In this document: one piece after another, positions 1 through 64,000 of the stretch
Position numbering within the stretch: position 1 is the first letter of the stretch
How the letters are laid out: each line of letters begins with the position of its first letter
Translations under genes and position numbers: made by a program
Notes under the pieces: generated by a model
Database searches by the model: none
What the model was told of the DNA's origin: nothing
What the model saw: the letters and a program-made list of their open reading frames with translations, nothing else
Assembly: GCA_937923605.1 (NCBI GenBank)
Contig: CALDTY010000002.1
Span: 1 to 64,000 of the forward strand
From: Candidatus Absconditabacterales bacterium
GTDB lineage: Bacteria; Patescibacteriota; Gracilibacteria; Absconditabacterales; Absconditicoccaceae
Reading direction: 5' to 3'
Length of the DNA stretch: 64,000 nt

Positions 1-215
1 GCATATTCCTTTGTTACATCCATTTCTGATCAAGCTGGTAATCATAATTTCTCCATGATTGTTTGTGCTATCTCAACTTTTAATGCTCATAGTTCTCCTT
101 TTATGTTTGTTTCTAGTCAGCTTTCTAATTGTTTCAGAAAAGTATCAAGATTATCTTGTTTCTTCACATCTTGACTTGCTTTGTTTCTATTTAACTTTGG
201 TCCTCATGCTGGCAT
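1..215 (-). CDS. Hypothetical protein, N-terminal fragment (continues off the left edge)
   Basis: An open frame with UGA read as Gly starts at ATG 213-215 and runs off the window. The visible 71 residues begin MPAGGPKLNRNKASQDVKKQ and are charged and probably helical, with no signal peptide. It lies 57 bases downstream of the 1124-aa gene on the same strand and is probably co-transcribed with it. I recognise no family. Four in-frame UGA codons stand where a standard-code reading would terminate. Confidence 0.65.
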
Positions 216-272
216 TTATTTTTTGTTGATTAAAATGATCTATAAAGTGATGTTTGAATATAAATTACAATC

Positions 273-3200
273 TTATCCCCTAGAAAATTCTTGAGATGCA
301 TCTTCAGATATATTTTTTTCTTCTTTTGTAAAAATTATATGTGGTCATCATGACTTTCTAGCCTCTAGGACACCATTTTCCTCAAATGTGTAATATCATT
401 GTCATTCCATATATAATTTTAATGAAAAATCTTCCCACTTCTGTGAATTATAGGTTTCTTGATTAATAACATCTTCCCTGTACGTATACATATACGTCAT
501 AACATCATCTACGATACGTCTTTCTTGAAAATCTACTCATAAATCATCAAATCATGGGATTTTTTGTTTGGCAGCAGTAACATCAACTGATTCTTTACTT
601 TTTGTAAACGTCATTTTGTGTGGTGGATTCGATGTGTCATCAGTAGAAAAAATAACGGTTTCTCCTTCTCTAGTCATCGTATATCACATCTGTGAATATA
701 TACGATCAGCATCTTCTACAAACTCATTAAAATTTTGATCATTAACTGAAAATCATGTTTCAAGTAAGGTTCCATCCTGATTGAATATATTATTCTGAGA
801 CATTTGAAGATCATATTTTTTTCAGAATGTATGCCTCACTGAGGTAGGATGAAGACAAAATCATACTGCAATAACATATCCCAAGCATTTTTCTCGAGTC
901 AGACCTGCTTTCTTCTTTTGTTTTTCATCATCCCGATCAATTTCTGATGTTCCATATAAGGAAACTAAAATTTCTGGAAATGCTTCCGCAAATTCTTCTC
1001 ATGCTTCTTGCATAGTTTGCACTGAAGCTAAAGAGATTTTTTCTTGAAGTTTTCAAGCATCTTTTCAAATATTGGACGGCTTACTAACATCTACTTTTCT
1101 ATGCTTAAAAGGATTCAAAAATGCATCTTTATTTTGAAGTGCTCTTGCAATATTTCACATCGTTCATGGCTTTTTTGCAAATTTGCCTACTGCACTAGAG
1201 ATTCCTCTTCATAAACCAATTATTGCACCAGAAGTGACAGCTCAAATTACGTATTCTTTTCATGTTGCTGCAAGGTACTGTTTAGTAGAAATATCTCATC
1301 TTGCGAGCAATTGCTCTAATGTAGGATTATCATAATCAACTGGACCATTATCTAGGCCATTTGCAATTTTAGTCGTCACATATTGTGTTACCCTTCATCA
1401 TACAATTCAAGCTGCAGTTGATGCAGCGATCATTGGTATTAAACCTCGTCCTCAAGTCGCAATCATTACTAAAACAGCTGCAATCAATGCTCATAACATT
1501 GGAATTCATTGTGTTATTAGGAATTTTTTCAATGTAGCAGGATCTGTATTTTCTTTATCTAAAATTTTATCAAGTACTGTATCAAATTCTCATTTTGGCT
1601 CCAGACTCTTTAATAATCTTTTATATCATAATATACTTTCTTGTAATTTTTTATCTTCGTCGGAAATTATATCACCTCAAAAAGTTTCATTGTAAGATAG
1701 GAATTTTTCAGCACATGCTATACTTTCAGATAAACTATTTCTAATGTCTTCTATAGAATTACGAAGTTCAAGCGCTTGTGGAATGATGTTATTTTGTAAT
1801 GAATACGTAAAATCCATTCATTTTTGTACTCATTGTAGACTTAACGCAAAAGGGGTAAGTTTCATCTGTACTAATCAAAGTGTATTATGTAACGAAGAAA
1901 GATTTTCATCGTTACGAACGATTGCTCATACTGCATTTCTAGAGGCATTGACGATATGGATTGTACTATTTGGTATAGTACGAACAGTATATTCATCGTT
2001 GGTATCTCTTAGTAAATATCCATCATCATCATCTTTCAAAATGCAAGTTGAACCATGTTCAAGAACTCTTCACTTAGGTAAAAATACATATTTTTTAGTA
2101 AATGTTGAGTAGGTAAATTTTGTATACTCATATTCTGTAACCAAAAGGTTTTTGAATCATCAACCAGGAAATCTAACTGAACACCAAATATATCATTGGT
2201 TCATTAATTGTTTTTCATCAGGAGTTATGTTCAAAGACGAAATACTTAAATCACTTAATGGAACAAAATTTGCAGGGGTATATTCCTCACTAGTTTTCCA
2301 AGCTTGAATTTGATCAACAACATCATTAAGCTCCGACATTTTATTTACTTCTTGTGTTAGCATTTCAGAATCATCATTCGCTATGAGATATTCAATATAT
2401 TTTGTATATTTTTCATTTTCTCATAAGTCATCATTTATTTCAAATGTAGATCAATCTCATGTATATTTGATGCCTGTTCTCAATGTAGTAAGTCCTGGAA
2501 AATAATCGTCTTTCGTCTCTTCTTTCACTACTCAAGAAGGAAGAAGATCAAAAAGAACATATTGTTCAAGTATAGATTTTTCAATAACTCAAGACTCTAC
2601 ACCCTTTCTGAGATAATTATAAAATTTACTAGCAACAATTGTCTTCTTTGAGAAAATAATCATCTTCTCTTCTTCTGTCTTTTTATATGCGTCCATCAGA
2701 TCTATCTGGGCACAAATAATTTCTGTGCTTATCTCTTCTCACAAACTTGTATAATCCAAGCTTCCCATTAGGTTGAAAATTTTCGCAATTTGTAAATAAG
2801 GAAATACATATGTACTAACTCCAGATTGACTATTAGCAATCCATTTGGTTAGAAAATTTGCTCATGTAGTATGTTTTAATAATGATTTATATTGGTCAAG
2901 ATACATCATATAGTGATCTTTGACTCTATTTTGCATCTGTTTTTCAAGTCATACAAGTTGAGTATTAATCACTGAAGTTTCTTGAGTAATAGTTTTTTCA
3001 TACTCAGCATATCTATAGCTTTTTTCAATGAGGACCTGAAGCTTTATTTTTTCATTATTCTCAGATTGTATCGCAATTTTTTTATCAACGTCATCTTCAG
3101 TAAGTCAGTATTTTTCCATCTTTCAATTTGTTTTCGCTCATTCTCGTTGTTTTATTAGCATTCGATGCTTTGCGTACTTAAAATATGGATCTGACCTACC

Positions 3201-3647
3201 AAATTCATCAACTATTTCTTCTTGGCTTCCTTTTTCTATAAATTCTGATTGAAATAAGCTATAATTTAATGACTGTATCTCTTTCATTAAATCAATCTTA
3301 TCTTTTAAACTTAAGGTAACTCCGAATCAAATTTTTGATTGAGAGTGGATTCGTTCAGAGAAACTTCTTTTTCATATTTTACAGAGACGATCAACATAAG
3401 AACCTCATAACATCTTAATAAAATCAATTCCATTTTTTTTATTAGACACTGTTTCTTCTAGGCGTTTATATTTAATCGGATCATTGAGCAAATCATAGAG
3501 CGCGTCTCGTTCTTTTTGTGAATCAATTGTTTTACTGTCATATCAATTTCATCATAATTGTGCAATCGATAAAATACCCAATCAATCCAGTCAATCTCAA
3601 GTAGGGATTTCTGATGTTCATTCAACTGATAAAAAAGTCTCTTCCAT
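273..3647 (-). CDS. Giant 1124-aa protein of unknown function with a glycine-rich membrane hairpin
   Basis: The frame has no UAA or UAG over 3.4 kb but dozens of UGA codons. ATG 3645-3647 is the first start after an in-frame UAA near 3675. The first ~700 residues are charged and largely helical. Residues ~713-750 form a hydrophobic Gly/Ala-rich stretch (IPMLGALIAAVLVMIATGG), followed by a second weaker one at ~792-817 (YVIGAVTSGAIIGLGRGI). The same arrangement, including an acidic segment soon after the hairpin, occurs in the middle of the 2411-aa protein upstream, so the two probably share a module. No enzymatic motif was recognised. The partial gene at 1-215 follows in the same direction; the gene upstream on the other strand (3838-6372) is divergent. 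Confidence 0.85.
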
Positions 3648-3837
3648 AAGAGAAAACTTAATGTAAAGATATTCTTAAGTATATTTGAAAGAGATGAATT
3701 CTGCAAATTTCACAGAGTATACTCTTCTTAAAATGATCTTGTGAAACATGTATATTCATCGAATCAAAATGCTTGATAATAAGATATATATGCATAGCCT
3801 TAATAATATTCTCTTTAGTTTTGTCATACTAACACAG

Positions 3838-6372
3838 ATGTTTAAAAGAATTCTTTTATATCTAAGCCTACTTTCACTACTCTCAGCTAGCTTTGCAAAT
3901 GAAAAGTACTCATTTGAAAAAGCCGAATCTCTAAAGCCATTAATTGATCGAAGAGATTACAGTCCTTCAAGTTTTCAAGAAGCACAACAAGATAAGAAAC
4001 CAATTTTTATGTTACTCACTGCTCCATCTTGGTGTTATCGATGTCAGGTTTATGAAAGTGAAGAATATCTTTTTGATCCTGAGATCATAGAATTACTTAA
4101 TACTAAGACAATTCCCGTGTATGTAGATGCTGATATAAGACAAGATCTCACTAGAAAATATCTAGAATGATGATGGCCATCAACAACAGTCATGACTCCT
4201 GATGGAAGCCGTATTTATTGATACTCTGGACCAAGACCAATCGCAAACATGAAACAAAATATTGAAAATGCTTGGTCACATGTACAAACTTTATGAACAT
4301 GATGAATTCTTCCTGAAGTTTATAGGACAAGCTCAGTACCAGAACTTTCAGAACAATCACTTACTAATATTCAGAATAATGTATCTCAAGTAGCTGTATC
4401 ATGATTTGACAAACAATACGGCGGTTTTTGAACATCGAAGAAGTTTCCACAATGAAGGATATTAAAATACTTTGTAGACCAGTATAACCTAACAAAAGAA
4501 TCTAATCGAATTGAGATGGTACAACTTACTCTAGAACAACAATATACTTCTCCACAAGAGTTAAGCACAAATTACAACCTTTATGATCCTATTGAATGAT
4601 GATTTCATAGATACTGAACTACAAGAAATCGAGACCCTCCTCATTATGAAAAAATGCTATACGACAATGTTAGATTACTTGATGCATATCATAACTATTG
4701 GAGAACATGACTCGATGATCCATATGTAAATGAAGTTTTAGCTTGAACATGGAAATATTTGATCAATGATTATTATGATTCTAAGAACTGATGATTTTTT
4801 GCTAATACTGATGTAAATTGAGAAGCTGCATATTACGCACAAAACCCAAGACCACTACCAAAAGCAAGAGTTGAGGAAACAAAATATACTGATCGGAATG
4901 CAGATGCGCTTGTCTCCTTGTTGTCAATAAGATCTAGACAAGATATAGACATGCAATTTCAAACTCCAACATGACAATATACAGTTACACTTAATCAATT
5001 AGACAAGATAATTATTGATACTCTACATTTTCTAGATAAAGAAATTATGACTAAACAATGAGCATATCACTATCAACAACCTGATGGCAATACATGAGTA
5101 AGATGAAGTATAATTGATCAATGATTACTTGCACTGGCATATATTCACGCATACGAAATATATGGAACAAATTCATATCTCAAAAGTGCTCGCTCCCTTG
5201 TGGATTATTCTTTAGAAAATTTATACGATTGGTATGGATGATGATTTTTTGAAAGAAATAGTCCTGACAGACATCTTTATGCACTGAACGATTTTGTAGA
5301 TCTAAGTAAACCTATAGCAGAAAATGGAATCTTTGCTTATGCACTTACTAAACTAACAATCCTTACACAAGATAAAAACTATCATATTGCTGCGCATGAT
5401 ACCCTCGCTTGGATGTCATCACAAGCACGTCAATGATGGCTAGATAAATGATACTATAACATGATTTGAGCGAAAGCATTTCAAGATGCATGATTATTAG
5501 AGACACTTCCCAGCAATATTCAACTGATAAGAGATAAAAGACAAGCAACATCTCGACTAAATGGATACATTGATGGTTCTGCATATAGAAATACATTTGC
5601 CTTATCGTGAGTTTGATTAGAATCATATACACATAGATGATTTTGGCCCTTTGCGCTACTAGCATTTTTAGCAGGAATGTTATCTTTCTTATCTCCTTGT
5701 ACTCTACCTGTATTGCCAGCTTATGTAGCAAACATTCTACGTAACAAAACATGATCAAACCGAAAAAATATAATATGATTCATGATCTGACTTATATGAA
5801 TATTCACTATCTTATGATTGTCAGCCACTGGTATTTGAAAATTCTTTCATGGTTCGATAGAAATTCTTGTGCCATTAATATGAATTGTGTTAATTATATT
5901 TTGACTACTTCTTATGCTAGGGGAAAATTTTTCATGGTTTACACAACGAATACCTTCTTACGCACCTTCCTCAAGTTCAAGTATACTTCTTGGCGCAAGT
6001 ATGTGAATAACATGGACACCATGTGTATGACCGATATTACTAAGTATTCTTGCCGTAGCATGACTGCAATCTCAAATACGACAAGGAGCAACTTTATTAG
6101 TGCTTTATGGACTTTGATTAGCCCTGCCATTATTGATTGTTGGTTTCTTTTATGAGCGTATTCAACATCTTAAACGATGATTTCGGTTAGCCTGAAAGCC
6201 GGTTCAATTCGCAGGACAAACTATTCATAGCAATACACTCATTGCTTGATGACTCTTATTATGAGTTTGATTACTTATTGTTTTTGGTGGTTTAGATATT
6301 ATTGCAATGCGGTGAACAAAGGCATTTGGTAATAGTCGACTAGGAGAGTTAGAGAGAACTTTATTACAATAA
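3838..6372 (+). CDS. Thioredoxin-like / DUF255 (YyaL, SSP411) protein fused to a C-terminal CcdA/DsbD membrane domain
   Basis: 844 aa with UGA = Gly. ATG 3838 is preferred over in-frame ATG 3748 because it begins a good signal peptide (MFKRILLYLSLLSLLSASFA). A thioredoxin-like domain follows with a CYRC pair and the DUF255-type sequence GGWPSTTVMTPDG, then an (alpha/alpha)-barrel-like middle region to about residue 600. The last ~230 residues are a polytopic CcdA/DsbD-type domain with both signature cysteine motifs, SFLSPCTLPVLPAYVANI and ITWTPCVGPILLSIL. CcdA proteins pass electrons from cytoplasmic thioredoxin across the membrane. Having the electron conduit and an extracytoplasmic Trx-like domain in one chain suggests a self-contained reductase of surface or secreted substrates. 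It converges on the 2411-aa gene, with 5 bases between the stops. Confidence 0.88.
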
Positions 6373-6377
6373 ATTAT

Positions 6378-9300
6378 TTAACTCAACTTAACTGTCTTTG
6401 ATTTAAGTCATAAATCTTGGAGCATATTATATGATTGCAAATCTTCAAATTTCGCATGTGCAAATACCATATCTAGAGGATTGAGATCAGCAATAAATGC
6501 ATCAGGAGATACTCATAACTCTAATGAGAAATTATTAATATATTGAGTGGTATTATTTTCATGAGGTGGCGCATACGTTGAAATGTATTCACTAATTGTG
6601 TCATAAGCACCGTACATTTTACTATTACCCTGTTGTATATTTACTATTTTTGCTATGAGAGCAATAACTCATTCTCATGGCGAAGAAAAACGAGTAAAAC
6701 GTTCACTAGAAATTCTCTTTCATCAAAATTTTGTGTCCTGTAAATTTCATGGATTAAAATTTCTCACTGCTGGAGTTGCTCAATACTTACGAATTGCTTC
6801 AGTCCTGGAAATTTTCTTCATTTGTACACTTATATCCATATTTAAAAAATCAAAACGTTTTGAGACTAAATCATTAGTTTTCTTCTCTTTACTTGAACTC
6901 TTTTTTTTCTTCTTTTTCCTTTCCTTTATTTCTTCCTCTGTTTTCTCCTCTTCTACTTTTTCTTCTTTAGATTCGATCTCTTGTTTAGAATCTAACGCAA
7001 TATCTTCATCTGATAACTCATCTTCATCATCATCCAATAAAGATCATCAAACTAGTCATAAAAGAATTCCATAAAGTCTTTTGTTTCTAAGAAATTTTGC
7101 TATCTCGTTTCTTGCATAATTTAGGACACTGTCTGATATATTTTCACCTTTTCAATAATTGTCCATAACTACCTTTGCACTATGGTAATCGCTATCTTGT
7201 GTCAATTGCATATAGTATTCGTTTTCATAATGATTCATCATGTTTCGTGCATCGCTTTCAGTAACATTTTCCCAAAGTCAAAATTCTGGAACAGTAAAAA
7301 CTCATGAATTTTGCAAATCTATACTAGTTCAATCTTCAAGCTCGAAACTAAATCCATTATTATCAATCAATGTTCACTTTCTTTCACTCCTATCACTTCA
7401 AGCAGAAGAATCAGAGAATTCAAACACGAGTGAAATACTTCAATCTTTTTGTTTTTGAAACATATACACTTCATTATTAGCTCAATATAGTGCAATAGTA
7501 CTTCATTGATTTAGATTATCAAATTTGTTATTTAGAGAATGTAGAGACTCGCCAGATAATTCTTGGTTCGTTTGACCAAATTTCTTTTCTATCAATCACA
7601 TTGTATGTGGAGACCACACAAGCAAATTCGTAATATTGTATTTTTCAGAAACCTTCAACATTTTCTTATTATGATTTTCTTTTTGCTCTTCAGTCAAATT
7701 TGACCAAGTCTTAGTAAAAAACGCTATGTCTTTAGAACTTATTCAATTAGCTACTCATTGAAGCACTAATGGATATTTAGTAGAATCTATATCATTCAAA
7801 ATAGTTAAGTCTCAATTTTGCAACATTAGTCAGTCAAATATCTTTTTCATGTCTTTCCTGATTTTTTTTCATACATGAGATGTAGATGATTCGTTATTGT
7901 ACATCATGCATAACATATGTAGTTTATCATAAGAAATACCTCATGGTAAGTTATAATTTCCTGCTAACTCGGAAATTCATGTCTGTTTTGCCAAGTCAAT
8001 TCATACCTTAAAATTTGATTCATAAACCTTTTCATATGAATAATATTGATCATTTCGTTTTTGTTTATGATCTTGAGCGATTGCTTCGTACAATTCAAAC
8101 CATTTTTTTGAACCCAGTTCAACATCCATAAAATCTTTATCTAAAATATTAGTAGTAGAATCTTGAGTACCTTTCTCCTGAGCTACCTCTGATGATTCCT
8201 TTCACTTTTTATTATTCTCTGGTCATTTTATTTCTACAATTTGTACACATCTATTGTCCGGTTTACCCGTTCTATCTTCCATTTTCTTTGCAGTATGGTC
8301 ACTTATCACATCTACAGCATCAGAAGGAGATTTTCATGAAATATGTTTCCACAACAAGTCTGTTTCCAAGCCGTAAGGTTCACCATAATTTTCACTGAAT
8401 CAATCTGATCAAATAACAAATTTATCACCTGGATCTAGTTTTATACGTTGTCATACAGTCACAGATCACTGCTTTCATGATATTGAATTTGTTACCACAT
8501 TTTCATTTGGTGGAGGCAATGATTCATCTACAGAAATATGTTTAACTTTTCCATTTTTATCAAACACTACCAGTTTACAATCTCAGGCATATGCGTAATC
8601 TAAATAACTTGATCCTCACTCATTGAGTACTTTCGTATACATAAAACATGCTCATGCATCCTTATTACTAATCTCTTTTTTCATACGCTTTTGAGCTTTC
8701 TTTATTGCTCAACGAATATCATTTGGCGCATTCTTTATTTCTTCAGCTATAATTTGTGCGGCGATATCTCATCATTCATATCATCCCATTCCATCAATAG
8801 CAGCAAATACTCAGTTATCTGGGTCTGATACTAATCTATCCTCATTTAATGGTTTGTAATTAATTCATTCATCTGTATGTCATGAACTAATTAGACTATC
8901 ATTCTCTTGTTGCTCTAACTTACCATCCTGAATAACTTCTCAGTTTGTAGATGATGGTTTTCAATAATCCAGACTTGATGTTCAAGAGACATGTTCGTTC
9001 TTATCGAATCATCAAACCTTCTCAATTTCAGTCATCTTAATTTGTTTCCAAACTTCTCAATCATTTTCAGTTCGTTTCACTTTTAGTTCATCTCATACAA
9101 CTTCAAAGACTTCTGCTTCAGTTTTTACCTGTGTACCACTGCGTGGAATTAACACTTTATCTCAGATAGAGAATCAAGGGTTATAAGATTCATGTTTAGA
9201 AAAGTGTGATTTTCTAGCCAATTTGATGATCTTATTTCTTACTGGGGCATATAATAATGCAGGTGAGGAATATTTTGACATCATCCATACATCCAGTTCA

Positions 9301-12300
9301 AATTTTCAATATCATTGACTAATTTTACTTTGCACCTGAGTCACAAAATCATTGAATTGTATAGATCATCCATCAAAATCTGTAATATTCTGTAGATCTG
9401 GATATGCTTGGACTCATATCTGTAGATCATCGAGTGTTTTTATCTTCTGTAATGAAGTATATTTTTTCCATTTCAATGTTAACCAACATGGAATATTAAA
9501 CATACCTGCAGATGTTCAAACTCTATCTCATGACAAAGTGATAACTTCAACAGAATACTTTGATGAAAACGATGAGAATCAAGAGATTAAAGAGTTATGA
9601 AAGTTCCGCATAGCATCTACAAGTCATCTTATAGGTCAACTCTCATTCACAATCAGGTTATAAGTTCAATACGAAATCTCTTCCATTTTTTGGTCCAATG
9701 CTTGTTGAACCTCCATAGAAGGATCTACTTCCAAAATAGAACTTAACGTATTCAATGATTCTGTTGCTTGTTCGACGTTTATGGTTGATGAAATACCCTG
9801 TATATAAGAGATTTTATCTGCGTCTGTTTCAATTCAACCATTATTTTCTACTCAGCTATACATGACAGAAATAGAAACTGTTCAACGTCAAGAACCTATT
9901 TCTCGTTGTTGTGATTGCTTATTATAAGATCATCAAATTGATTCCATATGCATATCAAAATCCTTTGGCTGTCAATCATAAGCAAGATTCATTACACGAG
10001 CATTTCACTGCCCAGAAAATTCATAATGTCATATTTTTCACTTTTTGATGCGAAGTGCCTTTGATAAAGTATAACATCATCAAAGATAATCTCACAACAA
10101 TAATTCAACAGAAGTATCTTTTAATTCATCTCAAAATTCATGTCGAAATCTTTGTCCATATGATTTAGCTACTCTACCAAGACTTTCATCAGAAATTCAT
10201 CAAAAGAAATTTTGCTTCTTACTTACCATCTTCACAAACCAATGATTGGGTTGTTGAGTTTGTAGAACATTGAATCTAGTCTTCAAAATCTTTGATGCAT
10301 GACCAAATCAAATTGTTCACATTGATCACCAAATCCAATCAGATCAAAAATGTTTAATAAATTCCTTTCAAGTCATTTGCCCATCTAGATATTTCTCAAT
10401 ATCGGTTTTAATAGCATATTCTGGTGCGATTTCACCGATCGTAGCTGCCGTTAATCTATATCATATTGCTCATCATAATCATCATAAGATTCATGCTCAA
10501 ATTAGTCATCATACTCCCGTGGACGCTAATGCAACTGCAAGCACAATTGCTCACAGCAATGGTAATCAATTAGTAATAAACCAACTTTTGAGAGTATTAT
10601 CACTAAATTCTCATGATAATAAACTCTCAAAAATCTTATATAAATTTGCCTTTTTAACATCATTAACAGATGTTAGATTTTTTGGTATTATCATATCTAC
10701 AAGAATTGTCATTCATTTGATATAATTCCTCATTTCAGTTCCAGCTGACGTTGATAATCATGTTCATAATAATCATTCCATTTCAGATATATATCATTTA
10801 AGTGTTTGAGCCTGAGAAAGTAGAGATCAATAATTGTTTTGCATAAATCATAAAATCTGATCCTTTGCCATCGACACAACTTCAGGGGTTGGTTTTCATT
10901 TAGCAAGTTGAGCAAGAGGAAATAATCACTCATTGAGTGTATTTCATATATTTTGATATAAGTCCATCGCTGGATGGTTTTTAAACTGTTCAACTGCAGC
11001 TGTTTCGGTCAACTGTCTTGCTTTCATATCTTTTGCATCTATTAATTTCCATTCTTGATCTCATTTTCTATATTCTTGTATAGATTGATATTCAATTCAT
11101 TGTTTCTGCTCCCTAGCTACACATACAGTCTGCCATGAAGGCCTTAAAATTCAATCTTTATCTTGTTGTATATGAGGATCAAAAACTCGCTTTTCTCATT
11201 GGTTCAAAACATCTTGTGGAGGTTCTTTTATGTCGATCATATCCACAAAACGAATTCAAATTCAAGGAACTAAAATTTTCTTAAATTTTATTTGAATTTC
11301 AGCATCGGTTAATCAAGGTATTTCTTCTTTTACTTCTACAATTACTCAGGCATTTCCAACTTTAGTAGTAGATTTTGTATAAGGTCTATTAAGATTTTTA
11401 ATATTTCTAATAGTGGTTATATCATCATGAGACAAATCTGCATGAATCGAAATTCATCCTCACATAAATTGTTCTCGTACACTAGCATCTGGGCAAGCTG
11501 CTTGAATCTTTTCGACCGACTCTGTTCGTTCTCAAGTTTGAGATTCCACTTGATCTTCAGATTCTAGATACACTCAACTGATGATCGCATACGATTCTGA
11601 ATTTGGTTTAGTTTGTTTTAAATACTCTCTCAAAGCAACAACAGTTTGCACAAATTGCTCTCAAAATGTCATTAAAATGTCTGACGAGTATCTTGTTGCC
11701 AAATACACAAGGTAAGATTCTTGTTCCTGTAAATCTTTTCATTGATAATGTTGAATTCGAATCAATTTATCTTCATCAGCCCTTACCTTTTCAATATACT
11801 GCAGATGTAAATCCTTATGAACTCATTTTAGGTTGTGAAGGTTTTGTAGTAATCATCATGTAAAACGAATTTCTAATTCACCTTCTCAATTCTCAACAAC
11901 TTCTTTTGTCCCAAAAATATCTTTATATTTTTCTACCTGTATCCATTCTTCTGCAGTCAACTCTTGTTCTGCAACCAACAATCATCCGTGTCATCCATAT
12001 AACATAGTATTCTTAAGGTAAGTCCAAATTCTATGCATAAGTCATCACTCTTTTATGTTTTTTAATAATGCATCAAGTGAAGTTTCAACTAACTCATGTA
12101 CTAATCAAATCTCTCATTCTATATCTAGTAAGGTGATCTTAGTCTCATTGATCGTAAGTAATGAACTATCGTCTTCTACACTTCATTCAAAATAAGTCAC
12201 AAGATCATCTAAATCGCTATGATGCTTTTTATCCAAAATACTCTTATTGTACTTAGTATATTTATAAGATTGAGCATGTTTTTGTTGAAACAATAACTGC

Positions 12301-13613
12301 AAAAACGAACGAAACAACGATCCATCTTTTTTTCATTCTAAACTTTCCAAAAAATCTTCTCTTTTTTTTGATGAAGATAACTTGCTACGTCAAAAAACTT
12401 TTTTAAATTCTTCTTTATTTATAATATTATCCCCATCGTCTACCTTTTCTAACAAAGACTTATTCTTCTTTTCTATTGACTTATTTGTGTACTCAGAATT
12501 AAATTTAGCATAGGCATCTTCTTGCATAGTCACAAAAGATGCTTCACTGAAATCCTCTCAAGATTTTTTATTAAGAAAATTAGCGTAACTAAACACTTGA
12601 TATTTTCCAGATACATCTTTTTTGTTAAGAAGGATATTATTTGACAGTATTAGTAAATTACCATGATGATCCTTCTTAAAATCAGTGCTATAATCAATCA
12701 TAATTTCATATCAAGCATCCGATACGTTTTGGAAGGATCAATCAATATATGCAGTATTAAAGATTTGATCTTTATCCATGTCTGACCTTAGATAAGCTGA
12801 TGATAAGATATGCTGAATGTCGCGGGCACGAATTTCAGTATCATATAAACCATATTTTTTATTTAGCTCATATTCATAATCTATTCATGGGAAATATAAA
12901 TCAATTTCATTCTTTTCTAGTTTAGTAAATCATCAAAATGAATAACTTTTTGTTTCAAGTGAGTTTCACTTTAATGAAACTTTTTGTCTTGATAGATCCA
13001 ATAAGACATAGAATGCTTTTGATTTTTTTCTATCTCAAAGATATTCTCATAAAATTTTGTTTACACGTCATTTGGCGAATGTTTTATATGCAATCTTCTC
13101 CTTCCAATCTAGTTTTCACATAATAGACTCATGTATAAATCATGGGAAGTCTAATGCATTTGGAAAGGAATTTAAATTTAGAAAATTCTTATGCAATCAG
13201 TCAATTCATTCCTCAAGTCCAGTATAAATACGATCTAGATCTAACTTATCTTTATATTTTTGAAAAAAAGAGTCTTTCATCAGCATTGACGAAAGTTCAT
13301 TATATAATGCATCAAAATGAGATCAGATGCTTCATAGTGATTCAATAGTCTCTAATCAATGTTCTGTTTCATATAATCTCACAATTATCTCTTGTTCAGG
13401 TTCAGTTAAATCACTTGCTCATTGTTGTATATTGTTTCGTTCCTTCTCAATAATAGGCAAAAACGGTTTTAATAAAGATGATTCATCTAATGATCATGCA
13501 AATGTTATTAGCTCATCCTTTTCCCATGATGTAGATAAATTCAAAAGATCTTTATATCATCACAAATTATCAGCATCCTCAATTCTATTATCTATATTGC
13601 CATTATAGGTCAT
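6378..13613 (-). CDS. Giant 2411-aa protein: PPM/PP2C phosphatase domain and phage-virion-like C-terminal domain
   Basis: One frame runs 7236 bases without UAA or UAG; start ATG 13613 and stop 6378 are in phase. The first ~1000 residues are charged and of unknown type. Residues ~1010-1050 are a hydrophobic glycine-rich hairpin (LGAIVLAVALASTGVGGLIG). A PPM-type Ser/Thr phosphatase domain lies at ~1585-1795: NEDR, FAAIDGMGGYEGG, GSDGFSEN and PDNRCVQIVEI match its metal-binding motifs. A weak membrane segment at ~2178-2191 precedes an acidic then lysine-rich stretch (~2193-2250). The last ~120 residues (RNFNPGNL, then a stretch with FSSPGEGVIAL and YAPPHENNTTQYI) match a domain of phage virion proteins (RGIRNNNPGNI type). 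A role in cell-surface signalling or envelope interaction is inference. Confidence 0.88.
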
Positions 13614-13630
13614 AATACAATTTTAAAAAA

Positions 13631-13912
13631 TTAAATTCAAAGTAATAAATCATCTAATCATTCTTGTTCTTCTTTTCTAGATTTAATCTCTTGTATTCTA
13701 ACATACTTAAGCACTTCGTATGATTGTAATAATTCTCATTTAGCAAAAGAATTTTCTGTTAATCTAGCTATTTTTAATAATCACTGCATACAAGTATCTA
13801 ACACTTCCTCAGTAATCTGACATTTTCTAATCAGTAATAAAAAAGTTGAAGCCATAGTACAGTATGGTTTAATTTTTGTAAATACCTCAATAAGAATCAC
13901 TTTTTTTTCCAT
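13631..13912 (-). CDS. Hypothetical 93-aa protein upstream of the giant gene
   Basis: The frame starts MEKKVILIEVF and ends EGLDDLLLGI, with three to four UGA-coded glycines. It is predicted to be mostly helical with no membrane segment. It lies 17 bases upstream of the 2411-aa gene, so the two are very likely one transcription unit; a terminator separates it from the acyltransferase gene upstream. No family recognised. Confidence 0.7.
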
Positions 13913-13953
13913 ATAAAATTATATGTAATTTTTTTAGAAAAAGCAAATTTTTA

Positions 13954-13980
13954 AGAAAAAAAACTCTCAAAAGAGAGTTC
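13954..13980 (-). terminator. Intrinsic terminator after the acyltransferase gene
   Basis: A 7-bp stem (AACTCTC/GAGAGTT) with an AAAA loop at 13962-13979 is followed on the minus strand by a run of eight T. It lies between the acyltransferase stop (14038) and the small gene start (13912). Confidence 0.8.
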
Positions 13981-14037
13981 TCTATTCAATGGTAAGCATT
14001 AACTAATCTACATATTTAGCCTAAGTAATTCTAAAAT

Positions 14038-14970
14038 CTACGAAACCTTCTTCATCTGTCCAGTCAGTAGATACTGTCTAAATTGTTCAGCAACTTTATA
14101 AAAAATATCACGTTCCTCATTCTCCGAAAGTCATTCTTTATATCCATATGACGAGAATATGTCTTCAACCTGATCAGATTGAATTGGATCTCTAATATAA
14201 AGATGTATATCTCAATAATCATGCATTCCCATATTTAGCAATCACCTCATTCTTCTAACCATTCATCTTACACCTTTGTGTCATAAATCATTATACATTT
14301 CAATTGGCGCCTCTATATCTAAATAGAAATGAACAATAGGTACTTTCAATAACCTCGCTGCTTGAATATATCTATAACTATGTCTAAATTCTTTTACTTT
14401 TCTTTGTTTAAGAGGTACTAACAATTCTGGATCATTTTTATCTCATGTATACTTGAGAATATCTTCATCATGTCGTTGTTGAGCAACCCTACCTGCACCA
14501 AATAGCATTCCAATTCATTTATTCTCCAATACATGAGGAAGTATAATATTATCGAATAAATCCTTTTTATCTATTTTTTCTCATCCCTTGTTAAACACAT
14601 CCACAGGCACTACTCATTCTATATCTTGGACTTCAGAAGTTCCTAGTGATTTCACCTCCTGTCCTTGCTGTTTAAATTGATGAGCAACACTGAAAGCACA
14701 CACACCATCAGGTATTCATGTTGGATGATTTCAACAAAAAAAGTATCCTGTTCATTTTGGCAACTTTTCAACACCATGTACATGCAGCTCAGGAAAGTTC
14801 TTCTGTTGAAATTTTACTAGATTGTCCAACGTTGGACTATCAAGGAAAAATTGAGCTTTTTCTCAAGCTTCATCAATTTTTACACTATTCCAACGCAATA
14901 TTTGAGCAACTACTTTTGAAACACCTTTTGTTATTCTAGGATATTTTTTGAATTTAGGTTTTGCTGACAT
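14038..14970 (-). CDS. Putative hemolysin-type lysophospholipid acyltransferase
   Basis: 310 aa, UGA-containing. The sequence FCGNHPTGIPDG around residue 80 matches the NHPxGGxDG catalytic motif of the PlsC-superfamily 'putative hemolysin' acyltransferases, where His and Asp catalyse acyl transfer to a lysolipid or amine. GMLFGAGRVAQQ and RLLKVPIVHFY correspond to the later acyl-acceptor and hydrophobic motifs. There is no signal peptide; the protein is probably peripheral on the inner face of the membrane. It is a single-gene unit with its own terminator. Small-genome relatives usually scavenge lipids, so a remodelling role is plausible (inference). Substrate unknown. Confidence 0.75.
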
Positions 14971-15169
14971 GATAAAAGATTCTATCAATTTATTTCAATG
15001 TGATGTAGAGTATTCCATATGGCATATTACAGTAAATATGTATTTTATAAAGGTGTAAATGGTTATGTCAATATGTTTTTCACCTTTTAAAATCTAGTCA
15101 TTTCTTCACAGCCCCCTAATACAAACATTATTCACAATTTATGTAAAAAAATTACAATAAAAGAGATAA

Positions 15170-15197
15170 TTGACTTTAAAATTAACTTAGTTATCGT
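15170..15197 (+). promoter_or_regulatory. Probable sigma70-type promoter for the ALDH gene
   Basis: TTGACT (15170-15175), a 16-base spacer and TATCGT (15192-15197). The same 16-base spacing recurs at other promoters in this window. It would leave a leader of roughly 120 bases. Confidence 0.4.
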
Positions 15198-15274
15198 ATT
15201 TCTACAAAGTTGCACACAATACAAATAATTTAACAGGCACAAAACATTAATTAATCATTGAGCTCTTAGCTCAT

Positions 15275-15314
15275 ATTTCTTAAATAAAATTTCTTAAATA
15301 AAATTTCTTAATTA
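15275..15314 (+). repeat. 14-bp tandem repeat in the ALDH leader
   Basis: The unit ATTTCTTAAATAAA occurs twice in full and a third time in part, ending 11 bases before the ATG. It may be an operator or an unstructured AT-rich leader; nothing in the sequence decides. Confidence 0.7.
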
Positions 15315-15325
15315 AAACTTGATGT

Positions 15326-16906
15326 ATGAATATCGAATTCAAACCACTTATTGATTTCTATGAAAAAGGAAATAATGGAAATATCCAAGTCAAAAATCTT
15401 GTTAATGGAGAATGGACCTCTACACGGGAGACAAGTAAGATTATATCTCCTTTAAATGGAAATCAAATCTTTACAGTCCCTGAAACTCACTTAGATGAAA
15501 CTGATCCATTTGCTCAAGGGTTAAAGGATACTCCTCAACATGGACTTCATAATCCATTGAGAAACGTGCATAGGTACAAATCTCTATCACAAGTATTCTT
15601 CAATGCCGCTGTTTATTTAGATACTGAAGCCGGTCTCAAATACTTTTCATTCCTCGTTCAAATGTGTATGCCAAAATCATATAAACAGTGCGAAGGTGAA
15701 GTAATTGTGACGAGACAGTTTTTGAAAAACTATGGTGGAGATAGAGGAAGATTTTTAGCAAAAGGATTCACATCACCTGGAGATCATGATGGACAACAAC
15801 CTCATGGATACAGATGGCCTTTTGGAGCTACTGTAAACATTGACCCTTTTAATTTTCCTATTGAAATACCTGTTTTACAAACAGCTGGATCTTTACTAAC
15901 AGGAAATCGTCCTCTAGTTAAAGTTGATAGCAAGGTTGCAATCGTCATGTATGAATTTATTCGTCTTTTGATTGCATGTGGTCTAGATCCACATGACTTA
16001 GATTTTATCAACTGCTCTGGCAAGACTATGGGTGAATTCTTAGTGAAAAATGCAGATCATATTGAAATGTGTCAATTCACAGGAAGTACAGGAGTAGCAG
16101 ATTTTGTTACATCAACTCTACAGGGAAGAATAAGAAGAGAAGATGCAGGCTTAGACTGGAAAATTCTTGGTCCTGACATTCCTCATAAAGGAATGCAGAA
16201 AAAGATTACACAGCAATGCGACCAAGATGCAAATGCAGCATCAGGGCAAAAATGCTCTGCTCAGTCATTAGTCTTTATACATAGAAATTGGTTAAAGACT
16301 GATATTTTTGAAGACCTAAAGTTTTTGGCTAATCAAAGAACGCTTGAAAATCTGACAGTTGGACCTATCCTCACTTGGACTACAAAACAACTACTAGATC
16401 ATATAGAGAAAGTCCTAGCGATACCTGGTGCAAGATTATTATTTGGTGGAAAGGAATTAGAGAATCATAGTATTCCAAAGGAATATGGAGCAATTAGGCC
16501 AACTGGGATCTTTATACCATATAATCAAATTCTCAAGCATCCAGAGTTAGTTACAACTGAAGTTTTTGCTCCAGTTTGTATTTACACATCTTATCAAGAT
16601 GAATATATTGATGAGATGATTGAGTTTATCAATAATATTGAGCACAAACTTACAGCAGCAATCGTAAGTAATGAACAAGATTTTATTAGAAGAATTGCAA
16701 GTCAAACCAACAATGGAACTACGTATGTAGGACTAAGAGCTAGAACTACTGGCGCTCCACAGAATCACTGGTTTGGACCAAAACATGCTCTGGCAGCTGG
16801 AATCGGCACAGATGAAGCTATTCTAATCACATGGACCTGTCATAGAGAGATTATCAGTGACAAAGCTTTAGTAGATGAAGCTTATGAGTTTGTTGACGTA
16901 ACTTAG
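15326..16906 (+). CDS. ALDH12-type delta-1-pyrroline-5-carboxylate dehydrogenase
   Basis: 526 aa. NAD(P)-dependent oxidation of glutamate semialdehyde/P5C to glutamate, the second step of proline catabolism. The fold is aldehyde dehydrogenase with the catalytic cysteine in ASGQKCSAQS. Stretches such as DHDGQQPHGYRWPFG, PLVKVDSKVAIVM, REDAGLDWKILGPD and TTGAPQNHWFGP match the ALDH12 family, best known from plants and some bacteria, better than the usual PutA-type enzyme. All of its glycines (40 by my count) use GGN codons and none uses UGA, unlike most neighbours. It is monocistronic with a promoter and a strong terminator. No proline dehydrogenase gene lies nearby, so the substrate source is unknown. 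Confidence 0.87.
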   Translation: MNIEFKPLIDFYEKGNNGNIQVKNLVNGEWTSTRETSKIISPLNGNQIFTVPETHLDETDPFAQGLKDTPQHGLHNPLRNVHRYKSLSQVFFNAAVYLDTEAGLKYFSFLVQMCMPKSYKQCEGEVIVTRQFLKNYGGDRGRFLAKGFTSPGDHDGQQPHGYRWPFGATVNIDPFNFPIEIPVLQTAGSLLTGNRPLVKVDSKVAIVMYEFIRLLIACGLDPHDLDFINCSGKTMGEFLVKNADHIEMCQFTGSTGVADFVTSTLQGRIRREDAGLDWKILGPDIPHKGMQKKITQQCDQDANAASGQKCSAQSLVFIHRNWLKTDIFEDLKFLANQRTLENLTVGPILTWTTKQLLDHIEKVLAIPGARLLFGGKELENHSIPKEYGAIRPTGIFIPYNQILKHPELVTTEVFAPVCIYTSYQDEYIDEMIEFINNIEHKLTAAIVSNEQDFIRRIASQTNNGTTYVGLRARTTGAPQNHWFGPKHALAAGIGTDEAILITWTCHREIISDKALVDEAYEFVDVT

Positions 16907-16920
16907 AGTATATTATTACA

Positions 16921-16957
16921 ATCCAACAGTGTTACATATCACTGTTGGATTTTTTTC
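16921..16957 (+). terminator. Intrinsic terminator after the ALDH gene
   Basis: The 11-bp stem ATCCAACAGTG / CACTGTTGGAT is followed by seven T on the plus strand, 14 bases after the stop codon. Confidence 0.9.
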
Positions 16958-16959
16958 AT

Positions 16960-16995
16960 AAAAAAATGCCATGTTGAATATTCAACACAGCATTA
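16960..16995 (-). terminator. Intrinsic terminator after the SLOG-like gene pair
   Basis: A hairpin centred on TGTTGAATATTCAACA, extended by imperfect ATGC pairing, is followed by a T run on the minus strand. It lies 20 bases after the stop at 17015, back to back with the ALDH terminator. Confidence 0.8.
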
Positions 16996-17014
16996 TAAAA
17001 TATTTTAATATTAT

Positions 17015-17797
17015 CTAATCTTCATCTATAAAGCCAAATTCAATTAGCTTATTTCTGAGTTCCCCATCTGTGTTTTTATTCACAGTTATTAATTGATGGT
17101 TATCAGGAACTTCTAATGTTCCTTCTTTCAGTTCATTTGCAATGTCATCACTAGCTCTTCCTGTACCACTGATAACGATAGTTGGCCATCCATTTTTAAT
17201 TGATCTCTCAATCTCTTTTCTCGTTATCCCTCCACCATTCCATGAAATGGTACCTATCGCTTCAAAAGCAGCGTACTTCTTCCAGTTATCCATCATTTGA
17301 AAGTAAATATCCAAATCACCATCCCAGTCCATTCCTTTCTCTGGACCATCTTGGATAAGTAATATTCCTGACATTGATGGATTTGGAATAGTACCAGACT
17401 CATCAAGCACCAAAGTAGATTCTCCCTGTAAAGATAAGTTATCTGTTCTAGGAGTAGTACCAAGTGCAACGCATGTTGGATTTTGATTCGCAATAAGACC
17501 AGGGATATCAGTCACCATTGGATCTAGAGTACCATCCTTATTCACAGATCTTGTTCCTCCTGACCAAAGTAATCCAGAATATCCTTTAAACTCTCTAGAA
17601 AAAAAATCTAACATTTCTTGTTTATCATCATCTGACATTCCTTTACAACCACCTGTAATTCTTATAGCTACTTTTTTACCAGCGCTAGTTCCTAAAAGAG
17701 CAAATGTTGATGGGATTTGATCTTTATGTACATCCATAATCATTAAATTCGTTTTGCGCCCTTGGGCGGAAACGATTTTCGCATTTTGTTTAGTCAT
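17015..17797 (-). CDS. SLOG-like (prokaryotic LSDAT / TRPM-SLOG type) protein, copy 1
   Basis: 260 aa, no UGA codons. A Rossmann-like fold is indicated by the glycine motifs RITGGCKGM (residues ~47-55), LLWSGGTRSV (~76-85) and VISGTGRASDDIANEL near the C-terminus. These are the nucleotide- or ligand-binding signatures of the SLOG/LOG-like superfamily, closest in pattern to prokaryotic LSDAT proteins related to the TRPM ligand-sensing domain. Known relatives bind nucleotide-derived signals, often next to an effector domain; here the domain stands alone. It lies 29 bases downstream of a paralogue of the same length and probably forms an operon with it. Ligand unknown. Confidence 0.65.
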   Translation of the reverse strand: MTKQNAKIVSAQGRKTNLMIMDVHKDQIPSTFALLGTSAGKKVAIRITGGCKGMSDDDKQEMLDFFSREFKGYSGLLWSGGTRSVNKDGTLDPMVTDIPGLIANQNPTCVALGTTPRTDNLSLQGESTLVLDESGTIPNPSMSGILLIQDGPEKGMDWDGDLDIYFQMMDNWKKYAAFEAIGTISWNGGGITRKEIERSIKNGWPTIVISGTGRASDDIANELKEGTLEVPDNHQLITVNKNTDGELRNKLIEFGFIDED

Positions 17798-17826
17798 AAT
17801 TTATTTTTGACTGTGAAAAAATATTG

Positions 17827-18609
17827 TTAAGCATGTTTGTTTTGTGAATTACGTATCACATTAAATTGTGGCTTAATTGCACCAAAAGAAATAAGTGCTG
17901 AAGTTAAAGAAGATACAGTATTATCACAAACAAAGACATTTTTATATGAACGTAAAAATGTTTTATTATTTGCAAATAAATCTGCAGTTCTGCCACTTCC
18001 ATTAATTAGTAAGATATTAAAGCCCTTTTTTGCTGCAATTTCAATCTCATTTTTAGTAGTCTCACCACCATTATAAACCACTGTAAGATTTGGTATGCTA
18101 GCAAACTGATCTAGATCAGCCATAATCTGATGACAAGCTTTCCATTCAATATCCCATTTTGAATTTTCATCAACATTCTTTTGAATGACTAATGCAATAT
18201 CCTGACATGGGTGAATAATAGTACTATACTTGTCATCTTTACTTACAACAATCCCTTGATCTGTAAAAAGTAATGTGTCAGTCTTAGGTACAACTCCTAA
18301 TAAAATTGTTTCTGGACTTAGTTCCTTTATCAAATATGGAATTTCAGTGATTGAAGCTTTGATTTTAGATGTATCTTTCATTATCATTCTAGTTCCTCCA
18401 AATAGTATACTACCTTTGTAAGTACTAAATGATGATAACAATACTTCATTCATACCAAGAGCATCCTCATTTGACATAAATCCACATCCTCCAGTAAATC
18501 TGGTAAGGAATTTATCTGTAGCAGTTGTAAGTAAAAGAGATATCTTTGTAGAAATCTCATCCTCGTTCTGAACAAACAGACGAGGCACAATATTCGTTTG
18601 TTTATTCAT
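17827..18609 (-). CDS. SLOG-like (prokaryotic LSDAT / TRPM-SLOG type) protein, copy 2
   Basis: 260 aa, no UGA codons. It is a diverged paralogue of the downstream gene with the same ordered motifs: RFTGGCGFM, ILFGGTRMI and LINGSGRTADLFANN. Two of the conserved glycines or acidic residues differ from copy 1 (GSGRTADLF against GTGRASDDI), so the two may bind different ligands or form a heteromer in which one site is altered (inference). The start is ATG 18609, preceded by a good promoter at 18635-18662. Confidence 0.65.
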   Translation of the reverse strand: MNKQTNIVPRLFVQNEDEISTKISLLLTTATDKFLTRFTGGCGFMSNEDALGMNEVLLSSFSTYKGSILFGGTRMIMKDTSKIKASITEIPYLIKELSPETILLGVVPKTDTLLFTDQGIVVSKDDKYSTIIHPCQDIALVIQKNVDENSKWDIEWKACHQIMADLDQFASIPNLTVVYNGGETTKNEIEIAAKKGFNILLINGSGRTADLFANNKTFLRSYKNVFVCDNTVSSLTSALISFGAIKPQFNVIRNSQNKHA

Positions 18610-18634
18610 TTTTATGTTTTTATATTTAATGTAA

Positions 18635-18662
18635 CTTATAAAACAATAAATGTAATTGTCAA
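18635..18662 (-). promoter_or_regulatory. Sigma70-type promoter for the SLOG-like operon
   Basis: On the minus strand TTGACA (18662-18657), a 16-base spacer and TATAAG (18640-18635), 26 bases upstream of the start codon. Confidence 0.65.
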
Positions 18663-18731
18663 TATTAAATCATATCACAAAAACCACATAAAGTAACAAC
18701 TAAAGGTTATCAAGATGATGTAACTATTGTC

Positions 18732-18759
18732 TTGCAATTGAAGATATTTTAAGTATAAA
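18732..18759 (+). promoter_or_regulatory. Sigma70-type promoter for the cold-shock gene with a long leader
   Basis: TTGCAA (18732-18737), a 16-base spacer and TATAAA (18754-18759). Transcription from here gives a leader of ~150 bases before the ATG at 18919; long structured leaders are characteristic of cold-shock mRNAs. The rest of the 18610-18918 intergenic region shows no gene. Confidence 0.55.
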
Positions 18760-18918
18760 TACAGTGTGACCTAGGTTACACGAATCTTCTTAATTAGAAG
18801 TCAATTACCACTATCATACTATTCTGCCTGCTAAAGTTAGAGTAAATGTTACATTGGAATTGGCAACTGTCACGAATTTAAACTGTGATGGGAGCTTTTA
18901 AATTATTATTAATTACAC

Positions 18919-19173
18919 ATGCAAGGAACAGTTAAGTTCTACAACGCCGACAAATGATTCGGTTTTATCGTACCAGAAGATGGTAGCGAGGATCTATTCT
19001 TTCACATCACACAATGTAGTGAAGGATACGAACCAAACGAAAACGACATCGTAACATTTGTTGTTGGTGAAGGAAGAGATGGAAGAGCAGCTGCTCAAGA
19101 AGTTTCTTTCACTGGTGAATCAGCTCCTGCTGAAGAACAAGAACACCAAGAAGAAGAACAAGCACAAGAATAA
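18919..19173 (+). CDS. Cold-shock domain protein (CspA family)
   Basis: 84 aa: an OB-fold cold-shock domain and a Glu/Gln-rich acidic tail. MQGTVKFYNADKGFGFIVPE and LFFHITQC carry the RNP1 and RNP2 nucleic-acid-binding motifs. The invariant glycine in KGFGF is encoded by UGA (18955-18957); the standard code would end the protein after 12 residues, so this gene is one of the clearest proofs of recoding. Its other eight glycines use GGA or GGT. It binds single-stranded RNA/DNA and acts as an RNA chaperone in the family. Monocistronic, with its own promoter, leader and terminator. Confidence 0.93.
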
Positions 19174-19193
19174 GTTTCTTACGCTAACTTCAG

Positions 19194-19220
19194 AAAAAAC
19201 CCTCTTCGGAGGGTTTTTTT
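19194..19220 (+). terminator. Intrinsic terminator after the cold-shock gene
   Basis: Perfect stem AAAAAACCCTC, UUCG tetraloop, GAGGGTTTTTT, 20 bases after the stop codon. Confidence 0.95.
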
Positions 19221-19304
19221 GTTGCAATAAGAAATGTTTTCTCTATACATCTGTTCTGTCAAAAAATTATTTACTAATAAAAAACTTTAAAAACAAAAAA
19301 AAGT

Positions 19305-19892
19305 ATGATTACACAACAACTAAACAATGTCTTTAGTTTATTTAATGACCATGTCTTAGGTGAACATCTTGGTCAAAAAGCGTTTCATTCATTTGATGCT
19401 GCGCCAGGGGCAAATGTCGAAAAATTAACTAAAGATTCCCCAATTAGTTCAATTATTTCAAATAATGAAAACAATCTATGCTCTCTGTTACCAGAAAATG
19501 TGAGATACAAAACAGTAATAGAAAAAGGAGATTGCCCATTAGTAAGAATTAGTTTCGCTAGAGATACAAGTCATAACCCAATCGTTATTCTTAAACTGTA
19601 TCATAATATTCAACAGCATAAACAAATTTTTGTCTATGACGCTTGTACCAAAAGATATGAAGTTGATCAGTTTTCTGAACTTGGAAAAGACATAAGTACA
19701 CAAAATTTACTTCCTGAGGTTAGAAGCTCTCTTTCTAGAATTTCTTCAACAATTAATATGTTGATTGCTAAGAAAAAACAATCAGGAAATAGAAGTGACA
19801 CTGCTCTTGCAAAAATTACAAGATATGAACTTGTAACTGAACTAAGAAAACAACAAAAAATTAAAATTGAAAAAGTTTTAGAAGAAGTTTAA
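19305..19892 (+). CDS. Hypothetical 195-aa protein, UGA-free
   Basis: Starts MITQQLNNVFSLF. The N-terminal half is mixed alpha/beta (YKTVIEKGDCPLVRISFA, then a hydrophobic strand and FVYDACTKRYEV); the C-terminal ~60 residues are lysine-rich and helical. No signal peptide or membrane segment, and I recognise no family. It has its own terminator and no UGA codon, like the neighbouring ALDH and SLOG genes. Confidence 0.7.
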   Translation: MITQQLNNVFSLFNDHVLGEHLGQKAFHSFDAAPGANVEKLTKDSPISSIISNNENNLCSLLPENVRYKTVIEKGDCPLVRISFARDTSHNPIVILKLYHNIQQHKQIFVYDACTKRYEVDQFSELGKDISTQNLLPEVRSSLSRISSTINMLIAKKKQSGNRSDTALAKITRYELVTELRKQQKIKIEKVLEEV

Positions 19893-19925
19893 AATGCTTT
19901 TTAACTGATTGCATTATATTGCCTC

Positions 19926-19963
19926 ATGAGGGAGACGGATTATTCCGTCCCCTCATTTTTTTT
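19926..19963 (+). terminator. Intrinsic terminator after the 195-aa gene
   Basis: A long stem (ATGAGGG-A-GACGGA / TCCGTC-CCCTCAT) with a TTAT loop, followed by eight T. Confidence 0.93.
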
Positions 19964-20031
19964 ATCTAAACTATTAAATTCTTTTTTTATCAGTAATGTA
20001 TTAAGTACTTATTTTCATAACATTCTATTAG

Positions 20032-21579
20032 ATGATTATTTCTAAATCACTTTTCAAAGAGTTTATTAACATGCCTCAACTAGCATGGTTCTCAAAAAAC
20101 GATAAAGAAACTTATAAGCTAATTAATGAAATTAGATACGCTGGTATAGATGGTCAAGCTGTCGGTCAAGCTGTAGAAGATGCAGTAATGGCATTACTAG
20201 CTGATAAACATATTGTATCAGTAGATACAAATAACTTATGATATACTCATCGACATCAAAATTATCACAAAAAAACGCAAGAAGCTATGGCAACCAATGC
20301 AGATGTTATCTACCAGCCCGGTTTTCTCGTGAATAATATGTACTGCAAGTGTGATTTTCTTGTGAAAAATGAATCATGAACTTATGATCTACGAGAAGTG
20401 AAAGCAAAAAATAGCATCCGTAAAAAAAGCAAAGCAGAACCATTATTAGATGATCTCATAGCAGACATATCATTTCAAGATTATATTTTGAAACAAGCTT
20501 TATGAATTATGTATTCATGAAAGACCTATATTCTTCATTTAAACAAGCAATACGTAAAGCAATGAAAAATTAATTTTAGCGAACTTATCATCAAAGATGA
20601 TGTATCAGAGGAAATGATGGAATCATCATTAATAGAACGTATAGTCGAAACAGTTGATGAAGCTATTCCACTAACAAAAGAAATGCTTGATATAAGATAT
20701 CCATACACTGGTCAAGATCATTTAAGTTATTTTTGAACTCCTCCTCCAAAAGATAGTGTGTGGAAAATTCCTCGTATTTGGGCAAAACTATGATCTATTT
20801 ATCAGCAAGAAAAAAGACGAATCACAGATTTAAATGAAGTAGATATTGAATGACTCAGAAAAAGCAACTGAGAAGAAAGTTCACTAATGACCTACGTAAG
20901 ATTACGACAATCTTGAGAAACAAGTATAGACAAAGATGCAATAACACAACAATTCGAAACACTAAAATTTCCTCTATTTTTCTATGATTATGAAACTATC
21001 TCTGCGCCTATACCAATATTTGAACACACACATCCTTGGCAGCAGGTTATTGTTCAATACTCTTGTCATAAAATAGATGAAGATTGATCAGTGACTCATA
21101 GTGAATGACTGATTGAATCTGGTCAACATGATTTTAAACCTATTATCGAAAAACTCCTACAGGACTTAGAACATTGAAATGGTACGTATGTAGTTTGGTA
21201 TGAGTGATTTGAAAACAAAAGAAATGAAGAAGTCGCAAAAATGTATCCAGAATTTGAAGCAGCCCTGATGAAAATAAACGAAAATACGTTCGATCTTATG
21301 ACCGTTTTTTCCACATGGAATTACTTTGATCGTCGTTTTCAGTGATCAAGTTCTATTAAAAAAGTCTTACCAGTACTTACAGATATTTCATATGATAATC
21401 TAGCTATTCCCAATGGAGCAATTGCCTCAGGAATTCTAAGCAATCTTGCAAAGTGATTACTGCCTGCTGATAAATTAGATTCAATTACTCAAAATCTATT
21501 AACCTATTGCAAACAAGACACCTGGGCAATGGTAAGAATTTGGGAAGAAGTTAAGAAAAAATTAACTCAATCAACTTAA
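20032..21579 (+). CDS. DUF2779 / TM0106-type RecB-like nuclease family protein
   Basis: 515 aa with UGA = Gly. The N-terminal half contains a PD-(D/E)XK-like region: KCDFLVKNESGTYDLREVKA places an Asp and an E-x-K in the expected order, as in RecB/Cas4-type nucleases. The C-terminal half begins FFYDYETISAPIPIFEHTHP, the DUF2779 motif, which resembles a DnaQ-like exonuclease acidic motif; VIVQYSCHKID follows. Members act in DNA processing or remain uncharacterised. It is flanked by UGA-free genes but itself uses UGA heavily. Exact substrate unknown. Confidence 0.75.
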
Positions 21580-21630
21580 TATTGACATAGGTATCAAAAT
21601 AGACATCATAATCTCACAAAAATACATATT

Positions 21631-22500
21631 ATGAAATTAACAACATTATTCGTCCTAATTGGACTTCTATTCACTAATTCTAAAACAGATCTTCCATCAA
21701 AAATTCCTGATTGGATGATCAATGCTCATTCACAGCTAGAAGTATTTAATATCAATCATCCAGTACCATCAACATTTTTCGATAACAACGTAAAGAAAAT
21801 CTTGAAAGATAGTTTTCTTATTAATAATCCTAATATGTTGCTCAAAATTCACTCAATGTCTTTGGAGAAAGAACAAGATGGCTATGGATTTAAGAATATG
21901 TGGATAGGAATTGGTACTGCATACGGCATGCTTCCTGGAAATGGTAACTACTGGGAAGATATAGCACCTGGAATGTTTCCAAAACTTACAATGAAATATG
22001 TTGGTGAGCCATTAATCAAAAATCGTGAATCCCAAACAAAACTATATGAATGGGCAAAACCAACAATAATCTCTTCATTCTCTAGTAAATCTGATATTGC
22101 GCAAGCCTTAGACATGTTTGCAATATGGAAAACGAATATCTATCTTGCCAATTATGTCATGGAAAATGAAATTATTAGAACAAAACAAACTAGAATAGAT
22201 TCATTGAATCATAACCAAATAGAATACAATATATTTACATCAACTGATTGGTTAGGACGTGATGATACTGATGCAAAAATGTACGCGTTTTGGCATCGAA
22301 GAATCATCTCTCATCATCAATCTGGTTCTGGTTTCAGTGTTCATGATGCTAGGTTTTGGTCTAATACCGCTTATGACCAAATGTACAAAAATTCTAGTAT
22401 CAAGGCTAAGGCTATTTGTTTAGATTGGATAATGAAATGGGGTCCAAATTTTACTGGTCCTGATGAATGTAATATTGATTCAAGTTTATGTGAAGAATAA
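21631..22500 (+). CDS. Hypothetical secreted 289-aa protein, UGA-free
   Basis: It begins with a signal peptide (MKLTTLFVLIGLLFTNS) and no lipobox cysteine. The mature part is rich in aromatic residues (WIGIGTAYGMLPGNGNYWED, IYLANYVMENE, DARFWSNTAYDQMYK), suggesting a globular extracytoplasmic domain. No UGA codon and only GGN glycines. A strong terminator follows at 22521. No family recognised. Confidence 0.72.
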   Translation: MKLTTLFVLIGLLFTNSKTDLPSKIPDWMINAHSQLEVFNINHPVPSTFFDNNVKKILKDSFLINNPNMLLKIHSMSLEKEQDGYGFKNMWIGIGTAYGMLPGNGNYWEDIAPGMFPKLTMKYVGEPLIKNRESQTKLYEWAKPTIISSFSSKSDIAQALDMFAIWKTNIYLANYVMENEIIRTKQTRIDSLNHNQIEYNIFTSTDWLGRDDTDAKMYAFWHRRIISHHQSGSGFSVHDARFWSNTAYDQMYKNSSIKAKAICLDWIMKWGPNFTGPDECNIDSSLCEE

Positions 22501-22520
22501 AAAATTATTTACTATTTAAA

Positions 22521-22552
22521 GAAACCTCTGCTTTTTAGTAGAGGTTTTTTTA
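22521..22552 (+). terminator. Intrinsic terminator after the secreted 289-aa gene
   Basis: Stem AAACCTCT / AGAGGTTT with a T-rich loop, followed by a T run. It sits between the 289-aa gene and the convergent dtd gene. Confidence 0.88.
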
Positions 22553-22554
22553 TT

Positions 22555-23007
22555 CTACCAATCAAGTACTAAATTCATTGGTCCATCTAGTGTAGATGTA
22601 ACATGCATCATAGCTCAAAATTCTCATGTTTGGAGAGTAATTCATTTTGCAATTAGTTCTTGAATTAGGTAATCATACATTGGTTTTGCTTTATCCGCTG
22701 ATAGTGCATGCGTAAAATCAACGCTTCATGCTTTTTTATTTCTTCAACTAAGAGTGAAATTTGAAATAATCATAAGTTCTCAATCTATGTCACGCAATCA
22801 TAAACTTTTTCTACTTTCTTTATCACTAAATATTTGTAATTTTTCAATCCTTCTCACAAATTTATCAATTTTTTCTTGTCGATCTTGATCTATATCATCT
22901 TTATGTATTCACACATAAACTAATATTCCTTTTTTAATAGTTCTAGTAATGCCTATATCTTGTATGAAAACAGATGCTGAACTAACGCCTTGTATTAGAA
23001 ATTTCAT
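22555..23007 (-). CDS. dtd: D-aminoacyl-tRNA deacylase
   Basis: 150 aa, the usual length for DTD. It hydrolyses D-amino acids mischarged on tRNA. Conserved blocks are present: MKFLIQGVSSASVF at the N-terminus, ISNFTLSGRNKKAGSVDF (the SQFTL-type catalytic motif) and TGEFGAMMHV with DGPMNLVLD at the C-terminus. In the canonical cross-subunit GP motif the Pro is replaced here (TLDGPMN retains GP). UGA codons supply glycines such as that in FTLSGR. It is the last gene of an apparent operon with the IleRS-like fragment, a small unknown gene and an ABC ATPase. Confidence 0.88.
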
Positions 23008-23030
23008 AATATGTGACTAATAAATGATAC

Positions 23031-23648
23031 TTAATTTCTCAGAAGAAAGAATTCTACTATACCTTCCTCTATCTCAAAAGATTTATGCAAGTCAGCTGAA
23101 TCTAATACTTTTCTTCAAAGTGAAGAAAGCAAGGCTTCTGATTTTAGATAATCTTCATGGAAAGCTATTATTCAAGACAGAGTGTCATTCTCTGTTATAA
23201 ATCAACAGGCTACTCTATCACTAACCTCATAATCTGCTTCTTTTCTCATCTGATTTAAGAAACGGGATATTTCACGAGCAATTCATTCATGCAATAATTT
23301 CTCTGTGAGAGAAAGGTCTAATTCAATCATGACTCCATCTTCTACAATTCTGTTGTCTCAATCGAATCATGAATATCTAACATCAAATTGGTCTGCAGAG
23401 AGAGTCCAAGAATTTGATCAATCTTCTACAAAAAGCTGACCATCATCAAGAATTTTAGCATTTCATTGTTTTGACGCTGAAATAATACGTCATGTATCTT
23501 TTCAAAATTTATCTCATAACATGTTGCCTAATGGAATATACTGAACTACAACCTGCTGACCTTCATCAAGCAAAGAAATAGATTTTACATTTATTTCTTG
23601 TGCAATTGTATCATGATATTTCTCAAGAATCTTTTTCGCTGAACTCAT
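23031..23648 (-). CDS. Free-standing isoleucyl-tRNA synthetase C-terminal domain
   Basis: 205 aa. The sequence follows the C-terminal region of class-I IleRS: EINVKSISLLDEGQ, LGDKFGKDTGRIISA, GVMIELDLSLTEKLLHEGIA, REISRFLNQMRKEADYEVSD. In full-length IleRS this region lies beyond the anticodon-binding domain and contacts tRNA. The catalytic Rossmann core (HIGH, KMSKS) is absent and the upstream gene is unrelated, so this is a complete ORF rather than a frameshift of a neighbouring ileS. It could complement a truncated IleRS encoded elsewhere, or act as a separate tRNA-binding factor beside dtd, the next gene (24 bases). The operon context supports translation quality control (inference). Confidence 0.75.
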
Positions 23649-23749
23649 AGTAGTGTCGGATAATTAAATACTTACAGTATATAATTTTTGATCATAAAAA
23701 AAAGTGGCAAATAAAAATTTACCATCTACTTTTCAATCTAGTTTAACGA

Positions 23750-24217
23750 TTATTTTTCGCTTGTTTTCTTTCATTTTTTAACAATTGGTTTCTTGATTCA
23801 TGACATCTTTTTTTGATTATAAATTCTTCTATTTATAAATTCCTTCATTTTTAAGAGAACTCTCACACGAAAAACTGACTCAATTGAAATAAGAGTTTGT
23901 TTTGGTAGATTCATCTTAACTCCCTTCATGATAAGAAAATCAGTAAGAAATCATGCATTTTCAGAGGATCATGCTGAAACCTTAGTCTCTTTTGAGTAAT
24001 GCAGCATCATATTATTATATTCACGAGAGATTTCATCAAGATATCATAACAAATTTTGTTCATTACTTTGAAGGTTGCTTAGTTTGAAATAATTTAATAT
24101 TCCTAAAGCAGCATCGATTTCCAAAAATAAAAATCAAGGAAGGTCGATTTCAGCGATTTCTTCAATCATTTGAATTCTTATTTTATTGGATAACTTTTGT
24201 TCAGATAGGACAGCCAT
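23750..24217 (-). CDS. Hypothetical 155-aa protein with a basic C-terminus
   Basis: Mostly helical, starting MAVLSEQKLSNKIRIQMIEE, with a strongly basic tail (IKKPIVKKGKKTSEK). UGA encodes several glycines. No membrane segment or known motif. It lies between the ABC ATPase and the IleRS-like gene on the same strand. Confidence 0.65.
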
Positions 24218-24258
24218 GGTATTTTTTTTATATTTAAAATTTTTGTTACATCGTATAT

Positions 24259-24915
24259 TTAAGTATCTATACTAACAACTTTCACCTCATGCTTTGATTG
24301 CACATATTCTACCAAAGATTGATCATGAGTAATAAATAAGATTGTGTTTCCGGCTTTGTGACTTTGAATCAAAATATCAGCTATATTCTTGGAACTTTCT
24401 CGATCTAAATTTCCTGTAGGTTCATCTGCAATAACAAATTCTGGGTTGTTGATAAGTGCTCTTCAAATAGCTACTCTTTGTTTTTCTCAACCACTTAAAC
24501 TTGGACTTCTTTGCTCTCTTTGCTCCTCCAATCATAACATCATGATCATTTTCTCTACACGATCTTGAATACTAGAGGGAGCTCTCTCACTTATCTCCAA
24601 TGGATAACGTAAATTTTGTGCTGTAGTTTTCCAATCAATTAATTTGAAATCTTGGAAGATTACACCTATTCATCTTCTGTAATCCTGCACTTCTGTATCG
24701 TTATATCTAGCAACATCATCTTTTCCATGAAAAACAGACCTAAGAGGTGGTCTTAATTGTCTCATAAGAAATTTTACTAGAGTTGTCTTTCAAACACCAG
24801 ACTTACCCATTACAAAACAAAAGTCGTTTTCTTTGAGGGTAAAATTAAAATCATTGAACAATGGTTCTTGATCTTTATATCACCAGGTAAGATGTTGAAT
24901 ATCAATCAATGGCAT
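24259..24915 (-). CDS. ABC transporter ATP-binding protein, FtsE-like
   Basis: 218 aa, a single nucleotide-binding domain. Walker A GKSGVGKTT (residues 37-45; Gly42 is UGA at 24790-24792), Q-loop IGVIFQDFKLID, signature LSGGEKQRVAI, Walker B FVIADEPTGNLD and switch THDQ are complete. VIFQDFKL is typical of FtsE, the ATPase partner of FtsX in control of division-site peptidoglycan hydrolases. No permease gene is adjacent, so an orphan lipoprotein- or export-type ATPase is also possible. First gene of the operon running to dtd. Confidence 0.87.
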
Positions 24916-25055
24916 TCGAGTTTATAAATACATAAAGTAAGTGAACATAGAACAATATAATTGTATATATCTAAGTGAAAATACACAAAATAAGCAAAGA
25001 TTTAGGTGAGTTCATGCTTGACTTTTATAATTAGTAGTAAAAACGTATTGTAAAT

Positions 25056-25083
25056 AAAAAAAACCCACCACTTCTGGCAGGCA
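25056..25083 (-). terminator. Intrinsic terminator after the 468-aa gene
   Basis: On the minus strand CCTGCCA / TGGTGGG pair (with G-U wobbles) around a GAAG loop, followed by seven T. Confidence 0.7.
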
Positions 25084-25108
25084 TTGATCTTTAAAAAAAA
25101 TCATAGAT

Positions 25109-26515
25109 TTATCCACTTATACGAAGTGGTATTGAATCTTCATATTTAAAAGCAAATTCTAGTTCAAACATGTAATCATTCGTAAATCCTGGATACTTGT
25201 TGCTAATTTCAATTTCGTTAAATTTATTCTCATCAGATATAAACTCACAGTATACTGAACTTTCAGAAAATCTTTTTAATTTTGGCTGTTCATCAGTATT
25301 GAGTTTATAAAATTGAGCTCTCAGAAATCGATCTTTAGTTGCGTCAATGATAAATATACCCTTTCGGTTAATTCCATCCAATACAGAGTACATCATCACA
25401 TTTGCTCCGAAAAATCTTTCTCCTAAATCAATCAATCCTAACTCTATATCATAAATAATATTTATGAACTTATGTATTCCAATTGGCAGCTGGAAAAAAT
25501 ATGATTTAAAATCAATTTTATTTGAATCAATTACTTTTTGAGACACCATTTTTCCCATTTTTGACGTATCAACTATTTTAGATATGTTTTCACCTTGTCG
25601 CTTAAGTTGTGTATCATATACTACAAACTCTACAGATCCGTCAATAGAGATATAACTAACGAGAAATCTATCCTTAGAAAGGACAAAAAGATCTATCACC
25701 TTTTTGCAAACTGTAGAATAAAAATCATTAGCAGCAAGATTATATATCATTATTTCACTGAATACCTCATCTTGAACATTGTCCAGTATTAATATTCTAT
25801 AATTTCCTGTCCACGTATTCTTTTCATAGAAAGCTTGATTAATAACTTTTTCAGATAAATCATACGGTCCAGATGTATATAGATATCTATTTATCTGATA
25901 GATGATAGTAGTTTCATAATCTATAGATACTTTTTTTAGAGAAGGCTGACTATAATGATATATATCATCTCCTATACTTAAAATAATAGTCTGTTCAGAT
26001 TGATTATGTTCTGTAATTTTAACAACCTGATCACTTTCCAATCTGATAAAAGGAGAACCAGTATCAATTGCTAATTTTCTGTACAACGCATACATAGATA
26101 AAATTCTATATCTCTCTATTTCTATCGTTCCTTCTTGATAAATGAAAATGTGATCAGAATGTTTAAATAAACCAGTGATTATGAAATTCATGTATTGTTT
26201 TCTATTTGGATCGTTATCACCACATTCTGACTTCATTGGACATCCTAAGTAGAAAATCTTCTCTTTAAGAAGATCATAAATTAGAATCATGGTTCCCCAT
26301 TTTAATTCAACACTGGAATTTATTGGATTGAGTACAATATAGAATATTTGTTGCTCAAAATCAAATAATGATGCTCTATAGTCAATAAATAGATTAGATT
26401 CCAATAATGAGAAATCATGTTTAAATTTATTATTAGAATTATTACCACTAAATAATTCTTCAATTATTCTTCTAGACTGTTGATAGTCTAATTTTTGTTC
26501 TGTGTCTGATGACAT
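25109..26515 (-). CDS. Hypothetical 468-aa protein, UGA-free
   Basis: Starts MSSDTEQKLDYQQSRRIIEE and then has many alternating strand-like segments (FEQQIFYIVLNP, DDIYHYSQPS, RFLVSYISIDGSVEFVVYDT), which may indicate a beta-propeller-like or other all-beta fold; this is only an impression. No signal peptide or membrane segment. No UGA codon. Monocistronic with a terminator. No family recognised. Confidence 0.7.
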   Translation of the reverse strand: MSSDTEQKLDYQQSRRIIEELFSGNNSNNKFKHDFSLLESNLFIDYRASLFDFEQQIFYIVLNPINSSVELKWGTMILIYDLLKEKIFYLGCPMKSECGDNDPNRKQYMNFIITGLFKHSDHIFIYQEGTIEIERYRILSMYALYRKLAIDTGSPFIRLESDQVVKITEHNQSEQTIILSIGDDIYHYSQPSLKKVSIDYETTIIYQINRYLYTSGPYDLSEKVINQAFYEKNTWTGNYRILILDNVQDEVFSEIMIYNLAANDFYSTVCKKVIDLFVLSKDRFLVSYISIDGSVEFVVYDTQLKRQGENISKIVDTSKMGKMVSQKVIDSNKIDFKSYFFQLPIGIHKFINIIYDIELGLIDLGERFFGANVMMYSVLDGINRKGIFIIDATKDRFLRAQFYKLNTDEQPKLKRFSESSVYCEFISDENKFNEIEISNKYPGFTNDYMFELEFAFKYEDSIPLRISG

Positions 26516-26544
26516 AATTTTTAATTTTAAATTTACAATAGATC

Positions 26545-26556
26545 CGCTCTAGAGCG
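26545..26556. promoter_or_regulatory. Perfect 12-bp palindrome upstream of the 468-aa gene
   Basis: CGCTCTAGAGCG lies 30 bases upstream of the start at 26515, in otherwise AT-rich DNA. Its position fits an operator or leader hairpin. Confidence 0.35.
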
Positions 26557-26664
26557 AACCGAAATTTATGTTTCCCTTTGGTCAAGGCGGAAACATTACC
26601 TAAGTTACTTTTTTAAAGATCATCTTTTCTATATAGATTAACACCGGTATATCAAGAGATTATA

Positions 26665-26692
26665 TTGACTTTAGTGTTTTTTTATGTATACA
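26665..26692 (+). promoter_or_regulatory. Sigma70-type promoter for the 124-aa gene
   Basis: TTGACT (26665-26670), a 16-base spacer and TATACA (26687-26692), 26 bases before the ATG at 26718. Confidence 0.6.
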
Positions 26693-26717
26693 TTTATTTT
26701 TATATTTGACAACGTTT

Positions 26718-27092
26718 ATGGAGAAAATTAGGATTTACTCACTCATCTGACCAAAAGAAGATAATGCAAAAATGGAAAAGAAAGAAATGTATAAACTGAA
26801 AGCTAAAGTCATAGATCTTCCATCAGATATTGGCAACATTGATCTTGCCAAGATAGCTAAAGAAACATTTGATGTTCTAGAGGAAGAACAAATCATCTAT
26901 TCATGAGTTGATAATAGATACGTGTTACATGATGAAGCAATACAATACTTTAATGAGATTACATGACGAAAAAAAATGTTTACTATGTTCAAAATAAGTA
27001 TAGCACTAGAAAAGATAAAAGCAGAAGTCATCGAAGCACGTCCTAACTTATGAATTGCTTCTCAAGGTCTTGCATTAATGAACTTTAACTAA
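26718..27092 (+). CDS. Hypothetical 124-aa protein
   Basis: Small alpha/beta protein starting MEKIRIYSLIGPKEDN, with UGA-coded glycines in LIGPK, IIYSGVD, EITGRKK and PNLGIAS. The C-terminal half is helical (FKISIALEKIKAEVIEARPN). It converges on dnaG with 8 bases between stops. No family recognised. Confidence 0.7.
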
Positions 27093-27100
27093 TATATCTT

Positions 27101-28834
27101 CTAAAGTGATCTAATTCTTGTTAATAAGTCTTGCTTGTGTTCATGAGTAAGGCTTTTTGATTTCATAACTACTCTTTGAAGCTTATATATTTGCTGGTGA
27201 AGAAATTTATGAACCACAGCTGTTACTTTCTGTTTATCTAAATCTGCTACCTGAACTTCTCGGAACATTTCTGCTTCTATTAATTTTTCTTTTGTTCATC
27301 ACGAAAGATCTTGATTATACACTTCGGCCAATATTGTTCTTGGAAAAAAAGTTGCTAACTGTGCTAAAACTGATGAATATTTTTTGAATATTTTTTCATC
27401 ACATCAAAGAGTGAGAGCAAAATCTTTATACATTAAAGATCCTAATAGATATTTCTCTTCTATTTTTGAACTTGAATCTGGTCTTTGCTCTTTTGCATCA
27501 TCATGATATGTATTCTTACGTACACTAGATTTCTTTACTCGTTGACGAAATTGTTTCCACAACTGCTCTTCATGGACTCAAACAGCTGTAGTCAGCTGGG
27601 TAAAATACATTTGTAGAATCGAATAATCATCTATCTTAACCAGTAATTCAAAGACTAATTGTATCACTTTTTTTCTTTCTACTGGATTTTGAAGGTCATA
27701 TTTTTGTAAATATTTTTCAATTGCTCGAGCAAATCCATCAATTGAAGATTCTTTGAGCTTTTCTTTCCACTGTTCGCTATCATTAATTTGTATAGTTCAT
27801 GATCATAACCATTCATCTACATCTTTATATTCATCAGGAAATTGTAATATTTTAGGAAATAAATCTTGTTCATAAGCAACCTTAAGTCATCTGATAGATG
27901 CCTCAAATCAAGCATCGTCATTATCAAAAGCAAAAAGCAAGTGTTCTGTATGTCTATGAATTAGTTTTGTATGCTGTGGTGTCAATGCAGTCCCACAAGT
28001 TGCAATACCAATTGGTAATCAATACTGATATAAAGCAATTACATCCATATATCATTCAACAATTATTAAGTAATCAAATGATTTCAAATGATTTTTGGCT
28101 TTATCCAAACCGAATAAAATTTGTGATTTGTTGTAAACTGCTGTTTCAGTTGTATTTAGATACTTAGGATTTTGATCTGGATCTAATGCTCTTGCACCAA
28201 AACCAACTACGTTTCATATATGGTCATGAATTGGAAATGTAAGTCTATTACGAAAAAAAGAATACGTTTCTCAGCTTTTTCAGAGTTTTGCAAGTCATGC
28301 ATCGATTATATCTTGGTCAGAAAATCATTTGGTTTTTAGTAACGCAATCAGATCATTGTAACTGTCTGGCGCATATCATAATGCAAAAGTTTCAATAGTT
28401 TCTTGAGATAATCATCTTTTTTCTTTTATATATTTCTCAGCTTTGCTTCATGGTAAATTCTGTTGAAAGAATCAATTAGTACGTTTGTTAATCAGTTTTT
28501 GTTTTTCTTTCTCTGATTTTGCTGCAGCGTTTCTTTCAGGATCTTTTTGGTATGATGAAATATCAATACTAGCATCTTTAGCTAGCATTTGAAGACTATC
28601 CCAAAAATCTATACGCTCTATTTCCATATGAAATGTAATAGCATTTCATCCTTTTCCGCAACCAAAGCATTTAAATATCTGCTTATCTTCTGCAACAGTA
28701 AAAGATGGACTTTTCTCTTTGTGAAAAGGACAAAGACCTAGTCGGTTTTTGCCTGCTTTCTTAATATCTACATACTTAGATACTAGATCTACTATATCAG
28801 TACGACCTAGAACATCATCACGCAATGAAGACAT
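27101..28834 (-). CDS. dnaG: DNA primase
   Basis: 577 aa. It synthesises RNA primers for replication. The N-terminal CHC2 zinc finger is intact ([14 protein letters not shown], then [10 protein letters not shown]), followed by the primase core and TOPRIM motifs ([27 protein letters not shown]) and a helicase-binding-like C-terminal region. The second glycine after the zinc knuckle (CGKGG) is UGA, at which a standard-code caller stops after 62 residues. The start ATG 28834 gives the canonical N-terminus. No rpoD or other macromolecular-synthesis gene is adjacent. Confidence 0.95.
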
Positions 28835-29094
28835 AACACAAAGAATACTAAATACATCATAGAATAAGATAAACTAGACATTTTTCAATGATAAGAGATG
28901 GATATCAATAACATAAGATTTCTATTGACATTTAGATATAAATAATTATAAGAGTGTTGCAATAAAAATATGTATAAGTCACAAATTAATTGGTGGATTC
29001 CGATCAAACGTGGCAAATTAACAGTTCTATTACTTGTTTTTGATATTCTTGTAAGAGAAAGAGAAATCAACGTAAGATCATTAAAAATTTTTTG
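28835..29094. other. Intergenic region between dnaG and a probable RNA gene
   Basis: AT-rich; it must hold the dnaG promoter. A 72-codon frame at 28885-29103 on the minus strand has no glycine codons used in the local style and no protein-like character, so I do not call it. Confidence 0.5.
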
Positions 29095-29310
29095 ACAATT
29101 CATTTGCGTGTTTAGTCAAAAAGAGATGTCTCCGCAAAGAGATATCTCATGAATTAATGTCTTTAGCCGACATTAATATTGCCCTTATAGCTATAAAGGG
29201 AAATCCGATTCGCATAAGACATGGTTTCGGCATTAAATTCTGAAAAATTATATTTCAAGCAATATTGTTTGGAATAAGCCCAGGTTCGTAAGAACTGGGC
29301 TTTCTTTTTT
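29095..29310 (+). ncRNA. Candidate structured non-coding RNA with terminator
   Basis: A non-coding stretch containing four successive hairpins: GAGAT..ATCTC (29123-29148), a perfect 9-bp stem ATTAATGTC/GACATTAAT (29153-29177), CCCTT..AAGGG (29182-29200) and a terminator stem AAGCCCAG/CTGGGCTT followed by T-rich sequence (29275-29310). A TTGACA box at about 29092 could be its -35 element, but no good -10 box was seen. I could not match it to tmRNA, SRP RNA or RNase P; a 6S-like RNA is possible but unproven. Confidence 0.45.
29275..29310 (+). terminator. Intrinsic terminator of the candidate RNA
   Basis: Stem AAGCCCAGGTTC / GAACTGGGCTT (one mismatch) with a GTAA-type loop, followed by TCTTTTTT on the plus strand. 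The reverse strand lacks a T run, so it serves the plus strand. Confidence 0.85.
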
Positions 29311-29321
29311 GTTGAAAGGAC

Positions 29322-32300
29322 TTATCAAATTTGTATAGCATCAAAATCTGGTACTGCAAAATTCTCTCTGCTCTTTATATCATTAGGAAGTTTAGAATTC
29401 TCTTTTCTAAGAGGGTATTTATATTTTTTGAGCGGTATTTTAATCTTTTCTTCAACTGTATAAATTGCTGCTGCGTCTACCTTCTTTCTTTTTAATAAAA
29501 CTCACATCTTTTTCTTTAAACGTAGAGCAATATATTTAACAATATCTTCCTGAGATATTAGATCATCTCATATATTATCTAATATCATTCATGTCAATTT
29601 ATTCTCAGGCTTGAAAAATAAATTTGCTCAATTAGTATTATTTCATACTTGATAAAGAGATAAGGTTAAGTCAAAAGATTGTTCTCATCAAACTTTTTCT
29701 ATATCTAGATTTACTAATTCATTCATAATAATTCAAAGAATCTTCTCATTCATAAATCAACTCAATTCTTGTGGGATATTTCACTCCTTTAAAATACGAG
29801 CTAATTCACCTCACTTAATTTTAATCTCAGAGTCACTCTTTGTATACTCTCACTTTTGATCAGATCATTTTATACGTCTCCTTTCTTGAGAACCTAGAAG
29901 ATTAGATTTTTTTGGACTATTAATTCAATTTACTAATCTCTTGCGATAATCTTCAATTGCTTGAGCATAAATTCTAAAATGATATCTAAATCTTGCTGCA
30001 AAGTTTTCATCAATCCCTAATTCATTCAGAAGTTTTTCTTCAAAATTTGAAAATGGAAGTTTCGCAGGAGGCCCTTGAAATGTTGTTGTTCATATAGAAT
30101 CCGGAAATGCTCTATATACATTTACATCATCGGTTTTCTTGTCTCAAAACACCATTTTTAAAACTTCTTTTTGTTTTTCTTGGTTGGCTTTCTTGAGTCA
30201 AACAGCTCAAGTATTATCATACGAAACATATGTTTCTAAACGAACAGGAGTTCAAATATCATTCGCAAAAGTTGTTTCTAATTTTCTGAAAAAATCGGTT
30301 CAAGAATTTATCATCTCTCTTCTTAATCCACCATCAATATAAATCTCTCTTTGTTCGTAAGACTTTTTTTCTTTGTTCAAATACACTAAACTTACTGCAT
30401 ATGCGGCAATTCCTACTTCTGGATTATTTACAGGCACTATGTTCTTAAAAATTAATTCTGAATCATCTTCTAAGAAAATTTTTGTTCATATTTTTCATCA
30501 AGATAATATCTCATTTGCAATGTAACTTTCGTCGATTTCATTTCTACTTAAAATAATTTCTGGAACTGTATGTAAGACTGAATTGATTCATTTTTCTAGA
30601 TCTAATCCAGAACAATCTATTACTAAATCTAGCTTTAACTCATTATCATTTCTTCAATTTCATAAAAGATATTCACTCTGCTGAGTAGTTAAATCTGAAG
30701 TATTATTAATTCTACCATCTAGTCATAGAAGTATCGTTCAATTCGATCTTTTTTTCAAATACTCAGAACGTGCATTAACAGAGAATATTTTTACGTCAGT
30801 ATCTATATCTTTTTCAGACTCCATAAATGGTGCAAGTAAACTATACCTAGGTCTATCACTATTTAAGCTCTCTTTTGTGTAATTAGATCATATCCAAAAT
30901 GTCTTAGGCAACTGAATTGTCTGTCTTGGTGTATTGGATCCATGTACATAAAGATGCTCCAATCAAACTTTGGCTGTATCTCATTTTCAGATAAATCAAA
31001 CATTTGCTCATCTTAGAATTTCATGTAGATCAATCGATGGGTTTTTTGCCATACGTATAAAATCCAATCATGTCATGTATCTTGGAAAATTTTCCAACTG
31101 TCTAATTGGCACTATATTTGGATCTCTATAATCTTTTGATGCTTTGTATTCATTGAATTCTTTTTTAAGAGTTGTTTCATTTAATCTATTTTCATCAATA
31201 ATATCCAGTGTTTCTTTATTTAATCATGAAAATCATCTCTTTTGAGGTCATAAACCAGTCAAATAAGACATATCATTTGCTTCAATTTCTATTATCGAGC
31301 CATCGTTTTTATTCTTAATATAAAATGTATATCATTCTCATTGCTTTCATTCATGAGTTATGAGTTCTGCATCCATCAGATAATTTACACTGGAAAATTT
31401 TGATAGTGCTTCAAATCATCGATCATTATCTCCAGAGTACATACTAGAGTGCATATCAGCCTCTCATAGGATACTAAACATGCCAGGATGATTGATTGAT
31501 CATGGATATGTAGGATATGTAGGATACATAGGATTTGTAGTAGTAGCTGCTCTATTACGTGAGTTAGTCATAAATCATTTTTCAGCACTTCATCCTATAT
31601 TAAAACTTCATCAAAAATAATTTTCTTTACCAATATACAGAGTATCATCTATTGAATCACCATATAACCGACTCTCAGTTTCCGCCATAATTCATCAATT
31701 GATTCATAGTCAAACACGAAGTTTAGATAAAGATATCTTGTTTCAATTTTCTTTTATACGACTCCACAATTGTTTACTTCTCTGCCTTGCAAGACGAAGA
31801 GCTTCATCATGAAATAATCTTCTGAGAGTAGGTTCTCTAGCGATAGAACTCATGAATGATGTTAATTGTCTATGATGTATATTTCCACTCATTGATGTTT
31901 CCGTCTCATGTTTAAATCTATTACTTGGAATATGCATAGATTTGAATTTTTCTGACAAGATCGGATTTGCATTAATTATCTTCATGAGTCCATTCATTTC
32001 TTTGAGTCTCATAATTCTTTTGCGTTGAACTTTAGTTCTATCTTGCTCTAGGAATTGGTACATTGCTTCTTCAAGCTTAGCTGCAGTTTCTGATGATCAT
32101 TGTAATGTGGCATAAAGCACTTCAAGAATATCATCTATATGTTCATATCAAACCGCATCTGTTTCTAAGTCATAATGTAAAGATATGAATTTTTCGATAT
32201 CTATATCAGATTCGTTATATCATAATTTATTTTCCATTACTAATTTGAATAAATTTCTTATGTCGTCATCTTTTATTAATTCCTGTAAACTTGTTTTTAG

Positions 32301-34832
32301 AAAACGCAATAATGACTTACTACCAATATTCAAAAATGCTTCTGCCAAAGCCGCCCTTGATCATGATAATTGTGTTATAAGCCCAAAAGTATCTTTGGTT
32401 AATTTTATTTTTTCAGCATTCTGCACTGTTAATGGAGAAATTCATAATAATCAATACGTTTGTTGTTTAGATTTATCTATTACTAGAGTGCTAATCATAT
32501 TACTACTTTCTGATTCTGCATTCAATTTATTAGCTGAAGTTGATACTCACTCTTTATCATCATATGGCAGGTCAAACAACTTATCGAATAAGTTTTTTTC
32601 TACAGTTCATAAAAAGGTTTTTCATACAAAATCATTAATTACAATATAACTTTTCTGTTTATATCTTTCAGGGAGATTATTGAAATTCCTCGTGTATATA
32701 AATCACTCCAAATTTGGGATAATAACTTCTCAAATCGTAAGTGTATCAATGCGTTCCGTGTTAAATTGTCATTTTTCCAGAACAATGATTTCTGATGTTT
32801 TCCCCTGTCAATAAAAACTAACCAAATCGTCTCATAAAATCGCTACTCCTCTAGCTTGATCAAAAGACAAACTTGCGTTTGTTATATCACGTCTCAGTCT
32901 TACTAATCATGCATCGTCAGGAAATTTTTCTAATCATTGTATAAGCAATGAAACAGCATCATTAAGTTCTCAAAACTTCACTTTATCATTACAAGAGTCT
33001 AGAATTTCTTTGGGATTTTTTTGAATCTCTTTTAATCACAATGCACCCAACTCAGTTATCTTTTCTAAAGAGACTGAAGCTAATAGGTTATTCTGTTTAG
33101 CGTCTGTAATAGGTATGTAGTAATTGTCAGTACTAATTGCAACTGCTTTAAATGGTCAAGCATCTACTTCAACTTTATTTTTAATTATTTCCTCATTACT
33201 AGTAATGAAGCTAACAATATCAAAGTCTAGACTTCATCATCTAGGGGATATCACAACTGAATTTTGAGATGTTCCATATAAAGAAATCATATTGGAACCT
33301 ACAAATAATGTTGAAGCACTTTCAGAAGTAAGAGCCTTTTCAATTATCCCTATTCAAAGGGAAATTAGTCATTTGTCTTCAGGGTATGCCTTGATTCCAT
33401 CTATTAGAGCTTGGATAGCATCATTTAAAGCTCCTTTATTTAGAAATTCATTATACTGACCTACAACTTGATCAGCAGATGCTTCATTCAAAATAATACC
33501 AATTTCTTCAAGATCTTTCCTTGCTTTCTTTATATTTTCATTTAACTTAGCAGATACTTCATTAATAGGTGTATTGGGAAATTCTTCGTCAAGTAAAATA
33601 TTTGCACCGAATCAATTTTCTCATATAGATCATAATATTACATCTCTATTTATACTTTTTCAAGCATTGTCAGTTTCCTGTTTTTCTCCTAATGCTACGG
33701 CATTCAATAATTCCTCATATTTTTCATTATCTACCCTTTTAAGAAAAGTTGTTGTAAATCAATCAGAATATTTGAGGAAATAATCTTCTCTAAAGCTTCT
33801 ATCAACAGATTTTCTAGAGAAAGCAAATGTTCATAAAGAAGTCTCATACATTTCCAAAGCATTACTTATAGTACTGATTTGTTTCATAGACTTAAATTTA
33901 GCAACATCTTCAGATCAAATAAGTAAAACAAAATCACTATCACCATATGTTGAAATATTAGAAAATGTTTGAGCAACAACTCTTGTATCACCTAAAACAT
34001 CAGTAATCACCTCATCATATGATTTTAATCATGATAATATTTTTTTTCATAATGAGATATATGTATCTTTTTGGCTTGAGTTAGTAGTATTTTTAATTCA
34101 CTCAATTATCCTATCAATTCATGTATTAGTGTCAGATTCAGTTATTGCTTTTTTAATATCTATTATATCTGATCTAACCTTAATCGTTGGATCAGTATCA
34201 TCTAGGTTTTCCTTGGTAAACGAGGTCTCTATATCTCATTTAGATATTGTCTGTGAGGGTTGACTAATAGCTATATTTAAACGATCTCGCAGTTGTTCAC
34301 TTACTCATGCAACAAATGAAGTTCAATTCACTCACTCGAGTTTTATGTAATATTGTCATCCTTTTGGTAGTTTTTCAAGTCAAATTTTTTCTTTTTCCTT
34401 TGCTTGATAAGAAAATTTCTTATCTATACTTATTTCACTAAATCAACTATTCTCATTTAATCTTAGATTATAAAGATCACAATTTCATACTGTTCCAAGT
34501 CTATATTTTCGTGATCAGTAATTACCTTTCTCTGCAAGATTATTTGAGAACCATTGTCTAAAATTAGTTCCTTTTATACTTTCAGATATAATTTTCTTTC
34601 CAGTTTCAAGTAGGTTTTCTCGTTGATTATCAATTTCCAATCACTTTACCAATCATTGCATTGCAGAAACTATATCACCTTGCTTTACAAGTTCATTTAT
34701 ACGCTCTTCTACTAACCTCTTAGTCATATCAAATGTTTCAGAAATCTCTCAACTGGTTCATCCAGCCTTTGAAACACGTTCTGATCATCATAACTCCTGT
34801 AGGAGTTTAAGATAACTTTTACTAGTTTCCAT
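29322..34832 (-). CDS. Giant 1836-aa protein of unknown function
   Basis: The frame is free of UAA/UAG for 5511 bases with UGA = Gly; start 34832 and stop 29322 are in phase. No signal peptide or clear transmembrane segment. Most of it is charged and helical with repeated patterns, such as LNDAIQALIDGIKAYPEDKG (residues ~470) and LNDAVSLLIQGLEKFPDDAG (~630). These look like TPR-like helical hairpins ending in a Pro-Asp turn. A basic segment (RLARQRSKQLWSRIKEN, ~1030) precedes a Gly/Ser/Tyr/Pro-rich stretch (YPTYPTYPGSINHPG, ~1110). No catalytic motif recognised. It is a single gene rather than an operon member; convergent with the candidate RNA. Confidence 0.85.
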
Positions 34833-34966
34833 TTTTATTTTTATCTAAATAGCATATATATAATGATATATGTTAAGTGTGATTTTGTCAAATATATTCC
34901 CTCTACTTTACTAGCAAAAAACATTCAATTTCCTAAACTTAACAGTATTTATTTATCAATTATATC

Positions 34967-35221
34967 ATGCCAGAAATCATATGACCAGATGGAAAAAAAT
35001 ACTACACTGAAGATCATTTTTCTTGAGATTGAGAGAAAAACACATCAACTAAAAAATGAGTGGAAATGAAATTAGACTGAGTAATTGACTATGTGTATCT
35101 TATTGGATGAGGGTTAGCAATATTAATTTGACTATTTATGTTGGCAGAAATAGCCTTTTGATTGATATTATTATTCTTATGAAGCACTTGAGTCAATTAT
35201 TGGATGATGAAACATAGGTAA
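34967..35221 (+). CDS. Small 84-aa membrane protein
   Basis: Starts MPEIIGPDGKKYYTEDHFSG. A short polar N-terminus is followed by two hydrophobic segments (YVYLIGGGLAILIGLFMLAE and GLILLFLGSTGVNYW). About ten UGA-coded glycines. First of four closely spaced plus-strand genes. No family recognised. Confidence 0.7.
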
Positions 35222-35240
35222 TTTTATTATCAAAGTAAAA

Positions 35241-35720
35241 ATGATCGTTGATATACAGAAGACAATTAGAGACTATCTAACATCAGTTTATCATTTATCG
35301 TTAGCAACTTGCAAAAACAATAAACCTCGAGTATGTGAAGTTCATTTTGTCTATGATAATCAATTAAATTTATACTTTAGATCTAGACCAAGCAGAAGAC
35401 ATAGTACTGAAATAAAATTAAATCCTCATGTGTCATGAAATATAGTTGAATCTCATGAGATAGACGCTAAAGTCAGATGAGTGTACTTTGAATGAAGCGC
35501 AAAATTACTAACCATAGAAGAATCTATAGATGTATTTCACCTATTTGAAGAAAGACTACATAAAGATAGATCAAAAATTGAAGAAGCCAAAGAAGAAGAC
35601 TGACATAAAATATACAAAATAACCGTAGCAGAACGATCACTTTTTGATGCAAGAGAATCTAACCCTAGTCAAAAATATTCTTTACCTCGACAACAGCATT
35701 CATGAGAAAAAATGATTTAG
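35241..35720 (+). CDS. Pyridoxamine 5'-phosphate oxidase-like FMN-binding protein
   Basis: 159 aa. It opens DIQKTIRDYLTSVYHLSLAT and continues RVCEVHFVYDNQLNLYFRSR, the split-barrel flavin-binding pattern of PNPOx-like general stress proteins; HVSGNIVESHEIDAKVRGVY fits the next strands. Family members bind FMN, F420 or heme and reduce small substrates; the substrate here is unknown. The stop overlaps the next gene by 19 bases. Confidence 0.75.
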
Positions 35721-36805
35721 AAAAACTTGTACAGGCAAATATTATTTCTGCTGAGAAACAGCATGAAATAGAAGATTTTTTGAATTCTCATTGATGATTC
35801 TGATGATTTCAAAAATCTCTTACTACCTTGTGATCATTCCTCATTGCTTTATGAATATTCTCGCTAGTTGCACTAAATCGAGATGGCATGAGCGATTTAT
35901 GAAAGATTAGTATTCTACTAATTGGTATCATAATTAGTTTTATTGGATGAATATCACTAAAAAATAATGACAAAAAACTACTTTGATCTAGTTTATTGTT
36001 TCTTTCTTGATTGATTTTATGAGCAGCAATTTTTCTCATTGCACAAATATACCATCTAACTATCTCTAATGATATATTGTTGCTTATTTGGATAGTTTTA
36101 ATTGCACCGCTAGTATACATAGCAAAACAAAGTGAATATTATTATTTATTGATGCTCTTACTTAGTTGATTTGTGTTACAATTTGCTTTCTCACATCATT
36201 TCCCAGATCCAGATTACAGAACAATTATAGTATTATATATTATCTTTTGATTTCTCATGATACTAGCATGATATCTACATGACAGACGGTATTCAGAAAA
36301 ATTATTAGCAAAGTTATTTAAGATTTTCTGAGCAGATCTTGCTGTAATTGCTTTCTTTGTATTTATAGTCAGTAATTGATTCGATTGACCATATACACCA
36401 CCTCAGTTTATAACTATATTTTCAATCATATTGTATGCTGCGTTTATGTTTCGGAATCTAGTAGCAAAGCAAAAAGAACTGATTTTAATTGGGATGCTTT
36501 TTATTGTAATGATAGCTAGTATATTTCTTGATGTAACACTTCTGTATTACATTATATTTATCTGATGATGTTTGTTGATGATATATCTCGGATATTATAA
36601 ATCAAATTCTTTTCTTTCAAAATCAGCAATGGTATACCTATATATATTCTTACTATATCTATACGGTATTTATTGACGAGAGTATCAAAATAAAGCTCTC
36701 TTCTTTATAATATGATGAGTACTGATGATTTGATTATGAGTATGATTCTCAAAGTTACATACATTCTTACCAAACTATTTACAACTAAATGAAAACAATG
36801 AATAA
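35702..36805 (+). CDS. DUF2157 family membrane protein
   Basis: 367 aa. A soluble N-terminal helix bundle (MRKNDLEKLVQANIISAEKQ) with the Gly/Phe run HGGFGGFQKSL leads into about eleven predicted transmembrane segments, the DUF2157 layout. Nearly all membrane glycines are UGA. It overlaps both neighbours; the following gene is a GDYXXLXY protein, the usual partner of DUF2157 genes. Molecular function unknown. Confidence 0.8.
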
Positions 36806-37298
36806 AACTCTACGATTAGTTCTCGGTTCTTGGATATTGATTCTAGGTTGATATGTGATTACTCAAGAACGAAATATAGCACAATGACAAGAAGTTTTTC
36901 TACAAACAAGTCCTGTAGATCCTCGTGATTTTTTTAGATGAGATTATGTTATTTTGTGATACGAGATTCAAAATCAGAAGTGTGATGCCTCAGAACAAGA
37001 GTGATATAGTATGCGAGATCTAACATGAAGATGAAAAGTAGTGTATATCACATTGGAAAAAGATAATCAAGCTGTAGCTCGTGCAACATGATGTCAAACA
37101 ACTCGTCCTGATTCATGACTCTTTATCAAATGATACGAGAAATATGGTAGTATAAATTTTGGCATAGAGAAATACTTTGTTCAAGAATGATCATGACTTG
37201 AACTAGAAAATCATGTTTGAGATATGTATATGAGAACAAGAATAACTAAGAATTGAACCGTAAGAATAAAATGACATGAGTTAGCTATTGAAATGTAG
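36798..37298 (+). CDS. GDYXXLXY family protein
   Basis: 166 aa with one N-terminal membrane anchor (LRLVLGSWILILGGYVITQE). The defining motif appears as FFRGDYVILGYEI, followed by an extracytoplasmic beta-rich domain. Its start overlaps the DUF2157 stop by 8 bases, which indicates translational coupling and probably a complex. Function unknown in the family. Confidence 0.82.
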
Positions 37299-37299
37299 A

Positions 37300-37929
37300 T
37301 TAAAGATCTATTTCAAATCTAATTTCTTTTTTTGTAGTTATATTATCAATACATGTTAAGATATCTGTTATCTTAGTTTCACCATGATGAAGATATTTCT
37401 TTATATCTTTATGAAATAAAGTATCTACAATTTTCGGATTAAGAAGATGGACTGATTGAGATAACTCTTTTGAAAGTCATCATGCAAATCATCTTATACC
37501 AAACTTACTTGCTTGGTAGATAGCTCAATTTTCCATAAACTTTTTTCAAGCCACACTTCAGATAAAGATCAATGATCATTGCTCTTCAATTTGTCAGATA
37601 ATATTATGTAAAAGCTGTATATGTGATAACAAATTCACTTGCATCATTTCTTCATTTTTCTTTTGAGATAAGCTGTCAAACTTTCAAAAAGCTCAGACAC
37701 CAGCATTGCAAATAACAACATCAAAAACGACTTTAGAATCAACTATCTTTTGAAAAACATCATTTCTTTTTTCAATTTCAGATAGATCACACGTATAATG
37801 CTTATATAAATCATTTTGCAGCACATTAGTTCTACTAATTCAGACTACCATATTTCATGTATTTAAAAAATATTGAGCAATTGCCTTACCTATTCAAGAT
37901 GATGTTCAAGTTATTAATATTCTCTTCAT
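37300..37929 (-). CDS. Short-chain dehydrogenase/reductase
   Basis: 209 aa. NAD(P)-binding motif TGTSSGIG (first and last glycines UGA), the NAGVGAFG motif, the catalytic Ser in FIGSVAG and YQASK. A compact classical SDR; substrate unknown. Last gene of a three-gene operon behind a photolyase-like radical SAM enzyme and a nucleosidase-like protein, 20 bases after the former. Confidence 0.87.
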
Positions 37930-37949
37930 ATGATTGCCTAAATAATAAA

Positions 37950-38912
37950 TTACAATTCATCAAAACTAATTTTTGCTTTTGGAAAATATTGCGTAATCAA
38001 ACTATACATCTCTTTTCTCTCGTTTGAATCCACTCTCAACAGTCATCATTCATTAGATTTAAGCATTGGCCGCAAATCACTAGCTGGATTCTTCTTTTTC
38101 ATTTTTTTAAAATCACTATTAGTTAAGAGAAATCATCAGAAAAAAATACTAGAACAATCTTCAATATCAATCGCATCAATTAATTGGTTAAAGAATGATT
38201 CATAAATATTCAACCATCATCATATAGGTATTAATGGCATAATACGTAATCAAACTTTCCATCAAGACTTCAATAATATATTGATAGCCTTTATTCTCTT
38301 TTGCAATGATGGTGTTCATGACTCATACATATCTATAATTTCCTGTGGATTGAGAGAATAAGCCATTTCTGTCTTTTTGGGGGCATTCATTGATATTAGA
38401 GGATCAATAGAAATTGCCTTTGTTCTAGATTCTACTTGTATATTTTGTAACGTTTCAAAAAACGGTATCCAATCACGATGAAAATGTGTCATAAACTCAC
38501 TAGCCAAAAGATCTGTCCAGTTGCTAGGATATAGCCAGATATCGTCATGTCAATTTTCTTCTATTTCTTGTCTAACCCTTGTCTGCATTTCGTCAGTATT
38601 TACAAAAATTGCGGGAATATCTGTACGAAACGCTCATTTTAAATAACAATATTCACAATCAAATAAACAATTTAAAGCTGTTCTCAAAAAGTAGGAAGTG
38701 CTTCAATATCAATAACTCTCTGGGACTGGCAAGAGTACATTTCATGTTTGTTTAGCCAAAAGCAATGATTTTTTGTGTTTGTATGGTATTTGCTTATCAA
38801 ATAAGTTTTTGTAATGTTTGATATACACTTTTTGGGCATTCGGAAATATCTCACAAATCTCTTGTGTTAATTGATACTCTCTAGCTTGGTCTTCAATATA
38901 AATAATATTCAT
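37950..38912 (-). CDS. Spore photoproduct lyase-like radical SAM protein
   Basis: 320 aa. The cysteine cluster CLFDCEYCYLKG has the CxxxCxxC spacing of SPL-family radical SAM enzymes, which ligate a 4Fe-4S cluster and SAM. YIKHYKNLFDKQ and WLYPSNWTDLLA, flanking the cluster, also fit the family. The organism is not expected to sporulate, so a repair or other thymine-directed role is uncertain. The start ATG 38912 overlaps the upstream stop as TAATG, indicating coupling. Confidence 0.78.
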
Positions 38913-39430
38913 TAGATCAAAGTTTTTAATCAAACCGTCATTGCATTCATCATGTCTTGCTTATCAATAGCTCAGCATTCTAAACTACCTACTTTATCAT
39001 AGGGCACTCTTAAGATCGTACATTTTATTTTTAAGCGGTCAGCTACCATTGCAACTCACCAACTTTCCATATCAACATAATTCATTCAAACATTTTTCAT
39101 CACTTGAGTATCATGTATTGCCGTGTCAGTGGTATACATAGATTCAAGAGGTGCAAATATTGCTGAGATAGGCAATATATACTCTTTTGTGTTTGTAGCA
39201 TGTCTTGTATTAGCAACTTGTATAAGTGGTGCTGCACTCTCAAGATAACCACAAATTCAAAAGAACATAATTTCTTGTATAAGTTTATGTTCACTTAGAT
39301 ATTGCGTCAAACTAAAAATTGTTTGAGCAGATCAAACTCAAGTTGCGAGATATTGATATTCTTCATTAACTCACCAGAATTGTTTAGCAACACGTAGTTC
39401 TAGTGGTAAAGCTGATGCAATTAGTTTCAT
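38912..39430 (-). CDS. Nucleoside phosphorylase / MTA-SAH nucleosidase-like protein
   Basis: 172 aa, shorter than the usual ~230. MKLIASALPLELRVAKQ, ATGVGSAQTIFSLTQYL, MFFGICGYL and YVDMESWGVAMVADRL follow the phosphorylase superfamily, the last including the Met-Glu that contacts the ribose. It probably cleaves a purine or futalosine-like nucleoside. First gene of the operon with the radical SAM and SDR genes. With a SAM enzyme downstream, a role in clearing 5'-deoxyadenosine is an attractive inference. Confidence 0.72.
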
Positions 39431-39455
39431 ATGTATCTTATAAATAAAATGATCC

Positions 39456-39492
39456 ATAAAAAAAGCGCCTGTATAAAAATATACAAACGCCA
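39456..39492 (-). terminator. Intrinsic terminator after tonB-like gene
   Basis: On the minus strand GGCGTTTGTATA / TATACAGGCGC form a stem, followed by seven T. It lies just beyond the stop at 39524. Confidence 0.85.
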
Positions 39493-39523
39493 TTAGCATT
39501 ACTAAAAGGTATTTATACTGACA

Positions 39524-40564
39524 CTACTTTAATCTAAATCTAATGGGCAAAGTATATCTCACCCTAACTTTTCTTCCCTGCTGCATACCTGGAATCCAGA
39601 TCGGCATGTTCTTTACAGTGTTCATTGCTTGTGCCCCACATCCAGCCCCAATATCTCTTGCAATATTAAGTTCTGAAATTGAACCATCTTCATTTACGAC
39701 AAATTGTATAATCACATCTCCTTGTATCCCATTCTCTCTAGCAATTACAGGATATTTCAGATGTTTGTAAATATACTTTAGCATTGCTTCTTTCGAGCAA
39801 ATATACAAATCATTCTTATTGAGTCCTTGTGTTTCGCATTCAGACATAAATCGTGGCATTGATGCTACAACTTTATAGATTTCTTTCTCTTCATCATCTT
39901 TGTTTGTAATCTCTGGCAAATCTATTGGTTTAGGAGGAATAGGTTGACCTATACCATCAGATGTTCCAATGTCTGATATACTCTCAGAAGGAGGTTCTAT
40001 TACATCATCTGGATCAATAGTTTCATCTATCAAATCTGGCTCAACTATGTCATCTGGATTCACTGTTTCTACTTCAGGCTCTGTCGGCGGAGGAGGCGGA
40101 GGTATATTCTTTTGCGGAGGATCCTGAGTTGTTCTAATAATCATGGTTGTATCAATCACTGGATCTCCTGTTTCATATATTTCTACATAAGCATTTGTCT
40201 CTATATTAAATGCTGAAAGTACAGCTATTAATATTAAACTAAATGAAAATAAGAAACTTATTCTTGTAAACTTCAACGAAGAGATTTTCTCTCTCTTATT
40301 CTGTACTGTAAATGTTGTAGCAAATGGGAATAAAATAAATTTCATAATACTCCTCATCAACACAACTATCCTAGAATTTCCAACTGGAAATAAATGCTCA
40401 AATTTATTGTAATCTGTTAATGAAGACAGATACGTGTTACTGATTTCGGGACGCTTTTTTTTCATGTACACAATATAGATACATAAGATCAATGCAATTA
40501 TGCCCAATGTGAGCAAAAAATGCATAAACGACATCCCACTGGTAATGTTTGTTAATGGATTCAT
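39524..40564 (-). CDS. Energy transducer TonB, Bacteroidota type
   Basis: 346 aa, no UGA. Two N-terminal membrane segments (FLLTLGIIALILCIYIVYM and FLFSFSLILIAVLSAF) are followed by a periplasmic proline-rich linker (KNIPPPPPPTEPE). A TonB C-terminal domain closes it: YPVIARENGIQGDVIIQFVV, GAGCGAQAMNTVKNMPIWIP and GRKVRVRYTLPIRF. The MPRFMSEC motif and the VIARENG signature are hallmarks of Bacteroidota TonB. TonB transmits proton-motive force to outer-membrane receptors, and no TonB receptor or ExbBD gene is visible here. CPR bacteria of this kind are not expected to have a typical outer membrane, so acquisition from a Bacteroidota host or prey is the simplest reading. Confidence 0.88.
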   Translation of the reverse strand: MNPLTNITSGMSFMHFLLTLGIIALILCIYIVYMKKKRPEISNTYLSSLTDYNKFEHLFPVGNSRIVVLMRSIMKFILFPFATTFTVQNKREKISSLKFTRISFLFSFSLILIAVLSAFNIETNAYVEIYETGDPVIDTTMIIRTTQDPPQKNIPPPPPPTEPEVETVNPDDIVEPDLIDETIDPDDVIEPPSESISDIGTSDGIGQPIPPKPIDLPEITNKDDEEKEIYKVVASMPRFMSECETQGLNKNDLYICSKEAMLKYIYKHLKYPVIARENGIQGDVIIQFVVNEDGSISELNIARDIGAGCGAQAMNTVKNMPIWIPGMQQGRKVRVRYTLPIRFRLK

Positions 40565-40684
40565 AATCTTTTATTTTTGTGGTGAACAATAGTTTATACT
40601 CGTAACATCACTATCGAGTATACTCACATAATAGCAAGAGAAAATATTGAATTAATTGTATTTATAAATTGTCAACATCTATCT

Positions 40685-42163
40685 CTACTCACAATTACGA
40701 CCTAATTCTTGAATATGTGAAACAACAAAATCTAGATCTTGATGATCAACTTTTGGTGAAATGCAAATCATACGGAAGAAGTTTGGAAATCATTTTATAT
40801 GAGTATATGTAGTCATTATTTGTCACTTGCGCAACATCAGATCTTTTATTCTAGATGTAAGAGGATGGATTACATCATGATGCTTCATGATATATGCAAG
40901 ATTATCTTCATGATTAGTATTGGGTAATGTTAATTGTTGAGGAATATACCAAAAACATACGTTAGTACTTTGTGGTTCCTGGTAAAGATACAGATTCTTT
41001 GACTTTTTAATCTGATCTACAAGGTAAGTAGAATTACTAAAGGCCTTACGAACTATATCTCAAATTCATGTGTCTCCTAGAGATTTTCGCATTAACCAAA
41101 GTTTAAGAACATCTACTCTTCTTCCGCATTGAGTATATTTATCTCATGTATCATATCCTACTCCATATCATTTATCATCATTAAATAAGTACTGGGTCTT
41201 TAAGGTATTACAGTTTTTACTTATATCTGATCTTTGAGTCATCCAAACACTACATTGTTGATTTGCTCACATCATCTTATGAGCATTCCACGCAAAAGAA
41301 TCTACTTCCTGAATTCCATCTATCTTCTTCTTGAGGTCATTATCAAACATGACTGTTCATCATCGGATCATATCTACATGCACTCGAATATCATATTTCT
41401 TTCAGACAGAATTAATTAAATTCAAATCATCATATGCTCATAGCACAGTAGTTCATAATGTTGCATTTATCATCATAACTTCATCACCACTATTACGAAT
41501 TTCAATGATTTTTTGTTCCAGATCATCTACGTTCATCACTCAATCATTATTAGTTTTAATTTTTACAACTGATTTTTTTCAATGTCACATTAACATTGCA
41601 GATTTTGTAATACTATAATGTGATTCTTCAGACGTTAAAATATATAATTTTTTGGAATTATATAATCAAATTTCGTTGATTTCAGGGTCCAGAGCATACC
41701 TAGCCATTTGCATAGCGTACATGTTAGAACTTGATCATCAAGGCAACATCAATCCATCAAAATTTCATTTTCGCTCCACTAATCAAGCCATGCGTTCAAA
41801 AATATATTCTTCCATCAAGGTAAATAATGGACTAATCTCATATGTTGCCATAGAAGTGTTTAAAACTGCAACAATCCATTCTGCTAATATTGAATAGATA
41901 TTTGCTCCAGCATAAAGCTGATTAAAATACCTGGGGTGCATAGTAGCAACACTGTGATCTAGTACTCATTGAATGGCCTTCAAAATTGCTTCGTCATTTT
42001 CTCATTCTTTGGTTACAGTGAAATCAAAAAGTAGTTTCAGTGCCTCAGGATGTTGAAAATCTATTACCTTTCTAGTCCTTCCTTCAACTCAAGAAATATA
42101 GGTTTTTATCATCTTAACAACTCAATCTACAAGAGCGTCATATTGTGTGCTTCAATTTTTCAT
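40685..42163 (-). CDS. Group II PLP-dependent amino-acid decarboxylase (glutamate/cysteine-sulfinate/aspartate type)
   Basis: 492 aa. MHPRYFNQLYAGANIYSILA, NTSMATYEISPLFTLMEE, LMLPGGSSSNMYAMQMARY and FAWNAHKMMGANQQCSVWM track the eukaryote-like glutamate/cysteine-sulfinate decarboxylases. The Lys in NAHKMM forms the PLP aldimine. UGA supplies many conserved glycines. It probably decarboxylates an acidic amino acid, giving CO2 and an amine (GABA, beta-alanine or similar). It lies 3 bases after an ATP-grasp gene and closes a three-gene operon. Confidence 0.85.
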
Positions 42164-42166
42164 AGT

Positions 42167-43213
42167 TTAGATCATTGAATTAAATATTTTCTTGGCCTTC
42201 TTCCATTGTTTTATAGTCGCCACCTCAACTCACATATTTCTATTTTCTTCAGCAACCTCAAACATTAAAAACCGATGTTTCAATAAAATTTTTTGTTGTT
42301 CCAAAAACGAATAATCTGGATCGTACATCCATGTTGGTTCTCCGTATGTTGGGTTCACTTCCATCACTTTAAACTTTCATTGCAATAATGTTTCTAATGA
42401 TTCTGCTCTAATATCAAAACGTCAATAATGAAATCATTTTATCTGTTTAGCTAAAGAATCAATTAATACACTTAGTTCTGGTGTTACATATTCACTTCTA
42501 TCAAGAAAAGTTGATCACATAGAATGAGTTCAGATTTCTACAACTTCTAAACGCACTCCTTCTTCTAAAACTGTTTGCCACTGAGATTGTAATTTCTCTT
42601 GTAGCAACTTAAAATGATATTTAGCTCTTGGATGTAGATGCACTAATTGTTGCAAAGTAGAAATTCAATCTCCTTGTATAAAAAGAAATTCTTTTTCCAC
42701 TATTCAAGTCAACATCCCCTTTTCATTGCTTGGTTTACGAATGTAAAAGATTCATAGTTCTAATGGATAAGATATGAATTCTTGGAATAACCAAGATCAT
42801 CGTCTTTTATTTTCCTCAATATATGCTGGCAAACCAATTTTAAAATCTTTTTCAGTGTGAAATATTTCAATTCATAATCCCCTAAGTCAATTATCTGGTT
42901 TCACAATCATTGGAAATCATAAGTTATTCTCTTTTAGTAACACAGATATCTTCTTGACGGTGAAGTCATCTTCTTTAATAAAAACTGTCTTCGGAACATA
43001 TTGATCAGGAAGTTGTTCTAAAATCTCCCATTTTCCTGATGGATATAGTCATCATAATGGAAATCAGGGATTAGTTCTTGTAAACCAGAGTGGATGGGAT
43101 CAAGTTATCCATTTTAAAAATCAATATATACGAACTGATATATAACAAAACCAACCAGGAAAGAATTCTGGACGAAGTTGCTTATTATATTCTCAAAAAA
43201 AGTGCTTAAACAT
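42167..43213 (-). CDS. ATP-grasp family ligase-like protein
   Basis: 348 aa. LGFPMIVKPDNGLRGLGIEI has the ATP-binding Lys of ATP-grasp enzymes, WLFQEFISYPLELGIFYI fits the hinge, and KVMEVNPTYGEPTWMY holds the metal-binding E-x-N motif. Such enzymes join a carboxylate to an amine with ATP. The start directly abuts the upstream hydrolase stop (TAA then ATG), and the decarboxylase follows after 3 bases. That context suggests a carboxylate-amine ligase acting on the decarboxylase product or substrate (inference). Confidence 0.72.
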
Positions 43214-44092
43214 TTATTCAGTAAAAAATCAAATTATAACCTCCGAAATGACTTCAGGATGAGTAAAGTGCAAAGGATGATCTGCTCATTCAACTGCTTG
43301 AAACTTAAAGTAATCTGGTGATACTCTGGCTTTCATATACTCAACATTTCCATAAGGCACTAATGCATCTTTAGTTCCATGAATAACTATAAAAGGTTTA
43401 CTGACGCCCGTGTAATTTTGAACTTCATTTGTTAGAGAATCTGGATGAGAGAGTTTCTCATCATTTGCAACTCGCAACATTGGTCACATTAAAAATTTCA
43501 AAGGTTGATATTTTAGTATATGAGAAATTGGAAAGGTAACTTCTAATTCTGGAGACAAAGGTCATGATACCACAATCCCTCAAGATAACTTACTACTATA
43601 ATCCATAATCATTTTTGCAGCAATCGTTGCTCAATAAGAATGTCAAACTATCAATGGTAAAGGGTCCGACTCAATCATCAACGTCTGCAATAATTCCATA
43701 TATGTATCACTATGTTTTTTTATGCTTTTTTCTGAGATTCACGCTCAAGATCTTCCATAACCCAGACGATCTACAACAATAATTTTTCGTCACTGTCAAA
43801 ATCTTTCATCCTGCAAGACACCTGACCAATCGCTTGAACTTCAAGGCGCTCCATGTATCAATAAAGCCACATGTTCATATCAAGGGTTTGATAATTCAAC
43901 TGCGTGGATTTTCCTATCATCAATAGTATACATTCAATCTTCAATATCAGCAAACATTTCTCAAAAAGTTTTTTGTAGTCAATCTGATGATAGAGAAAAG
44001 AATTGTTGATATGCAAAAAATCATCGAATAATTAATAGAACAACTATTACTAATGCAAAAATAATCTTAGCTAATATTTTGATTATTTTCAT
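43214..44092 (-). CDS. Membrane-anchored alpha/beta hydrolase
   Basis: 292 aa. An N-terminal membrane anchor (ILAKIIFALVIVVLLIIRG) is followed by an alpha/beta-hydrolase domain: LIHGAPGSS (oxyanion loop), the nucleophile elbow GHSYGA, the acid in HGTKDALVPY and the histidine in GADHPL. A complete Ser-Asp-His triad is visible. First gene of the operon with the ATP-grasp and decarboxylase genes; divergent from a second hydrolase at 44141. Substrate unknown. Confidence 0.82.
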
Positions 44093-44140
44093 ACTTATTG
44101 ATATAATTCAGTAAATGAATCTTTTTATAATTCTACACAT

Positions 44141-45166
44141 ATGCGAAGCAAACTTTTCATGCTTGTAAAGTATATCTTAATTTTTCTCATAAGCATTCTT
44201 ATACTTATCTTTGCATACGAAACAATTTATTCCCCTACCGATTTCAATGCATCCATTTGAACAAATCTGGGAAATGATTCAACTGAGTATAATGTAAGTG
44301 ACTGGAAATCACATGTATGATATCTAGAAACATTTGAATATAGTAATCAGAAAATCAGATATATTGATCGTTGAGATCCAAACGGGACTCCTTTATTATT
44401 GGTCCATGGCACACCAACCAACTCTCGATTACGAAGAAAAATGATACCATGACTTATTTCTTCTTGATTTAGGGTGATAGCACCAGATCAATTTTGATTT
44501 TGAGCTAGTGATAAAATTGATTCTCATGAAGAGTTAACAATTGAAAAACAATCTCAAAGATTAATTGCACTTATGGATCATCTAAAAATAAATACGTTCT
44601 CAATTGCATGACATGATCAATGATCACTTTGGGTACAAGAGACGATAACTAAAATTCCTGATAGAATAGATCATCTAATAATTATGAATAGCATTGGAAC
44701 ACGAGAATGATTTCATCCACCAGCTTGATTTGGTTCTGAAAATTTTTCTACAAAATTTAGCTGACGAGCAATGTGAAGTAGATTTTTTTGAAGAATATTT
44801 GCTTATTGAGCAATGGCTTGATGATTAGATAATATAAAATTTGCAACAATGAATATGGTGAACTGATACCTACTACCGTTATTTAACTGAACCAATAGTT
44901 GTTATTATGATTTTATTACACATTTTGATGAAATAGAAGAAAAAATAACTACTTGGCATACAATCTTTCCAACTCTAGACATACCGACTACTATTATCTG
45001 GGGGAAACATGATAAAATACTTGTATGAGAAGAACAAATACCAATTCTAAAAAAACTATTCTCTATAGATGAAAGTAATATTCATGTATTGGAAAATACG
45101 TCACATTTTATACAAGAAGAAAGACCAGAAGAAATTGTAGAATTAATAAGAACCTTTATAAAATAA
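44141..45166 (+). CDS. Alpha/beta hydrolase of the haloalkane dehalogenase / epoxide hydrolase type
   Basis: 341 aa. N-terminal membrane anchor (LVKYILIFLISILILIFAY), then LLLVHGTPTNS, VIAPDQFGFGASDK, and the nucleophile elbow SIAGHDQGS with Asp in place of Ser, which is the dehalogenase/epoxide-hydrolase arrangement. The acid (ICGKHDKI-like IIWGKHDKIL) and histidine (NTSHF) follow. It is divergent from a Ser-type hydrolase; the two may be an anciently duplicated pair. Substrate unknown. Confidence 0.8.
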
Positions 45167-45190
45167 TAAAAATTATTTTTCACATATCTC

Positions 45191-45733
45191 ATGAAGATAA
45201 AACAACAAACTCATAAATATTCATGTTGACCCTGTTGCATCCTAATGGCGCTTGATCATTTTTGAATTGAACATCAGTATTCTGAATTAGACATAATGAA
45301 GATGTGCTGAGTATCATCATACAAATGAACTACTCCACATTGAGTATACAATATCCTACGTAAACTTCTTCCTGAGTGAAAATGATATAAATGCACATTG
45401 CATACATATTGAGATTTAGAAACGTTTATAAAACAAGACAATCAATCAATAGACATTTGTTTAACAATGTATGAAAGGAATAAGAATCCAAATCATTCGA
45501 ACACAAACACTGATCATTTTGGAATGCACTATATTATAGCGCAACTTGATTGAAACATTATACATATGCATAACCCATTTTGATTTGAACAAGAATTCTC
45601 TCTAGAAGCATTTCGAGATAGAATGTCTCTTGATAAAAAATATCTTGACCGAAAAGAAAAACGATTAATCAGACTATGAATCGTAAAACCCTACACATGG
45701 ATAAGAATTAAAAAAAGGCCACTTAATAACTAA
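45191..45733 (+). CDS. C39-like cysteine peptidase domain protein
   Basis: 180 aa, a single domain. HKYSCGPCCILMALDHFGI matches the catalytic cysteine block of peptidase C39 (bacteriocin-processing) proteins; HYIIAQLDGNIIHMHNPFG carries the His and the Asn/Asp of the active site. There is no transporter domain and no signal peptide, so it may be a cytoplasmic peptidase or a catalytic domain for a separate exporter. It starts 24 bases after the hydrolase gene. Its stop overlaps a terminator serving the opposite strand. Confidence 0.75.
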
Positions 45734-45741
45734 GTGACCTT
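45709..45741 (-). terminator. Intrinsic terminator after the 187-aa membrane protein gene
   Basis: On the minus strand AGGTCACTTAG / CTAAGTGGCCT-like pairing is followed by seven T. It overlaps the end of the C39-like gene on the plus strand. Confidence 0.8.
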
Positions 45742-45757
45742 TATATAAGTATATAGG

Positions 45758-46321
45758 TTAATTTTGAAATTTATGCTTCTGCAAATCAAACTTATGGAGC
45801 TGAGACGCATGTGGCGACATAATTCCAATTGACAGCATCCAGTAGACATATAATGCAATCACAATTTGTAGATTTAATAATCCCATCATTCCAATTAACA
45901 TAGACTTTGGAAAAAACCCAAACACAATCCAAAAATATAATGCACCAATTCTAACTTCTCTTTCTGTAAAAAAAGTCGTTGAATACCTAGAAATAAAGTA
46001 CGTTGCCCAGGCCTGTCCATCAACATTTCCCGTTCTACTCTTTTGATAGGCAATATATCTGATAGTAAGCCAAATAGCCACCAACTCTAACATATTATGC
46101 TCTGTTGGAAACATATAGTGACCTCCAAAGATAATTACTCCTTCACACAGTAGACCTAAGTATTGAGTACTAGTGCTATACTGATCACTTAAAAATTTAG
46201 AAATCGTATCAATAGGAAATAGTGGGCCAGCCAATCCTGATAGATTACGCATTAATCTAAGACCACATTCACTAATAACCATAGTAATGATAATTAGCGC
46301 AATTATTTTTACTGCAAACAT
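45758..46321 (-). CDS. Hypothetical 187-aa integral membrane protein, UGA-free
   Basis: Starts MFAVKIIALIIITMVISECG. Four to five predicted membrane segments (including LVAIWLTIRYIAYQ and IVIALYVYWMLSIGIMSP), with short loops. No UGA codon although ~13 glycines are present. A near-consensus promoter lies at 46392-46419 and a terminator follows. No family recognised. Confidence 0.7.
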   Translation of the reverse strand: MFAVKIIALIIITMVISECGLRLMRNLSGLAGPLFPIDTISKFLSDQYSTSTQYLGLLCEGVIIFGGHYMFPTEHNMLELVAIWLTIRYIAYQKSRTGNVDGQAWATYFISRYSTTFFTEREVRIGALYFWIVFGFFPKSMLIGMMGLLNLQIVIALYVYWMLSIGIMSPHASQLHKFDLQKHKFQN

Positions 46322-46391
46322 ATATCTAATTTTTTATAGTTTTAATTATCCCACATATTCGTATCAATTTGATGCAAACATTATCATAAAG

Positions 46392-46419
46392 TTTATAATT
46401 TTAAACAACAAATTGTCAA
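46392..46419 (-). promoter_or_regulatory. Sigma70-type promoter for the 187-aa gene
   Basis: On the minus strand TTGACA (46419-46414), a 16-base spacer and TATAAA (46397-46392), a near-perfect promoter about 70 bases upstream of the start. Confidence 0.7.
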
Positions 46420-46457
46420 TACTAACCTGATTAGTTAAATATTACCGACTAAGTTTG

Positions 46458-46940
46458 ATGTCGGCAACAACAACATTCATTCCTTGGATGTTGCCACTTA
46501 CATATTGAGCAATTGCAACCTTACAGTTACAAAACATCAATCCACATCTTATACTGTTCGTGACTGTATTGTGAGCAGTATCCTGAACAATGATACTTTG
46601 GTTTTCATATGCATGGTTATGACCTAAAATAAAGCACTATATAAATCTTAATAAAGAACGAACTAATGAACAAGATATCAAACAGCATACACAAAGAAAA
46701 TCACGACTCAAACGTAAGGCACATGCCCTCCACCAAAAGATGCATGTTTTAGATAAGCCTCACATTCTTTTTGTTACAGTTTTTATAACAACATTGTTAC
46801 CTATCCCTGATTTAGCGGTTATCCTGCATGTTCAAAAGAAAATGAACATTCTCATGTTCTTTTTAGCTACAACCATAGGAAAAATACTCAATTATATACC
46901 TTTTATCTACGGAATAGAATTTGCAAAAATCTTTTTTTAA
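46458..46940 (+). CDS. Small VTT/DedA-like membrane protein
   Basis: 160 aa: two hydrophobic halves separated by a highly basic linker (HTQRKSRLKRKAHALHQK). LFVTVLGAVSGTMILWFSYA and FITTLLPIPDLAVILHVQKK, with ATTIGKILNYIPFIYG after, resemble VTT/SNARE-associated (DedA-like) domains. Six UGA-coded glycines in the first half. A terminator follows immediately. The family call is tentative. Confidence 0.55.
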
Positions 46941-46973
46941 AAAAAGAACCTATCAATGATAAGTTCTTTTTTG
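46940..46973 (+). terminator. Intrinsic terminator after the VTT-like gene
   Basis: AAAAAGAACTT-type stem (AAAAAGAACCTATCAATGAT/AAGTTCTTTTTT) with a T run. It begins within the stop codon. Confidence 0.75.
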
Positions 46974-46997
46974 AATAATATATTTCGTTACCTATAC

Positions 46998-47237
46998 TTA
47001 CTCTACTTCATGTCCTTGTATGAGAGTTGAAAGACCTAATCCAAGATAATTTTCAATAAGCACATGTAAATATAACAATTGGTCATAAATATTTGTATCT
47101 TTGTTGGATGGATTATCTTGATCTAAATTAATCGTACCATCTTTAAAATCCCAAAACTCATCATAAACAAACCCAAATTTACAGCCACCAATAATTATAT
47201 CAAAACAAGGAAATTCTTCAGATGAGGAGAATTTCAC
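46998..47237 (-). CDS. Hypothetical 79-aa protein, GTG start, UGA-free
   Basis: Starts at GTG 47237; an in-frame UAA lies just upstream. FDIIIGGCKFGFVYDEFWDF and VLIENYLGLGLSTLI look like a compact alpha/beta fold. Glycines are GGT/GGC/GGA only. It lies between the VTT-like terminator and the msr stop. Real but unrecognised; moderately sure. Confidence 0.5.
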   Translation of the reverse strand: MKFSSSEEFPCFDIIIGGCKFGFVYDEFWDFKDGTINLDQDNPSNKDTNIYDQLLYLHVLIENYLGLGLSTLIQGHEVE

Positions 47238-47265
47238 AAAAATATATTAATTACTTAACAATAGT

Positions 47266-48756
47266 TTACTTTTCAAACAACCTTACATATTCTCCATATC
47301 ACATTTCTTCCATATCATCTAGTGAGACAAAATCTAAAGCTGCAGAATTGATACAATATCTTTGTTTTCCTCCTGGGCCATCATTAAACACATGCCCAAG
47401 ATGCGTATCATTTTTAGTTTCTACTTCAGTACGAATCATTCCATACTTTCTATCTTCTTCTAGAGCAATCAATAGTTGATCAATAGGTGTAGTAAAACTA
47501 GGTCGTCAAGTTCCACTTTCAAACTTGTCAGTAGAACTAAATAATGGAGTTCCGTCCAAAATGTCGACATAAATTCAAGCTTCTTTATGATCCCAATACT
47601 TATTATTAAATGGAGGTTCTGTGCCTTGTTCAAAAATAACTTTACGTTGTAAGTCATCTAATCATGCTTCCCCAATTCATCACTTAAATTTATCTTGCTT
47701 TGGTGTTGTTATATCTATATCGGCAGATTCTCAATCTTTCTCTTTCCAATTATCTTCTATATACCCAGCTCTTCATGATCATTTTTTATATCTATTGTAG
47801 TGTGCTGATTGCTTAAGATAGTAATCTTGATGCTCTTGTTCAGCTGGAAAAAAAGTTGTAAAAGGTTCTATCAAGACTGCTATATCCTCATCAAATTTAC
47901 CCGAATTTTGTAAGGCGTATTTTGATTTTTCAGCAATACTTTTTTCTACTTCGTCTTTTACATATATTGCAGTGGTGTATTGATATCCTCTATCAGCAAA
48001 CTGTCCTCAAGCGTCTGTCGGATCAATTTGATATCGAAACGTTTGTACAAGTTCATCAAATGTAACTAATGAAGGATCGTATGTCACTTGAACTCATTCT
48101 CTATGCTTTGTTTTCCCTGATCATACAGCTGCATAATTTGCAGTCTCAGCTAATCCTCCCATATATCAACTAATTGCTTCTTTAACTCATGCCATCGCTT
48201 CATAAGGTCATTCAAGACACCAAAAACATCATCCAGCAAAATAAGCTACTTCAAGTGATGATGTGTCTGCATTTTCTTTATCAAGCTTACTAGTATCAAT
48301 CATTTGGACTTCCTGTCTTTTAGCTTCTCGTGGTTTCGTTTCAGTATCTTCAAGTTTTTGTACAATATCATCTATTCAAAATCAACCTACTCGTCTTTTA
48401 ATTAATGCTCCATTAGTATCTATCTGAGCGAAACTTGATTGGGTCAGAACATTATACTTTTCCAATAAGTCTTTTTCTTTATCAAAATCAACTTTGTAAA
48501 TTGTTAGCCCATCTGGCACTCAACGTTCAATAATGTCTTGATCAATAACATTACATGTACTACACCGATCTGCATGGAAAAACAATACTAAGTCTCATTC
48601 TTCTTCCAAAAAATTAGTATCTTGAGTATACTCTTTATACGATGCATGAACTAACGATGTATGTGAAGTATCTGAATTTTTATCAGATCAAAAGAACTGA
48701 AAGAGAATAATAAACAACGCAACAAATAGCAAGAAACTTCATATCATCTTTATCAT
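47266..48756 (-). CDS. msrAB: Thioredoxin-MsrA-MsrB trifunctional methionine sulfoxide reductase
   Basis: 496 aa. A signal anchor ([20 protein letters not shown] region) is followed by a thioredoxin-like domain with DRCSTCNV (CxxC, residues ~68-72). MsrA begins VAYFAGGCFWCLEGPYEAMA, with the second Gly of GGCFWC encoded by UGA. MsrB occupies the C-terminus ([31 protein letters not shown]). It repairs both Met-S-oxide and Met-R-oxide in exported proteins, like Neisseria PilB. In MsrB the conserved GWPSF motif reads GRPSF (Trp replaced by Arg), which may alter sulfoxide binding. Extracytoplasmic by its anchor. Confidence 0.92.
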
Positions 48757-48875
48757 ACTATAAGGTAAAGAATAAATTATCTTAAATATACGAAAAAAAA
48801 TCTATTATATCTAGTTCGAAATTAGAATGTTTTTATTTATACACATGATACTATTTTTACATTACATTCTAAATA

Positions 48876-49541
48876 ATGAAAAAGATAATCTCACTTATTA
48901 TTGCTATCTGCTTATGACTAACAAGCACTTTTGCAGCATATCAACCATCAATGGCAGAGGAAAAGAAAGTAATTGCTGCATGAAATGTGTTGCTACAAAT
49001 TGTAGACATGAAACATAATGGAAATTATGACTTACTTTTAGGTATATTAAAATCTTTTGAATCTAAGGTTGCAACAGACGAAAGAAAAGTATGGATTCTA
49101 GATACTCTAATTTCATTGACAATGGATAAAATGTGAATGATGAATAATGATGATGATCATAGCAATGATGATATGATGATTGATCTAACAATGCTAGAAA
49201 ATGTTGTTTGAACAGCGACTATTAGATGAATTTCATACACATGAAACGAAAAAGGTTCAGCAAGTAATACAACTAAAGAAAATGGGAATCACATTTATGC
49301 AGAATTCGAAAACCTTCCAGATGCATGAACTGACAACTTCTATGAAGGATGGATTGTTAGAATGAATGGATGACTCAATGTTCTATCTACATGAGAATTA
49401 GAAATAAAAGATGGGAAACATGTAAATGATCGAATGAGTACTACAGATATTTCTGACCATACATTCTATGTCCTAACTTTGGAACCTAATGACAATGATC
49501 CAGCTCCAGCTGATCACATATTAGAAGCACATGTAAGGTAG
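48876..49541 (+). CDS. Secreted protein with an anti-sigma-factor-K-like C-terminal domain
   Basis: 221 aa with a signal peptide (MKKIISLIIAICLGLTSTFA). The middle is helical and Asp/Met-rich (MNNDDDHSNDDMMID). The C-terminal ~90 residues are beta-rich; AEFENLPDAGTDNFYEGWIV resembles the extracytoplasmic RskA/anti-sigma-K domain, but there is no membrane segment or sigma-binding N-terminus. UGA-containing. A terminator follows. The family call is tentative. Confidence 0.62.
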
Positions 49542-49565
49542 CAATACGATACAATCTAAAAAAGA

Positions 49566-49592
49566 AAAGACCAAGCATGGTCTTTTTCTTTT
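49566..49592 (+). terminator. Intrinsic terminator after the secreted 221-aa gene
   Basis: Stem AAAGACC / GGTCTTT with an AAGCAT loop and a T-rich tail. Confidence 0.85.
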
Positions 49593-49622
49593 TATACATA
49601 AGAAAAATCATATACTCTTTGT

Positions 49623-49925
49623 ATGCAGTTTTCACAGACATGAGAAATTCGAAAACGAGATAACGACAAGCACAAATGAGCTTGGTATTTTTTCTCTTTT
49701 TCAAAAGAAATTTCCCAACAAATCAATGAACTGACCACCGATCGTCCTCGTAAATGATTTGGATCAATACGTGTAGAAGCAGATGTCGCTTTCAGCAAAC
49801 GAAAGACCAGCGTCTTCCCTGAGAGCAAATCATGATGTTATATTCTAGCAATCAAAAAACAAATTAGAAATGAATTAAGTATTTGAGAGTGAGATACTAT
49901 TAGTGTAAGTATTCGTATACTTTAA
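49623..49925 (+). CDS. DUF1905 family protein
   Basis: 100 aa. GFGSIRVEADVAFSKRKTSV, FPESKSGCYILAIKKQIRNE and EGDTISVSIRI follow the DUF1905 beta-barrel pattern (often linked to YdeI/OmpD-associated proteins). UGA codes for the glycines in RKGFGS and KSGCY. Its end overlaps the convergent methyltransferase gene by 4 bases. Function unknown. Confidence 0.8.
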
Positions 49926-50536
49926 TATTTCTCAAATTTCCCATAAAAAAATATATTTCATATTCAAAAATAATTAGTTTCAATCTTTTTCAGCTTCGAA
50001 TGATTCATTATTAATTTATCAGTTGTATGATTCAGGTTACAACCAGCAGCTATACTATTTTGAATTGGATTAAATGCATGCTGTAGATATGCAATGAATA
50101 AATTGTCTGATAAAATATGCTCTATAATAATAATTCTTCATCAAGGTTTCAATAATTCTACAATTTTATTTATATCATCATCATACGTTCAAATACTACA
50201 TAAAACTAAAGTACAAACTATTACATCAAATTGCTTCTGAGCAGTTGTCGAATTATGTTCAAGGTATTCATCAAGAGTAAAAGGTAGGATTTCAATGTTT
50301 TCTATATTGTATTCCTTACTTTTTCTTGCCATCATCTTGGACGGTTCAATAGCAGTCACATCTGCATCAGAAGTATAATATTGAAAATTCACACCTGTTC
50401 ATGATCATATCTCTAAAACAGTTCCAGTCGCATCAGACAAGAGTCTTTTTCTTTTCTTTCATAGCATTGTACGTTCTTTTTTTTTCATGCAAAAATCATA
50501 ACAATATTCAAATATATATGTACAAAGATTTTTCAT
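49922..50536 (-). CDS. SAM-dependent class I methyltransferase
   Basis: 204 aa. Motif I VLEIGSGTGVNFQYY, motif II acidic VTAIEPSKMM, motif IV FDVIVCTLVLCSIG and post-motif LKPGGRIIIIEH are complete. The pattern resembles the METTL7/UbiE-like group. It lies 28 bases after the metallo-beta-lactamase gene and ends an operon that starts with malic enzyme. Methyl acceptor unknown. Confidence 0.87.
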
Positions 50537-50564
50537 AACTTATTAACTAAATCTCATATATAAA

Positions 50565-51308
50565 TTATACTACCTCAATTTCATTTCCTGCAGCATATCT
50601 TGTAGTTCATAACTCTTTATGCATAAGTGCTTGTGTTTCAAAATCAACACAATGCATTGGGCATAACTGTGGAATTTTTTCATCTTTAAAATATTCTATA
50701 GTTTTTTTAATTTGGACTTCTTTTTCACTGAACAAATGAAATCATCACATAACCATATATAGATCATTTCAAAGCACTTGCTTAGCATATTCACAAATAT
50801 TCACTATTCAAGAATGGGAACATCCTGTAAGGAGTACTATTCCTTTTTCAGTATCAAATGCGATTGCAGAATCATCAAATACTCTGGATCATCTATGCAT
50901 TATATTTTCAAAATCGTTTGAGATTCATATCTCTCATAAGTACCACATTCATGGAAAATATTCAATAGGTTCACGAGACGTCTGCATATTATATGTTGAC
51001 TCATCAAATAACTCTTCTTTTTCTTTCATAGAAACTAATCAATCAGGATGTATCATAATGTTTTTTCACTTTGCAAATCATGAACTTAGTAATCATCTCA
51101 CATGGTCAGCATGATGATGAGAAAATATTACTTGATCTACGTCATCAAGGCTAACTCATAAAAATTCTGCATTTTTGAGGAAAATATCTGATTTTCAAGA
51201 ATCGAATAGAATCTTCTTTCATTTATATTCAATCAATAAACTTAGTCATCGCTCAGCTAGGCAACCATTTTTGTGACAAGCGTTTTCTGTAAGGACAGTG
51301 ATTTTCAT
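50565..51308 (-). CDS. Metallo-beta-lactamase fold hydrolase (dihydropterin-type)
   Basis: 247 aa. The metal motif SHHHADHV lies at residues ~62-69 and LLTGCSHSGIVNICEYAK with GGFHLF further on, typical of the MJ0296/7,8-dihydropterin-6-methyl-4-aminobenzene phosphate synthase-like group. MKITVLTENACHKNG at the N-terminus also fits. It hydrolyses or transfers a phosphoester-type substrate; exact reaction unknown. 15 bases downstream of the malic enzyme gene. Confidence 0.82.
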
Positions 51309-51323
51309 GAGAAAATAGTAATA

Positions 51324-52460
51324 TTAAATATGTTTCATCACCTCCACAACTGTTTCTACAACAGATGGATCAAACGGATCGGGCAATAATAGTTCAGCAT
51401 GAGGATCTTTAATCAATTGTGCAAGTGCGATTCAAACTGCCTGCTTATGATCCATTGTTATCTCTTTTATTCTTGCTTCCAGTGCTCACTTAACTAATCA
51501 AGGAAATACTAATGTGTTATTGATCTGAACAGTTACGTCACTTCTTCCGGCACCATATATGGCTGCTCATCATGCACGTGCATCTTCCTCTATGATTTCT
51601 GAATCTGGATTACTCATAGCAAAAATAATTGAATCTGTATTCATTGAAGCGACATCTTCTGTGTGAACAATATTTGGTTGAGAAACTCAGATAAATACAT
51701 CTGATCATTTCATTACTTGAGATAATGATCATGATTTATCTTTTATATTATATAATACAAGTTCTTGCTTAAATTCATTTAGTCATTCTCTTGAGCTACT
51801 CAGTGCTCCTTTACTATCCACTGCACAAATTTGTGTGGCTCAATGATGTGCAAGCAAATGAGCAATAGCTGTTCAAGCTGATCCCGCTCAGGCGATAACG
51901 ATATCTAATTCCTCAAACGATTTTCCAGTAACTTTACATGCATTGATAAGTGCAGCTAGCACAACAATTGCAGTGCCATGTTGATCATCATGAAATACTG
52001 GAATATCTAATATTTCGTTTAGTTTTCTCTCTATCACAAAACATTTAGGAGCTTTAATATCTTCCAACATAATCATACCAAAAGTAGGTGATATATTTTT
52101 CACTACACTAATAATCTCTTCAGTATCCTGCGTCTCTAAAACGATCGGAACAGCATCAATTCATGAAAATCACTTAATGAGAATTGCTTTTCATTCCATT
52201 ACTGGTAGTCATGCAGCGCCTCATATGTTTCATAATCAAAGCACAGCTGATCCATCAGAAACAACTGCTACACTTTGTCATTTCCATGTGTAATCATATA
52301 CAAGAGATGGATCTCTAAGTATTTCCTTACATGGTGCGGCTACTCCTGGAGTATAATATATAGAAAGATCTTTTTTATTATTCAAAGGTACTTTAGAAAT
52401 TACTCATACTTTTCCTTTATGTTTTTTGTGTTCCTGTAAAGAAACGTCGTGGATAGTCAT
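51324..52460 (-). CDS. Malic enzyme (malate dehydrogenase, oxaloacetate-decarboxylating)
   Basis: 378 aa, the short prokaryotic form without a phosphotransacetylase domain. It oxidatively decarboxylates malate to pyruvate and CO2 with NAD(P) reduction. [55 protein letters not shown] and [19 protein letters not shown] are the family blocks; IVIAGAGSAGTAIAHLL is the NAD-binding motif. UGA glycines are frequent. mqo lies 1.4 kb away on the other strand, so malate could be consumed by two routes. Confidence 0.94.
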
Positions 52461-52522
52461 AATATGATATATATAAATTGATATACTATACTGACACGAA
52501 AGTTAGTTTCAACTATTTGAGA

Positions 52523-52557
52523 GAAAAAAAATGAAGCAACAAATGTTGCCTCATTTT
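52523..52557 (-). terminator. Intrinsic terminator after the DNA ligase gene
   Basis: On the minus strand AAATGAGGCAACA / TGTTGCTTCATTT form a long stem (one mismatch) followed by a T run. Confidence 0.9.
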
Positions 52558-52572
52558 GATAAAAAATACTCT

Positions 52573-53640
52573 CTACTGATCTAAGGTCCGTAAACCTTTA
52601 TCTTCAACAGTTCTGAACTGTATAAACTGTTTCTCAGATTTGTCACCAGATTTATTATCTCTAGCTAAGTACTGAAATTCAACCCATCCATTTTCGGCGT
52701 TGTTTTCAATTGCTTGTTCCCAAACACTTACCAATTTATCAAATGTTCCCGTTACAGAAATCTGTATTTCCAAATCATTATACAAAGCAATAACTTTGCC
52801 AAGCATTTTCTTTCCATTCCAGAGAACCGGTTCTCCAATCTTAGCACCCTTTTTATGTTTCCTTGGAATGATTCTAATAACCTCAGCGTCTTCGGTCGGT
52901 ATATTTTTTATTTTAATCACTTCAGGTAATTTTTTGTTTACTGCGCCAATAATATATGGTGATTCTGCAGCCCTAAGTATAACTCCTTCTCCACCAAGAT
53001 TAATAACCCCATCAAGATGTTCTAGTACTTCATCACGTGTATGTACTAATACATAAGGTATCATCTTATAACCAAAATCCGCTGTTATCTTTTCTCCTAG
53101 AGCATAACGATCAATCGCTTTCATCTGAAACTGATCTTTATAAACTATGTCATAGTAAAATGGATACAGTTCTTGCATTCTATTCACAAGACTCAATTTT
53201 TTTATTAGTTTGTCAGTTGCAGGTTTCCCTTGGTCTAAAGATTCTCTACTTTTTTTTCTATGCAGCAATTCAAATCTTTTAATTGATTCATTATTATACT
53301 CTCCTAACGCTGACATAATTGCTTGAACATCATAACAGTGCATTCCATCACCAACAAGTTCTGCACTCATAAATAAGTCATTCAATGCCGCCATCTTTGT
53401 GGCATTTTCCATATGTGAGTAAAACAATTTATTCACAAATGGTTTTTGAGACTTAGACATTAACAAGCCCTTATTCTGATGCATTCCCCATCCATCATGC
53501 TTCTGAGATAACATCCATCCCCCTTTAATTGAGGCTAATGTATGATCAAGGTGTTCTAAATGTTCGTCATTTTTAATTCTAAACTCTTTTGCCTTGGTAA
53601 ATGCATACTGTTTAGTAACAGTATTGTAATCTTTTGCCAT
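52573..53640 (-). CDS. ATP-dependent DNA ligase-like protein, UGA-free
   Basis: 355 aa. Nucleotidyltransferase motifs: KHDGWG (motif I, adenylated Lys at residue ~48), ELVGDG (motif III-like), GGEGVILR (motif IV) and VIKIKN (motif V). The C-terminal region from ~260 fits an OB-fold. Size and motifs suggest a small viral or mobile-element type ligase sealing nicks in DNA; the Arg usual after KxDG is Gly here. No UGA codon, a good promoter and its own terminator. An RNA-ligase role cannot be excluded. Confidence 0.72.
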   Translation of the reverse strand: MAKDYNTVTKQYAFTKAKEFRIKNDEHLEHLDHTLASIKGGWMLSQKHDGWGMHQNKGLLMSKSQKPFVNKLFYSHMENATKMAALNDLFMSAELVGDGMHCYDVQAIMSALGEYNNESIKRFELLHRKKSRESLDQGKPATDKLIKKLSLVNRMQELYPFYYDIVYKDQFQMKAIDRYALGEKITADFGYKMIPYVLVHTRDEVLEHLDGVINLGGEGVILRAAESPYIIGAVNKKLPEVIKIKNIPTEDAEVIRIIPRKHKKGAKIGEPVLWNGKKMLGKVIALYNDLEIQISVTGTFDKLVSVWEQAIENNAENGWVEFQYLARDNKSGDKSEKQFIQFRTVEDKGLRTLDQ

Positions 53641-53682
53641 AAATTATTATTTTAGTTTAATGATCAATTAATATAACACATA

Positions 53683-53710
53683 AATGTATGCAATAAATGT
53701 AAAATGTCAA
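53683..53710 (-). promoter_or_regulatory. Sigma70-type promoter for the DNA ligase-like gene
   Basis: On the minus strand TTGACA (53710-53705), a 16-base spacer and TACATT (53688-53683), about 43 bases upstream of the start. Confidence 0.55.
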
Positions 53711-53814
53711 ACCGAACTATAGATTTATCTATTTTCTATATTAGATACACTAAAGATTAGAATATTATTCACTATACTGCTGTAAGCAAAAAAAATTTAC
53801 ATTTTTCATCAAAT

Positions 53815-55344
53815 ATGTCACCTTCCGAAAAAATAAATGCTCATACAGACGTTATCCTTGTCTGATGATGAATCATGTCTGCCACACTTGGTATATTCTT
53901 GAAGCACCTAGAGCCTGATCTAGGTATTCATATTTTTGAGCGTAGGGATAGTGTATGACACGAAAGTTCCGATGCTCTTAACAATGCTTGAACATGACAT
54001 TCAGCATTGTGTGAGTTAAACTATACTCCCATCATAGATGGTAAAGTAGATACTAGTAAGCCAGATAAAATTATTGAAATGTTTGAACAATCTAAGCAAT
54101 TTCGATCATATCTAGTAGAACAAAATAATTTTCCTAGTGGTAACAAATTTATTAACTGGGTTCCTCACATGTCATTAGTGTTTGGAGAAAAAGATGTATG
54201 ATTCCTAAAAGAACGTTATGAAAAGATGATTCAAAATCCATTATTTTCAGATATGCAATATTCTGAGGATCACAATAAACTAAAAGAATGGTTTCCTCTC
54301 ATGATGAAATGACGCAGTAAAAGTCAAAAAATTGCTGCCACTCGTAGTGAACTTTGAACTGATGTGAATTTCGGTCAACTCACAAGAGATATGTTTAATC
54401 ACTTAAACACCTATTCTGATGTTCAAATTCATACACAACATGAGATCACTAATCTCACGCAACTAGATTCATCAACTCGAGACCTAAACATCAATAATCT
54501 TTCTGAGACATGAAATCAAAAAAGCAAGATGTCTGCTAATTTCGTATTTCTTTGAAGTGGGTGAATGGCTATACCTTTACTCGCAAAATCTTGAATTCCT
54601 CAAGGAAAAAAATATGCATGATTTCCGGTTGATGGACAACGACTAATATGCAACAATCCTGAAATCGTTATCCAACATCACGGAAAGGTATATGGGAAAG
54701 CTGCAGTATGAGCTCCACCAATGTCAGTACCTCATCTAGATACTCGTATCATTGATGGTAAAAGATCCTTACTCTTTGGTCCTTATGCATGATTCACAAC
54801 AAAGTTTCTCAAAGCAGGTCACTGGACTGACATGTTTCGCTCAATTAATATACATAACATTATACCATTGATACAAGTTGGTCTTAGAAATCGACCTTTA
54901 ACCAAATATCTTATTACTCAAGTTATGCAAAATAAAAAAAGTCGCATGGATGCTCTTAGACAGTATTTTCCTGAAGCAAATGAAAACGATCGATATCGTG
55001 AATATGCTGGAAAAAGAGTTCAGATTATAAAAAATGATAAAGAACAATGATGAATTCTTCAGTTTTGAACTGAAGTTGTTGTGAGCGATGACAAAACTCT
55101 TTCTGCCTTGTTATGAGCATCACCATGAGCATCAACATCAGTATCCATTATTCTAGAATTGTTAGAAAATAGTTTTCCTGAAAAAATGAAATCAAAGAAA
55201 TGGCAGAATAGTATCAAAGAAATTATTCCCAGTTATTGAAAATCGTTAAAGAATAATCCTGATTTAGCAACAGATATTCGCAATAATACAAACAAAATTC
55301 TGTGAATATCAAAACAGGGATTTATGGAAAAAATAAAAGAATAA
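53815..55344 (+). CDS. mqo: Malate:quinone oxidoreductase
   Basis: 509 aa. FAD enzyme that oxidises malate to oxaloacetate at the membrane and reduces quinone. The dinucleotide motif VILVGGGIMSATLG has its GGG encoded by three consecutive UGA codons (53863-53871). [44 protein letters not shown] and [20 protein letters not shown] are conserved MQO blocks. A quinone pool is unusual to infer for a small fermentative CPR genome. Monocistronic; malic enzyme is nearby on the other strand. Confidence 0.94.
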
Positions 55345-55459
55345 TGTAATCTCTAATCTGGCAAAATATGATCTCTTCATAAGATTTTTTTCTTTGTTTC
55401 TTTTTGAAAGTAATAATATCGATATATATTTTTACATCCATGAATTCCTGCGTAAATAA

Positions 55460-55675
55460 TTAATGTCAAAATCAAGAATCAAATAGATGCTTTAGAAATA
55501 GAAAAAGGTACAATAAAAATTCGTATCCGATGTAAAAAAATTCAACTAACCAGTTTCTCAATTTCATTTGATATCTGACCATATTTCTAGGCCAAATAAA
55601 AACAAAAAATTGACTAACGATAAAAATAAAAAAAGCAATTACCCATGTGTTTGGAATTAATCATAAAAAATACAT
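55460..55675 (-). CDS. Small membrane protein (71 aa)
   Basis: A frame with two to three hydrophobic segments (LGLIPNTWVIAFFIFIVSQF and EFLLYLFLFLKHLFDSGF). ATG 55675 is the first start; an open frame continues ~50 bases upstream to a UAA without another ATG. It follows miaA on the same strand. Composition supports a real membrane protein, but the start is unsure. Confidence 0.45.
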
Positions 55676-55735
55676 AATATGAAAACATATTCCCCAGAAT
55701 GAATAATATACGTAGATTAGTTTTTAAAAAATCAT

Positions 55736-56686
55736 CTAAAGTTCAATAAGGTGATATAATACATTATCTTTAGGTCTAGCTTTCATATCCATGATGTATC
55801 TACGAAATCGAGATCTCTGACGCTTTGCATAACGATGTGTATTGCGTTTTAATAGTTCTTCGCAACGATCAATGTCATACTCTCATTGAAGATATCAAAT
55901 CACTTCTTTATATCAAATTCAATTCATTGCTGTATGGGATAGATTATATCACATATTTAACAATTTTTTATTCTCTTGTATTAGTGCTTCATCATTTAAC
56001 ATGCTTTTAATACGTTTGTTAATTCTCTTATTTGTATCTTCCTTTTTACGCCACAATCAAATCATATACAATGGTCGTTTAACTGGTAATTCTTTAGCCA
56101 GTACAGATTTCGGTGTTCCAGTCTTTTCATAAATTTCAAGCGCACGTAACAAATATCTAGTACTATTAGGGTGATGTTTAGTAACCTCATCTGGATCTAC
56201 AATTTCCAATTGTTTGTACAAGTATCATGGAGACTTTTCTTCACGTTGCATCATTACCTCTCTCCATTCCATATCGGGAGCGACTTCAGGCATTGAAAAG
56301 TTTTTGTAAATCGTATCGATATATAATCATGTTCATCAAACAATCATAGGAATTTTTCCAAGTTTTTGTATTTTTCAAATTAAATTTTCTGCATCAACTT
56401 TCCATTGTCATGCAGTATATCTCAGATCAGGCTCTATTATATCAATTTGATGATGCATAATTCATTGTCTACTTTTGATGTCTATCTTGTCTGTTCCTAT
56501 GTCCATGTGTTTATATATTTGTCTACTGTCTGCAGAAATGACTTCTCATCAAATTTCTTTTGCAATCTCTAAGCTTAGAGATGTTTTTCATGAAGCTGTG
56601 GGTCACCACAAAACAATAACTCAATCAGAGTTATTAGTTATAAATTCAGTAATATTATCTTTAAGCAGTTGTTTTTCTTCGATCAT
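55736..56686 (-). CDS. miaA: tRNA dimethylallyltransferase
   Basis: 316 aa. It prenylates A37 of tRNAs reading UNN codons. The P-loop GPTASGKTSLSLE, GEVISADSRQIYKHMDIGT, IDIIEPDLRYTAGQW and MIVGGTGLYIDTIYK are the MiaA motifs; C-terminal RNTHRYAKRQRSRF matches the tRNA-binding helix. UGA encodes the P-loop and GGTG glycines. It overlaps the phosphatase-like gene by 26 bases. miaB lies 2.5 kb away, so the ms2i6A pathway is present. Confidence 0.94.
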
Positions 56687-57152
56687 ATTGAAAAAATGTA
56701 TTTAAACTTGCATCATTAATCTCCTTAGGAGTATTCAATGATAAAATTGTAAAGAGCTTATCATGTAAAATAGACTTTAAATCATTTTGCTTTTGAATCT
56801 CATCTCTACTGAATTGATCCTTAATACCCAATACAAAAATTTTATTTAGTATCGTATCTATTGAATGAGGTCTATTTTTTTTAAGTCGCATATGAATAAA
56901 ATATACATGTTGAGGCTCCATTACATAGATTATATCATTTTTCTTAAGCAATTGATACGAAACAATTTTAGGGACATGAAATCGATTTTGTCATTCATTC
57001 TCTCGTTTTTTAATTGCCCTACAAACCCATTCTGGATTCGTGCCAGCACTATCGAACATATGTTTATTAGTTCCCTCTAAAGTGGAAAAATACTGTTCAG
57101 CACACGGAGAACGATCTTTATTAGCGCTACATATATAAAGAACTTCAGCCAT
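56661..57152 (-). CDS. Low-molecular-weight protein tyrosine phosphatase-like protein
   Basis: 163 aa. VLYICSANKDRSPCAEQYFS contains the C-x5-R-S phosphate loop (Cys at residue 9). DSAGTNPEWVCRAIKKRE follows as in the family; the C-terminal Asp-Pro acid motif was not clearly found, so activity is uncertain. It has one UGA codon only. In-frame ATG 57152 gives a normal N-terminus; an upstream TTG/ATG at 57203 is possible. Its end overlaps miaA by 26 bases. Confidence 0.75.
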
Positions 57153-57153
57153 T

Positions 57154-57774
57154 TTAATCTTGTAATATAAGAAATACTTCATGTTTTGGTTCCGATCAAT
57201 CAATCTTTTTATTTTGTTTTAAGTGAATACGATTTTCTCATTTAACTAACTTTGAAATAACTGACAAAAATGTATCTAAACCCAATTCCGTTGTATGTTT
57301 ATAAATAATTCAGACTGAAATCTCTACATCAAGTCAATCTTTCTGTTTATTGATAACCAGATCATTTAATTTCAATGTCCTTACTTTAGGATCATCACTA
57401 TTGGCCTCAATTGCAAAAAGTTTGTATACTGAAGTTCATATAGTGGTCTCTTTCTTTCAAAAAGTTATAGTCTGTCCTTCTGGTAAATATATACTCGCCT
57501 TTCAATCTTCCATCTTCAATTCAGCTATTTGATCTTTTATTATATCATTTGTATACACCCAAACATCTAAGGTATCTGTATCTAAATTATTTTCTAGTCA
57601 ATCTTGAATAAGAGTATCTTTAAGAAGGATATTATTTATTAGAGTATCTTCTTTAAGTGTTTCAGCAACAAGAGTATCAAAAACCTCTTGCTTTGTAGAA
57701 TCAATCTGTTGAGAAATTGCTGTTGATGGAACTAAAATCATTAAAGAAGCAATCCATTGAGATAACTTAGACAT
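57154..57774 (-). CDS. Hypothetical secreted 206-aa protein
   Basis: Signal peptide MSKLSQWIASLMILVPSTAI, then a helical Thr/Asp/Leu-rich stretch with near-repeats (KEDTLINNILLKDTLIQDG) and a beta-rich C-terminal half. Several UGA-coded glycines. It is directly followed, after one base, by the phosphatase-like gene. No family recognised. Confidence 0.7.
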
Positions 57775-57791
57775 AGTTAAGTAGTAAAATT

Positions 57792-58781
57792 CTAAATATT
57801 CTTAAAAGTTTTCATTTCTGCCTTCAAATCTTCTATAATCTTCATTCAACTTGGATCTATTCATCTTTTTATAGCTATATAGTATGATAACCAATCTACT
57901 TGGTATATTCAAGATATAATTTTTGTCAATATTGAAGATCATTGTAAAATAATTTCTGTTTGTCTTATGTTTCTATCATCAAGAACTTTCTTAGTTAATT
58001 GAACTCTTTTTTCATTTCTAGGAAATGCATCAGGATCTGTGAGCCATAAGACATCAACTATATCACTTCACTCTTGTCGTCATAGTAATTCATTATGATT
58101 ATGTTCTGGGATTATATGGTGATGAGCAAGCATACGACTATTTTCTTGAAGTTGTTGTTCTGCACGCAATGCGACAGCTTCATAACCAGAAGTAGTATAA
58201 ACGAAGGGTAATCTATCATAAAGATAATCTGTTATTTTCTTCGCTTGCAACTCAACTTTTTGAGTGTGGGTATTTGATCGAGATGAAAACCAATCTAAAT
58301 CTCATTTTACTCATTCAATATGTCATAAACGCTCAAAAAGAGCAAGCTGAATTCAAAAACTATATGGCAAGGCTGCTCTAGGCTCTATTCAAGTTGGCAT
58401 TTGAGCATAAATTTGTCATCAAGTCTGACAAAATTCAGCTAAAATTCAGCCTGAAGTTAGAGCAATCATCTGTGCTCACTTATCTAATGCATCTTGCATA
58501 GCACTAACAGTTTCTTCTGTGTTTCCACTATAAGAAGCACATATCATTAGTGTTGATGAATCAACCCAGTTAGGAACTTTATATTGCGTTACAACCTCTA
58601 TTGGTAAACTATTATCACCATAACTAACTAATCATTTTATAACCGTCAATGCCATTGCACTTCATCACATTCATACAAGTATAATTTTATTATACTCTCA
58701 AATATTTCACAAATCGATTTGGTTTCATATGATATACCCTTCTTGTAAATATTTAGCAAACTGTTCTATATGTTGTTTCAT
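57792..58781 (-). CDS. Bifunctional phosphoglucose/phosphomannose isomerase
   Basis: 329 aa of two SIS domains. It interconverts glucose-6-P or mannose-6-P with fructose-6-P. IILVGMGGSAMALTVIKGL and MICASYSGNTEETVSAMQ form the first SIS sugar-phosphate site; EHNHNELLGRQEGSDIVDVL carries the catalytic-type Glu/His of this archaeal/bacterial family. GMGGSA uses three UGA glycines in a row of four. First gene of the run into 57154 and 56661. Confidence 0.9.
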
Positions 58782-58846
58782 ACGTATAAGTAAAAGTTAA
58801 ATATGAAAACAATATCGTAAATCTTAATTGTTACAAGAATAAAATA

Positions 58847-58874
58847 TTGACATTGCAGATAATTAATATATCTT
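58847..58874 (+). promoter_or_regulatory. Sigma70-type promoter for the 78-aa gene
   Basis: TTGACA (58847-58852), a 16-base spacer and TATCTT (58869-58874), ~48 bases before the ATG at 58922. Confidence 0.6.
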
Positions 58875-58921
58875 CTCTATGAGAAAACTACATATTTCTT
58901 AATCAAAAAAAGTATGTCAAT

Positions 58922-59158
58922 ATGAGTACGCAGTTTAAAGTCAAAAAAATTACGGAGTATGTTGAAGCAACGATGACTACTTATAAAAACGGATTCGTTG
59001 TATATCATCACAAATCAACTAAGACATTACCTAGTCATGGAGGAACATTAACTCTCACTGAGATTCCAAAAAAGAAAACTCAAACTTCGATCAAAAGCAA
59101 TGAAGAGGAAAATGTTCAAAAAACTTCTACAGACTATGTCCAAGGCAGTTTATTTTAA
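58922..59158 (+). CDS. Hypothetical 78-aa protein, UGA-free
   Basis: Starts MSTQFKVKKITEYVEATMTT; beta-rich N-terminus and a polar Lys/Thr/Glu-rich tail. Glycines are few and all GGN. It has a promoter and terminator of its own, which argues that it is expressed. No family recognised. Confidence 0.6.
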   Translation: MSTQFKVKKITEYVEATMTTYKNGFVVYHHKSTKTLPSHGGTLTLTEIPKKKTQTSIKSNEEENVQKTSTDYVQGSLF

Positions 59159-59186
59159 GCTTACTTGTTTACCTAGAGAAAATTAA

Positions 59187-59217
59187 AGAGTTTGGCTCAT
59201 TTAGTCAAACTTTTTTT
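59187..59217 (+). terminator. Intrinsic terminator after the 78-aa gene
   Basis: Stem AGTTTG(GCT) / (AGT)CAAACT followed by seven T; the T run reaches into the miaB stop codon on the other strand. Confidence 0.8.
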
Positions 59218-60754
59218 ATCAATCTATTATTTCTCAAAACAATTTGAATGGTCACGTATCTGTAATACGAACATTTACGAACTGTCATTTTTGAATTCAA
59301 CTTTCAAATCACATTGATGTAGTAAATCATTTAGTTTCATCTTGTTGAGAGCGAGGAATAACAACGCTTTTCATATGGTTTGAGTATCAAATAAATGCCC
59401 TATCTTGAACATCACGGATAACTACTTCTGTAAATTTTCAAATTTCTTTTTTATTATTCTCTTCTGAAATAGCGATAAGTGTCTTATTTAGTCTAGAATG
59501 ACGGTCTTTTTTGATCTCTTGAGGAATATTATCTTCATATTTTCTTGCTCCATATGTTCCTGGACGTGGGCTATAAATTCAGATATAAATCATATCAAAC
59601 TTTCCGTATTGCGCCATTGCTAATGACTCTTGAAAATCTTCTTCAGTTTCATCTGTAAATCAGACAATAATATCTGTTGTAAGAGATATATCTCTATCCA
59701 ATAACCTAATACTATCAACAAATGCTTTGTATTCATCAGCTGTATATCAACGAAACATCTTTTTAAGAACTTGAGTTGATCATGATTGCATTGGCATATG
59801 GATATGAGGACAGATATTTATATTATCATTATGTAATGCAAAAATATTATCATCATAAAAAGTTGGGTATGGAGAAGTATACCTAAGTCGCCTTACTCAT
59901 GGTAATTCACTAACTGATTTCAATATTTGATAAAAATCTGGATGTTTATTCACAATTTGACCTAATAAAACTATCTCTTCTACTCATTGTTTAAGATGAT
60001 GTTTAACTTCAGTCATGATTTCATCAAATGGTCTATTTTTTTCTAGACCACGTGCATATGGCACTATACAATAAGCACAAAATTGAGAACATCCACTACT
60101 AATTGGTACATATGCTGTCTTTGTATTTTCAGTAAAGATTTGATTAGCATTATGAGGAATAATTGATTGGTATTCATTTACTACTTCGATATCTGCCTCT
60201 CTTATTCATTCATACCCAAGTTCCTTTATAATATATGGAAGCATTCAAACATCATTAATACGAAAAAATAGCTCTACATTAGGAAATTCATTCTGCATAT
60301 GTTTGAACAAAGGATCAAATGCATGATTTATATAAAGTAAATTATCTGGAGCAGGTTTATCTCCAAGAACAAAATCACGAACAATATCTTTTAATTTTTT
60401 ATCTTCTTCAACATCAATCAATCAAACCATCGTAGGAGTAGCAGTCACTACGTTTTCAACAAAATTACCCTGCAAGTGCTTCTTCGATTTTGTTGTCCTA
60501 GTCTTTTTAAGATTTAAATTATGTTGTATCATACATCAAGTAAGCCAAACCCTTTGAGTATTTCTCAACTCTTTTAACTGTCATCGTACTTTATCTTCAG
60601 ACTTTTGTCTCACACTACATGTATCTAATATAACAACATCAGCATGATTCTTATCTTCTACATATTCCCATCAACAATTATGTAAAACTGCTTTAATTCT
60701 AGCAGAATCAGAGTAATTCATTTGACAACCGTAGATGATGATGTGGAATTTCAT
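59216..60754 (-). CDS. miaB: tRNA-2-methylthio-N6-dimethylallyladenosine synthase
   Basis: 512 aa, slightly longer than typical. It adds the methylthio group to i6A37. The N-terminal UPF0004 domain has its three cysteines (YGCQMNYSDSARIK, DTCSVRQKSEDKVRG, LTGCMIQ), the radical SAM cluster is SGCSQFCAYCIVPYARG, and a TRAM domain closes the C-terminus. UGA glycines occur in SGC and elsewhere. Together with miaA it gives the complete ms2i6A37 pathway, which affects UNN decoding and could matter in a UGA-recoded organism (inference). Confidence 0.93.
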
Positions 60755-60855
60755 ATGTATATGCAACTAAATGTTGACATAGAAATATATGAATCTTAGT
60801 TTAAAAAACCACCTCACACTCATTTTAGACTTTAAAAGTTAATTTTTCTTTATGT

Positions 60856-62526
60856 TTACCAATTTGATAATTCAAGAACATGTCATCAAAAATAAGCTCA
60901 TGTTTGTGGTAGAAAGTCTGGAAAACTAATATCCATGTATCAAGATATTTCATGTACAGGCACGGTTAGCATTTTCATTTTAGTCTCAACTTTCTTCTCT
61001 CAAATCTTATCAGCCAATACTTGATCTATCTCAGTTAGTGGGATTTCTATCATTTGAATTCTATGATCACCAATAATTTCATGTTCATTTCATACTGGTT
61101 GAATATTTCAAAATACTGGTGAAAAAGTTGATTCATATATAGCTCACCATTTTGATCATCATGATCCTCAGTTTCTTCATACCTTTCATCATGCACTAGC
61201 ACTACTTGAATTAGATCATCCACTTGTTCCTCCTGTAGTTGTTCATGGAGTATCATCGCATAAGTCACCTACTGAATCATTATCACTATCAATTTGATTT
61301 GGATTTGGTCGACTAGGACAATTATCACAAGCATCACTTGCTCCATCTCAATCACTATCAATATATCATTCATCTATCTCTCAATTTCAGTTATTATCTA
61401 CTCCATCACATACTTCTTCATTCATACATTCTTTAGATGACGTTTCCCTTACATCCCAAAGACAACTCATTTCATTAAATGTAGCAGTTGTATAACATAA
61501 GGTTTCTGGTTCTATTGGTTCCGTTCCTGTTACGTCTCGCATACATGTTTCTGTATTTAGTGTCGCTGTCTCGTAACATGTTGTACTTGGTTCTGTTGGT
61601 TCCGTTCCTGTTACATCTCGCATACATGTTTCTGTATTTAGTGTCGCTGTCTCGTAACATGTTGTACTTGGTTCTGTTGGAATATTTTCTCATGCACAAA
61701 TTAAATCATCACAGGAATCTGGAATTCAATCATTATCAATATCAATGAAAGCATCACAACTAGACATAGTGGCATCAGAACTATATTCGCAAGCTGTATT
61801 TGTTACATTACATACACCATATGTATTTTCACAAAGGTCATTGCATCCATCTGAATCATCACCATCTGATCAATCATCACATTCTTCTCAAGCAGCAATA
61901 TTTAGCACTGAATCTCCACACACTGCTAAACTACAGTCTATATTACAAGTACTAGACTCTCATCATGTATCACAATCTTCTCCATATTCATGAACTGAAT
62001 TTCCACACTCTACACATGTAGAAAAAAATGCTTCACAAGATGGGAATCTACACTCTTTAGTAGATCAATTCCATTGTCATCAGAGACTATTACACTCAGT
62101 ATTAGACAGTTTTGACACAGCACCCAACAGTCATCAAATTGTTCATCATAATGATCCACATACTCATGTTGGAGTATAACACTGATTTCATATAAAAAAT
62201 CATCATACTCCATTACATTCATTTTTTGATATTCAATCGCATTCATCATATGTAATACATGTATTTCAACCACATCAAGTCTCCAACTGACAATCAAAGC
62301 TACAACCATCTCAAGACAAAGTATTTCCATCATCGCATCATTCTCATGACTCTTGAATACTATTTCAACATGTTGATGCATACACCTCTGGTGCATACAA
62401 TAAATTTATATTATGATCAACACCTCAAAAATGATATCATGAATGCAATATTATTCCAAATAGTCGGAAAAGACTTACACACAATCAAAACATAGCATGC
62501 AAAATAATTCTTTTAGATGTTATCAT
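60856..62526 (-). CDS. Secreted cysteine-rich / calcium-binding repeat protein ending in LPQTG
   Basis: 556 aa. A hydrophobic N-terminus (signal) is followed by Myxococcus-type cysteine-rich repeats ([20 protein letters not shown]), a 27-residue tandem repeat ([20 protein letters not shown]), a MopE-like motif ([16 protein letters not shown]) and thrombospondin type 3 repeats ([28 protein letters not shown]), which bind calcium. A Gly/Ser linker ([17 protein letters not shown]) leads to a C-terminal domain and the end [24 protein letters not shown] resembles a sortase signal but lacks the usual hydrophobic tail and basic end. Likely surface-exposed adhesin or stalk. The ATG at 62526 is the first in frame. 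Confidence 0.85.
61508..61680 (-). repeat. 81-bp tandem repeat coding a 27-aa unit
   Basis: Two nearly identical 81-bp copies begin at 61508 and 61589 and a partial third at 61670. They differ at only a few bases, indicating recent duplication inside the surface-protein gene. Confidence 0.9.
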
Positions 62527-62551
62527 CGTAATACAATTTTATTATTAAAAA

Positions 62552-64000
62552 TTATATATTTGCTCCAGTTTGAGGTAAGAAAGTAGGCAGATCAATATCT
62601 AGTTGTCCTGGTGACACATTGTCGGCAGAATTATGTAATGCATCATTTATAATTTCTTTTTTAGTCTGAATATCATTTATTATTCAACTATTATCCTCTA
62701 CAATCTCAACTACCTCAAGTACTTCAACAGAATTAATTTCAACCTCAGCATCCTCTCCTCAAGATCCTCATGCGATTAGTCCAAAAATAAATGATTGGTT
62801 TCATCAATCTGAAGCTCATCCAGTTCCTCATCATGTACTTCATCCCGTACTTCATCCTGTACTTCATCCCGTACTTCATCCCGTACTTCATCCTGTACTT
62901 CATCCTGTACTTCATCCCGTACTTCATCCTGTACTTCATCCTGTACTTCATCCTGTACTTCATCCCGTACTTCATCCTGTACTTCATCCAGTTGTGGTTC
63001 ATGGAACATCATCACAAAGATCTCAAATTCCATCATTATCAGTATCAATTTGATTTGGATTTGGTCGAGTAGGACAGTTATCTATTGGTGGACAAATTCA
63101 ATCACCATCTTCGTCTCCTCATGCATAATCCTTACATTCATCACATGCGTTCCCTATACCATCTCCATCAGTATCTGATTGTAATGGATTATTTTTATTT
63201 GGACAATTATCACAAGTATCTCAGTATTTATCTTCATCAGAGTTTTCAAATCATTCATCAAACTCTCAATTTCTATTATTATCTTTACCATCACAGACTT
63301 CTTCATCACAATACATAGTTATACGAGTTTCGTAAGATCATTCTGCAGTTGGTCACTGTTCAGAATAAACAGTATAGCTTAATTTATAGTCACCATCAGC
63401 AACGTATCGTTCAGAAGTTTCATCTTCATAATTTACTGGAATAATGTAACTTAAATCATCTTGAATATCTATTCCGCTAAGGATTCGAGTTGTAACTGTA
63501 GATCAACTTTGAGATATTTGTACTTGGACATAATCAATATCTAAATTATCTGACTTCGTTACTTGACCATTTATAGGTCATGCACATTCATACGGATCTA
63601 CGATACTTAATTCGTATGGTTGTCATACACACTCACAATTTTCGTTATATATATCGATAATTGTAGTACTTTCACTATCACTACATGTAGCATTTAGCTC
63701 ACATGATCAGTTAGTATCATCAACACAATCAGCAATCCCATCTTCGTCTGAATCAGTAAAGAACTCATCAATAACTCCATCTCAATCATTATCTAATCCA
63801 TCGCAGACCTCTGGTTCATTACAATTTGCAATTCAATCTCCATCACTATCTGGATATCCATTATCAATTACTCCATCTCCATCATTATCTACACCATCAC
63901 ATTCTTCAGTATCTTGGCAATCTTTGATATCATCTCCATCAGTATCTGGAAAGAACTCATCAATTTCACCATCCCCATCATTATCTAATCCATCACATGT
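62552..64000 (-). CDS. Secreted calcium-binding repeat protein with (TGGS)13 linker and LPQTG end (N-terminus missing)
   Basis: The C-terminal 482 residues; the start lies beyond the right edge. It has a run of MopE-type metal-binding repeats (EVCDGLDNDGDGVIDEFF), thrombospondin type 3 repeats (DTDGDGIGNACDEC; DTDNDGIGDLCDD), an internal beta-rich domain of ~110 residues (YELSIVDPYECAGPINGQVT), a 52-residue Thr-Gly-Gly-Ser linker and a short tail ending LPTFLPQTGANI. The layout matches the downstream 556-aa protein, so the two are paralogous surface proteins. Many Asp-Gly glycines are UGA. Confidence 0.88.
62837..62992 (-). repeat. Thirteen 12-bp tandem repeats encoding (TGGS)13
   Basis: Units are ACTTCATCC followed by CGT, TGT or AGT on the plus strand. 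On the minus strand each reads Thr-Gly(GGA)-Gly(UGA)-Ser. The alternation of ACA and ACG for Thr shows protein-level constraint rather than a simple DNA repeat. A flexible spacer is likely. Confidence 0.92.

What the first reader, a model, noticed from the sequence alone, without database searches (positions are those of the whole stretch)
6378..13613. 2411-aa protein joining a PPM phosphatase to a phage-virion-like C-terminal domain
One uninterrupted frame carries a PPM/PP2C domain with all main metal motifs (DGMGGYEGG, GSDGFSEN, PDNR), a glycine-rich membrane hairpin and a C-terminal domain of the RGIRNNNPGNI type otherwise seen in phage virion proteins. I know of no described protein with this combination. 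If the hairpin spans the membrane, it could carry a signalling enzyme and an envelope-interacting module for contact with another cell.
Basis: partly seen in the sequence, partly recalled or inferred. Interest (0 to 1): 0.85.

Follow-up and report, generated by a model that had tools for sequence, protein, structure and literature searches.

The report
Giant modular effector-like protein in Gracilibacteria
An ultra-small bacterium of a host-attached lineage carries a 2,411-residue protein that combines a protein phosphatase with a phage-type cell-wall-cutting enzyme, and it belongs to a previously unrecognised family of giant proteins with swappable enzyme tips that may be delivered into other cells.

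Summary
The ORF is real: 2,411 codons under code 25 (TGA=Gly), both domains in one frame. The PPM domain keeps its four metal Asp and matches PstP by fold. The "virion-like" end is an Enc34-type endolysin (lysozyme-fold) domain with the catalytic Glu. The fusion is not a freak. Residues 860-1180, including the membrane hairpin, are shared with about 20 giant proteins (1,100-3,100 aa) of the same class. These carry different C-terminal enzymes: Zeta toxin, HD, GGDEF, zincin, calcineurin-like. Two sister species are 91% identical over 2,178 residues and then have unrelated tips. None has a signal peptide. A small partner gene (window 13631-13912) sits directly upstream of most members; relatives occur in 41 of 49 genomes of the family, mostly before large leaderless genes. 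I infer a chaperone/adaptor plus polymorphic-effector system, possibly served by the relaxase-less T4SS known in Patescibacteria. Modularity and gene pairing are shown here; secretion, targets and enzyme activity are inferred. The main rival is a non-secreted signalling scaffold. For this protein no tip swap and no immunity gene were found, and its own genome shows only a weak VirB4-type hit.

The parts
6378..13613 (-). Giant ORF, 2411 aa (P0001), code 25; starts ATG
11049..13613 (-). N-terminal trunk, residues 1-855; no relative found; no signal peptide or N-terminal hydrophobic segment
10074..11036 (-). Conserved core, residues 860-1180, shared with giant proteins in 18 of 288 sampled genomes of the class
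10458..10592 (-). Glycine-rich hydrophobic hairpin, residues about 1008-1052, followed in the family by an E..EE..E helix
9015..9188 (-). Small beta-rich (SH3/KOW-like by eye) module, residues about 1476-1533; G285 has similar modules before its calcineurin-like tip (by eye)
   Evidence: sequence reading; not confirmed by profile
8214..8885 (-). PPM/PP2C phosphatase domain, residues 1577-1800; metal ligands D1592, D1607, D1737, D1786
6849..7136 (-). Linker, residues 2160-2255, with a charged low-complexity stretch
6405..6818 (-). Enc34-type endolysin (PHA02564, lysozyme-fold) domain, residues 2266-2403; RNFNPGN 2284-2290; Y2358 matches Enc34 Tyr95; Enc34 Trp79 is Y2347 here
6444..6446 (-). Glu2390, at the position of catalytic Glu131 of Enc34 endolysin; invariant in 48 aligned sequences
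13631..13912 (-). 93-aa small partner gene, 17 bp upstream of the giant; homologous to partners upstream of other giants; C-terminal motif LDDLL..I
273..3647 (-). 1124-aa neighbouring paralogue with the same core (its residues 575-841, E=1e-14) but no PPM or lysozyme domain

Best explanation
P0001 is a giant modular effector. A divergent trunk and a conserved membrane-hairpin core carry exchangeable enzymatic tips, here a PPM phosphatase plus an Enc34-type muralytic domain. I propose that the 93-aa partner made from the gene just upstream binds the nascent giant as a chaperone or secretion adaptor, and that the leaderless chain is moved out of the cell through a specialised system, most plausibly the relaxase-less type IV secretion machinery of Patescibacteria. 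The hairpin inserts in or crosses the target membrane, the C-terminal lysozyme-like domain opens the wall, and the PPM domain dephosphorylates Ser/Thr phosphoproteins in the recipient. SHOWN (sequence, profile, structure comparison): the single frame, both domains with catalytic residues, the shared core, variable tips in relatives, the homologous upstream partner, absence of a signal peptide. INFERRED: delivery, route, chaperone role, targets, enzymatic activity.
For: Core shared by about 20 giant proteins, nearly all in the same class. Tips differ: Zeta toxin E=4.7e-14 and cNMP-binding E=2.9e-29, HD, GGDEF 7.7e-13; in partner-linked giants also Metallophos, Peptidase_Mx1, RelA_SpoT, HATPase_c, adenosine deaminase 1.4e-26. 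Sister species G119/G134 at one locus: 91% identity over residues 1-2178, then about 20%, with the old linker repeated at the very end of G119, as if a new tip displaced an old one. G175/G226: 59% over about 950 residues, then unrelated tips; the same tip sits on different trunks. Orphan tip fragments lie downstream of G037 and G254. Upstream small partner in 15 of 20 members; P0001's scores 35 bits against a best of 11 in 1,000 shuffles; partner homologues in 41 of 49 genomes of the family, mostly just upstream of large genes. No signal peptide in any member, one hairpin in most. A phosphatase and a wall hydrolase in one leaderless chain fit a path from one cytoplasm through a wall to another; the same lysozyme-plus-effector logic was proposed for phage polyvalent proteins (PMC5512222). 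No Pkinase match in the incomplete own genome. Patescibacteria have a widespread T4SS that mostly lacks a relaxase and has been proposed to be co-opted for other functions (PMC12102498).
Against: No secretion evidence. The own genome gives only a weak VirB4-type hit, though it is 83.5% complete and its four same-genus genomes have strong ones. Several tips in the family (GGDEF, HATPase_c, cNMP-binding, FHA) are ordinary signalling outputs, not toxins. P0001 has no downstream gene that could be an immunity gene, and no close relative with a swapped tip was found, so its own tip exchange is not shown. Trp79 of Enc34 is Tyr here. A possible N-terminal motif in partner-linked genes is not significant in P0001. 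A single-copy homologue of the partner lies next to VirB2-like pilin genes in several genomes of this family, but mostly beside greA-like or other genes elsewhere in the class, so the link to the T4SS is only suggestive.
Confidence: 0.5

Rival explanations
1. Non-secreted, membrane-tethered signalling or enzymatic scaffold: both halves stay in the cytoplasm, the hairpin anchors the protein, and the exchangeable tips are outputs of a sensor, as in ordinary one-component signalling proteins. The small partner is an assembly factor.
For: No signal peptide; a hairpin would keep both ends on one side. Tips include GGDEF, HATPase_c, RelA/SpoT, HD, cNMP-binding, a weak FHA match and PPM. P0001 has no immunity gene.
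Against: A lysozyme-fold domain with conserved catalytic Glu has no substrate in the cytoplasm. Zeta toxin, zincin and adenosine deaminase tips are atypical outputs. Abrupt tip replacement and orphan tip fragments are typical of conflict proteins.
Confidence: 0.28
2. Envelope-anchored giant protein used for attachment and local wall remodelling, like the giant membrane proteins proposed for Vampirococcus, with no transfer into the partner cell.
For: Giant membrane proteins are reported in the related predator Vampirococcus (PMC8080830). A muralytic domain could remodel the producer's or host's wall.
Against: No Sec signal or sortase motif in P0001, whereas LPQTG surface proteins are encoded in the same contig. 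A PPM phosphatase needs phosphoproteins and normally works in a cytoplasm.
Confidence: 0.12
3. Polyvalent protein of a phage or conjugative element (integrated or decayed), packaged and injected with DNA.
For: C-terminal domain homologous to phage internal virion lysozymes and endolysins. Polyvalent proteins combine lysozyme, Zeta, zincin and similar domains (PMC5512222).
Against: Window neighbours named by profile are chromosomal-type genes (DsbH-DsbD fusion, aldehyde dehydrogenase, DnaG). Relatives lie beside AlaRS, enolase, purF and other housekeeping genes (identified by eye). Core nearly confined to one bacterial class. No Pfam LPD domain found in P0001.
Confidence: 0.06
4. Assembly or frame artefact that fuses unrelated genes.
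For: None found; the assembly is a draft in 34 contigs.
Against: One open frame with even TGA usage; core, partner operon and size match relatives in independent genomes.
Confidence: 0.02

Closest known systems
Polymorphic toxin systems (Zhang et al. 2012, PMC3482391)
   Same: Conserved trunk with variable C-terminal enzyme modules, abrupt tip replacement between sister species, orphan tip fragments, a Zeta-toxin tip, and a tip-linked downstream gene in five members.
   Different: No known trafficking domain, no immunity gene at P0001, a hairpin core and an upstream small partner that I found in no described system; several tips are signalling or metabolic enzymes.
Polyvalent proteins of phages and conjugative elements (PMC5512222)
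   Same: Giant multi-enzyme chains mixing lysozyme with cytoplasm-acting effectors; Zeta, zincin and similar domains recur.
   Different: Encoded among chromosomal genes, not by phage or ICE modules; no LPD domain match; own conserved core and partner gene.
Enc34-type endolysin domain, PHA02564 (PMC8943055, PDB 7q47)
   Same: RN.NPGN motif, catalytic Glu, Tyr95 equivalent, predicted mostly helical fold.
   Different: Trp79 replaced by Tyr; C-terminal module of a 2411-aa bacterial protein rather than a stand-alone lysin.
PPM phosphatases of the PstP/Stp1 type
   Same: Four metal-binding Asp; the predicted fold matches PstP and tPphA best.
   Different: Internal domain of a giant protein; below curated Pfam and NCBIfam cut-offs; no Hanks-type kinase detected in the genome.
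Giant proteins of Vampirococcus lugosii (PMC8080830)
   Same: Very large proteins in a related predatory CPR lineage, linked by the authors to host interaction.
   Different: Those are described as membrane/surface proteins with binding domains; no shared core was tested against them here.

Membership tests
PPM (PP2C) phosphatase | Four metal-coordinating Asp in the NED, DGMGG, SDG and DN motifs | tested here: met
   D1592, D1607, D1737, D1786
PPM (PP2C) phosphatase | Profile score and fold | tested here: met
   Best hits by profile (below curated cut-offs) and by fold, with a low-confidence model
PPM (PP2C) phosphatase | Mn/Mg-dependent Ser/Thr phosphatase activity | not testable with these tools
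   needs enzymology
Enc34-type endolysin domain (PHA02564) | Sequence and fold relationship to 7q47 | tested here: met
Enc34-type endolysin domain (PHA02564) | Catalytic Glu131, Trp79 and Tyr95 | tested here: inconclusive
   Glu and Tyr conserved (E2390, Y2358); Trp replaced by Y2347
Enc34-type endolysin domain (PHA02564) | Muralytic activity | not testable with these tools
   needs turbidity or zymogram assay
Polymorphic toxin system | Conserved trunk with exchanged C-terminal tips | tested here: met
   Met for the family; not shown for P0001 itself
Polymorphic toxin system | Adjacent immunity gene | tested here: not met
   P0001 has a convergent DsbH-DsbD gene 5 bp downstream; five relatives with one shared tip do have a tip-linked downstream gene
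Polymorphic toxin system | Recognised trafficking or secretion domain | tested here: not met
   no convincing Pfam/NCBIfam match outside the PPM domain, and PHROG matches only to the lysozyme and PPM parts
Polyvalent protein of phage/ICE | Several unrelated enzyme domains in one giant chain | tested here: met
   PPM plus lysozyme
Polyvalent protein of phage/ICE | Encoded by a phage or conjugative element | tested here: not met
   chromosomal-type neighbours here and in relatives
Type IV secretion substrate | T4SS encoded in the same genome | tested here: inconclusive
   weak VirB4-type hit in own genome, above cut-off in 36 of 40 genomes searched; T4SS_pilin-like gene in own genome at E=0.0017, below cut-off
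Type IV secretion substrate | Translocation by the T4SS | not testable with these tools
   needs co-culture experiment

The most novel reading that the evidence does not exclude
P0001 and its relatives are the cargo of the Patescibacteria secretion machinery: a class-wide repertoire of giant, leaderless polymorphic effectors, each made with a dedicated small adaptor, that cut through the host wall and rewire phosphorylation or second-messenger signalling in the host bacterium.
Probability: 0.35. Interest if true: 0.93.

Novelty: new variant of a known kind. Interest (0 to 1): 0.8.

Why it matters
Gracilibacteria and their relatives live on or prey on other bacteria, but what they deliver to their hosts is unknown; the widespread T4SS of Patescibacteria mostly lacks relaxases and I found no described cargo for it (PMC12102498). 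A family defined by a small upstream partner plus a giant leaderless gene with exchangeable enzyme tips gives a concrete, searchable list of candidate effectors in most genomes of this family. It would explain why so many giant proteins sit in such small genomes, and it makes the question testable partner by partner.

Tried and rejected
Searching P0001 whole in GTDB contigs found no relative; the 18-row core alignment was too divergent for that tool. PPM-only search of the family found nothing outside the own genome. A possible EF-hand-like N-terminal motif seen in many partner-linked genes was tested and is not significant in P0001 (710 of 2,000 shuffles score as high). The standard-code partner profile matched 200 of 288 genomes, but many of these are one ~135-aa single-copy homologue beside greA-like genes (or, in this family, beside VirB2-like pilin genes), so I do not use that count as prevalence of the two-gene unit. 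G025c was first taken as another bearer of the lysozyme domain and rejected on alignment. AopB (3wxx) matched the hairpin only at E=0.97: treated as chance. Pae87 (PMC8972805) was read as a possible homologue of the C-terminal domain and dropped when 7q47 proved to be the Enc34 endolysin. The AF2 model of the PPM domain is low confidence (pLDDT 47) and is used only as support. Metallophosphatase, nucleotidyltransferase, zincin and RelA-like assignments of some tips (G285, G226, G254, G037, G081, G119, G251, G032) were made by eye; only those listed with E-values have profile support.

Full report
1. The observation. Read with the standard bacterial code the region is full of stops. With code 25 (TGA=Gly, used by Gracilibacteria and Absconditabacteria) window 6378-13613 on the minus strand is a single 2,411-codon frame. 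TGA supplies 157 of 204 Gly codons, evenly from end to end, and the chance of such an open frame is about 10^-72. The host genome is a draft of 1.31 Mb in 34 contigs, 83.5% complete. A frame-fusion artefact is very unlikely.

2. The two named domains. PPM: residues 1577-1800 match Pfam PP2C_2 (E=1.7e-4) and NCBIfam Stp1 (E=3.7e-8), both under the curated cut-offs, with all four metal Asp in place. A single-sequence AF2 model is weak (pLDDT 47), yet its best PDB matches are PstP and tPphA (E about 1e-6), with the Legionella PPM-fold effectors Lem3 and SidD further down. C-terminal domain: residues 2266-2403 match phage endolysin and virion lysozyme families (PHROG E=4.5e-18) and the solved structures of Gp29 and the Enc34 endolysin. 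The Enc34 paper names Glu131 as catalytic, with Trp79 and Tyr95 also conserved (PMC8943055). Glu (E2390) and Tyr (Y2358) are kept here and Trp is Tyr; E2390 is invariant in 48 aligned sequences. The model from that alignment has pLDDT 82 and its only significant PDB match is 7q47. In this class the domain was found in only 4 of 288 genomes, all in the same family; in G025 it follows a weak peptidoglycan-binding match. So the 'virion-like' part is a predicted wall hydrolase.

3. The protein belongs to a family. Residues 860-1180, which contain the hairpin, align with giant proteins of other genera. A profile of this core finds matches in 18 of 288 genomes of the class and few outside it (12 of 380 in a phylum-wide sample, 9 of them in the same class). 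The neighbouring 1,124-aa gene (273-3647) has the core too. About 20 complete or near-complete members run from 1,124 to 3,078 aa; none has an N-terminal hydrophobic segment, and most have one hairpin.

4. The tips are exchanged. After the core the sequences diverge into different enzymes: Zeta toxin and cNMP-binding, HD and a weak FHA match, GGDEF. Giants linked to the same partner gene but mostly lacking the core add RelA/SpoT, HATPase_c and adenosine deaminase, Metallophos and Peptidase_Mx1. G119 and G134, of one genus and at one locus beside an alanyl-tRNA synthetase-like gene, are 91% identical over 2,178 residues and then unrelated; the last 34 residues of G119 repeat the linker that precedes the tip of G134, as if a new tip had been inserted in front of the old one. 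G175 and G226 share 59% over about 950 residues and nothing after. The same tips recur on different trunks. A RelA-like fragment sits alone behind G037, and a fragment of G254's own C-terminal part sits behind G254. A published Gracilibacteria genome also reports three RelA/SpoT genes in a row (PMC6851277).

5. The partner gene. A ~93-118-aa protein is encoded on the same strand directly upstream of 15 of 20 giants, often with a 4-bp overlap. Leave-one-out profiles show homology within the code-25 group (P0001's partner: 35 bits against a best of 11 in 1,000 shuffles) and within the standard-code group except G285. Its C-terminal motif (LD.LL..I) is shared. In the family of this genome 41 of 49 genomes have it, up to five copies each, and in most of 37 loci read it is followed within about 50 bp by a large gene, usually 600-2,460 aa, most of them without the hairpin core. 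In five giants that share one tip, a ~200-216-aa gene overlaps the end of the giant by 4 bp and is itself conserved, which looks like a tip-linked immunity or co-factor gene. P0001 has no such gene: a convergent DsbH-DsbD gene ends 5 bp away.

6. How it may work. A muralytic domain has no substrate in the cytoplasm and a PPM phosphatase normally has none outside it. A leaderless chain carrying both makes most sense if it travels from one cytoplasm through a wall into another, the logic proposed for lysozyme-bearing phage polyvalent proteins (PMC5512222). No eukaryotic-type protein kinase was detected in the (incomplete) own genome, which fits a foreign substrate. The route is open: Patescibacteria have a widespread T4SS that mostly lacks a relaxase (PMC12102498); VirB4-type ATPases were found in 37 of 40 genomes here, but only weakly in the own genome. 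A single-copy homologue of the partner precedes VirB2-like pilin genes in the own genome and in several relatives of the family, but mostly lies beside greA-like or other genes elsewhere in the class, so that link is suggestive only.

7. Verdict. Shown: one real gene, two domains with their key residues, a conserved hairpin core, tip exchange in the family, and a conserved upstream partner. Inferred: delivery, the partner's role, targets, activity. I give the delivered-effector reading 0.5; the strongest rival is a tethered, non-secreted signalling scaffold (0.28).

Noticed in passing
15326-16906, 17015-17797, 17827-18609, 19305-19892, 21631-22500, 25109-26515, 39524-40564, 45758-46321, 52573-53640: Nine genes contain no TGA at all (about 180 Gly codons) while the other genes of the contig write most Gly as TGA. 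They include aldehyde dehydrogenase, two LSDAT/SLOG genes, a TonB C-terminal domain and an ATP-dependent DNA ligase domain: they look like recent acquisitions from standard-code donors, perhaps hosts.
   Followed up: partly
62552-64000 and beyond (G000 C2, L242:2553-12812), and 60856-62526: At least 3,419-aa repetitive CGDG..EECDDGN protein whose C-terminus carries LPQTG, next to a 556-aa gene that also ends near LPQTG: sortase-type surface proteins.
   Followed up: partly
29322-34832: Another giant ORF, 1836 aa, with no convincing Pfam, NCBIfam or PHROG match; not a member of the core family.
   Followed up: partly
L241:934-1353 and 489-932 (G000 C4): Single-copy 139-aa homologue of the small partner, directly upstream of a VirB2-like pilin gene (PF18895 E=0.0017); same order in several relatives of the family, but beside greA-like genes in many other genomes of the class.
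   Followed up: partly
downstream of G052, G130, G140, G175, G241 giants (L010, L048, L041, L047, L045): Homologous ~200-216-aa genes overlap the 3' end of giants that share one ~830-aa tip: immunity-like tip-linked genes.
   Followed up: partly
G032, G037, G045, G046, L186, L187, L189, L198, L200, L221: An ~85-100-aa module (..ILEAH..G..L...Q.R.....L......VR..L..G..G) recurs between trunk and tip, like a pre-toxin module.
   Followed up: no
3685-6372: Fusion of a DsbH/DUF255 thioredoxin-like protein with a DsbD transmembrane domain, lying between the two core-family genes.
   Followed up: no
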